Positions 1-64,000 of a stretch of DNA of 64,000 nt are shown here, piece by piece. Source of the stretch: Phycisphaerae bacterium (GTDB taxonomy: Bacteria; Planctomycetota; Phycisphaerae; UBA1845); NCBI GenBank assembly GCA_028289375.1, contig JANQQK010000038.1, positions 1 through 64,000 of the forward strand. The letters are read 5' to 3'. A program made the position numbers and the translations under genes. A model generated the notes under the pieces. The model searched no databases. It saw only the letters and a list, made by a program, of their open reading frames with translations, and was not told the DNA's origin. Positions within the stretch are counted from its first letter, which is position 1. Each line of letters opens with the position of its first letter.

Positions 1-1
1 C

Positions 2-3000
2 GATGTGATCAACAACGGCAACCGCGGCGGTGTCGGTGGACAGGCAGAAGCACTCTACGTCGATACGCTCGAATTCGAAGACGCCAATGGCGTCCTGAAT
101 GTGAATGGGTACAACTTGTACTACAGTATGCTCATCGGGGATCCATCGCAGATTGTGGATTCCGGCGGTGGTAGTGGCAAGAGCGTCTTTTCAACCTGGG
201 ACTGCCAATCGGACTCGTGGTCACAGAGCGCGTGCTGGGATGCGCTTGAATCAGGGGATCCATACCCGGCAAACGGGCCGGCCGTCGCGTATACCGTGAC
301 GCTTCCCAACAACCTCGGCACCACGTACAGCGTCTCACTCGACGTCGACGATGTTGAGCTGCGTGCCCTGGACATCGATGTCGATGCTCAGCTTGACATC
401 ATCGCCAACAACTTCCGCCCGGGCCTGCTATCGAACGCCGGCACGATCAACGTGCTGCAGGATGAACTCGAACTGACCGACGGCATGATGAATAACGGCT
501 TGGTCACGTTTGATTCCGACACGTCATCAGAGTTTCTCCGAATCGGCTTTGACACGATCATCAGCGGTTCGGGCATGATTGAGTTCCCTGAGTTCGGTTC
601 GTCAAGCACGACGACCCACTCCATTCTCATGAACTCAGGAACCATGCTCGTCAATGACTTCGGGCACACGCTCGCCGGCGGACCGGGGGGTGTTCGTGGC
701 ACGTTCGGCACCGTTTTTGTCAACGATGGTACTGTTCAGGCTGACGAACCTGGCCGCACTTTTGAGCTATCAGACAATTCGACCAGCAATCTGCTCCAAG
801 TGACCAACAATGGTCTCATCGCCGTGACCAACGGCGCAATATTCGAAGTCGACGACATTCAGACCTTTGTAAGTGAAGGCACGGTCTCAGCCGACGAGAC
901 ATCGTCGATACTCTTTCAGTCAACGACATCGACGTTCAACGGTATGTTGCTCGTTGACGGTGAGATGCGCAATTCGAGTTCGACGATCACGTTCGACAAT
1001 GTGTCTGGCCTGAGTGCCGGAACCTACGTTCAGCCAACCGGCACGACTCGGATCAACAACACGAGCACCGTCGAATTCGGCACTGTCAACATTGAATCGG
1101 GTTTCCTCGATGTGCTGGACGGCAGCATTCTGCAGGTTCGGGATCGCATGACGCACGAATTGACGACCGAAGCGAACCATGACTTCGGCACAACAGGCGT
1201 CCTTCGGATTACGGGGGCGACAGCGATTGGCTCAACGGACTATGACGATTTTGCCAGTCTCGAAGTGGCTGGCACCGATATGGGCGACGTCGCGGGCGGT
1301 TTTGTGGACAACTTCCAATTGCCTCACCTGATCATCGGCCCGGCCGCCAAGGTCAATTTGTTCGATGTGATCAACAACGGAAATCGCGGAGGAACAGCCG
1401 GTCAATCCGAAGCCCTCTACGTCGACACGCTGGAGTTCGCGGATGTCAACGGCGTCTTGAATGTGAACAGCTACAACTTGTACTACAACACACTCATCGG
1501 TAACCCATCGCAAATCGTCGATTCTGGTGGAGGCAGCGGTAAGAGCATCCTCTCGACGTGGACATGTACGAGCGACAACTGGGCTGAATCAACATGCTGG
1601 GATACGCTGGCAATCGGCGACAGCTACCCGGATGCTGGCACGTCAGTCTACAATGTAATCCTCCCGACGAACTCGGGCACTCCGTATACGGTCGCCATTG
1701 ATGTCGATGCCGTTGAACTTCGAAGTCTATCCATCGACTCGGATGCCACGGTGCTGCTCGATGCAAATGACTTCAATCCAGGCATCCTCGCCAACGCGGG
1801 CGACGTCTTCATCTCTAACGACGAAATGATTCTGACAGACTCAGGTGTCAACGACGGCACCATAACGTTCGACATTGTGACCGACAATGAAGAAATCGAA
1901 ATCCGTTTCGATACGGTGATCGACGGAACTGGGTCGATTCAGATACCTGATATCGGCTCCACCAGCACGACGATTCACGGCATCCTCATCAACGCAAGTA
2001 CATTCACCAACGGTGTCGATCACACGATTTCCGGTGGCCCCGGCCGTATTCGAGGTACATCTTCGTCCATGCTGATCAATGATGGGGCAATTGTCGCAAA
2101 CACCGCAGGCAAGATATTGCGTATCGACGACAACACGTCGTCGAACGTATTGCCAGTCGTGAACAACGGAACAATGTCCGCTGTCAACGGCGCGACACTC
2201 GCGATTGATGATGTTGCGTCGTTCAACAGCAGTGGTGTCTTCTCCAACGATATTTCGTCAATCAGCACCATCTTCAGTACAACGTCGACATTCACCGGTA
2301 CGGTGACCTGTGATGGGCTGTGCGAAAACACATCTTCTACTGTCACGTTTGATGGTGCCACCGGCAACGGGCTTGGCGAGTATCGTCAGTCCTCGTCCGG
2401 AACGACCAACTTCAACAATGCAACGGATGTCGAGTTCAGCGTCGTCACCATCAGCGCCGGCTCCGTCAATGTGCAGGATGGTGCAATCCTCACCGTGACG
2501 GATGGCTTTACGCACTCTCTGACCAGCGAATCGTCACACAATTTCAACAGCACAGGGCAATTGCGCGTGACGGGCGGGACGTCTGCCGGACCGACTGACT
2601 ACGCCTCGTTCGCCGATGTCGAGATCGCCGGCGAGGATCTCGGTACGGATCCTGCTTCGCACACTGGCGACCCGGCAGGATTCGTGAACAACTTCCACAT
2701 TCCTCACCTCTACATCGATGTCGCCGCCAAAGTGAACCTCGTCGACACCATCGACAACGGAAATCGTGGAGGCGTCGGCGGCGTTAACGAAGCTCTCTAC
2801 GTCAACACGCTTGAGTTTGCGGATATCGATGGCGTGTTGAATATCAACGGATTGAACCTCTATTACAACACACTCGTCGGCGACCAAGCGCAGATCGTTG
2901 ATTCCACGGCTGCATTCGCCGGAGGACACGTCTGGTCTTGCGACGATGGCCGATGGGATTCCTCGTCCTGTTGGCGGTCGGCAGACTTCTCGCGGGCAAC

Positions 3001-4264
3001 CATTCCTGTGGATGGCTCCATTGTGACTCTGCCGACCACAGGTATTCCATACATTGTTTCGACACCTGACCATGCAACCGCACTCTCCGAACTCACTGTC
3101 GGTTCGTCGGCGACACTTGATCTCGACGTAGAAGAGTTCATGGTCGAGAATCTGACGAATTTTGGCACAGTCGCGGTCCAATCCGGTGAACTACGGGTTG
3201 GCCCCTCCATTCTCACCAATGACGGACTGATCCACCTGGTTTCCAATCCAGGCAATGGGGCGACGCTGTTCGCACATGGCACCATATTGAGCGGAATGGG
3301 ACGCATCGCGCTGGGCCGCTCCGCGCATCACTCGATTCAGATCGCGCAATACTCGACCTTGACCAACGACATTTCGCACGTCATTGGCGGTGGAGGCGAG
3401 ATCGTGGCCGAGGCTGGGGGTGCGCTGTCAAATCTCGGTAGGATTGAAGCAAGTGAAAGTATGCTGCGAATTCGTCCCTCAGAGATGGACCAGGATTTCG
3501 ACATCGCCAATCAAGGCGAAATAGTGGCAAGAAACCACGGGACGCTGGTCTTCGACGGTGTGACGCGCATCGCTAATACCGGCATGATCACGTCTGATAC
3601 CACGTCAACACTCAAGTTTACCCGATCAGCCGATTCGTCAATTGTTTTGGATGGCGACGTTGTTTCGAAGGGAGATGTTGTGATCGACGGTGCTCGTGTG
3701 ATGCTCGATGCGAGCAGCCGTTCCTATGCTGCAAGATTCCTTCAACTCGGAGGCGAGACGATCATCGCGTCGACCAATGGGATGGTCTTCAATTCGCTCA
3801 TCATTGAGGACGGTCGATTCTCAGTCGGTGCGGGTGCCACCGTTCGCGTCCGCAGCCTGCTTCAGGTGCCTACCAAGGCCAGCGCATCGCTGGACTTTAG
3901 TATTGGCTCGGTATTACGCTTTGACCCTGTCGCCAACCGTGGGTGCGGCATGGAAAGAATCGCGAGGCTTGTGATTGCCAAGGCGAACGACGAGGCCTTT
4001 GGGCGAGGTTCGAGTGGCATGGTTCTCAACCTCGATCGATTGACGATTGGACGTGGTGTTGCCCTCGTCATTTTGGATGAATCGGGGTCGACAACGCTGA
4101 AAGTCAATGCAGTTCGATTTGAGGACGCCGAAGGCAGACTCTATCTCAACGGCAGTTCATTCGAATACCGTTCTGCATTAGGTGACGAACAACAGATCGT
4201 CGTATCAGGCCCCGATCAGAACGAGAACGGCCTCGTCGATCACTGTGAGGTGCGCGGCCCCTGA
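2..4264 (+). CDS. Giant repetitive extracellular protein, 5' end cut off
   Basis: Secreted or surface protein of unknown ligand. The frame is open to the window edge, and the first visible start codon (GTG at 5) lies inside a repeat, so the true start is outside. About 1,420 residues are visible. Three units of roughly 455 residues begin near residues 1, 454 and 913 with the same block (INNGNRGG, LYVDTLEF, GVLNVN, NLYYNTLIG, QIVDS). Each is followed by a Trp/Cys patch and a long Asn/Thr/Gly-rich beta stretch like a beta-helix. A shortened fourth block is near residue 1,355. The C-terminus has DQNENGLVDHCE, a calcium-loop-like motif common at the ends of planctomycete extracellular proteins. 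No PEP-CTERM tail is present. Adhesion or cell-envelope structure is a guess; the repeat structure is directly visible. Confidence 0.85.
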   Translation, partial: DVINNGNRGGVGGQAEALYVDTLEFEDANGVLNVNGYNLYYSMLIGDPSQIVDSGGGSGKSVFSTWDCQSDSWSQSACWDALESGDPYPANGPAVAYTVTLPNNLGTTYSVSLDVDDVELRALDIDVDAQLDIIANNFRPGLLSNAGTINVLQDELELTDGMMNNGLVTFDSDTSSEFLRIGFDTIISGSGMIEFPEFGSSSTTTHSILMNSGTMLVNDFGHTLAGGPGGVRGTFGTVFVNDGTVQADEPGRTFELSDNSTSNLLQVTNNGLIAVTNGAIFEVDDIQTFVSEGTVSADETSSILFQSTTSTFNGMLLVDGEMRNSSSTITFDNVSGLSAGTYVQPTGTTRINNTSTVEFGTVNIESGFLDVLDGSILQVRDRMTHELTTEANHDFGTTGVLRITGATAIGSTDYDDFASLEVAGTDMGDVAGGFVDNFQLPHLIIGPAAKVNLFDVINNGNRGGTAGQSEALYVDTLEFADVNGVLNVNSYNLYYNTLIGNPSQIVDSGGGSGKSILSTWTCTSDNWAESTCWDTLAIGDSYPDAGTSVYNVILPTNSGTPYTVAIDVDAVELRSLSIDSDATVLLDANDFNPGILANAGDVFISNDEMILTDSGVNDGTITFDIVTDNEEIEIRFDTVIDGTGSIQIPDIGSTSTTIHGILINASTFTNGVDHTISGGPGRIRGTSSSMLINDGAIVANTAGKILRIDDNTSSNVLPVVNNGTMSAVNGATLAIDDVASFNSSGVFSNDISSISTIFSTTSTFTGTVTCDGLCENTSSTVTFDGATGNGLGEYRQSSSGTTNFNNATDVEFSVVTISAGSVNVQDGAILTVTDGFTHSLTSESSHNFNSTGQLRVTGGTSAGPTDYASFADVEIAGEDLGTDPASHTGDPAGFVNNFHIPHLYIDVAAKVNLVDTIDNGNRGGVGGVNEALYVNTLEFADIDGVLNINGLNLYYNTLVGDQAQIVDSTAAFAGGHVWSCDDGRWDSSSCWRSADFSRATIPVDGSIVTLPTTGIPYIVSTPDHATALSELTVGSSATLDLDVEEFMVENLTNFGTVAVQSGELRVGPSILTNDGLIHLVSNPGNGATLFAHGTILSGMGRIALGRSAHHSIQIAQYSTLTNDISHVIGGGGEIVAEAGGALSNLGRIEASESMLRIRPSEMDQDFDIANQGEIVARNHGTLVFDGVTRIANTGMITSDTTSTLKFTRSADSSIVLDGDVVSKGDVVIDGARVMLDASSRSYAARFLQLGGETIIASTNGMVFNSLIIEDGRFSVGAGATVRVRSLLQVPTKASASLDFSIGSVLRFDPVANRGCGMERIARLVIAKANDEAFGRGSSGMVLNLDRLTIGRGVALVILDESGSTTLKVNAVRFEDAEGRLYLNGSSFEYRSALGDEQQIVVSGPDQNENGLVDHCEVRGP

Positions 4265-4687
4265 CACGCTGTTTGGTACCAAAACTCAGCTGAGGTGAGA
4301 AGGCCGTCGACTTCGGCAGTTGGCGATCCAAGTCCAACTGCATACTTGATCCTTGTCTTGAGCGTATTCCAGATCATCGTGGACCACTCGCAGTCAATCC
4401 AATGAAGGAATATTTCGCGCGTCCGGTGTTTTCGGCCAGACGCTTGACTCATCCGGCCGGGCGGTGTGCACGGACATTCTGGAGTGTTGTGCGCGAGTTC
4501 TCGCCACCTCATGACGTGGCCCCGCCCTTGGTCCACCTCTTAAGTTAGTTTTCGTAGTGCTGGAGCTCACCCGAGCGACTTCAGGCAACTTCGGCAAACG
4601 CCAGTGGACGCAATGCCCATCAACTCAACCGCGCGCAACTCCTTGCGATACTTGAGGATGTGCTTGAAAAGGCGGGACTTACGGAAC
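4265..4687. other. Gene-free stretch
   Basis: Spacer between the giant surface protein and tRNA-Thr. The tail of the integrase reading frame enters it from the right (stop at 4620). No other convincing coding sequence, repeat or terminator was seen. Confidence 0.5.
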
Positions 4688-6137
4688 AGCCACCGGTGGG
4701 ACTCGAACCCGCAACCTGCGGTTTACAAAACCGCTGCTCTGCCAATTGAGCTACGGTGGCATTGTGGCCGTCAGTGGGCGACACGGTGCGACCCGCCCCG
4801 CACGTAACCGACTGCGACGGTAGGACTTTAGCACAGCTTCCCACCCTTGGCGAGTCCCCATCATTTCCCGAACGTCCGACATCAGCCGACTCCGCACGAC
4901 TGCCTCCGAAATGCCCCGTCTGTACAACACTGGTGCAACACCCTGTCTCGATCTCGTCGACGTCGTACGTTCCTGTGGCACGCATCGAATCCCTGTCCGG
5001 TCCTCGGTCAGACAGGTCGGGCAGCACGCTCGGCGCATTTGCGACGTCGCCGACAGCGCGGTGGGTGTATCTATCCATCGTCAGGCCGATCGTTGAGTGA
5101 CGGGCGAGGATTTGAGCGTCCTTCGGGTGTACGCCGCCACTCGCTAGGTTCGTGACGAATGTATGCCGCAGTGCGTGAAAGTCAGCGTATCTGCCTGCGC
5201 TGTCCACGTACGCAATACCTGCCGCTTCCAAGTCAGCCTTTAGCATTCGCGCGCCTCGGTCTTTCCAGAATCGAAACGGATGCACATCGTCACCCAACTC
5301 ACGGACCAACTCGGTCACTGTCTTCGCTGTTGCCAGTCGCAGGGGAAGCTCGCAGGTTTGACGGTTCTTCGTATATGCCGCTCCCACCGTCACCATTGGC
5401 TGGTCGGAATCGAAGCGGAACGACACGGGCGTCAATGTGCGACACTCCTCGGCCCGCAAGCCCGTCTCGCAAACGAGTTGATACAGAATCGTTCGCACCG
5501 GTCCATCGAGACCGTAACGCCGGGGCTGTGTTCGAGTGACAGTGAGTAGTGATCGAAGTTCATCAGCCGTGAGCGATCGGCGGTCATGTCGACGATCGGT
5601 GCGCGTGTTGAACCCCGACAAGTGAGCGATCGGACTTTCTGGCGCTCGGCGATCCGCAACCATCCATTTTGCAAATTGCTTTATGGCTTGCAGGTAGAAA
5701 TTCGCTGTCTGTGCTGACTTGCCCCCATCGCGCAGTGTCTTCAAGAACCCCTGAACACGCGACGCGGAGATGTCAGACCAAGCGATAAACCTGCACCCAT
5801 TAACGATCGCCGTCGCTCGTGTCTTGAGCAGCCCGGCATGTTTCGGCGCATTCCCCTTTCCTCGGAGCGCTGCGTGCCAGTCCTCGATATGATCCGCGAG
5901 TGGTCGGCTTAGTTCCTTCTCGAACGGGTTGACCAGTCCTGCCGATTCCTGATGCGCTCGATGGATTGCGTCAGACAGAGCGAGTTGGGCAGATTTGCGA
6001 TCCTGCGTCTTGAGCGAGATTCGGACACTTTCGCCCGTACGTGGATCGCGAAACGATCCCCACCAGACGGATGATTTCTTGCGAGTCTTTCGCCCGTGCT
6101 TGTCGCTCCGCGTGACCGTTGGTCGATACAGTCCCAT
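4620..6137 (-). CDS. Tyrosine-type site-specific integrase
   Basis: Phage-type tyrosine recombinase that would integrate and excise the element at tRNA-Thr. 505 residues. There is an N-terminal arm-binding/SAM-like region (about 1-185) and a catalytic domain (about 190-370) showing the first Arg in ETGLRAEE, HALRHT for the H-x-x-R motif, then LARHST and the Tyr nucleophile in MDRYTH. The residues after about 380 are a low-complexity tail. Its frame runs through the attL repeat and the antisense of tRNA-Thr (translation TVAQLAEQRFCKPQ) and stops in chromosomal DNA at 4620. The last residues are therefore supplied by the insertion site. The start ATG at 6137 is one base from the stop of the XRE gene, so the two are probably co-transcribed. 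Confidence 0.9.
   Translation of the reverse strand: MGLYRPTVTRSDKHGRKTRKKSSVWWGSFRDPRTGESVRISLKTQDRKSAQLALSDAIHRAHQESAGLVNPFEKELSRPLADHIEDWHAALRGKGNAPKHAGLLKTRATAIVNGCRFIAWSDISASRVQGFLKTLRDGGKSAQTANFYLQAIKQFAKWMVADRRAPESPIAHLSGFNTRTDRRHDRRSLTADELRSLLTVTRTQPRRYGLDGPVRTILYQLVCETGLRAEECRTLTPVSFRFDSDQPMVTVGAAYTKNRQTCELPLRLATAKTVTELVRELGDDVHPFRFWKDRGARMLKADLEAAGIAYVDSAGRYADFHALRHTFVTNLASGGVHPKDAQILARHSTIGLTMDRYTHRAVGDVANAPSVLPDLSDRGPDRDSMRATGTYDVDEIETGCCTSVVQTGHFGGSRAESADVGRSGNDGDSPRVGSCAKVLPSQSVTCGAGRTVSPTDGHNATVAQLAEQRFCKPQVAGSSPTGGCSVSPAFSSTSSSIARSCARLS
4688..4760 (-). tRNA. tRNA-Thr(TGT), integration target
   Basis: On the minus strand a 73-nt cloverleaf can be drawn. The acceptor stem is GCCACCG/CGGTGGC, the D stem GCTC/GAGC, and the anticodon stem GCGGT/ACCGC with loop TTTGTAA, so the anticodon is TGT. 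A T arm with TTCGAGT loop is present, with T as discriminator. One T-stem pair is a C.A mismatch. CCA is not encoded. The 5' half (4715-4760) is duplicated at 22938-22983, which marks this gene as the attachment site of the element to its right. The intact gene is thus a hybrid of a chromosomal 3' half and an element-borne 5' half. Confidence 0.9.
4715..4855. repeat. Left attachment repeat (attL-like)
   Basis: Matches 22938-23078 at 135 of 141 positions counted by eye. It begins at the CCTGCGG next to the tRNA anticodon arm, runs through the 5' half of tRNA-Thr and about 95 bp of its upstream flank, and ends at GGCGAGT. The six mismatches indicate that the two copies came from different sources (element and chromosome). 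It is not a recent simple duplication. Confidence 0.9.
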
Positions 6138-6138
6138 T

Positions 6139-6357
6139 TCATCGCCTCTTTCGTTTGGTCAGCTCAAGGTCGAGCACATTGGCCAGTTTCGTCAGCGTCG
6201 TCAGCGTCACGTCGGCGTCGTCATTCACGAGTGCATGCAAGCTGGCGTAGCCGACGCCACTCTCACGCGAGAGCGCGAATATCGACTTGCCGGATGCGTC
6301 AATCGCTCGAATCAGTTGGCTACGAATGTCGATTCGATTCATCGTTCGTCGTCCCAT
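6139..6357 (-). CDS. XRE-family HTH regulator
   Basis: Small DNA-binding protein of 72 residues. A lambda-Cro/C1 type helix-turn-helix is visible over residues about 24-64 (IFALSRESGVGYASLHALVN, then LTTLTKLANVL). A start at the internal ATG at 6342 (MNRIDIRS) is equally possible; neither start has a strong Shine-Dalgarno sequence. It sits directly upstream of the integrase, so it is a plausible repressor of integrase or excision. A 12-bp palindrome (GCCGATATCGGC) lies 20 bp upstream. Confidence 0.8.
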   Translation of the reverse strand: MGRRTMNRIDIRSQLIRAIDASGKSIFALSRESGVGYASLHALVNDDADVTLTTLTKLANVLDLELTKRKRR

Positions 6358-6376
6358 GTCATGAGGATATCAAATT

Positions 6377-6388
6377 GCCGATATCGGC
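6377..6388. promoter_or_regulatory. Candidate operator palindrome
   Basis: Perfect 12-bp palindrome GCCGATATCGGC in the gap between the excisionase stop (6390) and the XRE gene start. A second GATATC occurs 10 bp nearer the gene. It is in the right place for autoregulation by the XRE protein; binding is inferred. Confidence 0.4.
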
Positions 6389-6389
6389 G

Positions 6390-6629
6390 TCAAGTAGTTC
6401 GGTCGAGCTGGTCCACCCATTCGCGGATGTCCGACAGCCGCCACCGCACGCCGGTCTTGCCGATGCGGACGCACGCGGGTAACTCGCCGTCGGCGTGCAT
6501 TCTCTCGACGGTCCGCTTGCTGACGGACAGGATCGCGGCCACAGCCGCCGCGTCGATTAATAACGGGTCCAGTCGCCCTGTTGGCCGTTGATTGCCGTTC
6601 ATCGGCTGCATTCCGTTTGTGTTTTGCAT
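6390..6629 (-). CDS. Excisionase-like HTH protein
   Basis: 79-residue protein with a MerR/AlpA-type winged helix-turn-helix at residues about 25-75 (LIDAAAVAAILSVSKRTVER, MHADGELPACVRIG, RWRLSDIREWV). This layout is typical of helix-turn-helix type 17 excisionases. The ATG at 6629 was chosen because AAGGAG lies 9 bases upstream; the longer open frame overlaps the ATPase gene and lacks such a site. Position next to the integrase and XRE gene supports a role in recombination directionality. Its partner could instead be the second HTH protein at 8569. Confidence 0.8.
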   Translation of the reverse strand: MQNTNGMQPMNGNQRPTGRLDPLLIDAAAVAAILSVSKRTVERMHADGELPACVRIGKTGVRWRLSDIREWVDQLDRTT

Positions 6630-6733
6630 TCGTTGCTGCTCCTTCGTCCCCAAACCCGTTCCAAGTACACCGGGGCGTCGCCGTCGGTCGGGGGGTTCAA
6701 CGGCCACAGAGATTGACCCCTGCCCCTCGTCCA

Positions 6734-8263
6734 TCACGCAGACCACGCCGACAAGTGATCGCAGTCCGTGCCATCGTTGCCAGTCTCTGCCAATAGATTT
6801 GATTGGCATGGACTGTGTTCCTGTGGCACGGACTGGGGCAATCCCCAATATGTCACCATCGACTTGCCGAACCCCTCGCGGACGGTCTCGACTCCGATGG
6901 CAGCCTTGGCCCGCCACAGTGTCCGCTCCGAAATGCCCTGTCGCGCGGCCAGCTTCTTGATTTCATGCGATTCCACCCGGCCCAGCGCCAGCACATCACG
7001 CAGGAATTCGACAGCCTCACTTTGCGCGGTCTTCGCCTCGTGGCCCTGTTGTGTCGCCGCAATCATCGCGTCAGCCGTCGTGTTCACAGCATCCGCCGAC
7101 CACTGGACAACCCCGTCGATGATCCTGAATGCAAGCCCGGCTTGCTCGGTGGTGATGTTGTTCTTCGCTTGGAGCATCAGCCGTCGGGTGTCGTCGTCGG
7201 GGTCTCGTCCGATGACCCAGCACATTCGCGCTGCCGCTGTGTACGCAACACTCCCGATGATCTGTTGGGCGGCATCCAGCCCTTGGCCCTTGCGAAAGTG
7301 CGTCACGGCAATGACGGCCACGCGGTGACGCTCTGCTAATGCCGCCAACGGCCCTAGGACAGCCCGCAGTTCAGAGTTCCTGTGATCGTCAACCTTTCCC
7401 AAGTAAGCGGTGATGGGGTCGACGATCAGCAGCGTAGCCCGCTTGTCGACGATGACTCGCTCAATCTCTTGCAGGTGTGCACCGAGATTCACCCACCCAT
7501 CACGCCCGCGATCATCCTTGAGACCGGTCACGATCTCGATGCGCGAGGTGTCAGCCTGAGCAGCCACCAAGCGGGGGACGATCGTGTCGCTCGGACCATC
7601 CTCGGCGTTCATGATGACGACGTTGCCCGCCTCACGGTTTGGTGAACCATCCGGCCATGCGATGCCGCGTGATACGCGCGATGCGACGTCGATCGTGACA
7701 AAGCTCTTTCCGAGACCGCCGTGTCCGGCCAGCAAGGTCAACTTGCCTTGCGGAATTCGATTAGGCCAAAGCCATACGATGGCTTCCGGCTCCACCGCCG
7801 ATGCGTTGACTGTGACGATGCGCTGCCCATATTGCTTTGTCTGGAATCGGTCGAGTGATGACCGCAAGGCCTCGATTGCGTCTGAGGGGTCGGAGACGTT
7901 GGCGACCGCGTCCGTTGCACTCGACAGTGCGTCGCCCAAACAACGGCGCTGATACGCTTGCCACACTACGCCGACGTATTCCGCCACGCGATTGACCGCT
8001 CCGACGGTTTCGCAGCAGTCGAAAAGGTGCTTCTGGCCCCCGCACGATTCGATAGCGTCTCCGAGGTGGTCCCGAACGACGATTAGGTCGTGGCGGTTCG
8101 TACAGGTTTGCAATGACGCCCACAACTGCCGATTCCGGTCGTCTGTGAACGCGTCGGTGGGCAGGTGCCTTGCTGCGCCAAAGGCACCGACATTGTCACC
8201 ATCGTCGAGCAGCACGCACCCGATGACGGCCATTTCGGCCTCGACGTCAACGAGGTTCGCCAT
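6734..8263 (-). CDS. RepA/DnaB-like AAA ATPase
   Basis: 509 residues. The N-terminal ~100 residues (EAEMAVIGCVLLDD, DRNRQLWASL) resemble the DnaB helicase N-terminal domain. From about 155 a RecA-fold ATPase of the RepA/AAA_25 class shows Walker A GHGGLGKSF and Walker B LLIVDPITAYLG, then VAVIAVTHFRKG. The C-terminal region has a helix-turn-helix-like stretch (ESHEIKKLAARQGISERTLW). Such proteins act as plasmid or phage replicative helicases or primase-helicases, so the element may replicate when excised. ATG at 8263 with AAGGTG close upstream; it overlaps the stop of the preceding small gene. Confidence 0.85.
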   Translation of the reverse strand: MANLVDVEAEMAVIGCVLLDDGDNVGAFGAARHLPTDAFTDDRNRQLWASLQTCTNRHDLIVVRDHLGDAIESCGGQKHLFDCCETVGAVNRVAEYVGVVWQAYQRRCLGDALSSATDAVANVSDPSDAIEALRSSLDRFQTKQYGQRIVTVNASAVEPEAIVWLWPNRIPQGKLTLLAGHGGLGKSFVTIDVASRVSRGIAWPDGSPNREAGNVVIMNAEDGPSDTIVPRLVAAQADTSRIEIVTGLKDDRGRDGWVNLGAHLQEIERVIVDKRATLLIVDPITAYLGKVDDHRNSELRAVLGPLAALAERHRVAVIAVTHFRKGQGLDAAQQIIGSVAYTAAARMCWVIGRDPDDDTRRLMLQAKNNITTEQAGLAFRIIDGVVQWSADAVNTTADAMIAATQQGHEAKTAQSEAVEFLRDVLALGRVESHEIKKLAARQGISERTLWRAKAAIGVETVREGFGKSMVTYWGLPQSVPQEHSPCQSNLLAETGNDGTDCDHLSAWSA

Positions 8264-8447
8264 TGGTCACCTTGGGCATCTCTGCCCGCGTCAGCCAAGG
8301 CCGGAAGAACCGCGCCTTGTTCATGTCGCCGTCCCATCTGGCGCGTTCGGCGGCTATTCGCACACGTTCGTCAACATGACTCGTCCCGCTTCGGGATTGA
8401 CGAATTCGTTGATCGGAAAGTCGATTGATGTTAGAATCAGCTGTCAT
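8247..8447 (-). CDS. Small hypothetical protein
   Basis: 66 residues, charged, with no recognised domain. The ATG at 8447 has GGAG eight bases upstream, and its stop overlaps the start of the ATPase gene. Both features favour a real, translationally coupled gene. The C-terminal half (RIAAERARWDGDMNKARFF) looks helical. Function unknown; it could be a partner of the ATPase. Confidence 0.5.
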   Translation of the reverse strand: MTADSNINRLSDQRIRQSRSGTSHVDERVRIAAERARWDGDMNKARFFRPWLTRAEMPKVTNGEPR

Positions 8448-8568
8448 AGAGCACGCTCCGAGTGCTTCGCCGTCGTCGCCTGCACAGCTCACGACGGCTT
8501 TTCTTTTGACCTTCGAGCGTTGGCCCAATGCCAACTGGCTCTTAGGGTTTTGCCTTATCGAATGAGGA

Positions 8569-8754
8569 CTACTCGTCGGCGGAGCCGCGACGAATTAGCT
8601 CCGCAATGTCACTTGCTCGCCATCGAACGGAACGTCCAAGGCGTATTGGCTGAGGAAGCTGGCCCGTCGAAGTCCACTTCCAAACCGCTCGCACCGATAT
8701 TGAAAGACGTTTAGCAACAGCTCTGACGTCCAACAGTTGATCAGGTTCACTCAC
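8569..8754 (-). CDS. AlpA/excisionase-like HTH protein
   Basis: 61 residues, nearly all one winged helix-turn-helix (LLDVRAVAKRLSISVRAVWK, then LPQPIRLGRSVRWRASDI). It starts with GTG at 8754 preceded by AGGAG at a 7-base gap. Same family type as the protein at 6390-6629 but a different sequence. It lies downstream of the iteron-like repeats at 8852-8983 and is a candidate regulator of the replication genes or the excisionase. Confidence 0.8.
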   Translation of the reverse strand: MSEPDQLLDVRAVAKRLSISVRAVWKWTSTGQLPQPIRLGRSVRWRASDIAELIRRGSADE

Positions 8755-8851
8755 TTGATCGCTCCTCTAATTACTTGTGAGCGCACTAAACTGCCCACAC
8801 CCCAACTATACGTCACTCCAATGCACTGAAACGGGGGCAGCTGCCGAATCG

Positions 8852-8911
8852 TCGCCAGTTGGCACGAGTTGTCGTCAGTCGGTGCGAGTTGCCGTCAATT
8901 GCGACGAGTTT
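8852..8911. repeat. Three tandem 20-bp iteron-like repeats
   Basis: Head-to-tail units start at 8852, 8872 and 8892. They share a pattern of T/C-CG-YCA-rich start and GCGAGTT-like end: the first two match at 16 of 20 positions, the third more weakly. The array lies in the gene-poor gap upstream of the HTH and ATPase genes, where plasmid replication iterons or an operator array would sit. Confidence 0.55.
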
Positions 8912-8983
8912 CTTGGCTGGGATGGACTGAATAAGCGTGAGTAGATGCGAGTTTCATGGCCAGAATGGGCTGGAAAGGCGTGA
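8905..8983. repeat. Pair of 36-bp direct repeats
   Basis: Copies at 8905-8940 and 8948-8983 match at 28 of 36 positions, beginning CGAGTTTC and ending GGCGTGA or AGCGTGA. They directly follow the 20-bp repeats, giving about 130 bp of repetitive DNA between two minus-strand genes. Candidate replication origin or regulatory region of the element. Confidence 0.5.
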
Positions 8984-9005
8984 ATCGTTCACAGACCCTT
9001 GAAAT

Positions 9006-9728
9006 TCACTCGTCACAGAGCGAAGGGAATTCGTCACAGGAGAACCTGTGAGACTCGCGATTCAAGGACTGGAATCTGACCCGATTCGACTTCATCAGCC
9101 CGCGTAGTTTCTTGCTCGACATGCCCGATCCAATGCGCCTAGCCGCCTCCTTGAGAGTCATTACTGGTGATGGATTCGGCAAGTCGCAGACACTCACCGA
9201 CTGCGGCTCTTCCTTAAGTCCAACACCTGTGGGCGTGATAGAGCGTCGTTCCACTTCCGCTTGTCCGCGCGACGTGACGGACCAATAACTCTCCGCTATT
9301 GGCTCATGTGCCCCTGAAATCCCCGACCAGACATGTTCGCGGTCCACGAAAAGGTGGATAGAGCGCGTCATTCCGAGTGCGCCGAACGCATAGCTGTTGA
9401 TCAATTCGCGTGATTCACATGGCTCTCGACGTTGCGATGTCTCTAGGATTCGACCATCGCCAAGTTGCCAGCGTCCCCAAACGTCCCTGCAACAGCAGCG
9501 TTCGATCAGCTCTGCCGTTTCGAGTGCCCGAAGCTGGGCACTGATCATAGTGCCGCTCTGCGCGAGGCCGACGAATTCTCCGAGCAGAAGGTATACAGGA
9601 ACGGGCGATACCGCCTCCGGGCATGCCGGTTGGTTGTTTGGCCAGTTCGGCTGCGGATATCCTTGGTATTCCCAGCGATAAACCGCGTCGAGCAACTCAT
9701 CTCGAAACTCAGCCATTTGGATCGACAT
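9006..9728 (-). CDS. Hypothetical element protein with C-terminal HTH-like region
   Basis: 240 residues from ATG 9728 (MSIQMAEF); an ATG at 9716 is an alternative. The middle has a Cys-rich patch (ERCCCRDVW). The last 60 residues (VMTLKEAARRIGSGMSSKKL) resemble a small DNA-binding helix-turn-helix as in excisionases. The family is not recognised. It lies between the repeat region and a zinc-ribbon membrane protein on the same strand. Confidence 0.6.
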   Translation of the reverse strand: MSIQMAEFRDELLDAVYRWEYQGYPQPNWPNNQPACPEAVSPVPVYLLLGEFVGLAQSGTMISAQLRALETAELIERCCCRDVWGRWQLGDGRILETSQRREPCESRELINSYAFGALGMTRSIHLFVDREHVWSGISGAHEPIAESYWSVTSRGQAEVERRSITPTGVGLKEEPQSVSVCDLPNPSPVMTLKEAARRIGSGMSSKKLRGLMKSNRVRFQSLNRESHRFSCDEFPSLCDE

Positions 9729-9811
9729 CCGCCAGATTGTACCGCAGCATTGCACGACCATGCAACACGGTGCACAGGACTGCGGCGGCAGACCGCCTGC
9801 AGGCACGGCGA

Positions 9812-11089
9812 TTAGCTTGGACGGTGTTCATCGGCGTTGGGAGCCGTGTAGTGTCCCGGCTCGGTCAGCCTCAGCGAACACACAGGACACACGCGGTATG
9901 TTCCGTACGGCTTGCGCGATTGCCGAAAATCTGCGACCCATACTGCGACTACTGAGGCAATGCCGAAGACAGCAAGGCAGGGGAAGATACAGGCCGACAT
10001 TGCGCCCATGACCGTACATGCCGCATACATCGCGTGACACCACGCGGGAAACGGAGGTGCCCCCCTCTTTGCAGCCTCGGCGTCATACAGGTTTTTGGTC
10101 GCCGCGACTTCGTGCTTGCAGTTTGGACAGTAGATCGGTTCATGGGCGAGTCTGTGTTCAAGTTTTGCAAGCGCAGCAAGTCGCTCTTTTTCAGCCGCGT
10201 ACTTTGGCCACATCAGCTTCCACCAAAGCACCGCACCAATGCCGAGGGCTACCAAACCCACGACCTCGCGAAACCCAATCTGCTCATTCCGCGCAATCGT
10301 AACCCTCGGTGCAGCGGCAATTCGCCGGGACTCAGCGGCCACGAATTCGCCGTCCCGTAACTCGCCAAGATAGCCATCGCGGTAAGCCCCGGGGTGTGTG
10401 CGAGAGAATGCAGCGGACATGCTTGCCTCTTGAGCCTCAAGAGTGGAATAGAGGCTAACCGTGTCAAATCCTTCTCGCCGCGCAACGTCAACGGCTGCGT
10501 TCGACCTCGTCTCAACGGGCGTGCTCAACGAGAATGACTCAATCAAAACGTCGCCCTGAACAGTCCCATTGAGCATCTCGAATCGGTCAATGACGGCATA
10601 AGCAGGTGCACCGTCAGACACGACGGCAACGCCCACGAGTATTACGCCGACCGCGAGAATGGTGAGAAATCCGCGTGAGTACTTAATACCGATCGCATCG
10701 AGCAAGCGACGGTTTAGCGGGGGTGCGCAAACAGCGCCGCAGACAATGACTCCAATTCCCAAAACGATCGAGGGGCCAGCGACCAGTGATTGAAGCCCGA
10801 CGGCACCAAGTACAAGAGCGATCGCCCAAGCGAGCTGCGGGTGCGATTCGCTCTCCGCCGATGGCTTGTTGCTCGAATCGTCGGATGGTCTCTTAGCACT
10901 GCTCGACTCTGCCGTAGTTTGCTTTTGGGGCGTCGCGCGCCTCAACCTCGACGATTCGTCTGGCTCTGCACGCACGTGCACAGCGCAATGAGGGCACTCG
11001 ACCGTATCGGCCCGTTGAGATTCGTGGATATGGAAGCACTTTCCGCAGGTTGGGCAAGTCCGTCGAATTGTGTTGGGTGAGGGTGACAA
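9812..11089 (-). CDS. Zinc-ribbon membrane protein
   Basis: 425 residues from TTG 11089, chosen because GGAG lies 9 bases upstream and the sequence further upstream is a hairpin-rich leader. The N-terminus has a zinc ribbon (CPTCGKCF ... CPHC) typical of planctomycete and myxobacterial MJ0042-type proteins, followed by a Ser/Lys-rich linker. Two hydrophobic segment pairs follow (about 85-160), then a soluble domain, another membrane helix (VVGLVALGIGAVLWW), a second zinc ribbon (CPNC) and two C-terminal helices with a third C-x-x-C (CPVC). Function unknown. It lies inside the mobile element. Confidence 0.65.
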   Translation of the reverse strand: MSPSPNTIRRTCPTCGKCFHIHESQRADTVECPHCAVHVRAEPDESSRLRRATPQKQTTAESSSAKRPSDDSSNKPSAESESHPQLAWAIALVLGAVGLQSLVAGPSIVLGIGVIVCGAVCAPPLNRRLLDAIGIKYSRGFLTILAVGVILVGVAVVSDGAPAYAVIDRFEMLNGTVQGDVLIESFSLSTPVETRSNAAVDVARREGFDTVSLYSTLEAQEASMSAAFSRTHPGAYRDGYLGELRDGEFVAAESRRIAAAPRVTIARNEQIGFREVVGLVALGIGAVLWWKLMWPKYAAEKERLAALAKLEHRLAHEPIYCPNCKHEVAATKNLYDAEAAKRGAPPFPAWCHAMYAACTVMGAMSACIFPCLAVFGIASVVAVWVADFRQSRKPYGTYRVCPVCSLRLTEPGHYTAPNADEHRPS

Positions 11090-11417
11090 CAGTCGATTCT
11101 CCGCTGAATCAGTTTGAAACACGCCAAGGTCGAACCAACGTGCGCACGAAAAAGGGGAGCCGCCGAAGTCGGTCCCCGTGCGCAGGCCTACGACAGCCCG
11201 GTACCAGAGACGCCCCGACGGACTCCCGTTTCGGGAGTCCGCCCAACGCATCCGTCTGGTACCGTTTGACGTGTCGTAGTTTGCGCACGGCCAGGATGCT
11301 TGGTCAGACCAAGATTCGATTTGTGTTAGATCGCTACGTCATTTGTTTTCCATCGTCACGATGCTCAAGACTGCTCGCCCACGGAGCAACCGATACGCGA
11401 CTGAACGAGCTGCCGTC
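11090..11417. other. Gene-free leader with large nested inverted repeat
   Basis: Spacer between the small zinc-binding gene (stop 11418) and the zinc-ribbon membrane gene. Its main content is the 111-nt nested inverted repeat at 11178-11288. No coding sequence is convincing. Confidence 0.6.
11178..11288. repeat. 111-nt nested inverted repeat
   Basis: Four nested stems, from outside in: GTGCGCA/TGCGCAC, CTACGACA/TGTCGTAG, CGGTACCAGA/TCTGGTACCG, and GGACTCCCG/CGGGAGTCC with a TTT loop. Short asymmetric bulges separate the stems. Folded on either strand this is a single long hairpin. It could be a structured RNA, a cruciform or replication signal, or a small non-autonomous element. Confidence 0.75.
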
Positions 11418-11669
11418 TCATGGAATCTCCAAGCCCGTCGCACGCATTTCAGCATCCCATCCAGGTGGCGGTTGTGCAACCGTAATGCTCACGTTGAGCA
11501 CCTTGCCCGGTAGCTGGCTTCCACAATATTCGCACGGAGACAACTCTGCCTCATTCCATGGTGCACCCTCGACCTCAATGTGAACTTGAACGCGGTCCAT
11601 ACACATTGCACAAGGGCCAACACTGCCAATCAGACTTTCAAGAGCCTCGATTCGTCGCCCGATGCTCAT
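11418..11669 (-). CDS. Small two-CxxC protein
   Basis: 83 residues with CAMC and CEYC pairs that could bind one zinc. ATG at 11669 is preceded by GGAGGAG at a 4-base gap. Start and stop overlap the upstream gene in an ATGA junction, so the two genes are co-translated. The N-terminus (SIGRRIEALESLIGS) is helical. Function unknown. Confidence 0.75.
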   Translation of the reverse strand: MSIGRRIEALESLIGSVGPCAMCMDRVQVHIEVEGAPWNEAELSPCEYCGSQLPGKVLNVSITVAQPPPGWDAEMRATGLEIP

Positions 11670-11989
11670 GTCGCTCCTCCAGACCGCTCTGACACAGCAG
11701 CTTCCAATGCCTCGATGCGATCGAGCGTGTCTGCGGGCACTGGCGTACCGATGAGTCGATTGAGAATCTCCCGTGCTGCCGACACATCGCCGCCCTTGGC
11801 GGACTCGATCATCGCCCGAGCGATTCCCTCGACATCGTCTGGCCCGACAGCTCGTAAGAGCGCGGACCGCAACTCCGCGACGCGCTTCGCATGTGGATTC
11901 CCCGGTCCTCCCCGGTTCCCCTTCGCGAATCGCCCGTTTGCGTCCCGATCAGCACCGTTTCCACCGTTTGGTGACGGTCTCTCGCTCAT
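11666..11989 (-). CDS. DUF5681-like phage-associated protein
   Basis: 107 residues. The N-terminal DRDANGRFAKGNRGGPGNP is the signature of DUF5681-type proteins that often lie near phage terminase or packaging genes. The remainder is helical (LRSALLRAVGPDDVEGIARA). It overlaps the next gene by an ATGA junction. No terminase large subunit was found nearby, so a packaging role is only a possibility. Confidence 0.7.
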   Translation of the reverse strand: MSERPSPNGGNGADRDANGRFAKGNRGGPGNPHAKRVAELRSALLRAVGPDDVEGIARAMIESAKGGDVSAAREILNRLIGTPVPADTLDRIEALEAAVSERSGGAT

Positions 11990-12981
11990 GCCAGTATTCT
12001 ATCGTAACGGTCGCCCCCGATCGAGGTGAACGACAACAGCACTGCCAAGTCGAGCTGTTGATTGGGTTTGTTTGATGGAATCTATGCCCATTGGACTATC
12101 GTGCCGACTGGCCACATACTTGTCTCGTCGGTCACCGTCGGCTTGGAGATCGCTCAGCGTGACAAACTTGATCAAGACCAATTCGCGAATGGCTGAGTCC
12201 TCAATCTACGCACTTCCAGCACTGCGCAACTGCCACGCCACTTGGCAAGAGCGCATCCGGCCAGCAATCTCAAGTATCACTCCGTGTTTTTCCAAGTATG
12301 ACGAGTGGTTGTCGTGGCACGTTCCGAGCGTTGACGAGATCATAAGACGCAGAAGCTCAACCTAGTACTTCGGTTTAGTTGAATCGCTGCACAGAACTCT
12401 GCACTCATTTCACGGACTTCCCAATAGCTCGGTACTTGCTTTGTGTGTGTTCTCACTTCCGAACCTCTTTTCATTGGCGGTTGCCGGTGGTACGAATCCC
12501 AGCGAACTGTGCGGGCGAATCGTGTTGTCCTCACATCCTCACGAACAAAGGAACGATGCACCGTTCAAGGTTGTCTGGTTAGCTGAATGAAGGTAGTCAT
12601 CGACTACCGAGGCCGGTGCGCTATCACAAGAACCACCATAAATCCAGAAGCGCCTTTGCGAAACTCCAGAAGTAGCGTATCACGTGTGGCCAAGTCCACC
12701 TGTGAATGTGGAGCATGAGGCATCACATCGTGGAGTAACGCCTGATCGTCAATGATGATAAAGTCGCCGTACGGAACACCACTGCTCAAGCTGATGAAGA
12801 CGACTCGCCTGACGCAAAGTTGTGATTAGCGGTAGCGTCAACGTTGGTGTATCGCGGAATACCGTGAACAAAGTAACGCCTGAGGGAATTGATCACGAAA
12901 AAGGTGACGCGGGGTACCGCTTCTTCCGCGATACGTCCGGCAAGGCCGCCTCCGGCGGCCCCGGCGCGGCTCCGCCGCGCC
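11990..12981. other. About 1 kb without a convincing gene
   Basis: Between the DUF5681-like gene and the 3' end of DGR target 1. Several short open frames exist. The best is on the minus strand at 12604-12789 (61 codons, containing VPYGDFIIIDDQALLHD), which has a protein-like composition but no clear start or family; it may be a gene remnant. The right end holds the target-associated hairpins. Confidence 0.4.
12944..12981. repeat. Tandem hairpins after DGR target 1
   Basis: Two adjacent inverted repeats: GGCCGCC-TCC-GGCGGCC (12944-12960) and GGCGCGGC-TCC-GCCGCGCC (12963-12981). The second abuts the TAG stop of target 1. Nearly the same pair follows target 2 at 15692-15729. In the Bordetella phage DGR, a hairpin just downstream of the variable repeat promotes retrohoming, so this is the likely counterpart; it could also act as a terminator. 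Confidence 0.75.
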
Positions 12982-13917
12982 CTATCCGGACTCGACCAGA
13001 GCACCAGCAGGACCTCGGGCAAGGCGGAAGCCAAGAAAGAAGCTGCGAACCGACGGGACGACCGCGTAACGGCACGCAGCACGGACGTCCCTCGCGTCAT
13101 CGACCCACGCGCCGCCGCGAATCACACGATCCGCGCCCAACTCAGTCGTTTCGGATGGATCAGCTACCGCATGTTCATCGTAGTCCCGAAGTCCGTCTGC
13201 ACACCACTCGTCCACGTTGCCGAGCATATCGTGCAGACCCCAGGCGTTCGGCTGCTTCGCACCAACAGGATGCGTTCGATTGTCGCTGTTGCCAACCCAC
13301 CAAGCGATCTCATCAAGCACGGACGACGCTTCCGAATCGGACTTCCATCCGCCACCATACGTCGCCGTCTCCGTGCCAGCCCGGCAGGCGTACTCCCATT
13401 CCGCCTCAAGTGGTAAACGCCAACCGTCGGATTTCAGCACATCCGCCAACCGCTCCAGGAACAACTGACAGTCCTCCCAAGACACTCTCTCCACGGGACG
13501 TGTGGTGTCCTGATCATCGGGGGTCGCGTCGCCCTGGAAATGTGATGGATTCTTCCCGTCCATCACCGCCGACCAGAGACCTTGCGTACAAGGAACCTCC
13601 CCCAACCAGAACCCATGCGTTATCGTCACAAGGTGACGAGGACCCTCATCTTCAAAGCGACCGGTCTCGTCCGACGGAGTTCCCATCCAGAACCGACCCG
13701 GAGGAATCCAACGAAGACGGTGACGAACATCACCAACCTCAAACCCTGCCCAGGGGCCATACTCATCCTCCCCCCACGCGGATGCCCAGGTTGGTGGCAG
13801 CCCGGTGGCGAGAGGGTGGTTGGCGCGCGTCTCACTGTTCAGCGTGGTATCCATGGCAGGTGATTGGTACGGACGCCGGCGAGCCTTCGCAACCGCATCC
13901 GCAGGCCCTACCAGCAC
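12982..13917 (-). CDS. DGR target protein 1, FGE/C-type-lectin fold
   Basis: 311 residues, a formylglycine-generating-enzyme (SUMF1/EgtB/PvdO) family domain over about residues 55-305. Visible family motifs are WIPPGRFWMG, PRHLVTI, GFWLGEVPCTQGLW, PVERVSWEDC, WRLPLEAEWEYACRAGT, WGLHDMLGNVDEWC and RVIRGGAW. The diversified segment (VR1) covers residues about 260-301 and ends with GFRLAR near the C-terminus, as in known DGR targets. There is no signal peptide or lipobox, so it is cytoplasmic. GTG 13917 has AAGGA seven bases upstream; ATG 13854 is an alternative. The two active-site cysteines of true FGE are not evident, so binding rather than catalysis is likely. Confidence 0.9.
   Translation of the reverse strand: MLVGPADAVAKARRRPYQSPAMDTTLNSETRANHPLATGLPPTWASAWGEDEYGPWAGFEVGDVRHRLRWIPPGRFWMGTPSDETGRFEDEGPRHLVTITHGFWLGEVPCTQGLWSAVMDGKNPSHFQGDATPDDQDTTRPVERVSWEDCQLFLERLADVLKSDGWRLPLEAEWEYACRAGTETATYGGGWKSDSEASSVLDEIAWWVGNSDNRTHPVGAKQPNAWGLHDMLGNVDEWCADGLRDYDEHAVADPSETTELGADRVIRGGAWVDDARDVRAACRYAVVPSVRSFFLGFRLARGPAGALVESG
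13014..13139 (-). repeat. DGR variable repeat VR1
   Basis: 126-bp copy of the template repeat (14006-14131) forming the 3' end of target 1. On the coding strand it differs from the template at 15 of the 24 template adenines and at only one non-adenine position. Fixed residues such as RGGAW and GFRLAR are conserved, while template Asn codons now read Val, Asp, Cys, Tyr, Ser or Phe. This is the mark of adenine-specific mutagenic retrohoming. Confidence 0.95.
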
Positions 13918-14005
13918 GCCGGTATCCTTCGTCGTTTCGCCGCTCGCACGAACGGGCGGACGCGATGAGGGTCGGGTCCGGTGCGGCCATCCAGCCGCGC
14001 CAGCG

Positions 14006-14131
14006 CTCGGGCAAGGCGGAAGCCAAGAAAGTTGTTGCGATTCGACGGGTCGTTCGCGTTGCGGTTCGCAGCACGGACGTTCCTCGCGTCATTGTTCCAC
14101 GCGCCGCCGCGAATCACACGATCCGCGCCCA
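14006..14131 (-). repeat. DGR template repeat TR
   Basis: 126-bp template between the reverse transcriptase (stop 14171) and target 1. Translated in the target frame it reads RVIRGGAWNNDARNVRAANR and continues with further Asn codons: nine Asn codons, seven AAC and two AAT, which can mutate to many residues without stop codons. Its 24 adenines are where VR1 and VR2 differ. Past its 3' end (plus-strand coordinates below 14006) the sequence diverges from the VR flanks, as expected for the IMH/IMH* distinction. Confidence 0.95.
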
Positions 14132-14170
14132 GGTGACCCTCACCGAGCACCATATTGTACGTCCCGATAT

Positions 14171-15178
14171 TCAGATGTCACATAGCTCTGTTGGAGTCAA
14201 CTCGCGCCGTCGCCACGCGACCACATCGGCGTGGGCGGTGACAGCGAGCGCGGCACCGACTCCAGACTGAAGCTGTCGCGCATCGATCAGCCCCAGTCGA
14301 TAGGCCGTTTCCCAACGCCGGCGGGCGCGGCGGTATCGACTGCGCCGACGGCGGGACAGCCCCAGGTGATTCGGAAAGACACGGAATCCCAGGAACGACA
14401 GTCCGGCGGTGCTTCGCTGGATCGGTGCGTTGTCATGCAGTTCGAGCCTCAGCGTCCGCGGCGTCCAATCCATGACAGCATCTCTGCTACGCTTGGCCTC
14501 GTCGCGCGTCCGCGTCCACCAGACCACGTCATCCATGTACCGGACCATACCAGGGACTTTGAGCCCCTCAAGCAGAAACCGGTCCAAGTCACCAAGGTAG
14601 GCATTGGCGAAACTCTGTGAAGTAAGGGCACCGATCGGCAGCCCGCGGCCGCGGCTGGTCTCGTGCGAATGGATAATGCGGGCGCAAAGACGAAGTAAGC
14701 CGGGCCCTTTGAATCTGCGCGTGAGAACGGCGATCAGCACCTCATGGCTGACTGACGCGAAAAACCGCCGCACGTCGATCTTGACGTACCATGGAAAACG
14801 GCGTGCATGAGCCTGAGCTCGTCGAACGGCGTTGAGACTGCCGCGCCCCGTTCGACAGGCGTAGGTGTCATCGACGAGCGAGCGGTCGAGTACTGGACCA
14901 ACATGTCTCATGAGAGCGTGATGAAGTACCCGTTCTCTAAAGCACGGCGCGTGAATAATGCGTGGCTTCGGGTCGAAAACACGAAACGACCGCATCGATC
15001 CGACGGACACGACTTCCGTCAGTATCGCGCGTCGCAGGGCGGTGAGTTCCGAGTCGAGTCGCGCTTCAAACGCGCAAACTGCAGGTCGGGTCCGCTTCCC
15101 GCGCGCCGCGCGCCAGAATGCATAAAGCAGGTTGTTCATCGCAGCGACGTCTTCCAGATTGGCGGCACTTCGTTTCAC
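14171..15178 (-). CDS. DGR reverse transcriptase
   Basis: 335 residues. RNA-directed DNA polymerase that would copy the template repeat into error-prone cDNA. Palm motifs in order: VKIDVRRFFASVS (first catalytic Asp), LPIGALTSQSFANAYL with the SQ signature of DGR and group-II-like RTs, RYMDDVVWW (catalytic YMDD) and LSFLGFRVF. There is no maturase/X or endonuclease domain, and the length fits DGR RTs. GTG 15178 is six bases after the stop of the HRDC gene; an internal ATG at codon 14 is a possible start. Confidence 0.95.
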   Translation of the reverse strand: MKRSAANLEDVAAMNNLLYAFWRAARGKRTRPAVCAFEARLDSELTALRRAILTEVVSVGSMRSFRVFDPKPRIIHAPCFRERVLHHALMRHVGPVLDRSLVDDTYACRTGRGSLNAVRRAQAHARRFPWYVKIDVRRFFASVSHEVLIAVLTRRFKGPGLLRLCARIIHSHETSRGRGLPIGALTSQSFANAYLGDLDRFLLEGLKVPGMVRYMDDVVWWTRTRDEAKRSRDAVMDWTPRTLRLELHDNAPIQRSTAGLSFLGFRVFPNHLGLSRRRRSRYRRARRRWETAYRLGLIDARQLQSGVGAALAVTAHADVVAWRRRELTPTELCDI

Positions 15179-15184
15179 CAGCGA

Positions 15185-15679
15185 CTAAAGCACTTCATCG
15201 GGCGGTTGTGCAAAGAGATTTTCCGGGGGTACTTGGTGAGACTCCGTATCGTTCAGCGCTTCGAGGAAGCGTTGGCCATACTTCGTAATCCGCGCAGGGC
15301 CCACGCCGTCGATCTCACGGAGTTGGTCTGTGTTTCGGACTTGTCGTCTGACCATTGTTGCGAGCTGTTCGTTCGTGAAAAGTGTATACGGCGGTACGCC
15401 CTCCTGCTCGGAAATCTCCTTTCGCAGTGCGCGTAGCCTGGCGTACACCTCAAAATCGGCAGGGGACAGAATCTGACGATAGTCGATGCGGCCCTTGACT
15501 GAGGGAGGCGTCGAATTCGTATCAAGGTAGGTTACGCAAATAGCCCAGGCGCTGCGCTCACCATCGGCGATAAAATGCCGGTCTATCGTGGCGATGCGGT
15601 GGCTCGCCAGGAATCGGTTCAATTCTGTTTCGGCTGGTTGGCTGGAGAGAATGGGGACAATCGCAAAGTGCAATCTCAT
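15185..15679 (-). CDS. HRDC-domain DGR accessory protein
   Basis: 164 residues from ATG 15679 (GGAG seven bases upstream). The C-terminal half is an HRDC domain (residues about 75-150: FEVYARLRALRKEISEQEGV, PPYTLFTNEQLATM, REIDGVGPARITKYGQRFLE), a nucleic-acid-binding module of RecQ helicases and RNase D. The N-terminal half (MRLHFAIVPI, HFIADGERSAWAICVTYL) has no recognised family. Located between target 2 and the RT in the position usually held by Avd. HRDC proteins have been reported as alternative DGR accessory factors, so a role in cDNA priming or strand handling is likely. Confidence 0.85.
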   Translation of the reverse strand: MRLHFAIVPILSSQPAETELNRFLASHRIATIDRHFIADGERSAWAICVTYLDTNSTPPSVKGRIDYRQILSPADFEVYARLRALRKEISEQEGVPPYTLFTNEQLATMVRRQVRNTDQLREIDGVGPARITKYGQRFLEALNDTESHQVPPENLFAQPPDEVL

Positions 15680-15691
15680 GAGACATCTCCG

Positions 15692-15729
15692 GGCCGCCTC
15701 CGGCGGCCCCGGCGCGGCTCCGCCGCGCT
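15692..15729. repeat. Tandem hairpins after DGR target 2
   Basis: GGCCGCC-TCC-GGCGGCC (15692-15708) and GGCGCGGC-TCC-GCCGCGCT (15711-15729, one end pair weak). They sit immediately after the TAG stop of target 2 and match the pair behind target 1. The whole 3' flank, about 80 bp including the last codons, is shared by both targets. Likely a DGR target-recognition structure. Confidence 0.75.
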
Positions 15730-18390
15730 CTACCCGGACTCGACCGGAGCACCAGCAGGACCTCGGGCAAGGCGGAAGCCAAGAACGAGGGAGCGAAACG
15801 ACGGGACGAACGCGAGGCGGCTCGCAGCACGGACGAACCCCGCGACACCGAGCCACGCGCCGCCGCGAAACACACGAACCGCGCCGAGCTCAGTCGATCC
15901 GGATGGATCGGCAACCGCACGCTTATCGTATTCTCGGAGCCCATCAGCACACCATTCGTCCACGTTGCCGAGCATGTCGTGCAGACCCCAATCATTCGGC
16001 CGTTTCGCACCAACAGGCCACGTTCGACCTTCGCTGTTGCCAGACCACCAAGCGATCTCATCGAGCACGGACGACGCTTCCGAATCCGACTTCCAACCGC
16101 CCCCATACGTCGCCGTCTGCGTGCCGGCGCGGCATGCGTATTCCCACTCCGCCTCAGTTGGCAAGCGCCAACCGTCGGCATTCAGCGCATCAGCCAGCCG
16201 ACCCAGAAAGCGCTGGCAGTCCTCCCACGATACCTGTTCCACAGGACGCACAGCATCCTGATCGTCCCGGGTCTTGTCGTTCTGGAGATACGATGGATTC
16301 TCTCCGCCCATCACCGCCGACCAGAGACCTTGCGTACACGGAACCTCTCCCAACCAGAACCCACGCGTGATCGTCACAAGGTGACGAGGGCCTTCGCGCT
16401 CCGTGCGATCGGTCTCGTCCAACGGAGATCCCATCCAGAACCGACCCGGGGGAATCCAACGAAGACGGTGACGAACATCACCAACCTCAATCTCGCACCA
16501 TAGGCCAGCCTCGTCCCGCCCCATGGCGCGGGCCCAGCTGGGGCGGTTTTCGGGGAGGCGTTCCCCACGTTGTTCTACTTGGATGCTCAATTTCTTCGTA
16601 CGATCCGTCGCGAGATGGATCGGCTTCTTGATGGGCACAAGGGGAATGCTCGCTCGGTCATCCTCCAACTCAATGGGGGGGGCCGTCCGATCACGGCCGG
16701 TCCAGATTTGGACCAAGGGGGCCCTCAACCAAAGCGTGGCTACGCGGCTTCGGGGGCCGCGTCCCTCCTGCACCGCGCCAGGTGGCGCGACGCAAAACCC
16801 ATCGGCATCCTGGTAGAGTTCCACCGTCCGCGGTCGTCCGCTTCGTCCGCGTGTAACGACGGACCAGTCAATGCCGGTTGGTGCCTCTTCTATAGATACG
16901 TCCTCATGGGCGGCAGCCCACAATGCCGCCAGCGCTTCGCGCGTCTTCTGGTTTTTCCAAAGGCTACCGGGAAGGCGCTTTACGAATTTGCGGATCCAGA
17001 CCGAGATGGCGGGTTTCTCTTGCGCTAGACTTTCCCTATCGAGTGCACGGGCCAGCGAACGAAACTGATCCACGGCCATGTTGATCTCGCTTTCGCGGAG
17101 AAACTGGGCGACATTGCCTCCGTCTTCAGCCCAAAGTGCTAGCACTTCTTCCAACCATATCCAGGCCTGTAGAGGACTGTGCCAGTTACGCATGAGCCCA
17201 ACGACGTATTCCGCATCTGGATGCGATGCAAAATCGGGCCAACGCATCCGCGCGGCTGAGCGTTTCAACACTGCCGTGCCGGACAAGTCACCCATCACAT
17301 CGGCATGGTGCCACACATCGTGTTCCAGGCCGACGCCGGCACGGTGCTGCGGCAGCAGTGTTCGGACTGCTCTCAGAAAACCAGGCTCTATCCTGGTGGC
17401 GAAGGAAAGCAACGTCAGTATCCCGTCAAGCGTTTTGCGATCCCCCTGCCGGTCTGCCCCCACAACCGCCACCGGGCTGGAACTCCGATCCCAAAGCCGC
17501 GCATGCCACAGCCTGGCGTTGGATGTTGACCAGCGATCGGCGGGGGCGGGGACCAGTGCGGCTCGTTCGACCCACTCGCGCTTCAGCCTCGCACCCAGCG
17601 ATTGCCAGGCTCTTGCTTCTGATCCTCCGGCATACGCACCGAGATCGCTTAGTGCCAGAACGGCCGGAGCATTGACGATTTCGCTCGCCAGCAACTGAAC
17701 GGCGCCAGGCGACAGGCCGTGGGGAAGGTAACGAGCGTCGATCGTACCACCCAAACAGCGGCCAACTCGTTCGAGCAAATCCTTCTGATCCCGCCAAAAT
17801 GGCATGAGACGGTCACTGCGATCAACCAGCACAATAGTCTGCGTGGACCATCCGCGGCGCGGTCGCCGCGGGATTCGATGAAGCACTTCCATCCGGCTCA
17901 CGCGGCGGATGGCCGCGCGGACGTCCACATTGCCGCGTCCACGGCGTCGCATGGCCTTTTGCAGGTACGGTTCAAGCCTTGACCAGGACGTTAACGGCGG
18001 TTTGCGTGGTTGCGGATCCCTGGATCCCGGTCGAACCAGTTCATCCGGTGCCGTCGGCGTGACACCTGCCAGAAACTCATCGTCATCGCCCTCGTCATCC
18101 ATGCCAAACGGGTGGAAATTGATTTCCACCGGCATCAAGAACGGTACCGGTTTAAGTTCAGGCCGTTCCGTCGGGACTTCTTCGGCTGCAGGGGTGGCGT
18201 CGACAAAATCTTTCGGGGTGCTTGCACGCACTTCCGGCTCGCGTCTCGGCGATCGTCGATAGAGCCCCATCAACTTGGCGCCGTTATCTACCAACTTGGA
18301 GTGTTCGTCGGGATCGACGTCCATGTCATCGACGGCCGCCAGCCATTGTGCCAGATCGGCGAACCCGACTTTGCTTTTGGGCGGTGTCAT
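15730..18390 (-). CDS. DGR target protein 2: vWA-like plus FGE-fold receptor
   Basis: 886 residues. An acidic, Pro-rich N-terminus (1-130) is followed by a region beginning RRGWSTQTIVLVDRSDRLMP (about 180-330) that looks like a von Willebrand A domain with a degenerate metal site. A long helical region follows (about 330-520), then a beta-rich linker. The formylglycine-generating-enzyme/C-type-lectin-fold domain spans about 625-880 (WIPPGRFWMGS, GFWLGEVPCTQGLW, WRLPTEAEWEYACRAGT, GLHDMLGNVDEWC). VR2 covers residues about 835-876. The start overlaps the MoxR stop (ATGA). No signal peptide: cytoplasmic. Known systems pair MoxR ATPases with vWA proteins, so this is probably the diversified recognition partner of that ATPase. 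Confidence 0.88.
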   Translation of the reverse strand: MTPPKSKVGFADLAQWLAAVDDMDVDPDEHSKLVDNGAKLMGLYRRSPRREPEVRASTPKDFVDATPAAEEVPTERPELKPVPFLMPVEINFHPFGMDDEGDDDEFLAGVTPTAPDELVRPGSRDPQPRKPPLTSWSRLEPYLQKAMRRRGRGNVDVRAAIRRVSRMEVLHRIPRRPRRGWSTQTIVLVDRSDRLMPFWRDQKDLLERVGRCLGGTIDARYLPHGLSPGAVQLLASEIVNAPAVLALSDLGAYAGGSEARAWQSLGARLKREWVERAALVPAPADRWSTSNARLWHARLWDRSSSPVAVVGADRQGDRKTLDGILTLLSFATRIEPGFLRAVRTLLPQHRAGVGLEHDVWHHADVMGDLSGTAVLKRSAARMRWPDFASHPDAEYVVGLMRNWHSPLQAWIWLEEVLALWAEDGGNVAQFLRESEINMAVDQFRSLARALDRESLAQEKPAISVWIRKFVKRLPGSLWKNQKTREALAALWAAAHEDVSIEEAPTGIDWSVVTRGRSGRPRTVELYQDADGFCVAPPGAVQEGRGPRSRVATLWLRAPLVQIWTGRDRTAPPIELEDDRASIPLVPIKKPIHLATDRTKKLSIQVEQRGERLPENRPSWARAMGRDEAGLWCEIEVGDVRHRLRWIPPGRFWMGSPLDETDRTEREGPRHLVTITRGFWLGEVPCTQGLWSAVMGGENPSYLQNDKTRDDQDAVRPVEQVSWEDCQRFLGRLADALNADGWRLPTEAEWEYACRAGTQTATYGGGWKSDSEASSVLDEIAWWSGNSEGRTWPVGAKRPNDWGLHDMLGNVDEWCADGLREYDKRAVADPSGSTELGAVRVFRGGAWLGVAGFVRAASRLAFVPSFRSLVLGFRLARGPAGAPVESG
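15762..15887 (-). repeat. DGR variable repeat VR2
   Basis: 126-bp homologue of the template in target 2. It differs from TR at 22 of 24 coding-strand adenines and at one other position. Encoded variable residues are mostly hydrophobic or small (Leu, Gly, Val, Phe, Ser), unlike the more polar VR1. It is more heavily diversified than VR1. Confidence 0.95.
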
Positions 18391-19394
18391 GAAAGGGACT
18401 CGTCGCGCGCGTGCTTATCAAGCGTGAACGCGGCGACCTCTTCGAGCAATTCAAGGCGCTGTGGCGCGTTTTTTCGCTGTTCAAACACCACGCGCACCAG
18501 GTCGATGAACTCCGCCTGCCCGGGCGGATTCAGACCGCGTTTGCGGACGGCCGTTCGTTCGCTGGCGACAAGTTCGGCAGCGCGTTGAAGGACCGACTTT
18601 TGACAACTCTGGAAATGAGCCTGCCCTCTATCGACCAGGAACGGCACAAGGTCATCCGGGAGTTCGATGCGCAACACGAGACAACGGCGGAGGAAGGCAT
18701 CTGGCAGAACGCGTTCTTCATTGGTGGTGATGATGACCAGCGGCGGGTAATCGGGATCCATGACCACTCCGTCTTTCGTACCCGGAGCATCAAAGTGACC
18801 GCTGCCGAGTGCTTCAAGAAGGCCATTGGGCACCGACGGATCAGCCTTATCGATCTCATCGAGCAGAACGACGCAGCGAGTCTTCGTCTCCTCATTGCTC
18901 CAATCACCCAATGGATGATCGGGCTTGGCCATTTGGATTTTCAGATCTTCTTCCAATGCGATGGCGGAGGAACCGTTGAAGGCCCACCACAACGGCCCGG
19001 GGCGAACATAACGACGTTCATCAAGCAGATCGCCCACGTTTTTCCCGTCTTTGTCGTCATTGCCGTCCAGCTGCGCCTGATGGCCGACAAGCTGCGCATC
19101 CGCGAGGCGGGCGACGGTATCCATGGTCCAGAACAGGTCGCGCGGTTCCGTTTGGGCATCGACGGTATGCGAAACGAACGCCCAGTTCATCAGGCTGGCC
19201 ACGGCTCGAGCAAGCTGGCTTTTTCCGCATCCCGGTTCGCCGCGAACAAGCAGTGGGCGTCGCGCGGCTAGAGCGGCGTTAACGGCGATGATCGAATCAC
19301 GATCAAATACGTGAACAGCCGCCGGCATGCCGCGCGTGGCCTTCAGCGGTTGCCGATCGCCTTCCGAAATCGTGAGATAATATTCTGATTCCAT
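18387..19394 (-). CDS. MoxR-family AAA+ ATPase
   Basis: 335 residues. Walker A GEPGCGKSQ (about 51-59), Walker B CVVLLDEIDKAD, sensor-1 IITTN and the downstream LPDAFLRRC with arginine-finger candidates. MoxR ATPases act as chaperone-like remodelers, usually of a vWA-domain partner encoded next door; here that partner is the DGR target 2, whose start overlaps this stop. A 14-base gap separates it from the upstream 413-residue gene, so all three form one operon. Cytoplasmic. Confidence 0.9.
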   Translation of the reverse strand: MESEYYLTISEGDRQPLKATRGMPAAVHVFDRDSIIAVNAALAARRPLLVRGEPGCGKSQLARAVASLMNWAFVSHTVDAQTEPRDLFWTMDTVARLADAQLVGHQAQLDGNDDKDGKNVGDLLDERRYVRPGPLWWAFNGSSAIALEEDLKIQMAKPDHPLGDWSNEETKTRCVVLLDEIDKADPSVPNGLLEALGSGHFDAPGTKDGVVMDPDYPPLVIITTNEERVLPDAFLRRCLVLRIELPDDLVPFLVDRGQAHFQSCQKSVLQRAAELVASERTAVRKRGLNPPGQAEFIDLVRVVFEQRKNAPQRLELLEEVAAFTLDKHARDESLS

Positions 19395-19408
19395 ACGAAC
19401 AATTACCT

Positions 19409-20650
19409 TTAGCTTTGCGTCGAAAACTCATCCCTGAGAATCAACAGGAAGGGATCCAGGGCAGCTTCATCTTCAGGTTCCCCTAGGGCAATAAGGTGAA
19501 GATTGGGTAGCTCTTGGCGAATTATTCTGACGTTATCGCGGGCGACCTGAGAGTCACTTGGTCGATAGACCGCGTAGTAGGCTGGATCGTCCTCCCGTCC
19601 GCGTTCATGCATCCGCTTCAGCCGCTTGTCCACCAATTTTGACTTCGGCACGAGCCCCATCTTTCCTTCGAGGTAACCGAGTACCTGGTTCAGGCAGTCG
19701 GTTGCTTCGAGTTGAATGCCTTGGTTGGGCCCTGGTACATCGTCTTCAGGATGCCAAAGCCGGATTCTTGACGAACCGACGATACCACTGCCTCGTTCTA
19801 CCTTGAACGTAGCAGGTCGTTTGTCATATGCTGCGACAACGATTTCGACGAGTGTTTCGATTGCGCACAATGGTTTGGCATCGCCCTCCAGCGCCGTCGT
19901 CAAATCAGCAATGTACCTTTGCCATTCGTCGTATACGGGCAAGATTGTGCAAACCAGTTTTCGAATACCATGAACGATACTTGGGTTGTCCATGCTGGCG
20001 TCGATAACGGCTTTCAAAATCCAACCGCGATGTTCGGCGGGCGACTGAACAAGCCAGTCCGCGAGTTCTTCGTCATTTTTCAATTCCTGATCTAACTCAG
20101 TTGGTAGTTTCCCACGAATTGCCGGGCCTAAATCTCTGTCCTTAAGAAGATTCGTGACGTTATCATCATGTTCATCCTCGACATATGAACGCCACTCGGG
20201 CGCATACAGGTCCACATCATCAACTGCGATTTGTGGTGCATTCATCTTTGTCTTTGGACACCAAATCAGGAAATGATACTGCTTATTTCCATTGACCGAG
20301 GCCAAACGAAGTCCCAAGTCAGAATCCGAAGGACATGCGTGTTCCTTTAGTACCTTAGAGTTAAACTTAGAAAGCCTTGTTCCAGTCGAATTGGAATTCC
20401 ACGCTGCATCCTTAACTTTTCGCGAAAGTTCCATGAGAGATGTAACCAATACCTGCCTTTGCGGCAAAGAGAAGACTGTCTCCAGGGCGTCGAACAGGAT
20501 TCCAAATTGTTTGATGTGTCTGTCGGTATCATATTCTTTGACGCACTCGTCGACCTTGGTTTTGAGATCTGCAAGCACGTCCAGGAAATACTCCTGCGTT
20601 ACGAATTTTGTACCACCCTTCTCCGCATACGGCGTTGCTTCTGATTGCAT
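19409..20650 (-). CDS. Unrecognised 413-residue first gene of the MoxR/DGR operon
   Basis: I do not recognise a family. The N-terminal ~100 residues are helical (DVLADLKTKVDECVKEYDTD), the middle is acidic and helical, and the C-terminal ~130 residues are mixed alpha/beta (SSRIRLWHPEDDVPG, LHLIALGEPEDEAALD). No signal peptide, membrane segment or obvious nuclease or protease motif. ATG 20650 with AGGA seven bases upstream. As the leading gene before MoxR and the vWA/FGE protein, it occupies the place of the third component (effector or VMAP-like adaptor) in MoxR-vWA ternary conflict systems. That assignment rests on context only. Confidence 0.75.
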   Translation of the reverse strand: MQSEATPYAEKGGTKFVTQEYFLDVLADLKTKVDECVKEYDTDRHIKQFGILFDALETVFSLPQRQVLVTSLMELSRKVKDAAWNSNSTGTRLSKFNSKVLKEHACPSDSDLGLRLASVNGNKQYHFLIWCPKTKMNAPQIAVDDVDLYAPEWRSYVEDEHDDNVTNLLKDRDLGPAIRGKLPTELDQELKNDEELADWLVQSPAEHRGWILKAVIDASMDNPSIVHGIRKLVCTILPVYDEWQRYIADLTTALEGDAKPLCAIETLVEIVVAAYDKRPATFKVERGSGIVGSSRIRLWHPEDDVPGPNQGIQLEATDCLNQVLGYLEGKMGLVPKSKLVDKRLKRMHERGREDDPAYYAVYRPSDSQVARDNVRIIRQELPNLHLIALGEPEDEAALDPFLLILRDEFSTQS

Positions 20651-20750
20651 GGCGGGTTCCTGATGCAGCCGTTTATCGAATGACGAACAGGCCCAATCTA
20701 GGCTTCCGACTTCTGTTGATCAAGTCGTCGCCATGACACCTCAAACAGGT

Positions 20751-20813
20751 CACGGCAACTACCTGCCCAGACGTGGCAATTACTCGCGACACCGGGGCAA
20801 TTGCCTGTAAGAT
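20751..20813. promoter_or_regulatory. Three direct repeats at exact 21-bp spacing
   Basis: Units begin at 20751, 20772 and 20793, each carrying GGCAAYTRC. The third contains a perfect 10-bp palindrome GGCAATTGCC (20796-20805). A 21-bp period is two helical turns, so a regulator would bind the same DNA face. The array lies 100-160 bp upstream of the first gene of the MoxR/DGR operon, a natural place for its operator. Confidence 0.55.
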
Positions 20814-20915
20814 CTTTATTTTCAATGGGTTAAGTGGCCCTCGCTTAGTGGGTGGCGTACACTGTTATTGTTCGGTGAGTCAGCCGTACCGCGCTGCGCG
20901 AAGCCGGACGAATTC

Positions 20916-21046
20916 ATGAGCAACCTGGCCGACAACGTGTCGGCCGCTCATTCATTGCCTGGGCCCAAGGCATCTTCCTCCAGACCGGTGGCGGGCGGTT
21001 TGCGCGCCTTCCGCTACCGGTCTGCGCCCTCGTGTCAGCGCGAGGG
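20916..21046. ncRNA. Possible structured RNA: three consecutive hairpins
   Basis: Hairpin 1 (20916-20951) has GGCCGACA-ACG-TGTCGGCC with an outer ATGAGC/GCTCAT stem. Hairpin 2 (20982-21023) closes with AGACCGGT/ACCGGTCT. Hairpin 3 (21027-21046) has CCCTCG/CGAGGG. They precede the small membrane protein gene by 30 bases. This may be a leader structure or small RNA. No known RNA family was recognised. Confidence 0.35.
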
Positions 21047-21076
21047 TGGTCAACAAACCATGCAGGATGTGCAAGT

Positions 21077-21358
21077 ATGTCTATCGAAACTATCGCCACT
21101 GTCGCCCTGGCAGCATTGATCGTGATCCTCATCTGGATCCTTCGCAAGAAGATGTTCTCCAGCTGGTTTCCCCGGCCGAATCAGCGACTGCGCAACCGTG
21201 TCGCGCGGATCTACCGGCGATGGCGCGCTGAGGGATATCGCCGTCGCAAGCACGATTGGGGAACGGTCTGGTTCCGGCCAGACGATGATCCGAATCACAA
21301 TGATCCCAATCACAATGGCCCGGACAACGACGGCCCGGATGACCGAGGCGGGGTTTGA
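21077..21358 (+). CDS. Small membrane protein, His/Asp/Asn-rich tail
   Basis: 93 residues from ATG 21077. One N-terminal membrane helix (IATVALAALIVILIWIL), then a strongly basic stretch (NQRLRNRVARIYRRWR), and a C-terminal repeat of DPNHN/GPDN-type units. Family not recognised. The leftward frame over the same bases has no better start. It overlaps the next gene by 20 bases. Confidence 0.5.
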   Translation: MSIETIATVALAALIVILIWILRKKMFSSWFPRPNQRLRNRVARIYRRWRAEGYRRRKHDWGTVWFRPDDDPNHNDPNHNGPDNDGPDDRGGV

Positions 21359-21599
21359 GACGCCGCTCGTCACGGATCTCACGCCGAGTCTCCAGGTTTG
21401 GCAGCGTCGATCTGTCGAAGTTCGCCAAGCACTGCGGAAGACGATCATCGCCTGCTCGTCGCGGGAGTACTTCGAGACCGCCATGGCACTCGCGCAGTTT
21501 GAGAGCCGCGCCACCGGCGACGGGTTCTTGGGCTACGCACTCGTCGTCACACGTCTGGCCGGGCACCGCTGTAAATTGGGAAAGGTGGTGCCATCATGA
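21339..21599 (+). CDS. Hypothetical element protein
   Basis: 86 residues from ATG 21339, overlapping the end of the membrane protein gene. A helical region (RSVEVRQALRKTIIACSSRE, YFETAMALAQFESRATGDG) looks like a real protein. No Shine-Dalgarno sequence is evident, so coupling to the upstream gene would be needed. Function unknown. Confidence 0.4.
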   Translation: MTEAGFETPLVTDLTPSLQVWQRRSVEVRQALRKTIIACSSREYFETAMALAQFESRATGDGFLGYALVVTRLAGHRCKLGKVVPS

Positions 21600-21866
21600 T
21601 CGGTCGCAAATGGGTGAGATCGGCGCGACGGTTGTGACGACCGGCAGACAACTACTCAGAAGCCGAGTTTTGGCCGAAGTACAAGGGTGCGGGTCGTTTG
21701 ATCACTGTAATGGCTGGCCACCATTTGCTTGGCGATACTCACCAGCAACTTTAGCATCGCCGGCGACGATCTCGTGCCGATATCGTAACCGTCCGCGGAA
21801 CGGCGTTGTCAGGATCGTGTGACACGGTGTAGCACTTGCCCTTCCGGGGGACGCAGTCAGACTGGT

Positions 21867-22631
21867 TCAATTAGCGGTGGCGGGTTGCCAGCGGTCGGGT
21901 AGAAGATCGGCTAGTTGGTTGAAGGGGATGGCCGCAATGCGGGTAAGCACGTTTCGGAGGCAGGCCATGGGCACGATCTGGAGACTCTGGCGGGTGGCGA
22001 TCAGGTTGAACATCGTGGCCGCGGTGCGACCGCCGTTGTCCGAGCCGGCGAAGAGCCAGTTCTTGCGGCCGATCGCCACGCGGCGCAGCGCGTTTTCGCT
22101 GGCATTGTTGTCGATGGCCAGCCGCCCGTCGGTCGTGTACCCGCTAAAGGCCTCCCCCTGATTCAGCGCGTACTGGATCACCTGCCCTAACGGGCTCATG
22201 GACAGCTCCGGCCCGCCACGCTCGGCCTGCGGGTATTCCAGCCATGCCTTGAAGTCCGCCAGTCTCGGCCCCGACGACTCCTCTCGCAAACGAAGAAGAT
22301 TCTCAACGAGCCAATCGTGCAAGCGTCGATCGGACTTATGAGCGGATACTCTGTGGGAGAGCCGCGACATCGCTGCTTGTTTGGCTTGCTGCTTCACCTG
22401 ATTCTCGACGTTATACAGCAACTGGTTGTGCGCCAGTTCATCAGTGCTGGCCGCCAGATCGCTGCCCCGCGAATCATAGAACTTCCGCCGCGCATGCGCT
22501 CGGGACGCCACCTCCGTTATCTGGTGCTGGCGACACCACGACCGAACCGATTGCCTACCCTCGGCCTGATGACTCAGACGCCGCCGCCAAACCGACTCCT
22601 TCCGGAGATCCCGCGCTGCAACCTCGTCCAT
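21867..22631 (-). pseudogene. IS66-type transposase remnant, TnpA start fused to TnpC end
   Basis: One open frame of 254 codons. Residues 1-40 look like the beginning of the IS66 accessory protein TnpA (KESVWRRRLSHQ, SVRSWCRQH). From about 41 onward it is the C-terminal half of the DDE transposase TnpC (AHARRKFYDS, GRLAIDNNASENALRR, IGRKNWLFAGSDNGGRTAA, LADLLPDRW). The rest of TnpA, TnpB and the catalytic first half of TnpC are missing, so a large internal deletion joined them in frame. The ATG keeps a strong AAGGAGG site. Non-functional as a transposase. Confidence 0.85.
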
Positions 22632-22752
22632 GCGCCGCGCCTCCTTACCTCGAGAAACGGTGGACGCTGGGGAGGAGAACTACGACTCAGCCAATGCGAC
22701 GGAGTGTTCTCTACTACCTGACAAAACCGGCCGATCACCCTTACGTGCGGTA

Positions 22753-22937
22753 TCAGCAGTCTGATGTGAGGTACGCGTCCACCGCACGCACCACAAAGGC
22801 CTTCACGTCAGGCGGCACATCAGACTCCATGATCAACCGTATCGCACGCTCGGCTTCCTCAGAACTCGCGCGCTCCGGTACAACATCTGTGCAACACCCT
22901 GCCGAATTCGTCGATTTCTGCTCGCTAGACGGGGTTT
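22753..22937 (-). other. In-frame alternative C-terminal tail for the integrase
   Basis: The minus-strand frame that crosses the right attachment repeat continues here and stops at 22753. It encodes about 61 residues (SAGCCTDVVPERASS, RAIRLIMESDVPPDVKAF). It is in the same frame as the integrase frame at the left repeat. In an excised circle the integrase would read through attP into this tail instead of the chromosomal one. A GCCT-x-VV motif is shared with the integrase tail. Confidence 0.55.
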
Positions 22938-23078
22938 CCTGCGGTTTACAAAACCGCTGCTCTGCCAATTGAGCTACGGTGGCATCGTTGTCGTCAGTGG
23001 GCGACACGGAGCGACCCGCCCCGCACGTAACCGACTGCGACGGTAGGACTTTAGCACAGCTTGCCGCCCTTGGCGAGT
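22938..23078. repeat. Right attachment repeat (attR-like) with half tRNA-Thr
   Basis: Second copy of the 141-bp repeat. It includes only the 5' half of tRNA-Thr (22938-22983, minus strand), so no functional tRNA is made here. It marks the right edge of the element and probably represents the original chromosomal 5' half and leader. Confidence 0.9.
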
Positions 23079-23390
23079 GTTCACCGGTATCCGGAGTTTT
23101 GGACTGGGACCAGCTCAAAATCTCTGCGCGTGCCAAAAACAACTTGGGACACTATCTTCGCAAACGTCCTATAAGCCTGTAAGTGGTTTGCACCTAGCCC
23201 GGATGCGGACTTCGGCCGACGTTACTGGGGGATTTGACGATGCGTGGACGATTGACCGGATCGTTCGCGCCAGCACCAACAGGAACTGAGTAAGACGTCC
23301 ACGATTGGCCAAAGAATGCGATCGGGGTTCGGCGTCCCGCGTGGCCTGATGACCAACTCAGCTGTTACCGTTTTCCTGAACCTGAGTTAG
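23079..23390. other. Gene-free stretch
   Basis: Chromosomal DNA just right of the element. No convincing gene, repeat or terminator seen. Confidence 0.4.
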
Positions 23391-24085
23391 ATGAGCGATC
23401 AGCCCGCCTTTGTGTCGAACATGACGCGCCGGTCATCGCCAATGCGCGCCATCTCGCAAAGCTGGTCGTCGACATGGAGACTGGCCAGCGCGGTCTTTTC
23501 ATCACATGAAAAGACGAGTATCTGGAGCCGTACGAGAACGCCGTCGTTTCGTTCGACGCACTCGTCGGCGCGCGGTAACAACACATCCGCAGCAACCCAC
23601 CACAAGTGCACTTCCTCGAGGCAATTGAGAAGTTGGTCGAACGATGGAAAGTCGGCGTGGCCGAACCGCAGATCGAGCTGCGACGCCGCGTTGGTGCGCC
23701 GACTGCAGATGCTCGAAGTCTTCAGGAAGTCCTGTCGAAAGGCGCCGGAAAGCGGATCCTGGACAGGATTCGCGCGCTGGCTGTGAAGAATGTTCGGGCG
23801 TGCACGAAAAACGACAAGGCTTTGGACTGCATTCTCATGGACATGCAGATGCCCGTCCTCGACGGATACCAAGCCACCGCGAAGCTTCGAGACATGGGCT
23901 GGTCCGGGCCGATCATCGCCCTCACGGCACCCGCCATGAGTGGAGATCGCCAGAAGTGTCTCGACGCCGGATGTGACGACTACGTCATCAAACCCGTCGA
24001 CCGCACGCTGCTCATACAGACAATCCCAAAGTACATCGAAGCACACAGTCGAGAGTCCAGTCTCGAACTGACGGCATCAACATAG
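23391..24085 (+). pseudogene. Broken hybrid sensor protein: CHASE3 fragment fused to receiver fragment
   Basis: Translation in the frame of the downstream receiver gives a CHASE3-like sensor stretch from about 23427 (ARHLAKLVVDMETGQRGLFI, then KDEYLEPYENAVVSFDALVG), interrupted by TGA at about 23507 and TAA at about 23576. It continues with [13 protein letters not shown] and ends in the second half of a receiver domain ([30 protein letters not shown]). The HAMP, kinase and ATPase domains are missing. A hybrid histidine kinase has therefore lost its centre and acquired nonsense codons. The piece from ATG 23606 could still be translated but would lack the receiver N-terminus. Confidence 0.75.
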
Positions 24086-24264
24086 TAGTTCCCGTCTAAA
24101 CATCCGCAGGTGCCCCGCCCGGATCAGCATTCGCCCGCGCGGGGTCGCCCCGAATCGATTCCAGCCCGTCTTGCCTACGCTCGCGACTCGGTTTAAATCA
24201 TTGGGCCTCTCAGAGTCGAGTGTCACCATGCGCCCCGCAGGGCCGAACCATCGGAGTGAAAACA

Positions 24265-24783
24265 ATGTCCGCTTCCAAACCCGTTGCATTCGTTTCGCTG
24301 TTCGTGCTGGCCATGCTCGTGGGCTGCCACACAACCCCCTTTGCCTCATACCCGCTTGAAGTGTCCGCAACCGACATCGAACAGCAAGACGTTCCGGCCC
24401 CTGCCCTCAAAACGTTGCAGAACGCTGCCGGCGGTCGCCCGATCACCGCGTTTGAACGCGAGGACCGGGGTTTATACATCGCCTACGAAGGCGAATGGCA
24501 GGAAGGCGACATCGAAGCCGAAATCACCGTGCTGCCGGATGGTGGTCTCCTCGAATCGGAGAGCGAGTTGGCCAAGCACGAATTCGCCCTGCTCCCACCA
24601 GCCATACGAAGAAGGGTTGAAGCGCTCCAACAGCGTGGGTACCGCGTTGAGATCGCCAAACAAGCCATTTATTTCTACGAGATCGAAGCTGAAAGAGAAA
24701 ACGAAGGCAGTGAAGATTCGGAACAGGAATGGCTGCTAAGACCCGATGGCAGCGATGCAACCCGACCGCCTGCGGCTAGGTGA
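24265..24783 (+). CDS. PepSY-like lipoprotein
   Basis: 172 residues from ATG 24265 (GGAG eight bases upstream). The signal peptide ends in a lipobox (AMLVGCHTT), so it is an envelope lipoprotein. Residues about 40-140 resemble the PepSY-like fold (PALKTLQNAAGG, YIAYEGEWQEGDIEAEITV, LPDGGLLES). Acidic tail. Specific role unknown. The 3' end converges on the phosphatase gene with a 28-bp gap. Confidence 0.65.
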   Translation: MSASKPVAFVSLFVLAMLVGCHTTPFASYPLEVSATDIEQQDVPAPALKTLQNAAGGRPITAFEREDRGLYIAYEGEWQEGDIEAEITVLPDGGLLESESELAKHEFALLPPAIRRRVEALQQRGYRVEIAKQAIYFYEIEAERENEGSEDSEQEWLLRPDGSDATRPPAAR

Positions 24784-24811
24784 GCAAATTCGCGAAGCAG
24801 ATCGTGCGAAT

Positions 24812-26425
24812 TCAGACACGCTGATTTGGACACAGCCGCGACAGTCCCACGATCGACAGATCATCGTCCACGCGTTCGCCTCCGGACCACCGCATTGCTG
24901 CCATCAGAGCCCGGTCCACCTGGATAGTGACGTCGGCCGTATCGCTGGCGAGTTGCATCCGAAGTCGCTCTCGGCCGAATTCCTCGCCCGACGGACTGCG
25001 CTGCTCGAAGAGACCGTCGGAGTGAATGAACAGGCGATCACCAGGCTCCAACTGCAGGGTCAATTCGCGGAATTCCGTGTCAGGCATCAAACCGACGGGA
25101 ACCTCGCCGCCATCGACAATCTCTGCGTCGCCACTCGACCGCACAACGATCGGCCCGGGATGGCCGGCGCACGCATAGCGTACTCGGCCCGACCGGAGGT
25201 CCAGAATACCGTAGATCATTGTGATGAAATGAGGATTGCGTTGAGGATCCATCGGGTTCATGACGTTCAGACGCCGCACAACTTCACCGGGTGTCACCGC
25301 CTTGAACGTCCCAGGATCCCAACCAGGTTCAAGTACGATGGAGGAGCGATCAGATCGCGGCGCCAGGGTACGCGTGGCAGTGACTGCCAGCAATGATGCT
25401 GGAACGCCATGTCCACTGACATCGAGCAAGTAGAATGCCAATGTATCTTCGTCCACAGCAAAGATGTCGAGGGCATCGCCGCCCAATTCATAGCACGGTC
25501 GATAAGCCCAGCCGAAGGAATAGCCATCACACGCCGGAACATCCCTCGGAAGCAATGCCTGCTGAACGCGACCGGCCGCCTCGAGGTCCATCTTCATGCG
25601 ATTATTCGCGGCGGCCACCGACTTTTGAGCATTCTTCAAGGCTGTCACATCGTATGAAACACCCGCTAGGTATCGAACATCGCCGCTTTCATCGAAGAGT
25701 GGGAACTTGTTCGAAATGAAGATCCGCCGGTCCCCGGAAGCATCTGGTGACTCCTCCCGGGTCACCGGCTTTTTGGATGTGATGGCCGCTCGATCGGTTT
25801 CCACCAGCGAACGTGCAACCTCGGGCGGCATGAGCTCAAAGTCCGTACGACCGATCGACTCCTCACGTGTCAGCCCGATCACTTCGGTCCATTTGCGGTT
25901 TACCTCGGCATAGCGCCCCTCCATGTCCTTCGCGTAGATCACAGCATCCGTATGGTCAAGAAGGCCATCGATCAATTGGCGCCGTTGCTCGCTCTGGCGG
26001 CGCTCGTCCTGAAGTTCCTGCTCCGCTTCCCGCCGTTCCGTCACATCGATTATCACGCCATCGTGATAGAGAAATCCACCGCCCGCATCGAGCACCGGAT
26101 GAACCGAATCAGACACCCAGCGAACACTCCCATCCGCGTGGAATACACGGTACTCGATTTGAGTGTCAGCGCCTGACGCCGCACAAGTGTCCAGTACGTC
26201 CATGAGCCGATTGTGGTCATCCGGGTGAACCAGCTTCAGAAACTCCAGCGAAGAAAGAGACTCCAGATAGTCCGCAGCATAACCACAAACCTTGCGCGTG
26301 GACCCTGCGACATGATGGATTCGGCCGCCTTGACCCCAGTCAGCACGATAGATAATCGCTGGCACATTTGCGACAAGCGACGCAAGTACATCAGCCGGAA
26401 TATCGCGATCGACAGGACTTGTCAT
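24812..26425 (-). CDS. PAS-PAS-SpoIIE (PP2C) phosphatase
   Basis: 537 residues. Two PAS sensor domains (about 15-130, with the PAC-type ending GVIIDVTERR; and about 150-270), a short coiled linker, and an RsbU/SpoIIE phosphatase (about 290-530: MKMDLEAAGRVQQALLPRDV, GGDALDIFAVDE, LLDVSGHGVPASLLA, YACAGHPGP, DGLFEQR, DDLSIVGL). The Asp/Gly metal-binding motifs are intact. Such proteins dephosphorylate anti-sigma-factor antagonists in response to small-molecule or redox signals. No anti-sigma or antagonist gene is adjacent. No membrane segments: soluble. Confidence 0.93.
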   Translation of the reverse strand: MTSPVDRDIPADVLASLVANVPAIIYRADWGQGGRIHHVAGSTRKVCGYAADYLESLSSLEFLKLVHPDDHNRLMDVLDTCAASGADTQIEYRVFHADGSVRWVSDSVHPVLDAGGGFLYHDGVIIDVTERREAEQELQDERRQSEQRRQLIDGLLDHTDAVIYAKDMEGRYAEVNRKWTEVIGLTREESIGRTDFELMPPEVARSLVETDRAAITSKKPVTREESPDASGDRRIFISNKFPLFDESGDVRYLAGVSYDVTALKNAQKSVAAANNRMKMDLEAAGRVQQALLPRDVPACDGYSFGWAYRPCYELGGDALDIFAVDEDTLAFYLLDVSGHGVPASLLAVTATRTLAPRSDRSSIVLEPGWDPGTFKAVTPGEVVRRLNVMNPMDPQRNPHFITMIYGILDLRSGRVRYACAGHPGPIVVRSSGDAEIVDGGEVPVGLMPDTEFRELTLQLEPGDRLFIHSDGLFEQRSPSGEEFGRERLRMQLASDTADVTIQVDRALMAAMRWSGGERVDDDLSIVGLSRLCPNQRV

Positions 26426-26611
26426 AGGTTCTCCGCCAACGCCACGCCACCGTTCGGGATTAACTTCGGTGCACGCCGGTGCTTATCCGCGCAACGCAGG
26501 AAAGGAGTATAACCAGCTGACCACGTTGTTTCGAAGAAATTGTGCCCGGGGCAGGAACCACCACAGACGTGTCACCGGCGTCGCTGGACGATCCGAAACG
26601 CCGTGAACTCT

Positions 26612-27676
26612 TCACGGCTGCGCGCGATGCTCGATCCAGCGTACCAGCCTGTGTACCACGCGGGACTCGATGGGCCCAGTCCGGCTTTTGGCGATCACCC
26701 CGTACTCGTCATGGTGCACGTCACCAGCCACCTCCCGAGCCAACTGGTGCCCCAGCCCGTCATACACCACGAAATCGAACGCCCGATGCCCGGAACGGCG
26801 CAAGTATCCCGCCAACAAGTACGTCTCCAGCAGCCACCGCTCATCCACATCGCCCACCAGCGACAACAGCGGCGTCTGGTGCGTTGCCCATACATCCGCC
26901 GGCCAAGGCGTACCAAATTTGGTCTTTTCTCCCGCCACCGGCTTCTCCCACGACGCGCGTCGCTCTGTCAGCACGCCGATGACATGTTCATGCCGCGACC
27001 GACGCTTCCCGGCTTTCGTCGCGTTCCGGTCATGGCCATGACCCGCGTCAGCCACGATCGTCCGGACCGCATCAAGATCGGCTGGTATTTGCTTCGCACC
27101 TGCCAACATGACCACGCCCGGAACATTCGAATCGACAGCGACGATGGCCGCCGCCCGATGCGCCCCCAAACTGTGTCCAACGAGGAAAATGTGATCGTCG
27201 GGCACCACACGTTTCGCCCGAAACGCCGCCCACGCCTTGTGCGTCTGCTCGATCGTCTGCTCGAATGACCCGGGATCCATCATCAGCGGATCCTTGGCAT
27301 GAAGTGGATCCCCTCGCCGAATCGCGTTCCATCGCATCACCACGAACCCCCGCTCGAGCAACGCAGCCGCGATCGTCGCCGCATCACGCGTTTCCCGCCC
27401 GTCGATCGTCATGATCCCCGGAACACTCCAGTCGATGTCCGTCCCCATTCCGCCCCCAATGAGCATCACCGCCCACGGGCGACGCTTCTCCACCGGCGGA
27501 AGTTCGATCCGACCGTCATACGACCAACCGTTGCCGGTCTCGAATGTGATCGGAACAACCGAAACGCCGCCGGCATCAGCCAATACCACGCCGACTGAAT
27601 GCCCCATCACGAGCAAGAGTGCCACACCCAACAGCGAAACCGGGTGATCCAGGAACAAACTCCGAATGGATTTCAT
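26612..27676 (-). CDS. Secreted alpha/beta hydrolase
   Basis: 354 residues from ATG 27676 (MKSIRSLFLD). One hydrophobic N-terminal segment (VSLLGVALLLVMGHSVGVVL) is a signal peptide or anchor. An alpha/beta-hydrolase core follows: LIGGGMGTDIDW near the oxyanion region, GFVVMRWNAI, nucleophile elbow VGHSLGAHRA, and a C-terminal YDGLGHQLAREV with the likely catalytic His. Substrate unknown. A longer frame upstream lacks a start with a ribosome site. Confidence 0.8.
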   Translation of the reverse strand: MKSIRSLFLDHPVSLLGVALLLVMGHSVGVVLADAGGVSVVPITFETGNGWSYDGRIELPPVEKRRPWAVMLIGGGMGTDIDWSVPGIMTIDGRETRDAATIAAALLERGFVVMRWNAIRRGDPLHAKDPLMMDPGSFEQTIEQTHKAWAAFRAKRVVPDDHIFLVGHSLGAHRAAAIVAVDSNVPGVVMLAGAKQIPADLDAVRTIVADAGHGHDRNATKAGKRRSRHEHVIGVLTERRASWEKPVAGEKTKFGTPWPADVWATHQTPLLSLVGDVDERWLLETYLLAGYLRRSGHRAFDFVVYDGLGHQLAREVAGDVHHDEYGVIAKSRTGPIESRVVHRLVRWIEHRAQP

Positions 27677-27851
27677 ATCGCGAACTGTATTCAGGCTGAC
27701 CCGGATCTGACATGGGCGCCGGGGGACATTTCCGCAATTGATCAACTGACGCTGATCTGACGTCTTCTGTCGTGCGAGATCAAGCTCAAACGGGCATGCC
27801 ATCCGCTCATCGGCGGATATTCCCCAGCGACACCCGACAATGCAGAATCGA

Positions 27852-29240
27852 TCAGTACTTGCGTTTGCGCTCCGGAATGCGCGATCGCGGAACTTCGCGC
27901 TTCGTCATGGCGGCCATGCGAATGTTGCCCGACTTGATCTCCGCCAACGCCGCATCGAGCTTCGTGAGTGACGCCTTCGACTTCGTTCCGGCTTTGGATT
28001 CCTCCAGAATGCGAATCGCCTGATTCGGTGTGCGGGAACGACTCGCCATCAGGTACGCCAGCGCCGTCGCAACATCCGCCGTCTTGCCGGCTTTCGACTC
28101 GTACACCGCACGCGTACGCTCCACATCCTTATACGTCGATCGGCCACTGCGATAGGCGGCCTGCGCCAGCGAAACGTACGTGGACGGCGAGTCGGCATAG
28201 GCAATCAATTTCTCAGCCACCACTTCCGCGTCATCGAATCGCCCCAGTCCAAGCAACACCTCATACCGTGCCGCCAGCGTAAATCGCACGTTGCTTGGTT
28301 CGCGCCGCGTCTTGCTCGCCTGTTCAAGAAACAGGTCGACATCCCCCGCAGTCGCCACCGTCGGTTCGAGATCCTCGTAGCGGTGCGCCCCGAGCAATTC
28401 CGCATAGATCAACTGCTTGAAACCGGCCACGTTGACACCCTCAGGCGTGAATCGACGAATCTCGTCGAAAACGCGAACGATCTCCACAGGCTTCTCCAGT
28501 GCGCGATAGCCCTCCCGAACGACATACATGCTGTACGCTTCACTGTGCTTCGAACGCACCACCTTGCGCTCCGCCATCGCCAACCGCTGCTTCAGGTCTT
28601 CCATCGCCGGCGGATGCGCTTTCGCGACGGCCGCGAAGGTCGTCATCAGCTTTGTCATGTGCCCGATCTGAAACGACGGTGACTGTGCTGCCCGCCGATC
28701 CATCGCCCAGACAACCTCTGCAAACGCCTCGTCGGCCTTATCCTGCTTTACAAGCGCATCAGCACGATCAATCGTTGCCAACACGACATCTTCACCTGCC
28801 CATGCGTCGAGAACACCCTTCTGACCACGAACACGATCACTGTTGGTCACCGAGTCAATTAGCAGCACCATGCGGTAGCCCGAGACAAACTTGCCCTGAC
28901 GACCAAGCAGCTTCCCATCACTCGAGATGAACAGAATCATCGGAACCGTATCAACGCCGAACCGCCTCGCCACAGCCTGACCATGCTCGCTTGTCCGATC
29001 CAACGTGACCTTGACCGCCCGCTTGGCGATCCAGTCCGCCACACGTTCGTCGGCGAACGTCTCCTTCTCGAGCCGCGCGCAATCGTCGCACTCGGGTCCA
29101 TACACCGCCGCGACCACGTACGCCCCCTTCTCCCTCGCAGCTTTGAGGGCATCGTCAAGCGTCTCAGGGGCACCGGCCAATGTGCTGGTAGCCAGGCTCG
29201 CGATAAGGCAGGCCGATAAAAGTCGAATCGAATGTTGCAT
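27852..29240 (-). CDS. Secreted thioredoxin-like protein with helical repeats
   Basis: 462 residues from ATG 29240 (GGGAG seven bases upstream). A signal peptide (LLSACLIASLATSTLA) is followed by a thioredoxin-fold domain (about 25-130) whose active-site-like motif is CDDC, with FGVDTVPMILFISSDGKLLG. The remaining ~330 residues are helical and TPR-like. CDDC in place of CGPC suggests a DsbD/YbbN-like or stress-type thioredoxin; redox function is inferred. Confidence 0.8.
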   Translation of the reverse strand: MQHSIRLLSACLIASLATSTLAGAPETLDDALKAAREKGAYVVAAVYGPECDDCARLEKETFADERVADWIAKRAVKVTLDRTSEHGQAVARRFGVDTVPMILFISSDGKLLGRQGKFVSGYRMVLLIDSVTNSDRVRGQKGVLDAWAGEDVVLATIDRADALVKQDKADEAFAEVVWAMDRRAAQSPSFQIGHMTKLMTTFAAVAKAHPPAMEDLKQRLAMAERKVVRSKHSEAYSMYVVREGYRALEKPVEIVRVFDEIRRFTPEGVNVAGFKQLIYAELLGAHRYEDLEPTVATAGDVDLFLEQASKTRREPSNVRFTLAARYEVLLGLGRFDDAEVVAEKLIAYADSPSTYVSLAQAAYRSGRSTYKDVERTRAVYESKAGKTADVATALAYLMASRSRTPNQAIRILEESKAGTKSKASLTKLDAALAEIKSGNIRMAAMTKREVPRSRIPERKRKY

Positions 29241-29467
29241 GTCAGAACTCCCGGAAAAACGCAATGGGTTGGGGATATCCATGCTTGTCGTATCGTCAAG
29301 CCACCGGGCGATGATGCTCCGGAATTCTCACGATTGTAGGCACACTCCCGGCCCGAAAATCACATCCAACGTCACCTGCGGATGATGTTACACGCCCGCA
29401 GCGCAACGAAAAGAGCGGGTCGGCACCCAAGGCCAACCCGCTCGATCGTCGATTTCGGCGATGCCAA

Positions 29468-29540
29468 CACCCCCAAGGGGACTCGAACCCCTGTCTTCAG
29501 GATGAGAACCTGATATCCTAGGCCGCTAGACGATGGGGGC
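29468..29540 (-). tRNA. tRNA-Glu(CTC)
   Basis: 73-nt cloverleaf: acceptor GCCCCCA/TGGGGGT (first pair G.T wobble), anticodon stem TCAGG/CCTGA with loop TTCTCAT giving anticodon CTC, T stem AGGGG/CCCCT, discriminator G. CCA is not encoded. Confidence 0.93.
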
Positions 29541-29692
29541 ATGTCGCAGGGGTCTCCCCGTGCAACGCTGGAGTACAATAGTAACTGCCCGCCACACCGT
29601 CAACCAATCCGGGGAAGACCGCTTCGCCATTGGGGGCGGATCCCCGCCGAACATCGGCATTATCGGGCGACAACACCCAACCGATGCGACGA

Positions 29693-31153
29693 TCAGCGGT
29701 CCAGCATGTAATCAAGCAACTCATCGACGTCGATCGTCGCGACGCTCGTGGCCGAGTCAGACATGGCATAAGGCAGGATCAGCTGTCCGTTGTGGATCAT
29801 CGCCCCGCAGGAGTAGACCACGTTTGGAACGTACCCCTCGCGCTCACGCTCATTCGGTGCGAGCAGCGGCTCGGTCGAGTACGCAATCACCCGCGACGGA
29901 TCCTCCAAATCCAGCAACGCCGCACCAACCGCATAACGCCGCATCGCCCCCACACCGTGCGTCAGCAGCAACCACCCCTCGCTGGTCTCCAGTGGTGAAC
30001 CGCAGTTGCCAATCTGCACAATCTCCCATGGGAATTTCGGCCCGCGCAACTGTGTGGCCTGATTCCAGAATCGCACGTTCGATGAGGTCATCGTGAACAG
30101 GCTTTCCCCGTCAAGACGACCGATCATCACATACTCGCCATTCACTTTCCTTGGGAAGAGGGCCATCCCCTTGTTCTGCACAAACCGCCCATTGAGCGGC
30201 ACGAACGTGAACTTGCTGAAATCGCGCGTTTCCAGCAACTCGGGCAGGATGCGGTACCCGTTGTAGGCGGTGTACGTACCGTAGTACATCACACTCCCAT
30301 CGTCGTCCACAAAGCGAACGAACCGTGCGTCCTCGATGCCCCGGCTGTCATTCTCAGACACCGGGAAGATCACAATCTCCGATGTGGGGCAGTCATTGGG
30401 AAACTGCAACTGATACGACGAGCGCGCCAGCCACAACATGTGCTCAGCCGTTTCGTCGTATTCCGGGCCGTTGTCGGGATTGCCCCGAAGCTTGTCAATC
30501 GTCTGCTCCAGACATCCGACATCAAACGACTCGGGCAACGACTCCAGCACCTTACCCGCAGTGGCAGTATACGCCCCCATCTCGATCAGCTTGTGGAAAA
30601 ACTCCTTGCGCGGCAGACGTGCTTTCGGATCGGGCTTGGCCATCGCGACATAAGGACTGACGGTGTCCACGACCATTCTGCCGGATGGATAGATCATCCC
30701 CGTGCGAAACACGATCGACGAGATGTGCCCCTCACCCGTCGCCCGCAGACTCATGATGAAGCGAACATGGTTCTCCGGCACGCCACTTTGATCCGGATGC
30801 GCGACAATCGATGGATTGAACAACGCCGCCGACTCAATCGAGTACTCCTGCGTAAAAAACGCTCCGATGAGCTTGCGGCGATCGTCCGAAACGTCTGTCG
30901 TGTCCATCAGATGCTGGACGGAGTCATAGCTCTCATACAGCACGGCATCCATGTGCCGGTGCCTTCCGCCAAAGTTGCGCATCACCTCAGCCATCTGGGA
31001 CTTCACCAGATCATCGGTGAATCCCATGACGCGGTGGATCACGTTACGCGCACGCTCCTCATCTCCGGGAATGAACAGACGGGTAATCACCCGACGATCA
31101 TCAGACAGGAATTGTTCGGCACGGCGAAGTACGTTGGGCGGTTGTCGTTTCAT
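29693..31153 (-). CDS. GH130-family glycoside phosphorylase/hydrolase
   Basis: 486 residues, five-bladed beta-propeller type of the GH130 family, which acts on beta-mannosides by phosphorolysis or hydrolysis. Visible motifs: LFNPSIVAHPDQ, GIEDARFVRFVDDDG (the conserved E-D-A/P-R block), YYGTYTAYNG, KGMALFPRKVNGEYVMIGR, GNCGSPLETSEGWLLLTHG and SCGAMIHNGQLILPY. The ~100-residue N-terminal extension is typical of long members. Soluble, no signal peptide. The downstream genes on the same strand are unrelated. Substrate cannot be read from sequence. Confidence 0.88.
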   Translation of the reverse strand: MKRQPPNVLRRAEQFLSDDRRVITRLFIPGDEERARNVIHRVMGFTDDLVKSQMAEVMRNFGGRHRHMDAVLYESYDSVQHLMDTTDVSDDRRKLIGAFFTQEYSIESAALFNPSIVAHPDQSGVPENHVRFIMSLRATGEGHISSIVFRTGMIYPSGRMVVDTVSPYVAMAKPDPKARLPRKEFFHKLIEMGAYTATAGKVLESLPESFDVGCLEQTIDKLRGNPDNGPEYDETAEHMLWLARSSYQLQFPNDCPTSEIVIFPVSENDSRGIEDARFVRFVDDDGSVMYYGTYTAYNGYRILPELLETRDFSKFTFVPLNGRFVQNKGMALFPRKVNGEYVMIGRLDGESLFTMTSSNVRFWNQATQLRGPKFPWEIVQIGNCGSPLETSEGWLLLTHGVGAMRRYAVGAALLDLEDPSRVIAYSTEPLLAPNEREREGYVPNVVYSCGAMIHNGQLILPYAMSDSATSVATIDVDELLDYMLDR

Positions 31154-31180
31154 ACAATCCAGCGCAAGCAGGTGAACATA

Positions 31181-31768
31181 CTACTTCCCAAGACCCGCCC
31201 CAAGCCACAGCGACTCACCCGCAGCAGCCAATACCAGAAGCGGAACCACACACATCGCGAATATCGACCAGGATTGGCCCGCGCCGACAACAGAACCGAA
31301 AAACGACTGCCCCACCGCCACCGATACCGACAGCGCGATCGCAGGCAATTCCAGCATGTTGAGCCCGAACCCGACTCGGACCATCGTCATGTTACGCGCA
31401 GATTCCTCCGGTTGCCAAAACTCTTCCAACATCCCAGCCTCAGTCAGCACCGTCGCTGCACCGCCGAGCGTCAGCCCTTCGACCGCAAGCCCAACCCACA
31501 CCAGCCATCCCCAGCCACCCAGCGATACGAGCAACGCACAGATGACCGCGTTGTTCACGAATATGACCAGCCATCGAAACAGCCCGGACCGATGTCGCAC
31601 CATCGGCAGCACCACATCCATCGCCCACCAGCGCAAAATCCGCGCGAAACGTCCATCAGGCTGACCGCTCAATGCCCCGCCGATCATCGCACTCAGCACC
31701 AACGCGCCCACACCCGTCAACGCCGCAGGCCACAATCGCAACAACGTGTCCAACGACCAATCCGCCAA
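31181..31768 (-). CDS. Multi-pass membrane protein, SpoIIM-like
   Basis: 195 residues with four to five hydrophobic segments (ALTGVGALVLSAMIGGAL, LVIFVNNAVICALLVSLGG, GLAVEGLTLGGAATVL, MLELPAIALSVSVAV, CVVPLLVLAAAGESLWLG). The NNAVICALLVSLGGW block recalls stage II sporulation protein M/DUF95 proteins; similarity is weak. Six bases separate it from the cytochrome gene upstream, so the two may be one operon. Confidence 0.6.
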   Translation of the reverse strand: MADWSLDTLLRLWPAALTGVGALVLSAMIGGALSGQPDGRFARILRWWAMDVVLPMVRHRSGLFRWLVIFVNNAVICALLVSLGGWGWLVWVGLAVEGLTLGGAATVLTEAGMLEEFWQPEESARNMTMVRVGFGLNMLELPAIALSVSVAVGQSFFGSVVGAGQSWSIFAMCVVPLLVLAAAGESLWLGAGLGK

Positions 31769-31774
31769 CCCCGA

Positions 31775-34123
31775 TCAACCTCCCGCCGAAAACAATCGAC
31801 GCCCGCGTTCCTTCAGCATCACTCCCAACGCATCGCCATCGTCCACCGCAACCGCGTCAAACATCGTTTCCGCACCATCGATCCCCAACTGCTTCATCGC
31901 AAGCGCTCGAACAAGCACCACGCCCGCTCCATCTCCGACGCCACCGCGTCCGCCAACCACCTTCAAAGCATCTGCCGCACGATCATTCAACAGCAACGCC
32001 GCCCCGAGAACCGCCCGAACGTCGCGATCATCACCGCCCATCCCCGCAACCGCCGCAGACCAGTGCAATGCCTCGCGAGGCTCGCGCAACGACACCTTGT
32101 CCGCCGTCAGAAGCAACGTCGCCAACTTCAACGCCATTTTCCGGTGAGCCTCACCACGTCCCAACCCATGTCGCCAGACCCGCACCGCCGTCGCCTCATC
32201 ACCCTTCTGCGACGCCACCAGACCCCAGTTGAAGTAGGCGGAAACGTAGTCCGGATCGACAGCAGCCGCACGCTCAAACGCCGACCCCGCCGCATCCATC
32301 CGCCCAGCACGAATGTGGACCATCCCCAGATTGAAATGCGCCTTGGCGTGGGCCGGTCGCAGCCGAACCGTCTCCTGCAACCCCGCCTCCGCATCATCCG
32401 CAAGCCCGAGTCGCATCGCCGCCATCGCATGATTGAACCGCGCCGTCGCATACACTGGCGACAGTTCTATCGCCTCTTCATAGGCATCCTTCGCGCCCGA
32501 CCAGTCCCCCATCGCCCCCTTCACGCCACCGACCAGCGCGTGGTACAGCGGCAATCCGGTAGACGACGCGCCCACCGAACCCAACGCCTCCGAAGCCATC
32601 ACCACATCACCCGCCGACAACGCCGCAGACGCCAGCTCAACGTAAGGCTCCAGTGCGGTGACACGCGCACCGCTCAACGCCGCGACCAGTTTCGCCGCCG
32701 CCCCTTCCACACCGTCGCGCACCTCCGAAATCGCCAGATAAACCGCCTCAGGCTCCCGCGACGGACCATAGAAGGACGTCCGCTCGACCGTCGGCGACAG
32801 CGTCTCATCCAGTTCCGCCAGCAGATCACGCTCAGGCCGATGACGCACGATCTTGTGATCCGTCATCACCACGTGCACCACGTCATCCGTTCGCCGCTTC
32901 GGCATGTGACACGCGATGCAGTCACCGTCCGATGCATGCCCCGACGCTTCGACCATCTTCTCCACACTGCAAGCATCGACCGCATGACATGCAAAGCACC
33001 GCTCGCGGAAATAGTCTGCCGCCTCCGCCGTGGGCACCTTCTCATGCGGATCGTGACACGTGATGCACGTCAGCGCGCCCGCGCTCTTCTCAAAGCACAC
33101 ACTCTGACGCATCCGGTACGCAGCCGAGTCGATCTCAAAACGCTCCGCATCGTCCTCGTTCGTCTCAAAATCGAAATGCACCATGTAGTCCGCCAGACGC
33201 GTCCCCGGCAGGTAGGAATAATCCGCCCGCCCGAACACCCGCGTGAAACTCGTCAGCTTGCTGGTCGGCTGCAGGTGACACTGCATGCACACGTCGTTCG
33301 CCAACGCCGGCGACAGCCGTCCCGGATTCACAATCGATTCGCGAATCGCCGCCGACGACGCGTCCAGGTCCGTTGCCACTGTCACATGCGCCGCCCCCGG
33401 ACCATGGCATCGCTCGCAGCCAGTCCCCTCCGGCAACACATGCGGAAACAAATCAGGCTGACCATACGCGTCGCTCCCCTCTGGAACCTCGGGATAGGCG
33501 TTGTGACAGAACATGCAGCTCCGCGTGATGGGCCTCGAAAAATCGTCATGCCCCGGAAAGTCATACCCCGGCGCCATCCCCCACGACGACGCCTGCGCGT
33601 ACCACGCCACCGGCATCTGAAACAGCTCCCCCGACGCCGTCTGATACAGATACCCGCGCGAATGATGCCCAGACCCGATCACCCACGTGATCTCCTGCCG
33701 CCACACGTTGATCCGCTGCCCAGCCGCATCCTCCTGATACCGCGTGATGAAGAACTTCCCATCCTCGAGGGTCATCCGATAGTGACGGTCGGACCGTTCG
33801 TGGAAAAAATGAGCGTCGTCGAAGTCCTCGATCACATTGTCAACGGAAGGCCTGAAGAACGACTTGGCCATCCCCGTTTCCTGATACGATTTGTAGATGT
33901 CGGCATGGCAGGAGTAGCACGCCTGCTGACCGACATAACCGGGCGCCGCACCTTCCGAGACATGGATCAACTTGGCAAAGTCCGGAGCGACACTCTCGAC
34001 CAGCGGATCAAGACGATGCGGCGCAGCCTCGGTCGAATCTGACTTGGCAGACTCGGAAGCATGCTCCTTGCGACACGAGCACGCCAACAGGATCAGAACC
34101 AGTATGGACAAGCGGAACCGCAT
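31775..34123 (-). CDS. Heptaheme c-type cytochrome lipoprotein with TPR domain
   Basis: 782 residues. The signal peptide has a lipobox-like ending (LVLILLACSC). The N-terminal ~420 residues carry seven C-x-x-C-H heme motifs (CYSCH, CMFCH, CERCH, CMQCH, CITCH, CFACH, CIACH) with extra His ligands, as in NapC/NrfA or DmsE-like decaheme relatives. The C-terminal half (about 450-770) is tetratricopeptide repeats (ALVGGVKGAMGDWSGAKDAY, MAAMRLGLADDAEAG, AHFNLGMVHIRAGRMDAA). Periplasmic electron transfer is expected. Multiheme-plus-TPR proteins of this design are common in planctomycetes; their redox partner is unknown. No heme lyase genes nearby. Confidence 0.9.
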   Translation of the reverse strand: MRFRLSILVLILLACSCRKEHASESAKSDSTEAAPHRLDPLVESVAPDFAKLIHVSEGAAPGYVGQQACYSCHADIYKSYQETGMAKSFFRPSVDNVIEDFDDAHFFHERSDRHYRMTLEDGKFFITRYQEDAAGQRINVWRQEITWVIGSGHHSRGYLYQTASGELFQMPVAWYAQASSWGMAPGYDFPGHDDFSRPITRSCMFCHNAYPEVPEGSDAYGQPDLFPHVLPEGTGCERCHGPGAAHVTVATDLDASSAAIRESIVNPGRLSPALANDVCMQCHLQPTSKLTSFTRVFGRADYSYLPGTRLADYMVHFDFETNEDDAERFEIDSAAYRMRQSVCFEKSAGALTCITCHDPHEKVPTAEAADYFRERCFACHAVDACSVEKMVEASGHASDGDCIACHMPKRRTDDVVHVVMTDHKIVRHRPERDLLAELDETLSPTVERTSFYGPSREPEAVYLAISEVRDGVEGAAAKLVAALSGARVTALEPYVELASAALSAGDVVMASEALGSVGASSTGLPLYHALVGGVKGAMGDWSGAKDAYEEAIELSPVYATARFNHAMAAMRLGLADDAEAGLQETVRLRPAHAKAHFNLGMVHIRAGRMDAAGSAFERAAAVDPDYVSAYFNWGLVASQKGDEATAVRVWRHGLGRGEAHRKMALKLATLLLTADKVSLREPREALHWSAAVAGMGGDDRDVRAVLGAALLLNDRAADALKVVGGRGGVGDGAGVVLVRALAMKQLGIDGAETMFDAVAVDDGDALGVMLKERGRRLFSAGG

Positions 34124-34222
34124 GCCGCAATTCTAACCGATGATCGCGAACAGTCCCCACAACAGCGCATAGGAAACCGCACGATGGCTGAACGATTCCG
34201 ATCGGTCGTCATGAAAGGAAAA

Positions 34223-34295
<73 letters not shown>

Positions 34296-34364
34296 GTCAG
34301 GTTCTCGTCAAGGTATACCGCCGACAGCGGAAATCGGCAAGATGCACAGATCGTACGCGGAAGA

Positions 34365-35321
34365 CTAACGAACACGCCGACGACGGACGGTGCAGGCGAC
34401 CATCCCAGCCCCAAGCAGCAGCATCGTCGCAGGTTCCGGAACTTCGACGCCTCTTGCACCGGCAGCCTGAGACTCATCAAAAGACGCAAATGCATCGGCG
34501 ATAAACGCCTCATCGGCAAAGGGGTCGCCCAGCACCGAAGAGACCAGCGAGCGGGCGGTCAGTTCCGCCATCTCCTGCTCGGTCAGCAACTCACCCGAGT
34601 CCATCTTCGCCTGAAGGTCTGCCAGGAATGCGGCATTCTGCTCCTGTCGGAATACCTGGCCGCTGAACTGAGCAAAGACGTTCTCAAATCCGGTGGCCTG
34701 GAAAATCGGATCGGTAATCGTCGCCAGCAGATCGGCGAAGATGTTGCCCTCGATGTCGATCGGACCAATGTCAAAGTCGAGCGTTGATCCATTGGCTTCG
34801 TCGAAGCGGCCACGGACCGACGTCGTCTCGCGATTGGAAAACTCAAAGCGGAAATCGTAGCTGCCGAACTTGTTGATCTTGACCCGCGAGTCGAGCAGGA
34901 AGTTGCCGTCGATCGTCGTCTCGCTCGTGCCCGAATCGATGTTGATCAGATAGTTCATGGGCTGCGGATCACCCACCGACAGCACGCCGTTCGGATTCAC
35001 GTTCGCCAATCCCGTGCTCAGCGTGAAGTTCAACTCCTCCACGCCGCGGAAGTTCTCCTGAACTGCCAGCGTGATCGGGCCATCGACCGTGATGTCCATG
35101 AACCCGAAGTCGATCGTGTTGCCCTGGAAGTTGGCAGCTGCCACCGCGCGGGTCTGATCGAGGAACCGGTTGTAATCCGCATCAAGCACGAATCCGGAGA
35201 AACGCAACCCGTCGGCCACCTGGTTGAACAAGTCCGCCGACGCTGATGACGTCGCGCCCAGCACGAGCATCATCGCCGTCATCCCCGCCGTCGCCCGTCG
35301 TGTCTTGCGCTGATGCTTCAT
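34365..35321 (-). CDS. PEP-CTERM secreted protein
   Basis: 318 residues from ATG 35321 (AAGGA about ten bases upstream). Basic N-terminus and signal peptide (AMMLVLGATSSASA), a beta-rich body, and a C-terminal sorting signal EVPEPATMLLLGAGMVAC followed by RRRR. PEP-CTERM proteins are exported and processed by an exosortase. No exosortase is in this window. Body function unknown. Confidence 0.85.
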   Translation of the reverse strand: MKHQRKTRRATAGMTAMMLVLGATSSASADLFNQVADGLRFSGFVLDADYNRFLDQTRAVAAANFQGNTIDFGFMDITVDGPITLAVQENFRGVEELNFTLSTGLANVNPNGVLSVGDPQPMNYLINIDSGTSETTIDGNFLLDSRVKINKFGSYDFRFEFSNRETTSVRGRFDEANGSTLDFDIGPIDIEGNIFADLLATITDPIFQATGFENVFAQFSGQVFRQEQNAAFLADLQAKMDSGELLTEQEMAELTARSLVSSVLGDPFADEAFIADAFASFDESQAAGARGVEVPEPATMLLLGAGMVACTVRRRRVR

Positions 35322-35895
35322 GTGTTTCCGGTCCTTCCTCGTTCCCATCTGACAACCATATTACCGTACGCTCGCGGCCCGCCGGATGCAAGATCGCCGG
35401 TCCATCGACACCTGGCAAATCGGGCGGCACCACACCCCGATTATCGTCCAACCTACCCCGCCATCCGAATTCGAACGCAATTCCCACCGAGGATCGCAAC
35501 AGCAAAGCTTATCGCACGATGTGGACAGCGTCCGCATCTAACGTCGCGAACAGCCACCATGCGTTCGCGGCAGCACTCGTTTGTCGAGGTTGGGATCGGG
35601 ATCGATTTTATCGGGCTGACGCGTTCAGCGCAAAAAACAAGCCCCGTGACACTCGGGGGAGAGTCACGGGGCTTCAAAAGGGGACACGACAGCTTCCACC
35701 TCTTATATAGGTTTCCAGATCATGAAGATCAAATGAACTCTCTGCAAACTTGAGAAAAAACTCGGCGACTGCGCGGATTATTGGCGGAATGCGGTTTCGC
35801 TGTAATTGCTATTCAAATCACGCCCGTTCAGAATCGTGAAGAACGTGCATCCGCCATGTGCACTGTAACGGATGCACCCACCCTGAAACGACACG
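35322..35895. other. Intergenic region with terminator
   Basis: Between the UbiB-like kinase and the PEP-CTERM gene, both leftward. It holds the terminator at 35632-35672. Otherwise no coding sequence was convincing. Confidence 0.5.
35632..35672 (-). terminator. Rho-independent terminator
   Basis: Perfect 10-bp stem GCCCCGTGAC/GTCACGGGGC (35641-35672). On the minus strand it is followed by TTGTTTTTT. It would end leftward transcripts from the UbiB-like kinase gene, about 225 bases after its stop. Confidence 0.85.
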
Positions 35896-37626
35896 TCACG
35901 ACAATCGGCCACTGCGAAAAATCGCCCACAGCAAGCCCAATCCGAGCACGCCGGCAATGAGGTACCCCACCATCGCCAAAGTCTGCAGGCGCAGTCCGAA
36001 TACGGTCAATGACGGATCCGCCGTCACCATCAGCGAGCTGCCCACGACGATGGCGGCAATCACGACCGAAAACGACAAGCGGTTGCTCGCACGGTCGAGT
36101 TCACGTCCCAGTCCCTCGAGATTTTCGTGGCGGATATTTACCTGCCACTTCCCGGACGACACCTGCTGCAACACATCACGCAATTGCTGAGGTCCCGATT
36201 TGAGGAAACTCAAAAGATGCCACATCGTGACACTGCCGACACGAAATGCGCGCTTGGGCGAAACACGACGCCGCAGCATCTGCCGAACCCGAGGCTTGAG
36301 CATCTCCGTCAGGTCGAGTTCAGGATCAAGTCGCAACGCCACGCCCCACACCGTCGCCAGCGACTTGAACATGATCAGCACGTCGCGCGGCACCACGATC
36401 TCATTGCGACGAACCGCTTCGGCGAACTCCGCGAATACCGACTTCATCGAGATGCGTGACATCGGCTGACCGACGTACTTGTTCAACAGCGTCTGCAGGT
36501 CGCGTGTCAACTGCATGCGATCCGTCTTGCCCGTCGCCGCACCCATCTCCGCCAAAGCGTCGGCCATGATCTCCGGCTGCAGATTCACGCCCCCCAACGC
36601 CAACACGAGCAGATGCCCCGACAGCTCTTCACTGATCACGCCGATCTGCCCGAAGTCGATCAGCCCGATCTGATCCGGTGCCTTCACGAGAATATTGCCC
36701 GAGTGCGGGTCGGCGTGAAACGTGCCAAGCTCGAAATACTGCTTGAAATACAGGTCTGCCAGACGACGCGCGAGCTTCGTCTTGTCGAGCGTGGCCCCGT
36801 TCTTCTTGATGGCCTGGTCGATGTTGACCCCATCCACGACCAGCAGCGTGAGCATCTCCTCGGTCGTGTGCGACCAGACAACATCCGGCGTCTGGATGCC
36901 TTCCTCACCCGCGAAGAACTCATGCATCCGCGACGTGGTCGCCGCCTCGAACAGATAATCCAGTTCGCGGAGCAGCGTCCGTTCAAATTCCTCGACGAGC
37001 ACCTTCGGCTTGTACGTCTGCGATTCGGGAATCCACCGCTCCATCGCATCCGCCAACCAAGCAAGCATGCTCAGATCGGCCCGAATGTCTGATTCGATAT
37101 TCGGACGCTTCACCTTCACGACGACCTTGCGACCATCGAGAAGCGTGGCCTTGTAAACCTGCCCGATCGAGCCAGCCGCGATCGGTTCGTCGCCAAACTC
37201 CTTGTACGCTTCACCGACAGGCTGCTTCAGTTCCCGCTCAATGATCCGCCTGGCGTGCTCCGTGTCGAACGGCTCCACACGATCCTGCAGCGTGAGCAGG
37301 TCCTCGAGCACGTCGGCCGGCACCACGTCAGGTCTGGTCGCCAACATTTGCCCCATTTTCACAAATACAGGGCCCAGATCGTTGGCCGCCTGCGTCAGAC
37401 GACGTCCGAGTTGCCCGTCATCCGGGCCTCGACGTTCATCGCCCGACCCGCGCTGCAGCCACAACGGGACGAATCGCCCCAGATCGAGTCGTTCGACGAT
37501 GTGTCCGAACCCGTGCTGGGTGAGCACGCGGGCGATGTGCTGCAACCGCTGGAGATTGTGGACGCTTTGCCCGAGGTTGGTGATGTTCAAAGCCACGGTG
37601 GTTTTCCGAAGTTGACTGCCACACAC
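35896..37626 (-). CDS. ABC1/UbiB-family atypical kinase
   Basis: 576 residues. Family motifs in order: the KxGQ motif in FVKMGQMLATRPD (about 90), the Ala-rich loop IAAGSIGQVYKA, Lys in VVVKVKRP, LLRELDYLFEA, catalytic HADPHSGNILV and metal-binding GLIDFGQIG. Two C-terminal membrane helices (VVIAAIVVGSSLMVTADPS; MVGYLIAGVLGLGLLWAIF) anchor it. Members support quinone biosynthesis or membrane lipid homeostasis by an ATPase activity. GTG 37626 begins the open frame; a GTG 10 codons downstream is also possible. Confidence 0.93.
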   Translation of the reverse strand: MCGSQLRKTTVALNITNLGQSVHNLQRLQHIARVLTQHGFGHIVERLDLGRFVPLWLQRGSGDERRGPDDGQLGRRLTQAANDLGPVFVKMGQMLATRPDVVPADVLEDLLTLQDRVEPFDTEHARRIIERELKQPVGEAYKEFGDEPIAAGSIGQVYKATLLDGRKVVVKVKRPNIESDIRADLSMLAWLADAMERWIPESQTYKPKVLVEEFERTLLRELDYLFEAATTSRMHEFFAGEEGIQTPDVVWSHTTEEMLTLLVVDGVNIDQAIKKNGATLDKTKLARRLADLYFKQYFELGTFHADPHSGNILVKAPDQIGLIDFGQIGVISEELSGHLLVLALGGVNLQPEIMADALAEMGAATGKTDRMQLTRDLQTLLNKYVGQPMSRISMKSVFAEFAEAVRRNEIVVPRDVLIMFKSLATVWGVALRLDPELDLTEMLKPRVRQMLRRRVSPKRAFRVGSVTMWHLLSFLKSGPQQLRDVLQQVSSGKWQVNIRHENLEGLGRELDRASNRLSFSVVIAAIVVGSSLMVTADPSLTVFGLRLQTLAMVGYLIAGVLGLGLLWAIFRSGRLS

Positions 37627-38226
37627 GACGCCCGTTTCGACGGGATCGCCCGTAAGAGTCGGATTATAAGGCAGTTAGCGCACACATCCATTCTGTCGGC
37701 GAAACGATCATGGCGAGTCGAGCGGCGTTTCAGACACCGCAAAGGCCGTCGACGCAACATTTCACAGCGGTCCCGAATATCGGACGCTGGCCGCCAAATC
37801 CCGACAAACCACTGTGAATACAGATGTTACGACATGACTTTTTGCCAACAAAATCTCACTTTCGGGCTTGAATCCGCCGGTCGGCTTCGATATAAACGAG
37901 GCAGAGAAGGGATATGAGGGGAGAGAGAAGCCCTGCCAACGCTCCACGTGAGCGGTCGCAATTGAGCGATTCACAGGCCCCCTCGCAAACTTCCAAGTAT
38001 AATCGGGCGATCGGATGCTCGGTTTCGTTGCCATCGGTTGGCAGGCGAGGCCGATAACATGGGCGGTTGAGCCTTGACATCCTTGACCCTGAGGGACGCA
38101 ATGGGTACGATCGGCATCGCAACACGATGGGGATCGTGTCCTACGAATGGGTGTCCTTCCGAACGTCGTGTTTTCGGGAACCTTGGTAATCCAGACTAAA
38201 CTCCGCTTCTCTGGGAGGTAAGCAGA
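37627..38226. other. Divergent intergenic region, about 600 bp
   Basis: Between the leftward UbiB-like kinase and the rightward dockerin-like gene; promoters for both must lie here. A GGGGAGAGAGAAG purine tract is at about 37918-37930. A TTGACA occurs near 38075 without a good -10 partner. A strong GGGAGGT ribosome site precedes the gene at 38227. No coding sequence was convincing. Confidence 0.4.
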
Positions 38227-39504
38227 ATGAAAGCTTCCGTTGCGAAGACTCTTGTATTGTCCCTGGCACTCACCGGCGCGGTCGTGGCCCAGGACACCTT
38301 TGAGGTGACTATTTCAGGTGATGAGTCCGTTGCAGTCGACGGCACGGTCAGCTTTGAAATCTCTGGTGAATTTACGTCGACCACACCAGAAAACATGGGT
38401 TTGGCATTCTTCTCGATCGACCTTGAGGTTGTTGGACCGCAGGGCGTCGAGTTGAGCACGGCCTTGACGATGGAAACGGGAACGGACGTTCAGTCCTTCT
38501 TCGCTCCGCTTGGTTACAGCATTGATGACACAGGCACCGCAGTCGGCAACGATCTGGTACAGGCCGGTGGCGGGCAGAACACGATCAACAACGATCCCGC
38601 CGCAGAGCCGTTCGAGCCGTTCCCCAGTGGTGCGGTTGTTGAAGACATCGGCCTCAGTGGTCCGGTTGTCCTGTTCGACAACGGTATGCTGACGATTCCG
38701 GGTCTTGTGGATGGCCAAGAATACACTTTGCAGGTGAAGGCTGGCAGTCTGCACGCTAATGCAATCACGGGCTTCGATGGCAACTTCTACTCGGTTGATG
38801 CTGTGAATGTGTCTATCGGTTCGAGTCTGACATTCACTGTCGATGAGTGCGATCAGGTTGCTCCTCGGATTCTGGCAGCTGATGAGCCGGACTCGATCAC
38901 GGTTCCTTGCTCGGGCTACATCGATCCGCGTGGTGAGAATCTCACTGCTAGCGAACTTGTGATTACGTTTAGTGAGGAAGTCGTGAGTCTCAATGACACG
39001 CCGGTTGCTGCGGCAGACTTCGTTGTGACTTCGACGGGATCGGCTCCTGGCATCTCCGCCGTCGACATCCTTGATGGAACCTCTGGCGCCAAGTCGGTGC
39101 GGATCACACTTGATGCTCCACTGCCGATTCAGCAGTGGACGACGATCAAAGCAAACGTTAAGGACCTTTGCGATAACGTGATCACCGATGCCGGCGACCT
39201 CGGCAACGTCGATGAGGAAGACCGTATCGACATCGGTTTCCTGCCTGGCGATATTGATCAGAACGGCCAGACGTCCCCGCTGGATGTCTTCGCATTCCGC
39301 GTGATCATCAACAGCGGACTGACCGATCTGCCTGCCAACGCCTGTTCGGCTGCGACAGCTTTGGACCTTGGCGACATCCGTCGCGATGGAGACGTTGGAC
39401 CGCTGGACTTGTTCTACCTCCGTCGTCTGATCAACGGACAGACGGTCGGTGCTCCACTCGTCACGCAGTCGTGGGCAACGGAATCGCTTCCGCCGCGTCC
39501 GTAA
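38227..39504 (+). CDS. Secreted protein with dockerin-like C-terminus
   Basis: 425 residues, ATG with GGAGGT eight bases upstream. Signal peptide (TLVLSLALTGAVVAQD). Two beta-sandwich regions follow: a cohesin-like or Ig-like N-terminal half, and a Big-like domain with NLTASELVITFSEEV and PLPIQQWTTIKANV. The last ~75 residues hold two calcium-loop/helix repeats (DIDQNGQTSPLDVFAFRVI; DIRRDGDVGPLDLFYLRRL), as in type I dockerins. No sorting signal follows. Probably part of an extracellular or envelope protein assembly; partner unknown. Confidence 0.8.
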   Translation: MKASVAKTLVLSLALTGAVVAQDTFEVTISGDESVAVDGTVSFEISGEFTSTTPENMGLAFFSIDLEVVGPQGVELSTALTMETGTDVQSFFAPLGYSIDDTGTAVGNDLVQAGGGQNTINNDPAAEPFEPFPSGAVVEDIGLSGPVVLFDNGMLTIPGLVDGQEYTLQVKAGSLHANAITGFDGNFYSVDAVNVSIGSSLTFTVDECDQVAPRILAADEPDSITVPCSGYIDPRGENLTASELVITFSEEVVSLNDTPVAAADFVVTSTGSAPGISAVDILDGTSGAKSVRITLDAPLPIQQWTTIKANVKDLCDNVITDAGDLGNVDEEDRIDIGFLPGDIDQNGQTSPLDVFAFRVIINSGLTDLPANACSAATALDLGDIRRDGDVGPLDLFYLRRLINGQTVGAPLVTQSWATESLPPRP

Positions 39505-39977
39505 GGCGGTTAGAATGATATGATGCGGTGGCGGGGCGTTCCCCGCGGAACGCCCCGCGACAACCGCACAAGAGAGAAGAGAGAGCGGGATAGAGAGAGA
39601 TTTGGGAGAGACAGGCAGTCGTCGACGACGGTTGACTTCTGCTGGTACGAGAGGAAGGGGTGTACGGAGCAGAGAGAGATTCGCTTCTGGGTTGCTCCTG
39701 TCGAAAATCCGAATAGCAGTTTGCAGCAAGATTAGCTGCTTCGATCTGCACGGTGGTCTCGACAGGGTCCAAGCCTGGTCGTGAGGGAAGGAAGCAAGCG
39801 TATCCGGCGTCTCGTGAGAATCGCGACACCGGGAGTTTTTGGGAGAGAGCTTCAACGCCCCGTCCGGGGCAGCAAGCTCAAGACAGGTAAAGACGTTAAT
39901 TTGGTTTCATGCGGAACACGGAGCGCGGCTCCGAGAGGATCCGCGCAGTGGATAATGGAGAGATGGAGGCTTTTGAA
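39505..39977. other. Intergenic region with hairpin and GA-rich tracts
   Basis: Contains the hairpin at 39531-39558 and long purine (GAGA) tracts at about 39572-39612 and 39668-39684. These precede the first PEP-CTERM paralogue. No convincing gene. Confidence 0.45.
39531..39558. terminator. Strong hairpin after dockerin-like gene
   Basis: 12-bp stem GCGGGGCGTTCC/GGAACGCCCCGC with a CCGC loop, 26 bases after the stop at 39504. There is no U-run, so it is either a terminator of the stem-only type or an mRNA 3'-end stabiliser. Confidence 0.6.
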
Positions 39978-40574
39978 ATGCTGAAACGTGCTTTGTTTTC
40001 GTTGATGATTGCTGGTCTTGTGACCGCTGGTGTCAGTGCTGATGAGTTGACCTACGTTGGTAGCAACGGTGCCGATGGAGAGATTCTGATCGACGTCGAC
40101 CCTGCTGGTGACGGCATGATCGACCTGTCGGTGTCGATGACCGATGCAGGCGATGGTGTTGGTGGCGGTGGTCTTTCGCTGATCAACTTCACCGGCCTTG
40201 ATGCCAGTTCGCCGGCCAACGTTACCCTTTCCGACTTTGTCTGGACGTTCGAAGGCTCCGACAACTCAAACAACTGGTTCACGACCGATCTGCCTGATCC
40301 CCAGGCTGCTTCGTTCGGTCCGGTTGCCACGATCGGCGACGGCGCGACGGTTGAGCTGGCGACCCTGGCGGTTGCGATCACCGGCGCCACGGTTGGCGAC
40401 ACCTTCACGCTGGCGTTCGGCACCAATAACGGCGCCGTGTCGGATGGTGACCTTCTCGGCATTCCGCTCGAGAACAGCTCGGAAATTGCAAACTTCCGCG
40501 TCGTTCCTGAGCCTGCCACGCTGGCTCTGCTGGCCTTCGGTGGCTTCGCCGCCCTTCGTCGTCGCTCGGCCTAA
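39978..40574 (+). CDS. PEP-CTERM paralogue 1 of 6
   Basis: 198 residues from ATG 39978 (GGAGG eight bases upstream). Signal peptide (ALFSLMIAGLVTAGVSA), a single beta-rich domain and the sorting tail VPEPATLALLAFGGFAALRR. The body shares with the next five genes the core motifs G-x-GLSLINFTGL, W-x-F-x-G-x-DNSNNWFT and LPDPQAASFGPVA. Probably exported and processed by an exosortase. Function unknown. A strong terminator follows at 40611. Confidence 0.85.
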   Translation: MLKRALFSLMIAGLVTAGVSADELTYVGSNGADGEILIDVDPAGDGMIDLSVSMTDAGDGVGGGGLSLINFTGLDASSPANVTLSDFVWTFEGSDNSNNWFTTDLPDPQAASFGPVATIGDGATVELATLAVAITGATVGDTFTLAFGTNNGAVSDGDLLGIPLENSSEIANFRVVPEPATLALLAFGGFAALRRRSA

Positions 40575-40930
40575 TCGGCTTGAAAGCTGACGCGAATTGA
40601 CGATCAATCGAGCGGGGCCTGCATGATTCATGTAGGCCCCGCTTTTTGTTTCCACACATCTGCGGCTTGGACCGGCGCTGACGGGCGCCACCAACAACTT
40701 CCATACCGCAAGCATCGCGTGGAAATCAGCCGGGCGGACGGGTGAGAGCGTCCAGGCCTCGGCCAACATCTGACACGCCTTAGGGAGGCGGCGTGTTGGT
40801 TGATTCAGGAGAGAGAGAAGCACAACCAGACCGGCAGTGACCCTGCGGCCATCACGCGGCAGGGCAACCCCGACGACCACGATCATCTCTGTCGCTTCGG
40901 GGATCACAAGGCAGGTGTGGGGAGAGAGAT
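40575..40930. other. Intergenic region with terminator
   Basis: Holds the terminator at 40611-40648 and short GGGAGAGAGA tracts just before the next gene. Nothing else seen. Confidence 0.5.
40611..40648 (+). terminator. Rho-independent terminator
   Basis: Stem AGCGGGGCCTGCAT/ATGTAGGCCCCGCT (one G.T-type mismatch) with a GATTC loop, then TTTTGTTT. It ends the first PEP-CTERM paralogue transcript, so the remaining paralogues need their own promoter. Confidence 0.9.
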
Positions 40931-41533
40931 ATGACCACGATCAAACGTGGGTGGCTGATGCTGTTGCCACTGTGCCTCGCGCACGGATTCGCACAAGCCG
41001 ACGCCATCATGATTTACGAGCCCGTGGCCGGCGCCATCGTCGGTGGTGACGGACGGATTGAGGTGTCGCGCGAAACCAGCGCGACCATCCGCATCAGCAT
41101 TATGGACGATTCGGTGGATGGCTTCGGCGGCGAGTCGCTGCGCCAGGTCAGCTTCAGCGGATTCGAGTTGAACCTGCCGAAGGACGTGACGGTCGACAAT
41201 TGGCAGTGGCTGCCGACGGTCGTCAACGATACGAACGAGTGGTTCACCACAGGCCTGCCCGATCCGCAGGCGGTGGCGTTTGGTCAACTGCTGAACTTCC
41301 CGCAGGGCGCGACGATTCCGATCGCCGAGGTTGAGATCATGATCGGCAAGGATGAAGGCACCGAGGTCGACGTGCTGTTCGGTGACCCGCTGCAGATCGT
41401 CGACGCGACGAAGACATTCATCCCCATCGGCGACGGGACCGAGAAGGGCCAATTCCGCGTGATCCCCGAGCCAGCCACGCTTTGCCTGCTTTCCGTTGGC
41501 GGGCTGATGATGCGTTGCCGCCGTGGCGTCTGA
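40931..41533 (+). CDS. PEP-CTERM paralogue 2 of 6
   Basis: 200 residues. Signal peptide (LMLLPLCLAHGFAQA), then a body with the family landmarks in diverged form (GESLRQVSFSGFEL, NDTNEWFTTGLPDPQAVAFG) and tail VIPEPATLCLLSVGGLMMRC with RRG. Preceded by GGGGAGAGAGAT as the ribosome site. Function unknown. Confidence 0.8.
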   Translation: MTTIKRGWLMLLPLCLAHGFAQADAIMIYEPVAGAIVGGDGRIEVSRETSATIRISIMDDSVDGFGGESLRQVSFSGFELNLPKDVTVDNWQWLPTVVNDTNEWFTTGLPDPQAVAFGQLLNFPQGATIPIAEVEIMIGKDEGTEVDVLFGDPLQIVDATKTFIPIGDGTEKGQFRVIPEPATLCLLSVGGLMMRCRRGV

Positions 41534-41587
41534 GTCGCGCCACCCATACAATGGTCGGCGTTCCACAGTCAGACGGGAGTCGCACCG

Positions 41588-42223
41588 ATGTCATCGCGCC
41601 TTTTGCTCGCAAGCCTGATCGTTGTCGGGACGCTCACCACGGTGTCGCACGGTGAGGCGCAGTTGGTTTTCACCGGTAGCGAGGGCTACATTTCAGGTAC
41701 CGATATCCTCATTACGTCGGGCCTCGACGGTGATGCAACATTCGATGTCACTGTGTCGCTGCGGGACGTTGGCGGTGTTGGATTCGGCGACGGTGGATTG
41801 ACGGGGATCAACCTCGGGTATCCGCACATTCCGGATAACGTTGTCGTCGAAGATTGGAATTGGACGTTTGACGGCGTCGACAATCTGAATGACTGGTTTT
41901 CTGACGGAATGCCACACCCCTTTGCCATTTCCTTTGGACCAGTGTTTGATATTCCAGCCGGCGGCGAAACGGAATTGGGCTCCTTTCGGGTCGAATACAC
42001 GGGCAACCTCGAGCTGTACAACAGCGTCTACTTTTCCATTTCGTTCGACTTGGAGATTTACGACGAGAATTACGATTCGTTTCCCTTCGTCGGCGGCTCG
42101 GATCAAGTCGATTTCTATGTGTTCATGGTCCCCGGCGGCAGGCCTCCAGAGCCCGCGACGATCGGCATGCTGGCTGTGTCGATCCTGCTCCTGCCACGCC
42201 GGTCGCATTCAGCCCATACCTGA
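41588..42223 (+). CDS. PEP-CTERM paralogue 3 of 6
   Basis: 211 residues from ATG 41588, GGGAG eight bases upstream. Signal peptide (LLLASLIVVGTLTTVSHG). The body keeps FGDGGLTGINLG, DWNWTFDGVDNLNDWFSDG and PHPFAISFGPV. The tail is RPPEPATIGMLAVSILLLPRR, a variant PEP signal. Function unknown; 54 bases after paralogue 2. Confidence 0.8.
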   Translation: MSSRLLLASLIVVGTLTTVSHGEAQLVFTGSEGYISGTDILITSGLDGDATFDVTVSLRDVGGVGFGDGGLTGINLGYPHIPDNVVVEDWNWTFDGVDNLNDWFSDGMPHPFAISFGPVFDIPAGGETELGSFRVEYTGNLELYNSVYFSISFDLEIYDENYDSFPFVGGSDQVDFYVFMVPGGRPPEPATIGMLAVSILLLPRRSHSAHT

Positions 42224-42443
42224 CCACGTGCCAATCTCAATTGTTCGGATCGACTCTGCCAAACGACATTCATCGTTGTTGACCACCCATCCGTGCGTTA
42301 CAATTCAACAAGATAAGCCGGGACGGGAAATGATTCGTGGGAGAGACGATTCATGGCCCGTGGTTATGCACACCCTAAGGCATTCGTCACGTCTGCGGAA
42401 TCTGTTCGCAATTCATCTATTACGATTGAATCGGAGAAGGGCC

Positions 42444-43079
42444 ATGAAACGCTGGCATGGGTTTGCGGCTGTGGCTGCGCTGGTTTGGATGTCGCCGGTG
42501 TTGCGGGCCGACGCGATCCTGACTTATCGCGGAGCGGATGGCATCGATGATCCATCCACGACGATCGTGGAGATGGCCATCGGTGAGGAGACGATGGTCA
42601 CGGTTGGCGTGCAGGATACGAGCGCGAATGGGATCGGCGGGGGTGGGCTTGGTTTGATCAATTTTGCAGGTCTTGCGGACAGCGCCGCACCAGAAGTGAC
42701 GCTGAGCGACTGGTATTGGTTCCTCGATTGCCCCTTCGGTTGGGGCAACTGCACCCCATTGCCAGATCCACAAGCGGCCTCTTTCGGCCCAATTATTGCA
42801 GTCCAAACGGGCGGGCACCTCGATCTGGCGCAGCTGAACATTCTGCTCGAACCGTCGGTGACGGCGGGCGAAACGTTCGAGATGAGTTTCGGCACGGTGG
42901 ATGGCGCACTGAGTGACGGCCATCTGCTGGGCATTCCGTTGGACGACAACAGCAACATCATGACGATCCTGGCCGTGCCTGAGCCATCGAGCCTGCTGTT
43001 GTTGATTGCGGCAGCGCTTGGCCGGGGGCGGCCGAGTCTACCGAGACGAGACAAACCGCAACTGCAAAGGTCGAATTGA
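42444..43079 (+). CDS. PEP-CTERM paralogue 4 of 6
   Basis: 211 residues from ATG 42444 (GGAGAAGG close upstream); the open frame extends further 5' but the signal peptide (FAAVAALVWMSPVLRA) fixes the start. The body has GGGGLGLINFAGL, a Cys-containing insert (FLDCPFGWGNC) and LPDPQAASFGPI. The tail is VPEPSSLLLLIAAALGRG with a basic end. One base separates its stop from the next ATG. Confidence 0.8.
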   Translation: MKRWHGFAAVAALVWMSPVLRADAILTYRGADGIDDPSTTIVEMAIGEETMVTVGVQDTSANGIGGGGLGLINFAGLADSAAPEVTLSDWYWFLDCPFGWGNCTPLPDPQAASFGPIIAVQTGGHLDLAQLNILLEPSVTAGETFEMSFGTVDGALSDGHLLGIPLDDNSNIMTILAVPEPSSLLLLIAAALGRGRPSLPRRDKPQLQRSN

Positions 43080-43080
43080 G

Positions 43081-43698
43081 ATGATGCGGCACATGACGAT
43101 GGGATTGTTGCTCGCGGTCGGCACGACCGCCCCTGTCCGGGGTGACGCCGAACTCGTGTTCGAAGGCAGCGACGGTGGCGAACACGGTGTTCTTTTTATT
43201 GACTCTGGGACCGGCGACTCATCGATCGAAGTGGTCGTAGGTGTGCGCGATCCATCTGGTGACGGCATTGGGGGGGGCGGCATATCGCTCATTGACTTCA
43301 CCGGACTTGAAGCGAACGCCCCGGCAGACGTGGAACTTGACGACTTCCGATGGACGTTTGCAGGAGCAGACAATCCGAATAGTTGGTTTACCATGCCGTT
43401 GCCTGACCCGCAGGCCGCGTCGTTCGGCCCTGTGGCGAGCCTCCCACCAAGTGGCACAGTCGAACTCGCGCGGCTGCTTGTTACCGTCGCCGGGTCAGGA
43501 AGTAACTTGGCGTTCAGCCTCAATTTCGGCGATCCCGCTACGGCGTTGGCCGACGGTAATCTCGAATTTCTTCAGATGCCCCCAAACGGGACCCTCGTCA
43601 ATTTTTGGGCTGGGATTCCTGAGCCATCCACCCTTGCTCTTCTCGTCATGGGTGTGTGTGTCCCAGGTCGTCGACGGTCCTTTTCGCGTTGGCGTTGA
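43081..43698 (+). CDS. PEP-CTERM paralogue 5 of 6
   Basis: 205 residues. Signal peptide (MGLLLAVGTTAPVRG). The body is very close to paralogue 1 (GGGGISLIDFTGLEA, RWTFAGADNPNSWFT, LPDPQAASFGPVASL), with tail IPEPSTLALLVMGVCVPG then RRR. Stop and start lie within a few bases of both neighbours, so paralogues 4-6 are one transcript. Confidence 0.82.
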   Translation: MMRHMTMGLLLAVGTTAPVRGDAELVFEGSDGGEHGVLFIDSGTGDSSIEVVVGVRDPSGDGIGGGGISLIDFTGLEANAPADVELDDFRWTFAGADNPNSWFTMPLPDPQAASFGPVASLPPSGTVELARLLVTVAGSGSNLAFSLNFGDPATALADGNLEFLQMPPNGTLVNFWAGIPEPSTLALLVMGVCVPGRRRSFSRWR

Positions 43699-43704
43699 GA
43701 AACC

Positions 43705-44316
43705 ATGAGTTACTCTCGGTTGATGATGATCGTTGTGGTCGCCCTTCCAGCGTGTGCTCATGGCGAAGTACTACTCCATCTCACCGGAGAATACATGCTC
43801 GGTGACACTGTTTTCATCGACCCCCATTTGTTTGGTACCGGACGTGTGACATTGTCAGTGGAAAACACGACCGACAGCAATCTGGCGGGTGGATTGAGTT
43901 TCATGAATTTCTCAAACGTGTCATTCTCAGCAAAGGCACCGATCGTCATCGATGAATGGGATTGGATTTTTCCAGGCTCGAACAATCCGAACAACTGGTT
44001 TACGCAGGGGACCCTCGAACCTCAGGCGGCATCTTTCGGCCCAGCGCTCCTGCTCCCGCCGGGCGAATCGGTTCCACTTGCTGAAATTCAGTTGAGCACC
44101 TTGGATCCGACAATCTTGGGGTTTGACATCAACTTTGGCGAGCCATCCGGCATTTTCGCAGACGGAGCCCTCGACTTTCTCACGATTGATGAAGGGACGC
44201 ACAGTATTCACGCTGTATGGCATATTCCCGAACCCGGCTCCTTGTCTGTACTCGTTGTCGGCACAGCTTGGCTGTTGCGTCGCCGCGGTTATGCAAATCG
44301 CCTCAAAAGGTCATGA
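43705..44316 (+). CDS. PEP-CTERM paralogue 6 of 6
   Basis: 203 residues, six bases after paralogue 5. Signal peptide (MMIVVVALPACAHG). The body has GGLSFMNFSNVSF, WDWIFPGSNNPNNWFTQG and LEPQAASFGPAL. The tail is IPEPGSLSVLVVGTAWLLRRR. The most diverged at the N-terminus. Function unknown. Confidence 0.8.
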   Translation: MSYSRLMMIVVVALPACAHGEVLLHLTGEYMLGDTVFIDPHLFGTGRVTLSVENTTDSNLAGGLSFMNFSNVSFSAKAPIVIDEWDWIFPGSNNPNNWFTQGTLEPQAASFGPALLLPPGESVPLAEIQLSTLDPTILGFDINFGEPSGIFADGALDFLTIDEGTHSIHAVWHIPEPGSLSVLVVGTAWLLRRRGYANRLKRS

Positions 44317-44472
44317 CAGGCCACCAGTTCAACGCCTAGAATCAGCGTCGGCGGACTGGGCCTCGGTGCGTGAGGGTCCGGGTCCGATAAGACATCAATA
44401 GCTGACTTGCCGATACAAAGGGCATACCGGTTGGCTGATCGACCACTGAATCATTGAACGCGAGGAAATGCG

Positions 44473-45480
44473 ATGCGATTGAAGTGTTGGGCGTGCGTGT
44501 TGTTGGCGGGCATGATGGCTGCGACGGTGATGGGCCAGGTTCAGATTTCCTATTCGCCCACAACGATCGATCCGGGCGTCGAGACGGACATCACAATCCG
44601 CGTGACCAATCAGGTCGAACTTGACAGCGGCACGTGCAACGATGCCAACAACGCCAACGCCTGCACTCTGTGCGCGCTCGTGTTCAGCCTATTTACGGAT
44701 GAAGGACTTGAGGTGGTCGCCTTTGAATGGGTTCCGACCGAATTCGAGGACGCGCAGGTATGGTTTGTCGATGAAGAACCGCCGCTGACACAGGCGTCGA
44801 GCTTTGGCGAAGGGCTTGATGCCCCCATCGGCACGCCGGTCACACTGGCTGTGGCAACCGTGCTGGCCGACGCATCGACGGCGGGGTCGGCCCTCACCCT
44901 TGATGTCGTCCCGACCCTCGACCGCAAGGGGGCAGACAGCGATTCGGTGATCGCCGACTGCGATTTCTTCGAGCTTATCATCGAGAGTGGTCGCTCCGTG
45001 TCGCTCATGGTCACCGGTTCGTCGGGTGGCGGTGATGATGGCGGCACTGATGGAGGCTCTGGAGGTGGTGGTGGAACCGGCGGTGGCGGCGGTACGGGTG
45101 GTGACGGCGGCATGACCGGCGGCGATGACATGGGAGACGGTGACGACATGCCGGTCGATGACGACATGACCGACGTCGGCGACGGGATGGACATGGGCAC
45201 CGATGATGGTGACAGCGGCATGATGCCAGACGACGACATGCCCCCATCTGACGGCGGCGATGGATCGGATTCGGGCGACCTTCCGGGCGATGGCATGGGC
45301 GACATCGATGACGACATGATGCCCGGTGATGATGGCGGCAACGACGGCAGCAACGATGATGGCGACATGATGGAACCGACGATGCCGGCAGGTCTCTGCG
45401 GACCGGCCATGATGATGCCAACCCTCTTTTCACTCTTCTCGTTATCGGTTATGACACGACGAGGAGGACGACGCGGCTGA
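44473..45480 (+). CDS. Secreted protein with Gly/Asp/Met-rich linker and LCG-type C-terminal tail
   Basis: 335 residues. Signal peptide (WACVLLAGMMAATVMG), a beta-rich domain (about 20-180) of cohesin-like length containing a short Cys pair, then about 120 residues of GGGTGG, GDDMGDGDDMP and similar repeats. These are rich in Asp and could bind calcium. The end LCGPAMMMPTLFSLFSLSVM followed by RRGGRR is a hydrophobic, Arg-tailed sorting-type signal without a PEP motif. Function unknown. Confidence 0.75.
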   Translation: MRLKCWACVLLAGMMAATVMGQVQISYSPTTIDPGVETDITIRVTNQVELDSGTCNDANNANACTLCALVFSLFTDEGLEVVAFEWVPTEFEDAQVWFVDEEPPLTQASSFGEGLDAPIGTPVTLAVATVLADASTAGSALTLDVVPTLDRKGADSDSVIADCDFFELIIESGRSVSLMVTGSSGGGDDGGTDGGSGGGGGTGGGGGTGGDGGMTGGDDMGDGDDMPVDDDMTDVGDGMDMGTDDGDSGMMPDDDMPPSDGGDGSDSGDLPGDGMGDIDDDMMPGDDGGNDGSNDDGDMMEPTMPAGLCGPAMMMPTLFSLFSLSVMTRRGGRRG

Positions 45481-45644
45481 CACTCGTCAACGGCGTTCAC
45501 TTCCGGCGGATATAGGCGGGCGTCGTCGTGTGATGCGACGAATGCCCCATGCCGCGCTGCTGCAAGGGCAGCGTGCAAGAAGCGATTGGTGGGTGCGGGA
45601 TAGGCCACCGGTCACCGATGCGTTCAGCAACCTGGAGATTTCCC

Positions 45645-46088
45645 ATGAACACGCACACGCAGTTTTCGGTCTTTCTGGTGAACCGTCCGATGGTCGTCGC
45701 ACAGGTCTGTCGTGCGCTGGCTGAGGCGAAGGTGAACATCGTCGCGCTGACAATGATGGACGCGATGGAACATGGCGTCATGCGGATCGTCACGTCGGAC
45801 GTCGAGAAAGCCCGGGACGCGTTGCAGCACATGAACTTTCAATTCACCGAGGGGAAGGTTTTGTCCGTCGAAATGCCCAACAAGCCGGGTGCGGCTGCGG
45901 ACGTCTGCGAGAAGCTCGCAACCGCCAAGTGTGCCATCAGCTACATGTACTGCAGCACGGCCGGCAGCGGCAAAGCGATCGGCATCTTCAAGGTCGCCAA
46001 TATCGACAAGGCGATGAAAGCCCTCGAATCCAAGCGCAAGAACAACCGCGACATCAAAATCAAGAAGCGTCAGCCGGCGCGGCGATAA
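45645..46088 (+). CDS. ACT-domain protein
   Basis: 147 residues from ATG 45645 (GGAG seven bases upstream). Two ACT-like halves: TQFSVFLVNRPMVVAQVCRA with LAEAKVNIVALTMMD, and VEMPNKPGAAADVCEKLATA. The tail is basic. Small stand-alone ACT proteins are thought to bind amino acids and regulate. It is convergent with an aminotransferase gene; a link to amino-acid metabolism is plausible. Confidence 0.85.
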   Translation: MNTHTQFSVFLVNRPMVVAQVCRALAEAKVNIVALTMMDAMEHGVMRIVTSDVEKARDALQHMNFQFTEGKVLSVEMPNKPGAAADVCEKLATAKCAISYMYCSTAGSGKAIGIFKVANIDKAMKALESKRKNNRDIKIKKRQPARR

Positions 46089-46136
46089 GCAGCGCATCAG
46101 CCGAGAGCTGCCGAACATAATTCGATCGTCACTCAG

Positions 46137-47501
46137 TCAAATACCGGAAGGTGTGGAACGTGGTGCGCATCCATCGCCACCGTGGTGGTTGGCCACAGCT
46201 TGGACTGCGTCCTCGAAGATCGATAGCCCCCTCATCAACTGAGATTCCGTCATGCACAACGGCGGCGCGAAGCGGATGCCGGTATCTCCGCAGCCGAGCA
46301 GAATGAGGCCTCTTTGGAAGGCTTCGTTCACGATGCGGTTGCGCACCTGCATGGATGGCTTGCCGTCGGCGTCCATCGCGTCGGCACCGACCATCAGGCC
46401 AAATCCGCGGGGGCAGACGATCGACGGTTGACGCTTCTCGATGGCGTGCAGTTCGGTCATCAGGATGTTGCCGAGCTTGGACGCGTTGGCCATGTACTCA
46501 CTCTTGACCAACTCAATGGTTGCAACAGCCGCCGCACACGCGACCGGATTGCCGCCGAACGTGCTGCCATGCGCACCGGGAGGCCAATCCATGATGCGCT
46601 CCGGCGCAATGACCGCACCGATCGGCATCCCGCTGGCGATGCCCTTGGCTGTCAGCAAAATGTCCGGAACAACGTTTGAATGCTCGCAGCAGAACCACTT
46701 GCCCGTGCGGCCGATGCCCGACTGAATCTCATCCATGACCAACAGGATGCCATGCTCATCGCACAACGCACGCAGCTCGGGCAGGAAGCTGTCCGGCGGC
46801 ACGATGTAACCGCCCTCCCCCTGCATCGGTTCAACGAAAATGGCAGCCACCTCTTCAGGGGCGGCCTGCCGCTTGAACAGGTCATGAATCCCTTCAAGCG
46901 TGCCATAAGGAGCATGGGCAACCATGGGGACGAGCGGTCCGAATCCAAGTTTCTGACGCACCTTCGAACTCGTCAGCGAGAGCGCCCCCATCGTCCGGCC
47001 ATGAAAGGCGCCATGAAACGCGACGATCCACTTTCGATTCGTCGCGTCTCGTGCGAGCTTGATCGCACACTCGACCGACTCGGCTCCACTATTGGTCAGC
47101 ACGACGCGCTTCTGCTCGCTGCCCGGTGCGATCTCCGCCAGCAATTCGCACAGACGCACCATCGGCTCGTAGTAGAAATCGCTGCCGCAGATGTGAATCA
47201 GATGTTCGGCCTGTCGCTTGATGGCGTCGACAACATCGGGATGACAGTGACCCGTCGCACAAACAGCAATACCCGCAGCGAAGTCGAGAAAGACATTGCC
47301 ATCAACATCCTGTACAGCACTTCCGACAGCACGATGCGCCACCAGCGGCCAATCACGCGTGTACGACGTTGACGTCACGCGATGATCGCGCTCGATGAAG
47401 CTCTTGGCCACCGGTCCCGGCAGCGGGGTGATCAGCTTGGGCACCTCTGTGGTGATGTCTGGAAGATTGGCTGTCGTCGTCATCGCGTCGGTCATCTGCA
47501 T
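46137..47501 (-). CDS. Class-III pyridoxal-phosphate aminotransferase
   Basis: 454 residues (ATG 47501; ATG 47495 has the better-spaced AAGG). A fold-type I enzyme of the 4-aminobutyrate/acetylornithine aminotransferase family: FLDFAAGIAVCATGHCHPDV, TNSGAESVECAIKLARDATN, FHGAFHGRTMGALSLT, MQGEGGYIVPP, LLVMDEIQSGIGRTGKWF and the PLP lysine in LTAKGIASGMPIGAV, then STFGGNPVACAA. It transfers an amino group from an omega-amino compound to 2-oxoglutarate; the exact substrate is not decided by sequence. Confidence 0.92.
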   Translation of the reverse strand: MQMTDAMTTTANLPDITTEVPKLITPLPGPVAKSFIERDHRVTSTSYTRDWPLVAHRAVGSAVQDVDGNVFLDFAAGIAVCATGHCHPDVVDAIKRQAEHLIHICGSDFYYEPMVRLCELLAEIAPGSEQKRVVLTNSGAESVECAIKLARDATNRKWIVAFHGAFHGRTMGALSLTSSKVRQKLGFGPLVPMVAHAPYGTLEGIHDLFKRQAAPEEVAAIFVEPMQGEGGYIVPPDSFLPELRALCDEHGILLVMDEIQSGIGRTGKWFCCEHSNVVPDILLTAKGIASGMPIGAVIAPERIMDWPPGAHGSTFGGNPVACAAAVATIELVKSEYMANASKLGNILMTELHAIEKRQPSIVCPRGFGLMVGADAMDADGKPSMQVRNRIVNEAFQRGLILLGCGDTGIRFAPPLCMTESQLMRGLSIFEDAVQAVANHHGGDGCAPRSTPSGI

Positions 47502-47694
47502 CGCCTTACCATCCTTTCGAGCGTCCCGACCAACATCGGCCAACAGCTCACCCCGGATCAGATTCTACCGCAAAAACGACCGATAATCATGCTGATCTCG
47601 CCGGTTCCGCAGGTGCGATGACACGTCGATCAAGCCGCCCCGCCAACCTTCCGAAGTCCTATAGCAGGTGTCGACCGATAAGACGGAGCCCATC

Positions 47695-48507
47695 GTGTAT
47701 CTCGACTTCTTCGGACTGTCCAAACAGCCGTTCAACATCACGCCGGACCCGCAGTTTCTGTTTCTGTCCGAAACGCACCGTAAGGCGCTCGACTGCCTTG
47801 AATTCGGCGTAATCCAGCGACGTGGATTCGTTCTGCTGACAGGCGACGTCGGCACGGGCAAGACCACCCTTTGCCGCGAGTTGCTTAACCGCCTGCAGAG
47901 CGACACGCTGACCGCGTTGATTCTCAATCCGCGCCTTTCCGAATCACAACTCTTACGCGCCATCCTGCATGAATTCGGCGTCGTCGAAGCCAAGGGTGAC
48001 CGCCTTGCCCTGACCGAACAACTCAACACCCTGCTGCTGCAATCAGCCGGCGAGGGTCGCAACGTCGTATTGATCATTGACGAAGCACAGCACCTGTCGC
48101 TCAACCTGCTCGAGGAGATCCGCCTGCTCAGCAACCTTGAAACCGACGACCGCAAACTGATGCAGATCGTCCTCGCCGGTCAGCCGGAACTGCTGCGCAA
48201 AATCGCAGATCCGGGTCTCCGCCAACTGAGACAACGCATCACGGTGCGATACCACCTGTCGCCACTCTCAAAGACCGAGTTATCCGCCTACGTCAATCAC
48301 CGCCTGACCATCGCCGGGGGCGAAGGGACACCACGATTTGAGCGCTCAGCCATCACGACAATTCATGAGCGATCAGGCGGCGTGCCCCGGCTGGTCAACG
48401 CACTGACCGACATGTCGTTGCTGTCGGCGTTCGCACGCGAGCAGACATCCGTGGACGAGGAACATGTGCAGGCGGCGGCGGAGGAATTGCGGGAGTCGCT
48501 GGTATGA
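47695..48507 (+). CDS. ExeA/GspA-like AAA ATPase
   Basis: 270 residues from GTG 47695 (GGAG six bases upstream; family members start with the same YLDFFGLSKQPFNITPDP block). Walker A TGDVGTGKTTL, Walker B VVLIIDEAQHLS, sensor region IVLAGQPELL. ExeA/GspA ATPases help place the secretin through peptidoglycan in type II secretion or type IV pili, together with GspB, encoded next with an ATGA overlap. No other secretion genes are in the window. Confidence 0.9.
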   Translation: MYLDFFGLSKQPFNITPDPQFLFLSETHRKALDCLEFGVIQRRGFVLLTGDVGTGKTTLCRELLNRLQSDTLTALILNPRLSESQLLRAILHEFGVVEAKGDRLALTEQLNTLLLQSAGEGRNVVLIIDEAQHLSLNLLEEIRLLSNLETDDRKLMQIVLAGQPELLRKIADPGLRQLRQRITVRYHLSPLSKTELSAYVNHRLTIAGGEGTPRFERSAITTIHERSGGVPRLVNALTDMSLLSAFAREQTSVDEEHVQAAAEELRESLV

Positions 48508-49076
48508 GCCTGATCTCAGAAGCGCTGACAAAGACGCGTGAACTGGAGCAGCGTTCGAACACAACGGTGCCCGCCCCGCTTCCACGCACCAGGCTCGATG
48601 ATGCACTTCGGCGGGATCACCAACCGGCAAAGCAGGCGTCAGTCCAAAACAGCGGGCGTTCGTTGGGACGCGAATTGCTCGTCTGGCTGGTGGCCGTCGG
48701 TCTTGTCGGACTGACGTCCGCACTCGTGTCATTCGATTGGCCGCGCGGTTTGGGGTTGCCAACGGCGGCGCCCGCAGAGCCGGTCCCCCTCGTTGAGCCC
48801 AAGACAGCATCACAGAGTGTCGAGTCCCCTACAGACGTGACATCAGCTACAGAAGTATCACCACAGCAACAACGGCAGGACCGCTTTCGCCTGACCGGAG
48901 TCCTGTACGCCGGCGAGCAGTCGGTGGCCGTGCTCAACGATACTGTCCTGTCGCTCGGTCAGGAGATCGATGACGCCACGTTGACCAGCATTGGCCGCGA
49001 CCACGTCCACTTATCGGTCGACGGTGAAGAACTGCGCGTGCCGCTGTCACGCCCTGACCGCGTTCAGGCCCCATAA
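48504..49076 (+). CDS. GspB-like secretion-assembly protein
   Basis: 190 residues. The N-terminal MSLISEALTKTRELEQR is the cytoplasmic signature of GspB partners of ExeA. One membrane helix (ELLVWLVAVGLVGLTSALVS), a Pro/Thr linker and a small C-terminal beta domain (FRLTGVLYAGEQSVAVLNDT, LGQEID) like GspB/PilP. Overlaps the ATPase gene by four bases. Confidence 0.85.
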   Translation: MSLISEALTKTRELEQRSNTTVPAPLPRTRLDDALRRDHQPAKQASVQNSGRSLGRELLVWLVAVGLVGLTSALVSFDWPRGLGLPTAAPAEPVPLVEPKTASQSVESPTDVTSATEVSPQQQRQDRFRLTGVLYAGEQSVAVLNDTVLSLGQEIDDATLTSIGRDHVHLSVDGEELRVPLSRPDRVQAP

Positions 49077-49215
49077 GACGGAAACAAGCATGAATCAGGC
49101 ACGGATGGTGAACGTGACAATTCATTAAGAACTTTCAGCAGCCAATGGCCGACAAAACTAGCAGCGTCGCTTGGGCGACCCCGATGATTAGTTCCGCAGC
49201 GGAGAGCAAACTTCC

Positions 49216-49701
49216 ATGGATGTTCGATACGTTAATCCGTTTGTGAAGTCCGTTTCCAACGTCTTCAAAACAATGCTCCATACCGACGTCACCGTCGGGA
49301 AACCGTACCTTAAGACGCCCCACTGCGATCGGCCTGACGTTTCCGGCGTGATCGGGCTCTCGGGCGACGTCACCGGTGTGGTCGTACTGGGGTTCAGCAA
49401 AAATGTCGCCATCGCGGTGGCCGAAAAGTTCGTGGGAACATCGCTGACCGTCGATCACCCCGACTTCGCGGACGCCCTCGGGGAGTTGGCCAACATGGTT
49501 GCCGGCGGAGCGAAGGCAAGCTTTGAAGGAATCAACGCCAGCATCTCGCTGCCAAGCGTGATCGTTGGTGAGAACCATGAGGTTATCAAGTCCAAAGCCA
49601 ACCCGAGTCTCGTGATCCCGTGCGATTCGCCGATGGGACACTTCACTGTCGAGGTGGCGATGAAGGTTGAAGCACAGGTGGCTGTGGGAGCTGCATCATG
49701 A
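49216..49701 (+). CDS. cheX: CheX-family CheY phosphatase
   Basis: 161 residues. The catalytic pair of CheC/CheX phosphatases is visible in DALGELANMVAGGAK (E-x-x-N). MDVRYVNPFVKSV at the start is the usual CheX N-terminus. CheX dephosphorylates CheY-P; its substrate is likely the CheY encoded next, overlapping by an ATGA junction. Confidence 0.9.
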   Translation: MDVRYVNPFVKSVSNVFKTMLHTDVTVGKPYLKTPHCDRPDVSGVIGLSGDVTGVVVLGFSKNVAIAVAEKFVGTSLTVDHPDFADALGELANMVAGGAKASFEGINASISLPSVIVGENHEVIKSKANPSLVIPCDSPMGHFTVEVAMKVEAQVAVGAAS

Positions 49702-50072
49702 AAGTCATGCTGGTCGACGATTCACGAACCATTCGCAACATCCAGAAGAACATCCTGGGTCGCCTTGGCTACGAGGACATCATCGAAGCCGCCGACGGTG
49801 TCGAAGGCATCGCGAAACTCAAAAGCGAGAACCCCGAATTGGTGCTGCTCGACTGGAACATGCCCAACATGGATGGTTTGACCTTCCTGAAGACCATCCG
49901 AGGCGAAGGCATCAAAACACCGGTCATCATGTGCACGACCGAGGCTGAAAAGTCGCGCGTCGTGCAGGCCATCCAAGCAGGTGCGAACAACTACGTGGTC
50001 AAACCCTTCTCGACCGAAACGATGGCCGAGAAGATCGAGCAGACCCTGTCACGCATCGCTGCGAACGCGTAA
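49698..50072 (+). CDS. CheY-like single-domain response regulator
   Basis: 124 residues, receiver domain only: DDSRTIRNIQKN (acidic pair), VLLDWNMPNMDGL (phospho-accepting Asp), CTTEAEK (Thr switch) and VVKPFS (Lys). Paired with cheX. No kinase or receptor gene is nearby. Confidence 0.93.
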   Translation: MKVMLVDDSRTIRNIQKNILGRLGYEDIIEAADGVEGIAKLKSENPELVLLDWNMPNMDGLTFLKTIRGEGIKTPVIMCTTEAEKSRVVQAIQAGANNYVVKPFSTETMAEKIEQTLSRIAANA

Positions 50073-50482
50073 CGCAGGATTGTCCGAAACGACAACCCGG
50101 TGCACTGAGAACAGGTGGGCGTTCGCCCAGCGGCGCCCTTGCGCATGGACATCGACCATGGACCGCGAGAACCGGGTTGGACATCTGGAGCAGAACCATC
50201 CAAAAAGAAAGCACCGCCTGCCCTTGCGGGCGTCGACGGTGCTTTCCGGAGGGGAAAGAAGCCAGTAATTTCTACCCACGCCATCGGCAGCGGGTTCGGA
50301 ATTCCCTCCAAATGAATCCGACGCTCGGTGCGACCGCCTCCGGATGTAGGCCAGCCACACTTTACGCATGCATTACTATCGGTAAATCACCGAGAATTGC
50401 TTAGACGATTCTCTAGGATTTTAGGCTCGCTGTCCAAATTATTTCGGACGTTACCGTCATATTTTGCATGGCTTTAGATCGC
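50073..50482. other. Convergent intergenic region
   Basis: Between cheY (rightward) and nrdJ (leftward). Contains the terminator at 50202-50246. No gene seen. Confidence 0.5.
50202..50246 (-). terminator. Terminator downstream of nrdJ
   Basis: Outer stem GAAAGCACCG/CGGTGCTTTC (50207-50246) enclosing a small GCCC/GGGC hairpin. On the minus strand the U-rich TTTCTTTTTGG follows. It ends leftward nrdJ transcripts and may also stop cheY transcripts in part. Confidence 0.75.
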
Positions 50483-53137
50483 CTAGCATTGCGAAAACCC
50501 GCAGCTCTCGCATTTTATGCAGCCTTCCGCAAAACGCAGCGGATTCTGGCAATCTGGGCATATCACCTTGTAGTGATCCTCCAGCATCTCCGCCTCACGG
50601 TCCCGCAGTCGTGGAGATGTGGCCGTCGCCGTCACGGTTGCCGACTTTGCAGCCGGAGCATGACCGTGGCTGTGACCGTTTCCGTTGCCATTGGAATGGC
50701 CATTCGTTGTGCCATGGCCATTGGTACCGTTCGTGCCATTTGTGCCGTTTGAGGAACCATTGCCATTGGCATAGCCGTGGAACTGCGCCCAATCGTTGTT
50801 GAGGTCGGCCTGATCGAATTTGCCGAGGATCAGCGCTTCAAGGCCAAACTTGGACTTGGCCCGCGAGTATTTCTCCAATGCCCGTGCAAGACCGTCACCA
50901 AGGCTGCGGATCTTACCCTCGCGTGTCGGAATCTGCAGCGATGAGCCAATGCCCTTCAGCTGACGGATGACATGGTGGAGTCGACCACCCGAACGGAGCC
51001 AGAGGCTGACCATGCGGCAGATGGCTTCGAGATCGCTCGTCGCGAGATCGCCGCCCTTTCCAAGCTGCGCGAAGACTTCCAGCTCGTGCTCGGTCTCGGG
51101 ATCGACTGTGATCTGGACGTGCATGTTGCCAAATGGCGTAATCTGACGAATTCGCACCGCACATGCGATGTCGCGTAGCGGCTGCGGCTCTGGAGCACTG
51201 CGCTTGACCGGCTCCTTGGCCGCCACCTTCTTCTCCGCGGCAGCATCGGCCTTGTCCTCTTTCTTGAGGCTCATTGGCTGATGGTTTCGGCACCCATCGC
51301 GGTAGACCGTCACGCCTTTGCAATCGAGATCGTATGCAAGCCGGTAGATCGTCTCAACGTCTTCCTCGGTGGCAGATGTCGGGAAGTTGATCGTCTTGCT
51401 GATTGATGAGTCGCAATGACGCTGGAAGGCCGCCTGCATCCGAACATGCCACTCCGGCTCGACGTCATGGGCACAGACGTACACGCGACGCGTGTCGTCA
51501 TCGAGTTCGGAAATGTGAGCGAGGGTGCCATCCGTGGCGACGCGTTCCATCATCCCCTCGCTATAAAAACCGCTGGCCTTGGCGTACTGCTCAAAGATCG
51601 GGTTCACCTCGACCATGGGTGTCTTGCCCTGATCCTGACCACGCAGGACGTTTCGGTAGAAGACCAGATTAAATAACGGCTCTACGCCGCAGGAGCAACC
51701 GGCGATGATGCTGATCGTGCCGGTCGGTGCAACCGTCGTCGAGCACGCGTTGCGCATCGGGCGATTGAATTCCGTATCCCAGAGACTGCCCTTCCAGTTC
51801 GGGAAGCAGCCACGATCGATGGCGAGCTTCTCGCTGTAGTTGTGGGCTTCGTCGTTGACGAACTCCATGAACCGCTCGCCCATGGCCACGCCTTCATCGG
51901 TGTTGTAACCAATGCCGAGCAAGTAGAGCGCATCAGCGAATCCCATGATGCCCAAGCCGATCTTGCGGTTGCCCTTGCAAATGGCATCGATCTGATCGAG
52001 CGGGTAGTTGTTCGCATCGATGACATCGTCGAGGAAGCGTGTCGATTCGTGAATCGTCTCACGCAACGCGTCCCAATCGACTTCGGCTTCGGGCGTTTGC
52101 GGGTTCCTGACAAACTTGGCCAGGTTGATGCTGCCCAGGTTGCAGGCTTCGTACGGAAGCAGCGGCTGCTCGCCACACGGGTTGGTCGCCCGCATCTCGC
52201 CGACGTGCGGCGTGGGGTTGGATTCGTTGATGCGATCGATGAAGACCACGCCCGGCTCGCCGGTCCGCCACGCGTTCTTGACGATGAAGTTCCACATGTC
52301 TTGCTTGGTGTAGAACTCGCCCGTCGTGACGTCGGCCTCTTCGACCGGCGTGAGTGAACGAATGTCGTATTCCCAGACCTTGGCATCACGCGGAATGTAG
52401 TACTCGCGACCGGTTCGCGGGTTGCGGACGACGTGGTTCGCATTGGGGTCGCTGCGGAAGCCATCCATCCACTTGTCGCGGATCTTCACCGAGATGTTGT
52501 AATTGGTGAACTGCGACAAGTCCTCCTTGGCGTGGAGAAACTTCAGGATGTCGGGGTGGTCGATGTTCATCATGCCCATGTTGGCCCCACGGCGGAACGC
52601 ACCCTGCTGGATGGCGTTCGTGGCTTCGGAGAATGCCCGCCAGAAACTGATGGGACCGCTGGTGGTGCCACCCGAGCTTTTGATGAAATCGCCTGTGGGA
52701 CGGAGTTCGTCGAACGCGAACCCGGTGCCGCCGCCCGCCTTTTGAATCAGAGCGGTGTGCTTGATCGAGTCGAAAATGCCATCAATGCTGTCAGGCACAG
52801 GCAACACGAAACAGGCACTGAGCATGCCCATTTCCCGACCGGCGTTCATGAGGGTCGGGCTGTTGGGCATGAACCGCTGAGAGATCATGAGGTTGTAGAA
52901 ACGCGTCTTCCACTCGCTGCGAGATTCTTCATCTGCACCGTACAGCGTTTCGGCCTCGGCGACGGCACCGGCTACGCGGTCGAACATCTCCTCGATGGAC
53001 TCGATGCACGCCCCGCTTTCGTCTTTTTTCAGATATCGTGCTTCAAGCACGCGTTTGGCGTTTTCCGAGAAGTTGGCGACCTCCGTGCCGACCTTCCCGT
53101 CTGAAACCACGTTTCGGCTCTCCGATAGCCTTGTCAT
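50483..53137 (-). CDS. nrdJ: Adenosylcobalamin-dependent ribonucleotide reductase, class II
   Basis: 884 residues from ATG 53137 (GGAG eight bases upstream). It reduces ribonucleotides to deoxyribonucleotides using a B12 radical. Motifs: SQRFMPNSPTLMNAGR, SACFVLPVPDSIDGIF, QKAGGGTGFAFDELRP, NPCGEQPLLPYEACNLGSIN (active-site Cys and N-x-C-x-E) and NACSTTVAPTGTISIIAGCS. After the core there is a tail with a long Asn/Gly/Thr/His low-complexity linker (NGTNGTNGTNGHG) and a C-terminal zinc ribbon with CPDC, CIKC and ending CGFSQC, whose thiols may re-reduce the active site. Two NrdR-like boxes lie upstream. Confidence 0.95.
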   Translation of the reverse strand: MTRLSESRNVVSDGKVGTEVANFSENAKRVLEARYLKKDESGACIESIEEMFDRVAGAVAEAETLYGADEESRSEWKTRFYNLMISQRFMPNSPTLMNAGREMGMLSACFVLPVPDSIDGIFDSIKHTALIQKAGGGTGFAFDELRPTGDFIKSSGGTTSGPISFWRAFSEATNAIQQGAFRRGANMGMMNIDHPDILKFLHAKEDLSQFTNYNISVKIRDKWMDGFRSDPNANHVVRNPRTGREYYIPRDAKVWEYDIRSLTPVEEADVTTGEFYTKQDMWNFIVKNAWRTGEPGVVFIDRINESNPTPHVGEMRATNPCGEQPLLPYEACNLGSINLAKFVRNPQTPEAEVDWDALRETIHESTRFLDDVIDANNYPLDQIDAICKGNRKIGLGIMGFADALYLLGIGYNTDEGVAMGERFMEFVNDEAHNYSEKLAIDRGCFPNWKGSLWDTEFNRPMRNACSTTVAPTGTISIIAGCSCGVEPLFNLVFYRNVLRGQDQGKTPMVEVNPIFEQYAKASGFYSEGMMERVATDGTLAHISELDDDTRRVYVCAHDVEPEWHVRMQAAFQRHCDSSISKTINFPTSATEEDVETIYRLAYDLDCKGVTVYRDGCRNHQPMSLKKEDKADAAAEKKVAAKEPVKRSAPEPQPLRDIACAVRIRQITPFGNMHVQITVDPETEHELEVFAQLGKGGDLATSDLEAICRMVSLWLRSGGRLHHVIRQLKGIGSSLQIPTREGKIRSLGDGLARALEKYSRAKSKFGLEALILGKFDQADLNNDWAQFHGYANGNGSSNGTNGTNGTNGHGTTNGHSNGNGNGHSHGHAPAAKSATVTATATSPRLRDREAEMLEDHYKVICPDCQNPLRFAEGCIKCESCGFSQC

Positions 53138-53656
53138 CTTCCGCGCTCCCTGGTTTTGTTGACCCACCCCGATGCATCCGGGGAGGCCTGGATTTGCCAC
53201 GATCTTTCGTTGCGCCCGACGAACGTGCGTCGCCGACGTCAACACGCCACCCCACCACATCTTGCTGGAAAAAGCCGCTTTTTGGGGCCCGAGATTAGGG
53301 CTCCGGGACGCTGCTCAACGTGCAGCACAATATTTTGGGGCAACGGTTGGTTCTACCCCAATATATCGGCATCGTCAATCGTAAAGCATGAGTCCGATAA
53401 GTTTTCGCACAACGTCCGTGGTCTCATGAACTTGTGAGGCAGATCCGAAGAATCCCACATCGTGAATCTTTTCACTTGCACGTTTTGGTCGACATTTTCA
53501 TAAAGCTAGTCTTTAGTGCACCTGAAGGTTGTCTTGGCGTAGCCTTACGCGAGCAATCTGATCGAATTGATCACCGCGCAAAAATCGGTGATTGCCGGCG
53601 CCTGAGGGACGCCTATGCTGTGAACGTTGGCGAATTGAGCAGGCAGGGTCGAAAAC
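53138..53656. other. Divergent promoter region of nrdJ and the glycosylase gene
   Basis: 519 bp containing two NrdR-like boxes (53325-53371). I looked for a cobalamin riboswitch in the nrdJ leader (53138-53325, minus strand) and saw no B12-box-like element. No coding sequence was convincing. Confidence 0.5.
53325..53371. promoter_or_regulatory. Two NrdR-box-like sites
   Basis: GCACAATATTTTGGGG (53325-53340) and CCCCAATATATCGGCA (53356-53371). They are imperfect inverted copies of each other with a 15-bp gap, so centres are 31 bp apart, the arrangement known for NrdR repressor sites at ribonucleotide reductase genes. They lie about 190-230 bp upstream of the nrdJ start. Confidence 0.6.
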
Positions 53657-54616
53657 GTGCAAAAAGAGGCGATTCAGATCACGATGCCCAAGCCATTCTC
53701 GCTTCGCGCGACGGCGCTAAGCCATGGCTGGCATGAATGTGCGCCGCTGTCGTGGTGTGAGGGCGGAGCGTGCCTGCAGGTGATTGAACGGATTGGCGGG
53801 GAGGCGACGAGGGTCTCCGTGACGCAGGCAGGCCGATCGGCGGTCGGATCGCGGGTCCGGGTGCAGGTTGAAGGCCCAACGGTTGACGATTCCGTGCTCG
53901 AGCACGTTGCGACCCGCGTGCGGAGGATGCTGCAGCATGGACTCGATCTTGGCGGGTTTTACGCCGTTGTGGCCGACCATCCGCGTTTGGCAGTGTTGCC
54001 CAGGATCGGCGCCGGGCGGCTGCTCAGATCGGCGTCGATGTTTGAGAATGTGGTCAAGGCCATCTGCGCGACGAACGTGAATTGGACGCAGGCGGTGAAG
54101 ATGATCAACCGGGTATCGCAGCTCGGGGTCGGGATGAAGGAGTTTCGCAATCTGAACACCTGGCCCACGCCGCGTGAGATCCTGAAGGCGGGACGCCCTT
54201 ACCTGGTCGACGTGGCCCGACTTGGGTACCGGGCAGATTCGATCTTGCAGCTTTGTCGTGATGCGATCGACGGGACGTTCGTCGAAGAGGAGATCGAATC
54301 GCTGGCGCGAACGGGCACAACCGACGAGGTGTTCGCGCGGCTGACGGCGATCAAGGGCATCGGTCCGGCCAGCGCGCATTTTCTGATGGGTTTACTGGGT
54401 CACTACGAGCACATGTCAGTGGACAGCTGGACGCTGCGCTACGTATCGGACACTTACTTTGACGGCAAACCTGTGACCGAGAAACGTGTGCGGGAAGTCT
54501 ACGAGCGGTTCGGCCGATATAAACAACTGGTGTGGTGGTTTGAGCAGTGGCTTGACTGGGGCACGGCGCGTTCGATCGTGGCTGATGCTCAAGTGAATGG
54601 TGCGATGAAGGGATAA
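53657..54616 (+). CDS. HhH-GPD DNA glycosylase, OGG1/AlkA-like
   Basis: 319 residues (GTG 53657; ATG at codon 10 is an alternative). Base-excision repair glycosylase. The helix-hairpin-helix reads LTAIKGIGPASAHFLMGLL, followed by the catalytic Asp in MSVDSW. The Lys that bifunctional OGG1 proteins use for lyase activity is not evident at the hairpin end, so a monofunctional AlkA-like enzyme is more likely. The N-terminal ~110 residues form the usual beta platform. Three bases separate it from the peptidase gene: one operon. Confidence 0.85.
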   Translation: MQKEAIQITMPKPFSLRATALSHGWHECAPLSWCEGGACLQVIERIGGEATRVSVTQAGRSAVGSRVRVQVEGPTVDDSVLEHVATRVRRMLQHGLDLGGFYAVVADHPRLAVLPRIGAGRLLRSASMFENVVKAICATNVNWTQAVKMINRVSQLGVGMKEFRNLNTWPTPREILKAGRPYLVDVARLGYRADSILQLCRDAIDGTFVEEEIESLARTGTTDEVFARLTAIKGIGPASAHFLMGLLGHYEHMSVDSWTLRYVSDTYFDGKPVTEKRVREVYERFGRYKQLVWWFEQWLDWGTARSIVADAQVNGAMKG

Positions 54617-54619
54617 CGA

Positions 54620-56326
54620 ATGTCCAGCAGGGAATACAAGCGTCAGTTCGTCAAACCGGGCATGGAGCTTTCGACGTGGCCTGTGATCGGGCCTTACTGC
54701 GACCAACTGCAAACGGCATCTCCCTCAACGCCGGCGCAACTGAACGAATGGCTACTGGACTGGAGCGAATTGTCGGCGTGCGTGGATGAGGCGGGGACGG
54801 ATCGGTACGTGAAGATGACCTGCCAGACGGATTCCGAAGAGCGCAAGCAGGCGTACATCGATTTCGTTGAAACGGTTGAGCCAAAGTGCAAACCGGTGTG
54901 GCACGCCTTGAATGAGCAGTATGTGCGAACGCGCGAGCAGGTGCCACTTCCCGAGGAGCGCTTCGCGGTGTTTGATCGGAGCGTGTCTTCGCGGGTGAAG
55001 CTGTTTCGCGAGGAGAACGTGAAGCTGCAGGTCGACGAGGCGAAGCTCGAGCAGCAATACCAGGAAGCGATCGGCGCGATGACGGTGACGTATGAGGGCA
55101 AGGAGCAGACGCTGCAGCAACTCTCCACGCACCTCGAGAAGACGGACCGCGCGGTGCGCGAAGAGGTCTGGCGGCTGATTACCGATCGGCGAATGAAGGA
55201 CGGGGATCGGCTGGATCAGATCTTTGATGATCTGTTCGCACTCAGACACAGGATCGCGCAGAACGCGGACAAACCGAACTTCATGGATTACGCGTTTAAA
55301 TCGAAGGAGCGGTTTGATTACACACCGGCGGATTGCGTGGCGTTTCATGAGGCGGTGGAAAAGGCGTGCGTGCCGCTGATGCGGGCGGAGCAGACGCGGC
55401 GGAAGGAACTGCTGGGCGTGGACACGTTGCGCCCGTGGGATCTGGCGGTTGATCCGAAGGGTCGATCGCCATTGACACCGTTTGCAGATGCGACGGAGCT
55501 TGTCGACAAGTGCGGCCGGATATTTGATCGATTGGATCCGGAGTTGGCCGACCAGTTTCGGGAAATGGCGCAGCGCGGTTGGCTGGACCTGGAAAGTCGC
55601 AAGGGCAAGGCGCCGGGCGGGTATCAGTCGACCTATCACGAGGAGCGCCGGCCTTTCATTTTCATGAACGCGGTCGGCTTGCAGCGGGACGTGCGGACGT
55701 TGATCCATGAGGCGGGGCATGCGTTTCATGCGTTTGCCAGTCGCGATGAACCGCTGATCAACTACCGCAGTGCACCGATGGAGTTCGCCGAGGTGGCATC
55801 GATGGGCATGGAGATGTTCGCCTACGAGTACTTCGACGAATTCTACGAGGGTGAGGATCTGGTGCGTGCGAAGCGGCAGCAGTTGGAGGGAATCGTCTCA
55901 CTGTTTCCGTGGGTGGCGACGATCGACGCGTTTCAGCATTGGATGTACACACATCCCGAACACACGCGCGACGAGCGGCGGGCGGCGTGGCTGTCACTCT
56001 TGGATCGGTTTGGTGGGGTTGAGGACTGGACGGGTATTGAGGGGGCGCGTGAGCGGTCGTGGCATCGGCAGCTGCATCTGTTCGAGGTACCGTTCTACTA
56101 CATCGAGTATGGGATTGCGCAGCTGGGTGCGTTGCAGTTGTGGCAGAATGCGAAACGGAATCGGGGTGAGACACTGGAGCAGTATCGTCACGCGTTGTCA
56201 CTGGGCGGCAGTCGGCCGCTGCCGGAGTTGTTCGAAGCGGCGGGAATCCGGTTCGACTTCTCGACGGCGACGTTGAAGCCATTGATGGACGCGGTGCAGG
56301 CGGAACTTGAGTCGCTGGCGGAGTAG
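54620..56326 (+). CDS. M3-family oligoendopeptidase
   Basis: 568 residues, typical for oligoendopeptidase F. The zinc motif HEAGH is at about residue 363 in TLIHEAGHAFHAF, with the second Glu ligand downstream in the MEFAEVASMGMEMFAYEYFD helix and the family segment PFYYIEYGIAQLGALQLW. Cytoplasmic metallopeptidase degrading short peptides. ATG 54620 follows the glycosylase stop by three bases. Confidence 0.93.
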   Translation: MSSREYKRQFVKPGMELSTWPVIGPYCDQLQTASPSTPAQLNEWLLDWSELSACVDEAGTDRYVKMTCQTDSEERKQAYIDFVETVEPKCKPVWHALNEQYVRTREQVPLPEERFAVFDRSVSSRVKLFREENVKLQVDEAKLEQQYQEAIGAMTVTYEGKEQTLQQLSTHLEKTDRAVREEVWRLITDRRMKDGDRLDQIFDDLFALRHRIAQNADKPNFMDYAFKSKERFDYTPADCVAFHEAVEKACVPLMRAEQTRRKELLGVDTLRPWDLAVDPKGRSPLTPFADATELVDKCGRIFDRLDPELADQFREMAQRGWLDLESRKGKAPGGYQSTYHEERRPFIFMNAVGLQRDVRTLIHEAGHAFHAFASRDEPLINYRSAPMEFAEVASMGMEMFAYEYFDEFYEGEDLVRAKRQQLEGIVSLFPWVATIDAFQHWMYTHPEHTRDERRAAWLSLLDRFGGVEDWTGIEGARERSWHRQLHLFEVPFYYIEYGIAQLGALQLWQNAKRNRGETLEQYRHALSLGGSRPLPELFEAAGIRFDFSTATLKPLMDAVQAELESLAE

Positions 56327-56368
56327 TTTGGCGTTACGCAGACAACCGTGTGTAGCAATTGGCGGCGA

Positions 56369-56944
56369 TCAGCGCTTCCGGCGCACGTGCTTCAGACCAA
56401 CAACACCGAAGAAGAGCATCGACGCGGCCACTTCGTCGCCCATGACGCCGCAAAGGACGATTTCGATCGGCGGCAGGTCCGGACCAACCACTGGATCGCA
56501 GATTTCGGCTGGCGGGAGATCGACGAATTCGCACGCATCGCAGGCGACGTTGGTGAATTCACTTGGCAGCGCGGTGCTGGCGGACGGGGCAGCCGTGAAG
56601 GGATCGATGGCGACAACCTGACCATTGAGCGCGACCCACCAGAGCGATCGGAATCCGTCTCCATCGTCAAAAAACTCGATAAAGCCGGTCGGCTGATTCT
56701 CGAAGAAGACGTTGTTGTTGGCATCGACGAATGTGTCCTGCAGGATCGTGTCATTCTGCGTGACGATCATCAACTGGGCCGTGTCGGATAGGACGACCAG
56801 TTCTGCGTTTTCGGCGTTCACAACCCCGCAGATGGAATCGGAGATATTGGGGTCGTCGAAGAACTGATCCCACGCTGTCTGGGCGAAGGATTGGGCAGTG
56901 GTGATGCCTGCGACGGCGAGTGCGATGGCGAACGAGAAACGCAT
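56369..56944 (-). CDS. Secreted protein with LCG-type C-terminal tail
   Basis: 191 residues from ATG 56944 (GGAG nine bases upstream). Signal peptide (FAIALAVAGITTAQSFAQ), an Asn/Asp-rich body with a short Cys pair (CDACEF). It ends LCGVMGDEVAASMLFFGVVG followed by LKHVRRKR. The hydrophobic, Arg-ended tail after LCG resembles that of the protein at 44473-45480 and may be an alternative sorting signal. Function unknown. Confidence 0.7.
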   Translation of the reverse strand: MRFSFAIALAVAGITTAQSFAQTAWDQFFDDPNISDSICGVVNAENAELVVLSDTAQLMIVTQNDTILQDTFVDANNNVFFENQPTGFIEFFDDGDGFRSLWWVALNGQVVAIDPFTAAPSASTALPSEFTNVACDACEFVDLPPAEICDPVVGPDLPPIEIVLCGVMGDEVAASMLFFGVVGLKHVRRKR

Positions 56945-57120
56945 GGGTGTCATCTCCTGATGGGTCTGTTTGGTGTCCGCGCGTGGCGGACGTCCCCCTC
57001 TTGTTGGCGTCATTATGGTGGACACCAGGTGCGCTGTCACGTTAGGGCCAAGCGGACGCGATAACGCGTCAGTTGAATAGCGGTTGCGGAAATATCAGTG
57101 GGGCCGTAATAAGTCGCATT

Positions 57121-57390
57121 ATGATTCGGCAGACGATTTATTTTTCGGGGCGGGTGCAGGGCGTCTACTTTCGCGCGACAACGTGCGACATTGCGGGCAG
57201 TTACGACGTGGCGGGGTTCGTGCGGAATTTGCCGGACGGGCGCGTGGAGCTGGTGGCTGAGGGGGAGGCGGCGGAGTTGGATGCGTTCGTGGCGGCGATA
57301 AGGACGGCGAAGCGCGGGTTCATCGACGATGTCGCGGTTGAGGCGGGTTCTGCGACGGGGGAGTTTTCGGGGTTCGCGGTGACGATGTGA
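57121..57390 (+). CDS. acyP: Acylphosphatase
   Basis: 89 residues, the family size. The phosphate-binding loop GRVQGVYFRATT includes the catalytic Arg, and the catalytic Asn is in VAGFVRNLPDGRVE. It hydrolyses acyl phosphates. A longer frame upstream is ignored because the fold begins at RQTIYFSG. Confidence 0.93.
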   Translation: MIRQTIYFSGRVQGVYFRATTCDIAGSYDVAGFVRNLPDGRVELVAEGEAAELDAFVAAIRTAKRGFIDDVAVEAGSATGEFSGFAVTM

Positions 57391-57481
57391 CGGGTGTGGG
57401 GTTGGACGAATCAACGGACTGGCGGTTGGATTTTCGACGGTCGCGGCGCTTTTTTCGGCGATTTTTTTGTTGGGCTCTTCA

Positions 57482-57497
57482 CTTTACTTTGGTAAAG
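57482..57497. promoter_or_regulatory. Candidate operator for the TrpR-like regulator
   Basis: Inverted repeat CTTTAC-TTTG-GTAAAG ending 15 bases before the ATG of the TrpR-like gene. Position and symmetry suit autoregulation; no binding evidence. Confidence 0.4.
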
Positions 57498-57512
57498 CAC
57501 TAACCTCTGGCA

Positions 57513-57830
57513 ATGATACGGGAAGCCGCGGACAAGCGTGAGCGTCTTTGGGACCGTGACGCCGAGGACCTCGTGCGGACGATTCGGGAATTGGACAGTC
57601 CGCGAAGCGTGAAGCGGTTCATGCGCGACCTGATGACCGAGGATGAGATTCGGATGGTCGTCTCGCGGTGGCGGGTGGCTCGGCTGCTTTCTGCGGGTCG
57701 GACGTATCGCGAGATTGAGGAGGCGACAGGCCTCAGTTCGCGGACGATCGCGCGGATCAGTCATTGGCTTCGCGAGGGCGAGGGTGGTTATCGTTTGCTG
57801 CTGCGTCAGCGTGAATCTCGAGAGGAGTAG
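57513..57830 (+). CDS. TrpR/YerC-like transcriptional regulator
   Basis: 105 residues of the TrpR/YerC-YecD superfamily: an N-terminal helical dimer part (LVRTIRELDSPRSVKRFMRD, LMTEDEIRMVVSRWRVARLL) and a helix-turn-helix (TYREIEEATGLSSRTIARIS). It is the first gene of the his cluster, and similar proteins sit near his genes in other bacteria. A role in controlling histidine genes is inferred from this context. Confidence 0.85.
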   Translation: MIREAADKRERLWDRDAEDLVRTIRELDSPRSVKRFMRDLMTEDEIRMVVSRWRVARLLSAGRTYREIEEATGLSSRTIARISHWLREGEGGYRLLLRQRESREE

Positions 57831-57837
57831 GATTGTC

Positions 57838-57957
57838 ATGACCATGTTCATGCTTCTGTTCAACCTGGTTTTCAGAGCGATCTCGACGGCCGCGCTACCC
57901 TCCCCCGCGCCTGCTTCCGCACATCCGCACGCCCTCCTGCATCATCATTTCGCCTGA
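57838..57957 (+). CDS. Short ORF with clustered His codons, candidate his leader peptide
   Basis: 39 codons, ATG 57838 with GAGGAG upstream. The first 20 residues are hydrophobic (MTMFMLLFNLVFRAIS). The last 11 codons are H-P-H-A-L-L-H-H-H-F-A: five His in eleven. It lies eight bases after the regulator gene and about 100 bases before hisG, where a ribosome stalling on His codons could control an attenuator. Small hairpins follow. It could also simply be a membrane microprotein. Confidence 0.5.
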   Translation: MTMFMLLFNLVFRAISTAALPSPAPASAHPHALLHHHFA

Positions 57958-58036
57958 TCGGCGAAGACACCTGGAAAATCCCAAACACTGACGGATATTG
58001 ATGGTTCACGCTTGATGAAGCGCGGTGCGTCCGCGC
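57949..58036 (+). promoter_or_regulatory. Hairpins between the His-rich ORF and hisG
   Basis: TTCGCC-TGATC-GGCGAA (57949-57965) overlaps the stop codon of the His-rich ORF. GCGCGG-TGCGT-CCGCGC (58020-58036) lies just before hisG. CCGCGC at 57905-57910 could pair with GCGCGG at 58020 and so compete with the second hairpin. There is no U-run, so if this is an attenuator it acts on translation or through Rho. Confidence 0.35.
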
Positions 58037-58058
58037 GGACAGAGAAAGATGTGTTGTG

Positions 58059-58928
58059 ATGAGAAAGAAGGATGCAGGTTTGCGTCTGGTGATTCCGACA
58101 GGCCGCATGTTTGACGTGGTTCGTGAGTTGCTTGCGGACGCAGGGATCGCAATTCGGGCGAACGGCAAGGACTATCGGCCAGCGGTTTCGGATGAGCGGT
58201 TTGAAGTGAAACTTCTGAAGGCGGCGAACATCGCGAAGCTCGTCGAATTCGGCGCGCATGATGTCGGTTTCTGCGGGGTGGACTGGATTCGGGAGAGCAG
58301 CGCGGACATCGACATCGTGCTGGACACGGGGTTGCTGCCTGTCCGCGTGGTGGTGGCTGGTACTGCGGGGTGCGATCCATTCAATGCATCGCTTGGGCGT
58401 CCGTTGATTGCGGCGTCGGAGTATGAATCGCTGACGTGCCGTTACCTGGCATCGCGCGGGGTTGAATATCGGTTCGTGCGGACGTATGGGGCGACCGAGG
58501 TTTTTCCGCCCGAGGATGCAGACGTGATTGTGGACAACGTGGCGACGGGACGGACGCTGTCGGCCAATGGGCTTGAAGTGATTGATGAGATTCTGACGTC
58601 GTCGACGGTGCTGGTGGCGAATCGGGCGGCGATGGCGGACTCGGGCAAGCGAGCGGTGATCGAAGAGTTATCGATGTTGCTCAAGAGCGTTCTGGATGCT
58701 CGGTCGCGGGTGTTGTTGGACATGAACGTGGCGGCGGATCGGTTGGCGGCGGTGGTGGCGATGCTGCCGGCGATGCGGTCGCCAACGGTTCAGCCATTGC
58801 ACGCCGATGGCGGATTCGCGGTGCGGGCGGCGGTGCCCCGTGACGCGGTTGGTCGGTTGTTGCCGGGGCTTCGACGGGCGGGTGCGATGGACATTTTGCA
58901 GTCCGAGATTCAGAGGGTGCTGGTATGA
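58059..58928 (+). CDS. hisG: ATP phosphoribosyltransferase, long form
   Basis: 289 residues (ATG 58059; an immediately preceding GTG is possible). First step of histidine synthesis: ATP plus PRPP to phosphoribosyl-ATP. LRLVIPTGRMFDVVRELL and the FGAHDVGFCGVDWIRE block correspond to the catalytic domain. DADVIVDNVATGRTLSANGL is the PRPP-binding loop. The last ~75 residues form the ACT-like domain of the long, HisZ-independent form. The usual PKGR is PTGR here. It overlaps hisD by four bases. Confidence 0.92.
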   Translation: MRKKDAGLRLVIPTGRMFDVVRELLADAGIAIRANGKDYRPAVSDERFEVKLLKAANIAKLVEFGAHDVGFCGVDWIRESSADIDIVLDTGLLPVRVVVAGTAGCDPFNASLGRPLIAASEYESLTCRYLASRGVEYRFVRTYGATEVFPPEDADVIVDNVATGRTLSANGLEVIDEILTSSTVLVANRAAMADSGKRAVIEELSMLLKSVLDARSRVLLDMNVAADRLAAVVAMLPAMRSPTVQPLHADGGFAVRAAVPRDAVGRLLPGLRRAGAMDILQSEIQRVLV

Positions 58929-60253
58929 ATGTTCGGGTGCGACGTTTGGATTCGTTGAGTGATGAAGATCGGCGGATGTTGTTCGATCGCAGGCCACAGT
59001 CAGAGCCCGATGTCCTGCAGACCTGTTCAGAGGTGATTGACGGGGTACGCACGGGTGGGGATGCGGCGGTACTGACGTTCACGAAGCGGTTCGATGGCGT
59101 GTCGCTTCGTGCGGAGGAGTTGCGGGTTTCTGCGAAGGCGTTGGAGAACGCGGAGTCTGCACTGAACCGTGACGTTCGCGAGGCGATTGAGCGGGCGATC
59201 GGGAACATCGAGCGGTTTCACAGCATGCAACTGGTCAACGAGGATCGCTGGATGGAGGTGGAGCCTGGCGTGTGGTGCGGAGAGCGGTGGACGCCGGTCG
59301 AGACGGTCTGTCTGTACGTGCCGCGTGGGCGTGGTGCGTTTGCGTCGGTGGCGTGCATGTTGGGGACGCCGGCGCGGTTGGCGGGCGTGGAGCGAATCGT
59401 CGTGTGTACGCCGCCGGGTGGGGATGGCAGCGTGGATGCGGCCACCCTTTATGCGTGTCGCCTGCTGGGGATTGATGAGATCTATCGGGTTGGCGGGGCG
59501 CAGGCAGTGGCGGCTGTTGCGTTCGGGACGGTGACGATTCCGCGGTGCGACAAGATCGTGGGGCCTGGGAATGTGTATGTGAGTGCGGCGCGGCGGTTGC
59601 TGGGGGATGTGATTGATCCGGGAGCGCCTGCGGGGCCGAGCGAGTCGTTGATCGTGTGTGATGATTCACCGGACGCCGGGAACGTGGCGCGGAATCTCCT
59701 GATCGAAGCCGAGCATGGTGAGAATTCGACGGCGGCACTGGTGACGCACAGTGAATCGCTGGCGGAAGCGGTGGCGGTGGAATTATCGGTTCAGGCTCGA
59801 AGACTGCCGGAGCGGCGGCGCGACTTTGCGGAGACGGTGCTGGGCGATCGCGGAGGGATCATCGTGACCGAGAGCCTTAATGCGTCGATCGCGTTTGCCA
59901 ATCAGTTTGCGGCCGAGCACGTGGCGTTGATGGTGCGTGAACCGTGGTCGGTGCAATCGAAGATACGCAATGCCGGTGAGATTCTGTTTGGCGATTTTCC
60001 GATCATCAGTCTTGCCAACTACGGAATGGGGATGAATGCGATTATTCCGACGGGCGGGTCGGCGCGGAGTTATTCGTCTGTGTCGGTGCGGGATTTTCAG
60101 AAGATGACGTCGCTGGGATTCTGCACACGAGAGGGGTTCGAGCGTTTGAGGCCTATGGTGTCGGCGATGAGTCGTGACGAAGGATTTGCGGCGCACCATC
60201 TGGCCGTCGAGCAGTGGGATGACGCGTCGGTGGAAGCGGGAGTCTTGCGATGA
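58925..60253 (+). CDS. hisD: Histidinol dehydrogenase family protein, divergent
   Basis: 442 residues. Family blocks: VGGAQAVAAVAFGT, CDKIVGPGNVYVSAARR, GPSESLIV, AAEHVALM and the final GFAAHHLAVEQW. Three canonical active-site positions differ: the zinc Gln of QAEH is Glu (IEAEHGEN), the Asp of GDY is Asn (ANYGMG), and the His of NHVLPT is Ala (MNAIIPT). Such variants exist among HisD homologues with other alcohol substrates. Position between hisG and hisB favours histidine synthesis, but the substitutions make this less than certain. Overlaps both neighbours by four bases. Confidence 0.88.
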   Translation: MNVRVRRLDSLSDEDRRMLFDRRPQSEPDVLQTCSEVIDGVRTGGDAAVLTFTKRFDGVSLRAEELRVSAKALENAESALNRDVREAIERAIGNIERFHSMQLVNEDRWMEVEPGVWCGERWTPVETVCLYVPRGRGAFASVACMLGTPARLAGVERIVVCTPPGGDGSVDAATLYACRLLGIDEIYRVGGAQAVAAVAFGTVTIPRCDKIVGPGNVYVSAARRLLGDVIDPGAPAGPSESLIVCDDSPDAGNVARNLLIEAEHGENSTAALVTHSESLAEAVAVELSVQARRLPERRRDFAETVLGDRGGIIVTESLNASIAFANQFAAEHVALMVREPWSVQSKIRNAGEILFGDFPIISLANYGMGMNAIIPTGGSARSYSSVSVRDFQKMTSLGFCTREGFERLRPMVSAMSRDEGFAAHHLAVEQWDDASVEAGVLR

Positions 60254-60951
60254 GTGAGAACGTATTGTTCAAACCATTTCGGGTTCGCCGGAAGACGCGC
60301 GAGACGTCGTTTGCGGTGGCGTTCTCGCCGCGTACATCTGCAGGAGAAATGATCGCCCTGCCGAATCGGTTGCTGGGACACTTTCTGGATCACTTCCTGA
60401 AGGCGAGCGGAATCGCGATGGAGATTCCCGAGATGTCCTGGCCTGGGTCGTGGATGTTTGATCACGTGTTGTGTGAGGACCTCGGTCAGCTGGTCGGTTG
60501 CGCGGTGGCGGCGATTCATGACGATCGTGCCGAGCGAGTCGGCGTGGCCGGGCGAGCGAGCATGACGGCGTGCATGGATGAGGTTCGCGTCGGGTGCACG
60601 CTCAGCATAGAGGGTCGACCGCGGAGTGACTGGACGGGTGCGGATGCCGCGGCGATCGACGGGTTCGTTGACGCCTGGTACGACGCCACCGGTGGTGTGG
60701 CAGGGTTCAGCACGGGGACGAACCTGCGTCAGTTTCTTGACGGATTCGCGATCGGCGCGAAGGCGACGGTCGTGATGGACGTGCAGCAGAGCGGTAACCT
60801 ACATCACGTATTTGAAGCGGCGTTTCGGGCGTTGGGCGATGCGGTGGGCGTGGCGTTGGGTATCGGCGGCGAAGCAGGTCGGGTTCCGGGAGATACAAGC
60901 GGGTTTGCCGGGGCTGCGACGTATGCGATTGAGTCGGTGGAGGAGCGATGA
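60250..60951 (+). CDS. hisB: Imidazoleglycerol-phosphate dehydratase-like protein, divergent
   Basis: 233 residues. The IGPD double fold is recognisable: RKTRETSFAVAF, LGHFLDHFLKA, MFDHVLCEDLG, CMDEV and SGNLHHVFEAAFRALGDA. The paired metal-binding His of DDHHTVED is reduced to one (FDHVLCED), and the His of the TLH motif is Val (ATVVMDV). Half of the manganese site is therefore altered and activity is uncertain. No phosphatase domain is fused. Position in the operon supports the HisB role. Confidence 0.8.
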   Translation: MSENVLFKPFRVRRKTRETSFAVAFSPRTSAGEMIALPNRLLGHFLDHFLKASGIAMEIPEMSWPGSWMFDHVLCEDLGQLVGCAVAAIHDDRAERVGVAGRASMTACMDEVRVGCTLSIEGRPRSDWTGADAAAIDGFVDAWYDATGGVAGFSTGTNLRQFLDGFAIGAKATVVMDVQQSGNLHHVFEAAFRALGDAVGVALGIGGEAGRVPGDTSGFAGAATYAIESVEER

Positions 60952-60952
60952 G

Positions 60953-61951
60953 ATGGAAAATCCACTTGTGATTCTGGATGCGGATGGCGTGTTCCTGGAT
61001 GAGCGGTGTTACTGGGACACGGCGTTACGGACGGCGTTGTCGTTGAATCGTTTGCCGGTGCCAGCGGGTGATGCTTGGCGGGCGTTGACCGAGACGGCGT
61101 TTGGTCGACTCGGACTGCAGCGCGTGACCAAGTCGCGCGGGTGCAACTCGAATCACGATCTGGCGGCAGTGCTTTTTGTGGCGATGCAGGACCGTGTCAC
61201 CTGGGAGACGACGGAGCGGGCGTTGCGCGATGCCGACTGGGGTCTGGCGGTGAGCACGATGGTGTACGCATGCGACGTGCAGCGCCGATTCGGGAAGGCG
61301 ATGGACGACTTGACGGACCCGATCGAGGCCTTTGGCGTCCGTCGTGATGGTGCGGCGTTTTCCGTGGTTTGCGCGACATTTCAGTCATTTTTGGAATCCA
61401 GCCATTTGGCGGCAGCTGAAGTCTCAGACATGTTCTGTGGCGGCGTGGATGCGGTGCGGGATGCGTTGACGACGTTGCGTGACATGGGATGCACGCTGGT
61501 GGTCTGTACGGGACGGGATGAGGCGGAGTTGATGAGGCCACTTGATGCGGTCGGGTTGGGCGATGCATTCGCGACGGATCGCACGGTGACGGCGGACGTG
61601 GTTGAGTCAGCGGAGGTCCAAACCAGTGTGGGACCTCTGGGCAAGCCGCACTGGTTTCCAGTTGTCTGTGCAACGTTCGGCCGTGAGGCGGCGATGCGGG
61701 CCCTGCGGGACGGCGAGCTTTCGAACGACATGAATCGGCGCGTCGTCTATGTCGGTGACGGTGTGTCGGATTTCGCGGCCGTTCGACGCGCGCGTGCGAT
61801 CGGGCTTGATGTCGCGTTTGTGCTTGTGCGATCCGGCGCGACAGGTGATGCCGATCGGGAGATGATCGCGGATCAGTCGTTTACGTTGGGCGTGGTCGAT
61901 GCGTTGACAGAGGTGCCGATGCTGTTGGCGTCGGTCGAGGTCGCGTCGTGA
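60953..61951 (+). CDS. HAD-family phosphatase in his operon
   Basis: 332 residues from ATG 60953, one base after the hisB stop. HAD motifs: I, ILDADGVFLDE (nucleophile and acid Asp); II, VVCTGRDEAEL; III/IV, VVYVGDGVSDFAAV. A large helical cap (about 25-170). The operon shows no known histidinol-phosphate phosphatase, so this gene is a candidate for that step. Overlaps hisH by four bases. Substrate is inferred from context only. Confidence 0.85.
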   Translation: MENPLVILDADGVFLDERCYWDTALRTALSLNRLPVPAGDAWRALTETAFGRLGLQRVTKSRGCNSNHDLAAVLFVAMQDRVTWETTERALRDADWGLAVSTMVYACDVQRRFGKAMDDLTDPIEAFGVRRDGAAFSVVCATFQSFLESSHLAAAEVSDMFCGGVDAVRDALTTLRDMGCTLVVCTGRDEAELMRPLDAVGLGDAFATDRTVTADVVESAEVQTSVGPLGKPHWFPVVCATFGREAAMRALRDGELSNDMNRRVVYVGDGVSDFAAVRRARAIGLDVAFVLVRSGATGDADREMIADQSFTLGVVDALTEVPMLLASVEVAS

Positions 61952-62544
61952 TCGGGATTGTTGACTATGGTGCGGGCAACCTTCGAAGCGTGGCCAACGC
62001 GCTGGACAGGCTTGGGCGGCGTTTTGTCGTGTGCGATTCGCCGGCAGGTCTGGAGCGTTGCGATGTTTGCGTGCTACCGGGTGTGGGCCAATTTGCATCA
62101 GCGATGCGGCGGCTGCGCGAGCGTGGACTTGATGATGCGTTGCGTGATTGGGTGTCGCGTGGACGACGCATGGTGGGGATCTGCCTTGGGTTGCAACTGC
62201 TGTTCGATGGTAGTGATGAGTCGCAGGGTGAGGCTGGTCTTGGCTTGATTCCGGGGTCGGTGGTTCGGCTGCAAACTGCGACGGTGCCGCACATGGGTTG
62301 GAACACGATTCGTGTTGATCGTGGTGTATCGTGGCTGGAGGAATCGGCAGATTCGTACTTCTACTTTGCGCACAGTTTTATTGTTCAACCGGTGAATAAT
62401 GCGGCGGCGGCGGCGACGGTTGAGATCGACGGTTGTGACGTTCCGGTTGCGGTTGAGTCTGGATCGATTCGGGCCGTTCAGTTTCATCCGGAGAAGAGTG
62501 GGTCTGCCGGCGCGGCGTTGCTGGAACGGATGCTGTCATGTTGA
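61948..62544 (+). CDS. hisH: Imidazole glycerol phosphate synthase, glutaminase subunit
   Basis: 198 residues starting with GTG. Class-I glutamine amidotransferase: VDYGAGNLRSVANAL, LPGVGQFASAMRRL, nucleophile in GICLGLQLLFDGSDE, and the His/Glu pair in VQFHPEKSG. It supplies ammonia to HisF, encoded next with a 7-base overlap. Confidence 0.95.
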   Translation: MIGIVDYGAGNLRSVANALDRLGRRFVVCDSPAGLERCDVCVLPGVGQFASAMRRLRERGLDDALRDWVSRGRRMVGICLGLQLLFDGSDESQGEAGLGLIPGSVVRLQTATVPHMGWNTIRVDRGVSWLEESADSYFYFAHSFIVQPVNNAAAAATVEIDGCDVPVAVESGSIRAVQFHPEKSGSAGAALLERMLSC

Positions 62545-63293
62545 CGCGTCGGATCATTGCGTGCCTGGACATTTGCGATGGCCGGGTGGTGAAAGGTGTA
62601 CAGTTCAAAGGGTTGGTGGACGCCGGCGATCCTGTGGAACGCGCGACGCACTACATGTTGACTGGGGCGGACGAGCTCTGCTTCTTGGATGTGTCCGCCA
62701 GTGTGGAGGGTCGCAGGTTGTCGACGGCGTTGGTTGAACAGATTGCGGCGGCGCTGTCGATCCCATTCACGGTTGGCGGTGGCGTGCGGACGGTTGACGA
62801 TGCGCGTGAAATTCTGCTGGCTGGCGCGGACAAGATCGCGGTCAACACGGCGGCGTTGTTGCGACCGGCGCTGCTGACGGAGTTGGCGGACGCGTTCGGT
62901 CGTCAGTGTGTGGTTGTGTCGATTGATACGCGTCGCGTTGGTGATTCGTGGTTGGTGGCCACGCACGGGGGGCGCGAGACGGTTGAACGCTGTTGTCAGG
63001 ATTGGGCGGCTGAGGTGGTGGAACGTGGTGCTGGCGAGATTCTGCTAAACGTGATCGACACGGACGGAACACGCGGGGGATTCGGAATTGACATCACGCG
63101 CGAGATCAGCGCTGCGGTAACGGTGCCGGTCATTGCATCCGGTGGTGGTGGCGAGGCGTCGCATTTTGTGGACGTGTTTGGTGAGACGGAGGCGTCGGCT
63201 GCGTTGGCGGCGTCGATTTTTCATGACGGCACGTGGACACCGGACATGCTCAAACGGGAGCTGCGGTCAGAGGGAATCAAGGTGCGGCTGTGA
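62538..63293 (+). CDS. hisF: Imidazole glycerol phosphate synthase, cyclase subunit
   Basis: 251 residues, TIM barrel. The catalytic Asp is in IACLDICDGRVVKGVQF and the second catalytic Asp in VVSIDTRRV. Phosphate loops are TVGGGVRTVDDARE, NVIDTDGTRGGFGIDI and VIASGGGGEASH. It makes imidazole glycerol phosphate and AICAR with HisH. Confidence 0.96.
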   Translation: MLTRRIIACLDICDGRVVKGVQFKGLVDAGDPVERATHYMLTGADELCFLDVSASVEGRRLSTALVEQIAAALSIPFTVGGGVRTVDDAREILLAGADKIAVNTAALLRPALLTELADAFGRQCVVVSIDTRRVGDSWLVATHGGRETVERCCQDWAAEVVERGAGEILLNVIDTDGTRGGFGIDITREISAAVTVPVIASGGGGEASHFVDVFGETEASAALAASIFHDGTWTPDMLKRELRSEGIKVRL

Positions 63294-64000
63294 TCATTCC
63301 GAGTATCGACATTCAGGCCGGCAAGGTCGTACAGCTTCGGCAGGGTCGCGAGCACGTGCTGACGGATTCGCGGTCTCCTGTGGAATTGGCGCGTTACTTC
63401 GGGCGGTTTGGGCCGGTGGCGGTGGTGGACCTGGATGCGGCGATGGGGACGGGCAGCAACGAGGAACTTGTCGCATCCTGCTGTGCGGTGGCGCGGTGTC
63501 GTGTGGGGGGCGGGATACGGTCGAAAGAGGCGGTGTTGCGCTGGATTCGACGTGGGGCAGAGAAAGTGATCATCGGGACGGCTGCGTCGCCTGAGTTTCT
63601 GTCTCAGTTCCCGCGGGAATGGTTGATTGCGGCGATTGATGCGCGGGACGGCGAAGTGGTGGTCGAGGGTTGGCAACGCGGAACGGGGACGCCGTTGTTC
63701 GATGCGGCCAAGCAGCTTGGCCCATACGTGAGCGAGTTGCTGTTCACGTGCGTGGAGCGGGAGGGGATGCTTGGCGGCGGTGCTGTCGACGAGGCGATCG
63801 CGTTGAAGCAAGCGGTCGATGTGCCGGTGACGGTGGCTGGTGGGATCTCGTCGGTTGCGGAAGTCAGTCGGCTGACCGATGCGGGAATGAATGTGCAGCT
63901 TGGTCGGGCGGTGTACGAATCTCGGATAGACCTTGCAGATGCGTGGGTCGCGCAGATTCGATTCGGATCGGACGGGCTGGTCCCGACGATCGTGCAGGAT
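63290..64000 (+). CDS. hisA: HisA isomerase, running in frame into a HisI-like start; 3' end cut off
   Basis: 237 codons visible from GTG 63290 (overlapping the hisF stop). ProFAR isomerase TIM barrel: IPSIDIQAGKVVQLRQGR (first Asp), VVDLDAAMGTG, RVGGGIRS, AAIDARDGEVVVEGWQ (second Asp), VTVAGGISSVAEV and NVQLGRAVYES. After the barrel should end, the frame continues without a stop into FGSDGLVPTIVQD, which matches the opening of phosphoribosyl-AMP cyclohydrolase (HisI). This suggests a HisA-HisI fusion whose second half lies outside the window. Confidence 0.93.
   Translation, partial: MIIPSIDIQAGKVVQLRQGREHVLTDSRSPVELARYFGRFGPVAVVDLDAAMGTGSNEELVASCCAVARCRVGGGIRSKEAVLRWIRRGAEKVIIGTAASPEFLSQFPREWLIAAIDARDGEVVVEGWQRGTGTPLFDAAKQLGPYVSELLFTCVEREGMLGGGAVDEAIALKQAVDVPVTVAGGISSVAEVSRLTDAGMNVQLGRAVYESRIDLADAWVAQIRFGSDGLVPTIVQD

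Follow-up and report, generated by a model that had tools for sequence, protein, structure and literature searches.

The window, that is, the whole 64,000-nucleotide stretch analysed (positions 1 to 64,000 of contig JANQQK010000038.1 of a Phycisphaerae bacterium), contains an integrated element of ~18 kb at 4620–23078. A 141-bp direct repeat (95.7%) at 4715–4855 and 22938–23078, the first copy of which overlaps tRNA-Thr (4688–4760), brackets a phage-type integrase (4620–6137) and a DnaB/AAA_25 protein (6734–8263). A further direct repeat of 849 bp (83.9%) lies in sulfatase-modifying-factor-like genes at 12944–13789 and 15692–16537; the stretch 15730–18390 carries FGE-sulfatase and is followed by a MoxR-like AAA gene (18387–19394). 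Inside the element, a gene for a zinc-ribbon membrane protein (Pfam FYDLN_acid, 24.0 bits against a cut-off of 23.9) begins 55 nt downstream of a conserved leader RNA. Within the family (51 genomes), this gene was found in its own genome and as three short, weak matches elsewhere, so that the gene itself tells little. The parts of the leader RNA and the gene behind it are as follows.

11145–11318, minus strand: whole conserved leader RNA (covariance models R1, 184.1 bits, and R2, 151.7 bits, this copy belonging to both training sets)
11299–11313, minus strand: P1, the 5' palindrome CTTGGTCTGACCAAG (helix 1; 90.4% of cells paired in the 81-member alignment)
11178–11288, minus strand: long hairpin, the nested inverted repeat (helices 2–6 of the alignment)
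11282–11288/11178–11184, minus strand: P2, in the long hairpin
11273–11279/11188–11194, minus strand: P3, in the long hairpin
11255–11263/11200–11208, minus strand: P4, in the long hairpin
11232–11243/11216–11228, minus strand: apical stem, in the long hairpin
11216–11228, minus strand: a3, the 3' strand of the apical stem, able to pair with its 5' strand (a5) or with t3 (11164–11154)
11185–11199, minus strand: pseudoknot hairpin P5, made of B (GGGC, 11199–11196), A' (GTCGTAG, 11194–11188, which pairs with the P3 5' strand) and B' (GCC, 11187–11185)
11154–11177, minus strand: terminator hairpin t5/t3, GGGGACCG / CGGCTCCCC (helix 8; 83.6% of cells paired)
11149–11153, minus strand: T run of the terminator, read from the sequence
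9812–11089, minus strand: downstream gene for the 425-aa zinc-ribbon membrane protein, with a TTG start (our choice of start) preceded by GGAG

The preliminary description had reported a 111-nt nested inverted repeat of four complementary blocks at 11178–11288, and direct reading of the sequence confirmed it. The outer block consists of GTGCGCA (11178–11184) and TGCGCAC (11282–11288), the second of CTACGACA (11188–11195) and TGTCGTAG (11272–11279), the third of GGTACCAGA (11200–11208) and TCTGGTACC (11255–11263), and the innermost of GGACTCCCG (11220–11228) and CGGGAGTCC (11232–11240), joined by a TTT loop. The judgement that such an arrangement is very unlikely to form by chance also holds: on folding of 11170–11296, energies of −71.4 kcal/mol (z −7.16) for the plus strand and −84.7 kcal/mol (z −8.51) for the minus strand, the best one, were obtained, and none of 200 shuffles folded as well on either strand. 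The repeat had further been said to lack a T-tract on both strands, which is wrong. On the minus strand, it runs directly into a second hairpin, GGGGACCG...CGGCTCCCC (11177–11154), after which TTTTT follows (11153–11149). The conserved unit is longer than 111 nt, extending from ~11318 to 11145 on the minus strand and taking in the 5' palindrome at 11313–11299. This palindrome, CTTGGTCTGACCAAG, which we take to resemble a FadR/GntR-type operator, is identical in four close relatives and is re-paired into a different hairpin in other members.

Searches by DNA similarity gave matches in 2 of 60 genomes and in 3 of 51 genomes of the family, the own genome being counted each time. A pattern of the apical stem, searched in genome contigs, gave two contigs, one of which was the contig of genome G033 already found, and so added one member (L008). 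No match to phage and plasmid records was detected by DNA similarity at E up to 0.1, and none among viral contigs searched with a pattern from the 5' side. The conserved block begins with the palindrome, takes in the hairpin and ends at the T run, and the sequence flanking it differs. With the covariance model R1, further members of this layout turned up, giving 7 genomes out of 114 in the order and 7 out of 392 sampled across the phylum, both counts including the own genome. A second model, R2, was built from 18 members and matched 21 of 114 genomes of the order (10 of the 65 of good quality) and 30 of 392 genomes of the phylum sample (22 of the 217 of good quality), stricter filters being used for these large samples, by which weak members may be missed. 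Up to seven matches occur per genome, and presence is patchy: 6 of 17 genomes in one genus match, and G001, from the same genus as the window genome, is without a match. The own genome, in which the preliminary description had proposed to look for further copies, has the RNA in single copy. When 519 kb comprising 79 loci were scanned with R2, 81 matches with E no higher than 0.1 were obtained, every one at an expected place. These 81 members, all from Planctomycetota, the sole phylum searched with covariance models, include 80 distinct sequences and form 32 clusters at 60% identity.

Two-sided changes were already seen in 11 of 53 pairs when four sequences were compared. In the 18-member alignment, itself made by fitting to the model, paired cells amount to 92.7% and two-sided changes are seen in 49 of the 53 pairs, a level reached by none of 500 shuffles. 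When all 81 members were aligned with P5 included, two-sided changes extended to 55 of 55 pairs with 91.2% of cells paired, and again none of 500 shuffles reached either measure. One of the possibilities raised for the repeat, a structured RNA, is therefore borne out by strong covariation across homologues. Moreover, a few loci at which the neighbour is kept were checked for loss of pairing; most pairs persist there, some through compensatory changes, and a few are broken.

The helix P5 was noticed on reading the alignment, where the stretches flanking the P3 3' strand are complementary, in variants such as GGC/GCC, CCC/GGG, GGT/ACC, GTC/GAC and others; together with P3, it makes an H-type pseudoknot. 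Its best register, found in 72 of 81 members, is B, one nucleotide, seven nucleotides of A', and then B' without a spacer. In this fixed register, 97.1% of 240 cells pair, and the paired cells, the two-sided cells and the covariation score are each reached by 0 of 500 shuffles. Two of the five measures, the number of varying pairs (reached by 444 of 500 shuffles) and of pair types (151 of 500), are not above shuffles because the helix has three pairs only. Since P5 is absent from the R2 search model, its presence serves as an independent check on the matches: of the 63 members not used for training, 58 form all three pairs, compared with an average of 17.5 and a maximum of 28 for shuffled partners. 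With the register left free, a length of at least 4 is attained by the own partner in 80 of 81 members, and as swapped partners also attain it often (~52 of 81), we relied on the fixed-register counts. Collectively, the comparison shows that a putative RNA of defined strand, consisting of P1, P2, P3, P4 with the apical stem, the P3+P5 pseudoknot and the terminator, has been kept through compensatory change at 81 places.

At the 3' end, 79 of the 81 members have at least five T in eight bases. Downstream of the RNA, the neighbouring gene points the same way in 64 members and is antiparallel in 13, with none found in 4; upstream, the corresponding figures are 44, 32 and 5. These orientations come from our own crude hexamer gene caller, some small calls of which are doubtful; it placed the start of the window gene later than the TTG start given above, and several of the 13 antiparallel cases (L078, L096, L061) have a nearer co-oriented start on inspection. 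The placement of the repeat in the leader of the zinc-ribbon gene, as first proposed, thus agrees with what most members show, a gene of the same orientation close behind the RNA. The gaps to the co-oriented genes are short (up to 60 nt in 29 of 64 and up to 117 nt in 46 of 64), which would leave little room for a separate promoter, and a Shine-Dalgarno-like motif is often present before the gene. The genes themselves are diverse, coding for C-type lectin, ankyrin, kelch, collagen, GYF, zinc-ribbon and HARE-HTH proteins and small LuxR-type regulators. The 77 downstream proteins contain 74 Pfam families, of which the 25 listed include none present in more than four members. By a crude hydropathy rule, taken without a background rate, 43 of the 77 are exported or membrane proteins.

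Two motifs recur upstream of P1 on the same strand. GGAG lies at −80 to −35 in 45 of 79 members, as compared with 6, 10 and 12 in three intervals farther upstream and 7 on the antisense strand. ACAA lies in the last 25 nt before P1 in 51 of 79, the other same-strand intervals having 8–11 and the antisense strand 4 at this place and at most 17 elsewhere. From these motifs, the transcript probably starts upstream of P1. Sites resembling a −10 element occur at −140 to −80 in 23 of 79 members on the same strand against 11 on the antisense strand, and at −80 to −20 in 13 on each strand, which is no better than shuffles (12.7). One subfamily (L064, L066, L068 and L069) has TATAAT or TACAAT ~40 nt before P1, and its downstream gene codes for a small LuxR-type regulator. 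In members such as L034, L083, L054 and L078, a Shine-Dalgarno-like GGAG is located ~50 nt upstream of P1, and in some a start codon comes next, with a stop no more than two codons on. Minimal upstream open reading frames of this kind with a Shine-Dalgarno motif and ATG were counted in 5 of 78 members and in none of the controls; with other start codons, they were counted in 17 of 78 and in 0–1 of the controls, many coming from one subfamily, and a looser test without the Shine-Dalgarno motif gave 4 on the same strand and 5 on the antisense strand (79 members). In L034, the minimal reading frame is ATG ATA TAA, which is also that of the lambda bar minigene.

Because t3 resembles a5, both can pair with a3. 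The a3:t3 duplex is specific to each member: its mean energy is −17.9 kcal/mol with the own terminator and −12.9 kcal/mol with terminators of members less than 60% identical, the own one being better in 95% of 81, and a similar earlier comparison gave −17.2 and −12.5 kcal/mol (94%). The only other clearly specific segment pair is the terminator stem t5:t3 itself (−11.5 versus −8.4 kcal/mol, 83%). The P4 3' strand shows a weak own-preference for t5 (−1.37 kcal/mol, 74%), and among 49 segment pairs with upstream and downstream stretches in 80 members, none was comparably specific and no in-cis partner that frees a5 was found. In folding predictions with a pseudoknot-free energy model, whole leaders favoured t5:t3 over a3:t3 in 78 of 81 members, the terminator stem often being weak (mean 3.40 expected pairs; near zero in L008, L078 and L057), and the 3' half alone favoured a3:t3 over t5:t3 in 80 of 81 (10.45 versus 0.09 expected pairs). 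Chimeric 3' halves carrying the terminator of another member still preferred a3:t3 in 69% of 405 combinations, less strongly (5.81 versus 2.07 expected pairs). Column by column, 76.4% of a3:t3 cells are paired, which is above all shuffles and modest; sliding the register by +2 or +3 gives equal or slightly better pairing, and the register differs between members. The leader is thereby predicted to have two mutually exclusive states, as seen in these foldings.

We consider it on balance probable that the RNA is a family of bistable, cis-acting leaders controlling the gene behind them by transcription attenuation. Comparison establishes the structure and its placement; that the RNA regulates, and does so in response to a trigger, is what we infer. 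When the leader is complete, its two halves would pair with each other and a5 would hold a3, leaving t3 free for t5, so that the terminator could form. Were the 5' half unavailable, a3 would capture t3 and the terminator stem would be lost. The first state would stop RNA polymerase and the second would permit read-through; presumably the cell uses this switch, and its state is set when a ligand, protein, ribosome or RNA supplied in trans engages the 5' half or the pseudoknot. What is looked for in an attenuator is found here: a conserved RNA structure before a co-oriented gene (64 co-oriented, 13 antiparallel, 4 with no gene found), an intrinsic terminator that closes the leader, weak in several members, and an alternative pairing that breaks it, found by prediction and in the own-versus-other comparison with modest column-wise support. 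As the a3:t3 helix, too, stops at the T run, it might itself act as a poor terminator. Kept despite differing sequences and unrelated genes, the competition between apical stem and terminator represents a concrete predicted switch.

The main rival reading, which we regard as rather unlikely, is that of a gene for a trans-acting small RNA, whose terminated product of ~170–200 nt would exert its effect at other sites by way of its arms or of a protein bound to it, its position before genes being incidental or operonic. It would account for the T run at the end of 79 of 81 members, for the wide differences among downstream genes, and for some same-genome paralogues having equal ends and different arms, as if for separate partners. 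However, 64 of 77 downstream genes run in the direction of the RNA, with short gaps, the upstream genes doing so in only 44 versus 32, and it is hard to see what purpose the specific a3:t3 competition would serve in a plain small RNA.

The differences among paralogous arms also bear on a more speculative and still less probable reading, an addressable RNA switch, in which the self-complementary arms of each copy would be kept distinct and a matching trans RNA or protein would open that leader alone. The arms (P2, P3, P4 and apical) would then be exchanged or diversified with the ends and the gene constant, and no common metabolite would be involved. In genome G036, two loci have P1 in common and differ once in the terminator and once in ~400 bp downstream, but identity in the intervening arms is 42%, 12 pairs having changed in a compensatory way and 3 being disturbed. 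The ends of a third copy are 98% identical to those of one of these two, and its arms 30%. Where the gene is retained, so is most of the structure: at L046 and L047, the proteins are 90% identical and the RNAs have 17 differences in 186, including three compensatory pairs and three changed pairs with a non-pair. Across members with ends 70–85% identical, arm identity averages 0.52 within a genome (n = 13) versus 0.64 between genomes (n = 61); for ends at least 85% identical, the values are 0.69 (n = 7) versus 0.70 (n = 18), and for ends less than 70% identical, arms are more alike within a genome than between genomes. The two copies in G412 are identical in their RNA. The divergence of paralogous arms is striking in some genomes and follows no general rule; it could be explained by conversion from a paralogue or by selection for distinct addresses.

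Improbable to a greater degree is a protein-bound or RNase III-processed leader, in which a protein would hold the pseudoknot, or RNase III would cut the long stem, and the freed 3' half would refold into a3:t3 and set mRNA stability or translation rather than termination. The long, near-perfect stem, the conserved P3/P5 pseudoknot and the predicted refolding of the 3' half alone in 80 of 81 members are consistent with it; the T run, however, is positioned as for intrinsic termination, and we know of no binding protein or processing site for this RNA. A DNA-level element, folding as a single-strand site for recombination, transfer or replication, is very improbable, since the T run and P5 are confined to a single strand, the neighbouring genes favour one orientation, the counts retain G-U pairs and the own genome has a single copy, against which stand the position of the window copy in an integrated element, that of a G412 copy near the end of a 5.2-kb duplication, and the divergence in G036 that both begins and ends within the RNA. 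The suggestion of a replication origin, packaging or transfer signal likewise fits poorly with members preceding diverse genes, the window copy nonetheless lying inside an integrated element.

Returning to attenuation, we compared the leader with known systems. Searching the whole window against Rfam 15 at gathering scores gave three tRNAs only; 371 nt around the RNA gave only mir-7558 at E up to 5 (24 bits versus 80 needed), and 20 member loci gave no match. The genes controlled by most metabolite riboswitches share a function, and to our knowledge no ligand has been described for the present leader. A riboswitch for a pathway metabolite was rejected, the one-pathway context being absent, with no Pfam family above 4 of 77 among the 25 listed of 74; the trigger may instead be a general signal of these bacteria. 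Like 6S RNA, which is rod-like and of similar length, the leader forms a long hairpin, and it differs in having a pseudoknot, a terminator, up to seven matches per genome, patchy presence and no Rfam match. Type III toxin-antitoxin RNAs also combine a pseudoknot RNA and a terminator upstream of a gene; unlike them, the leader precedes many kinds of genes and is usually one unit, not a repeat array. Integron attC repeats end in RYYYAAC / GTTRRRY, and an attC site was rejected as the ends here, judged by eye on the window copy, are GTGCGCA / TGCGCAC. A MITE or REP-type repeat would be expected in many near-identical copies, and the own genome has one. The earlier idea of a miniature transposon fails on the same single copy and on the duplicated units examined around the RNA, which are larger than the RNA itself (5.2, 3.0 and 0.95 kb, and a 298-bp tandem in L085). 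Neither a reverse transcriptase nor an IS110-type recombinase, looked for with retrons, DGRs and bridge RNAs in mind, appeared in the Pfam results of 10 window proteins or among the 25 listed of the 74 families in the 77 downstream proteins.

Terminator-type riboswitches and attenuators, such as the crcB and pfl motifs given among those in PMC2864571, resemble the leader in being structured, in ending with a terminator and in predicted exclusive pairings; they differ in that the genes here share no function and the competitor is a3 with the terminator 3' strand. According to a passage of the same paper, some known riboswitches likewise have no consistent gene context. Searches of open-licence articles in PMC gave no description of this leader RNA, with Rhodopirellula-1 as a candidate exception. 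Its table row in PMC2864571 (2010) places it in Planctomycetes and Proteobacteria, as ambiguous as an RNA and probably cis-regulatory, and carries no Rfam number; by that row, Planctomycetes and the cis-regulatory rating are common to both. The leader RNA is therefore a well-supported Planctomycetota family that is apparently new, identity with Rhodopirellula-1, as compared by the table row, being possible. It adds a pseudoknotted leader RNA family without an Rfam 15 match to a phylum for which we found the literature on structured RNAs scant.

Several loci carry more than one copy or lie in duplicated DNA. In one genome, the copies at L028 8384–8579, L029 2519–2714 and L080 1501–1698 have near-identical ends and downstream DNA and different, re-paired arms. 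The 5.2-kb duplication of G412 (95.6%; L083 192–5380 and L084 71–5259) has the RNA ~545 bp from its end and contains genes that by eye we named a coupling-protein-like ATPase, a toxin-antitoxin-like pair and a methyltransferase-like gene; beyond it lie different genes, one of them ATP-binding in L084. Two RNAs in a row are found at L027 2388–2910, 367 nt apart, and at L085 1203–1791, in the 298-bp tandem unit at 92%.

Follow-up and report, generated by a model that had tools for sequence, protein, structure and literature searches.

The window, meaning the whole 64-kb stretch of DNA analysed here, carries on its minus strand a complete DGR with two targets (Table 1). Read along that strand, the order is MoxR-like ATPase, target 2, a hairpin pair, HRDC protein, RT, TR, target 1 and a second hairpin pair. 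The N-terminus of target 2 contains no domain recognised by Pfam, and upstream of this long target (18387-20650) lie two genes, one for the MoxR-like ATPase and one for a 413-aa protein that has no Pfam match.

Table 1. Features of the DGR locus in the window
Feature	Position	Strand	Basis or remark
Hairpin 2 of target 1, GGCCGCC-GGA-GGCGGCC, 7 bp	12944..12960	-	
Hairpin 1 of target 1, GGCGCGGC-GGA-GCCGCGCC, 8 bp	12963..12981	-	First base after stop TAG 12984-12982
DGR target gene 1, 311 aa	12982..13917	-	ORF, Pfam; FGE-sulfatase/C-type-lectin-like domain only
VR1	13014..13139	-	TR alignment
TR	14006..14131	-	Alignment to VRs
DGR reverse transcriptase (RT), 335 aa	14171..15178	-	Pfam RVT_1; LPIGALTSQ and YMDD motifs
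HRDC-domain accessory protein of DGR	15185..15679	-	Pfam HRDC, E 6e-19
Hairpin 2 of target 2, GGGCCGCC-GGA-GGCGGCCC, 8 bp	15691..15709	-	
Hairpin 1 of target 2, GCGCGGC-GGA-GCCGCGC, 7 bp	15712..15728	-	One base after stop TAG 15732-15730
DGR target gene 2, 886 aa	15730..18390	-	ORF; C-terminal FGE-sulfatase/C-type-lectin-like domain, Pfam FGE-sulfatase, E 1e-43
VR2	15762..15887	-	TR alignment
MoxR-like AAA ATPase, putative conflict-system partner	18387..19394	-	Pfam AAA_5, bpMoxR; directly upstream of target 2

We found that the RT carries the DGR-type SQ motif LPIGALTSQSFAN plus RYMDD, that its relatives are up to 58% identical, and that in a quick tree with open forks it clusters with the RTs of loci having adenine-specific TR/VR pairs. 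When compared with TR, 15 of the 16 mismatches in VR1 and 22 of the 23 in VR2 (scored over 15762-15885) fell at TR adenines, and the IMH-like 3' end of TR, TTCTTGGCTTCCGCCTTGCCCGAG, was identical in both VRs. A search of the genome revealed no further copy of the TR/VR repeat. With these RT motifs, adenine-restricted TR/VR differences, VRs at the 3' ends of the targets and an HRDC accessory protein, the locus is a real DGR. Its layout resembles that of the conflict-system DGRs of clade 5A (PMC10907252), in which a long target whose N-terminus is uncharacterised has a MoxR-like ATPase immediately upstream and is accompanied by a second, short target that is lectin-only; membership of this clade is assigned here from gene layout and not from the tree in that paper. 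Accumulibacter also has multiple related DGRs, and a word search of the same paper returned no mention of hairpins (PMC10907252).

The 5' portion of a tRNA gene (anticodon TGT; 4760-4688, minus strand) recurs as a 48-bp direct repeat (4715-4762 and 22938-22985). Together with an integrase-like ORF (4620-6137), this repeat bounds an island of about 18 kb in which the entire DGR lies, suggesting that the DGR may be carried by an integrative element.

The original prediction had placed paired GC-rich hairpins right after the stop codons of both targets, and this was confirmed at the positions given in Table 1. All four hairpins have a 3-nt loop, GGA on the sense strand, closed by a C-G pair on a stem of 7-8 bp made up entirely of G-C pairs. 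VR1 and VR2 have a common end point. Behind it lie 32 nt, the last three of them the stop codon, before the two hairpins, hairpin 1 starting 32-33 bp and hairpin 2 starting 52-53 bp from the VR (the BPP-1-type range being 4-34 bp). As DNA, each hairpin pair folds with -21.6 kcal/mol (z -2.5 and -3.6 vs shuffles). The template was correctly said to lack this flank, the corresponding stretch 3' of TR having no hairpin block and a z of only -0.3 in the same comparison. Within the 5-Mb genome, hairpin 2 has no copy with up to one mismatch, and hairpin 1 no exact copy, beyond the two targets; in a 311-kb sample of the same genome, searched on both strands, we found three GGA-loop hairpins of comparable strength, none of them paired. 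A known RNA family was considered and rejected, with no Rfam match at E values up to 1 over 12500-18500.

The 70 nt following VR1 and VR2 are identical at 67 positions (30 of 32 ahead of the hairpins and 37 of 38 within them), and beyond the hairpins identity falls to 13 of 50, so the paralogy of the two targets extends through the hairpins and ends there. The 3' flank had been described as far more conserved than the rest of the two genes. It does exceed the adjoining FGE domains, which are 82-85% alike, but "far more" was an overstatement, as only the N-terminal part is truly dissimilar. In other DGRs with multiple targets, the first 70 nt after the VR were alike at a median of 86.5%, vs 77.5% for the 150 nt that precede it, and identity had fallen to chance level 120-220 nt downstream of the VR. 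These identities fit a 3' module common to the targets. It is plausible that the hairpin block moves with targets as a cassette, and duplication of whole 3' gene ends explains the limit of the paralogy equally well. The two flanks in the window, being nearly identical, count as one case and not as two.

For a survey of related DGRs, RT relatives were gathered from the window's phylum, species-representative genomes, IMG/VR and the neighbourhoods of selected matches; the relatives on viral contigs came from an alignment search, a single-protein search having given none. TR/VR pairs were found by adenine-tolerant alignment, and the VR 3' flanks were then scanned for hairpins. We used a tolerant hairpin finder and a threshold-free motif count; detection of perfect stems missed hairpins with bulges or internal loops. 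As a positive control, the proven BPP-1 hairpin, GCGGGGCC-GAAA-GGCCCCGC, was recovered by the pipeline. Flanks belonging to a single DGR are related to each other and are pooled in some tables, and per-locus counts were made separately.

GNA-triloop hairpins were present in 34 of 114 cellular VR 3' flanks vs one flank with the strand-reversed loop, and among the controls, regions 3' of TRs gave 2/88, regions ahead of VRs 1/114, random positions 12/570 and shuffled sequences 1/570. Counted without any structural threshold in 98 cellular DGRs, the cap GCGNAGC had 117 matches and occurred on the sense strand of 78 of 131 VR 3' flanks vs 9 for the other strand, showing that the same hairpin class recurs behind the VRs of related DGRs. 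Per locus, the counts were 58 vs 4 (other strand) of 98, with p about 1e-15. The matches peaked 0-150 nt after the VR, at a density about ten times the background (0.6/kb elsewhere), and SCGNAGS caps with longer flanking stems (score 18) made up 26% in VR flanks vs 2% elsewhere. The closing pair was C-G in 53 of 61 GNA triloops and 42 of 44 tetraloops. Stems vary among the relatives, but position, strand and loop are kept, and in several bacterial relatives the hairpin lies inside the target gene, before the stop codon. Covariation in the stems was modest, with 18 pairing-preserving two-sided changes in aligned flanks vs 5-9 when the partners were slid, and does not count among our main arguments; about half of the related VR flanks had no hairpin above thresholds. 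Read by eye, other members of the window's RT clade have one long palindrome with internal loops and the same GC-GGA-GC cap; such palindromes take the place of simple hairpins in the VR flanks of loci L075, L076, L080 and L258. The reversed motif peaked inside VRs; this was considered as a pairing partner of the cap and rejected, since the peak represents coding sequence (VLR and RSA codons).

Phage DGRs gave a different loop. In the flanks of viral loci L155-L234, the cap GCGNNAGC was found in 37 of 67 vs 1, the triloop form being almost never seen; as hairpins, GNNA loops were present in 43 of these 67 flanks and GNA loops in none. The cellular loci with HRDC had 32 GNA and 0 GNNA hairpins, a link between triloop and HRDC that is confounded by host type (cellular vs phage). 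Another 9 flanks with GNA triloops came from cellular loci in which no HRDC was detected, this domain having been sought in relatives only via similarity to the HRDC protein of the window.

Flanks with GGA hairpins in tandem, from two to five of them, were met again chiefly within the window's RT clade (21 rows, SH-aLRT 100). For example, Candidatus Accumulibacter contiguus has one DGR with two and four hairpins behind its VRs and another with four and five, and in a second Accumulibacter genome the numbers are four and three; two or three hairpins are present in other relatives of the same family, and two in a gammaproteobacterial bin. Among the arrays seen, the longest belong to Accumulibacter DGR L266, whose two VRs are followed by four and by five GGA hairpins. 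By strict criteria, at least two hairpins were present in 13 flanks, belonging to 11 of 98 loci, and in none on the opposite strand. The doubling noted in the original prediction is thus real, and it is not unique to the window, being shared by these Accumulibacter relatives. Several arrays begin within the reading frame and extend past the stop codon, and because they run from coding into non-coding DNA, it is the nucleotides, not the protein, that are under selection.

The hairpins of the window were compared with those of known systems. Like the BPP-1 hairpin (PMC3240598), they lie just after the VR and the stop codon and have a GC-rich stem of 7-8 bp and a purine-rich G..A loop on the sense strand. 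However, the present system has a GGA triloop, two hairpins per target, an HRDC protein and a cellular host, whereas BPP-1 has a GAAA (GRNA) tetraloop, one hairpin, Avd and a phage host (PMC3240598). The likeness to the Bordetella phage hairpin that was originally proposed therefore does not hold for the loop, which has 3 nt in all four cases and not the 4 nt of GRNA. The hairpins of the DUSEL4 nanoarchaeal DGRs (PMC4372165) are also similar, having a 3-base GRA loop near the VR, but these are described as single in each DGR and as lying inside the target gene, whereas those in the window are double, follow the stop codon and belong to a bacterium. Among the open-licence papers searched, a GNA triloop has so far been described in DGRs only for the nanoarchaeal elements.

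Outside DGRs, the early promoter hairpins of phage N4 (PMC4496689) are likewise small, one-strand C-GNA-G DNA hairpins with the same closing pair and loop bases. They serve as promoters for an RNA polymerase; the analogy is one of a physical rule and not of homology. An N4 hairpin extrudes at physiological supercoiling only with the C-G closing pair and the G..A loop bases, and the two strands behave differently (PMC4496689). DNA minihairpins with GNA loops, in which G and A form a sheared pair, are exceptionally stable according to the work of Hirao and Yoshizawa as relayed in PMC6479982. The BPP-1 hairpin is necessary for efficient homing, its stem sequence being free and its loop sequence important (PMC3240598), and its removal reduces editing in E. 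coli severely, but not completely (PMC12875486). In addition, editing favours targets in which the lagging template is the strand complementary to the cDNA, and a model combining stem-loop and lagging strand has been presented (PMC12875486).

That the hairpins function as a DGR target-site element is, from their sequence and distribution, very probable. The proposal of a DGR recognition element was partly supported: the hairpins are found behind the VRs but not behind TR, keep to one strand, come back in related DGRs and do not behave as general terminators. The likeness to the Bordetella phage hairpin does not extend to the loop. Taken as a whole, we consider it likely that the four hairpins represent retrohoming target-site elements of a cellular HRDC-type DGR, doubled behind each VR and acting by extrusion. 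As their loops obey the C-GNA-G rule needed for extrusion in N4, we propose that the hairpins may open the 3' end of the VR and ready the sense strand. Under negative supercoiling, or with a passing replication fork, the inverted repeats would extrude, giving C-GGA-G hairpins on the sense strand and leaving floppy TCC loops on the other. The extruded hairpins would keep the VR 3' end (the IMH side) open, or mark that end for a protein, and the opened end would let the cDNA, mutagenised at adenines and complementary to the sense strand, anneal. With two or more hairpins in a row, opening might be likelier or last longer, or there might be more binding sites. Considered as a mode of action in its own right, extrusion followed by annealing is the reading towards which we lean slightly, by analogy with the systems above.

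The main alternative to DNA opening is that the hairpins are indeed DGR elements but act via a protein that binds the C-GNA-G cap, such as the HRDC protein or the RT, and not by holding the DNA open. HRDC domains bind nucleic acids in RecQ, and the cellular HRDC loci have triloops and not tetraloops, as described above. The loop sequence is critical in BPP-1 as well (PMC3240598), a point that also favours a cap-reading protein. The GNA triloops in flanks of cellular loci without detectable HRDC argue against it, and on balance we regard this mode of action as possible but rather unlikely, although a cap-reading protein can act together with opening.

Readings in which the hairpins are not DGR elements fared worse. 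Transcription terminators, or stabilisers of mRNA 3' ends acting solely as RNA, would account for very stable hairpins directly behind stop codons, but there is no T-run at the hairpins and a scan for intrinsic terminators was negative there. Such elements would also be common behind other genes, and the original prediction had named hairpins behind many unrelated genes as the mark of ordinary terminators; this is not so, the hairpin sequences being confined to two sites in 5 Mb and no pairs being seen in 311 kb. The bias of GNA over TNC loops fits RNA and DNA alike. With the hairpins of relatives often lying ahead of the stop codon, a terminator role is very unlikely. An RNA switch between target 2 and the HRDC gene, controlling translation of HRDC and RT and leaving the target 1 copy as a passive remnant of duplication, would fit the Shine-Dalgarno-like GGAG of the HRDC gene, which abuts hairpin 2 of target 2. 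However, the target 1 copy has no gene after it and yet keeps its hairpin bases nearly unchanged beside unrelated sequence, and in relatives hairpins are retained after either kind of target, making this explanation highly improbable, though the hairpin behind target 2 may have an RNA role at the HRDC ribosome-binding site. MITE-like stem-loops have been reported around Thiohalocapsa DGR loci (PMC10907252), and the hairpins of the window sit in an island with an integrase, both of which would suit mobile palindromes (REP or MITE-like) landed by chance at the 3' ends of targets. Such palindromes would hardly be limited to two copies in the genome, both at VRs, nor would relatives with different stems keep position, strand and loop; the REP/MITE reading is already largely refuted, and we judge it extremely improbable.

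Of the steps in DGR biology, it is the way in which the mutagenised cDNA finds and enters its target that still awaits an explanation, and among target elements the hairpin is understood least. A class with multiple hairpins and another loop size provides natural variants for asking whether loop size, sequence or copy number sets targeting. As a tentative generalisation, which we would not yet favour over its opposite, cellular DGRs might form a class in which one to five C-GNA-G triloops in tandem mark each target site, as against the single C-GNNA-G tetraloop of phage DGRs; loop length might then be a recognition switch tracking HRDC vs Avd, and copy number might tune diversification for each target. 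As a simple rule, GCGNAGC on the sense strand no more than 150 nt from a VR may aid in finding targets, including remote ones.

Two further features were observed near the DGR operon. A near-perfect inverted repeat of about 115 nt (11170-11300), with an RNA fold of -73 kcal/mol (z -6.5), is single copy in the genome and has no Rfam match. Beside the operon and inside the island, a remnant of an IS66-like transposase, judged by looking at the sequence, lies at 21867-22631.
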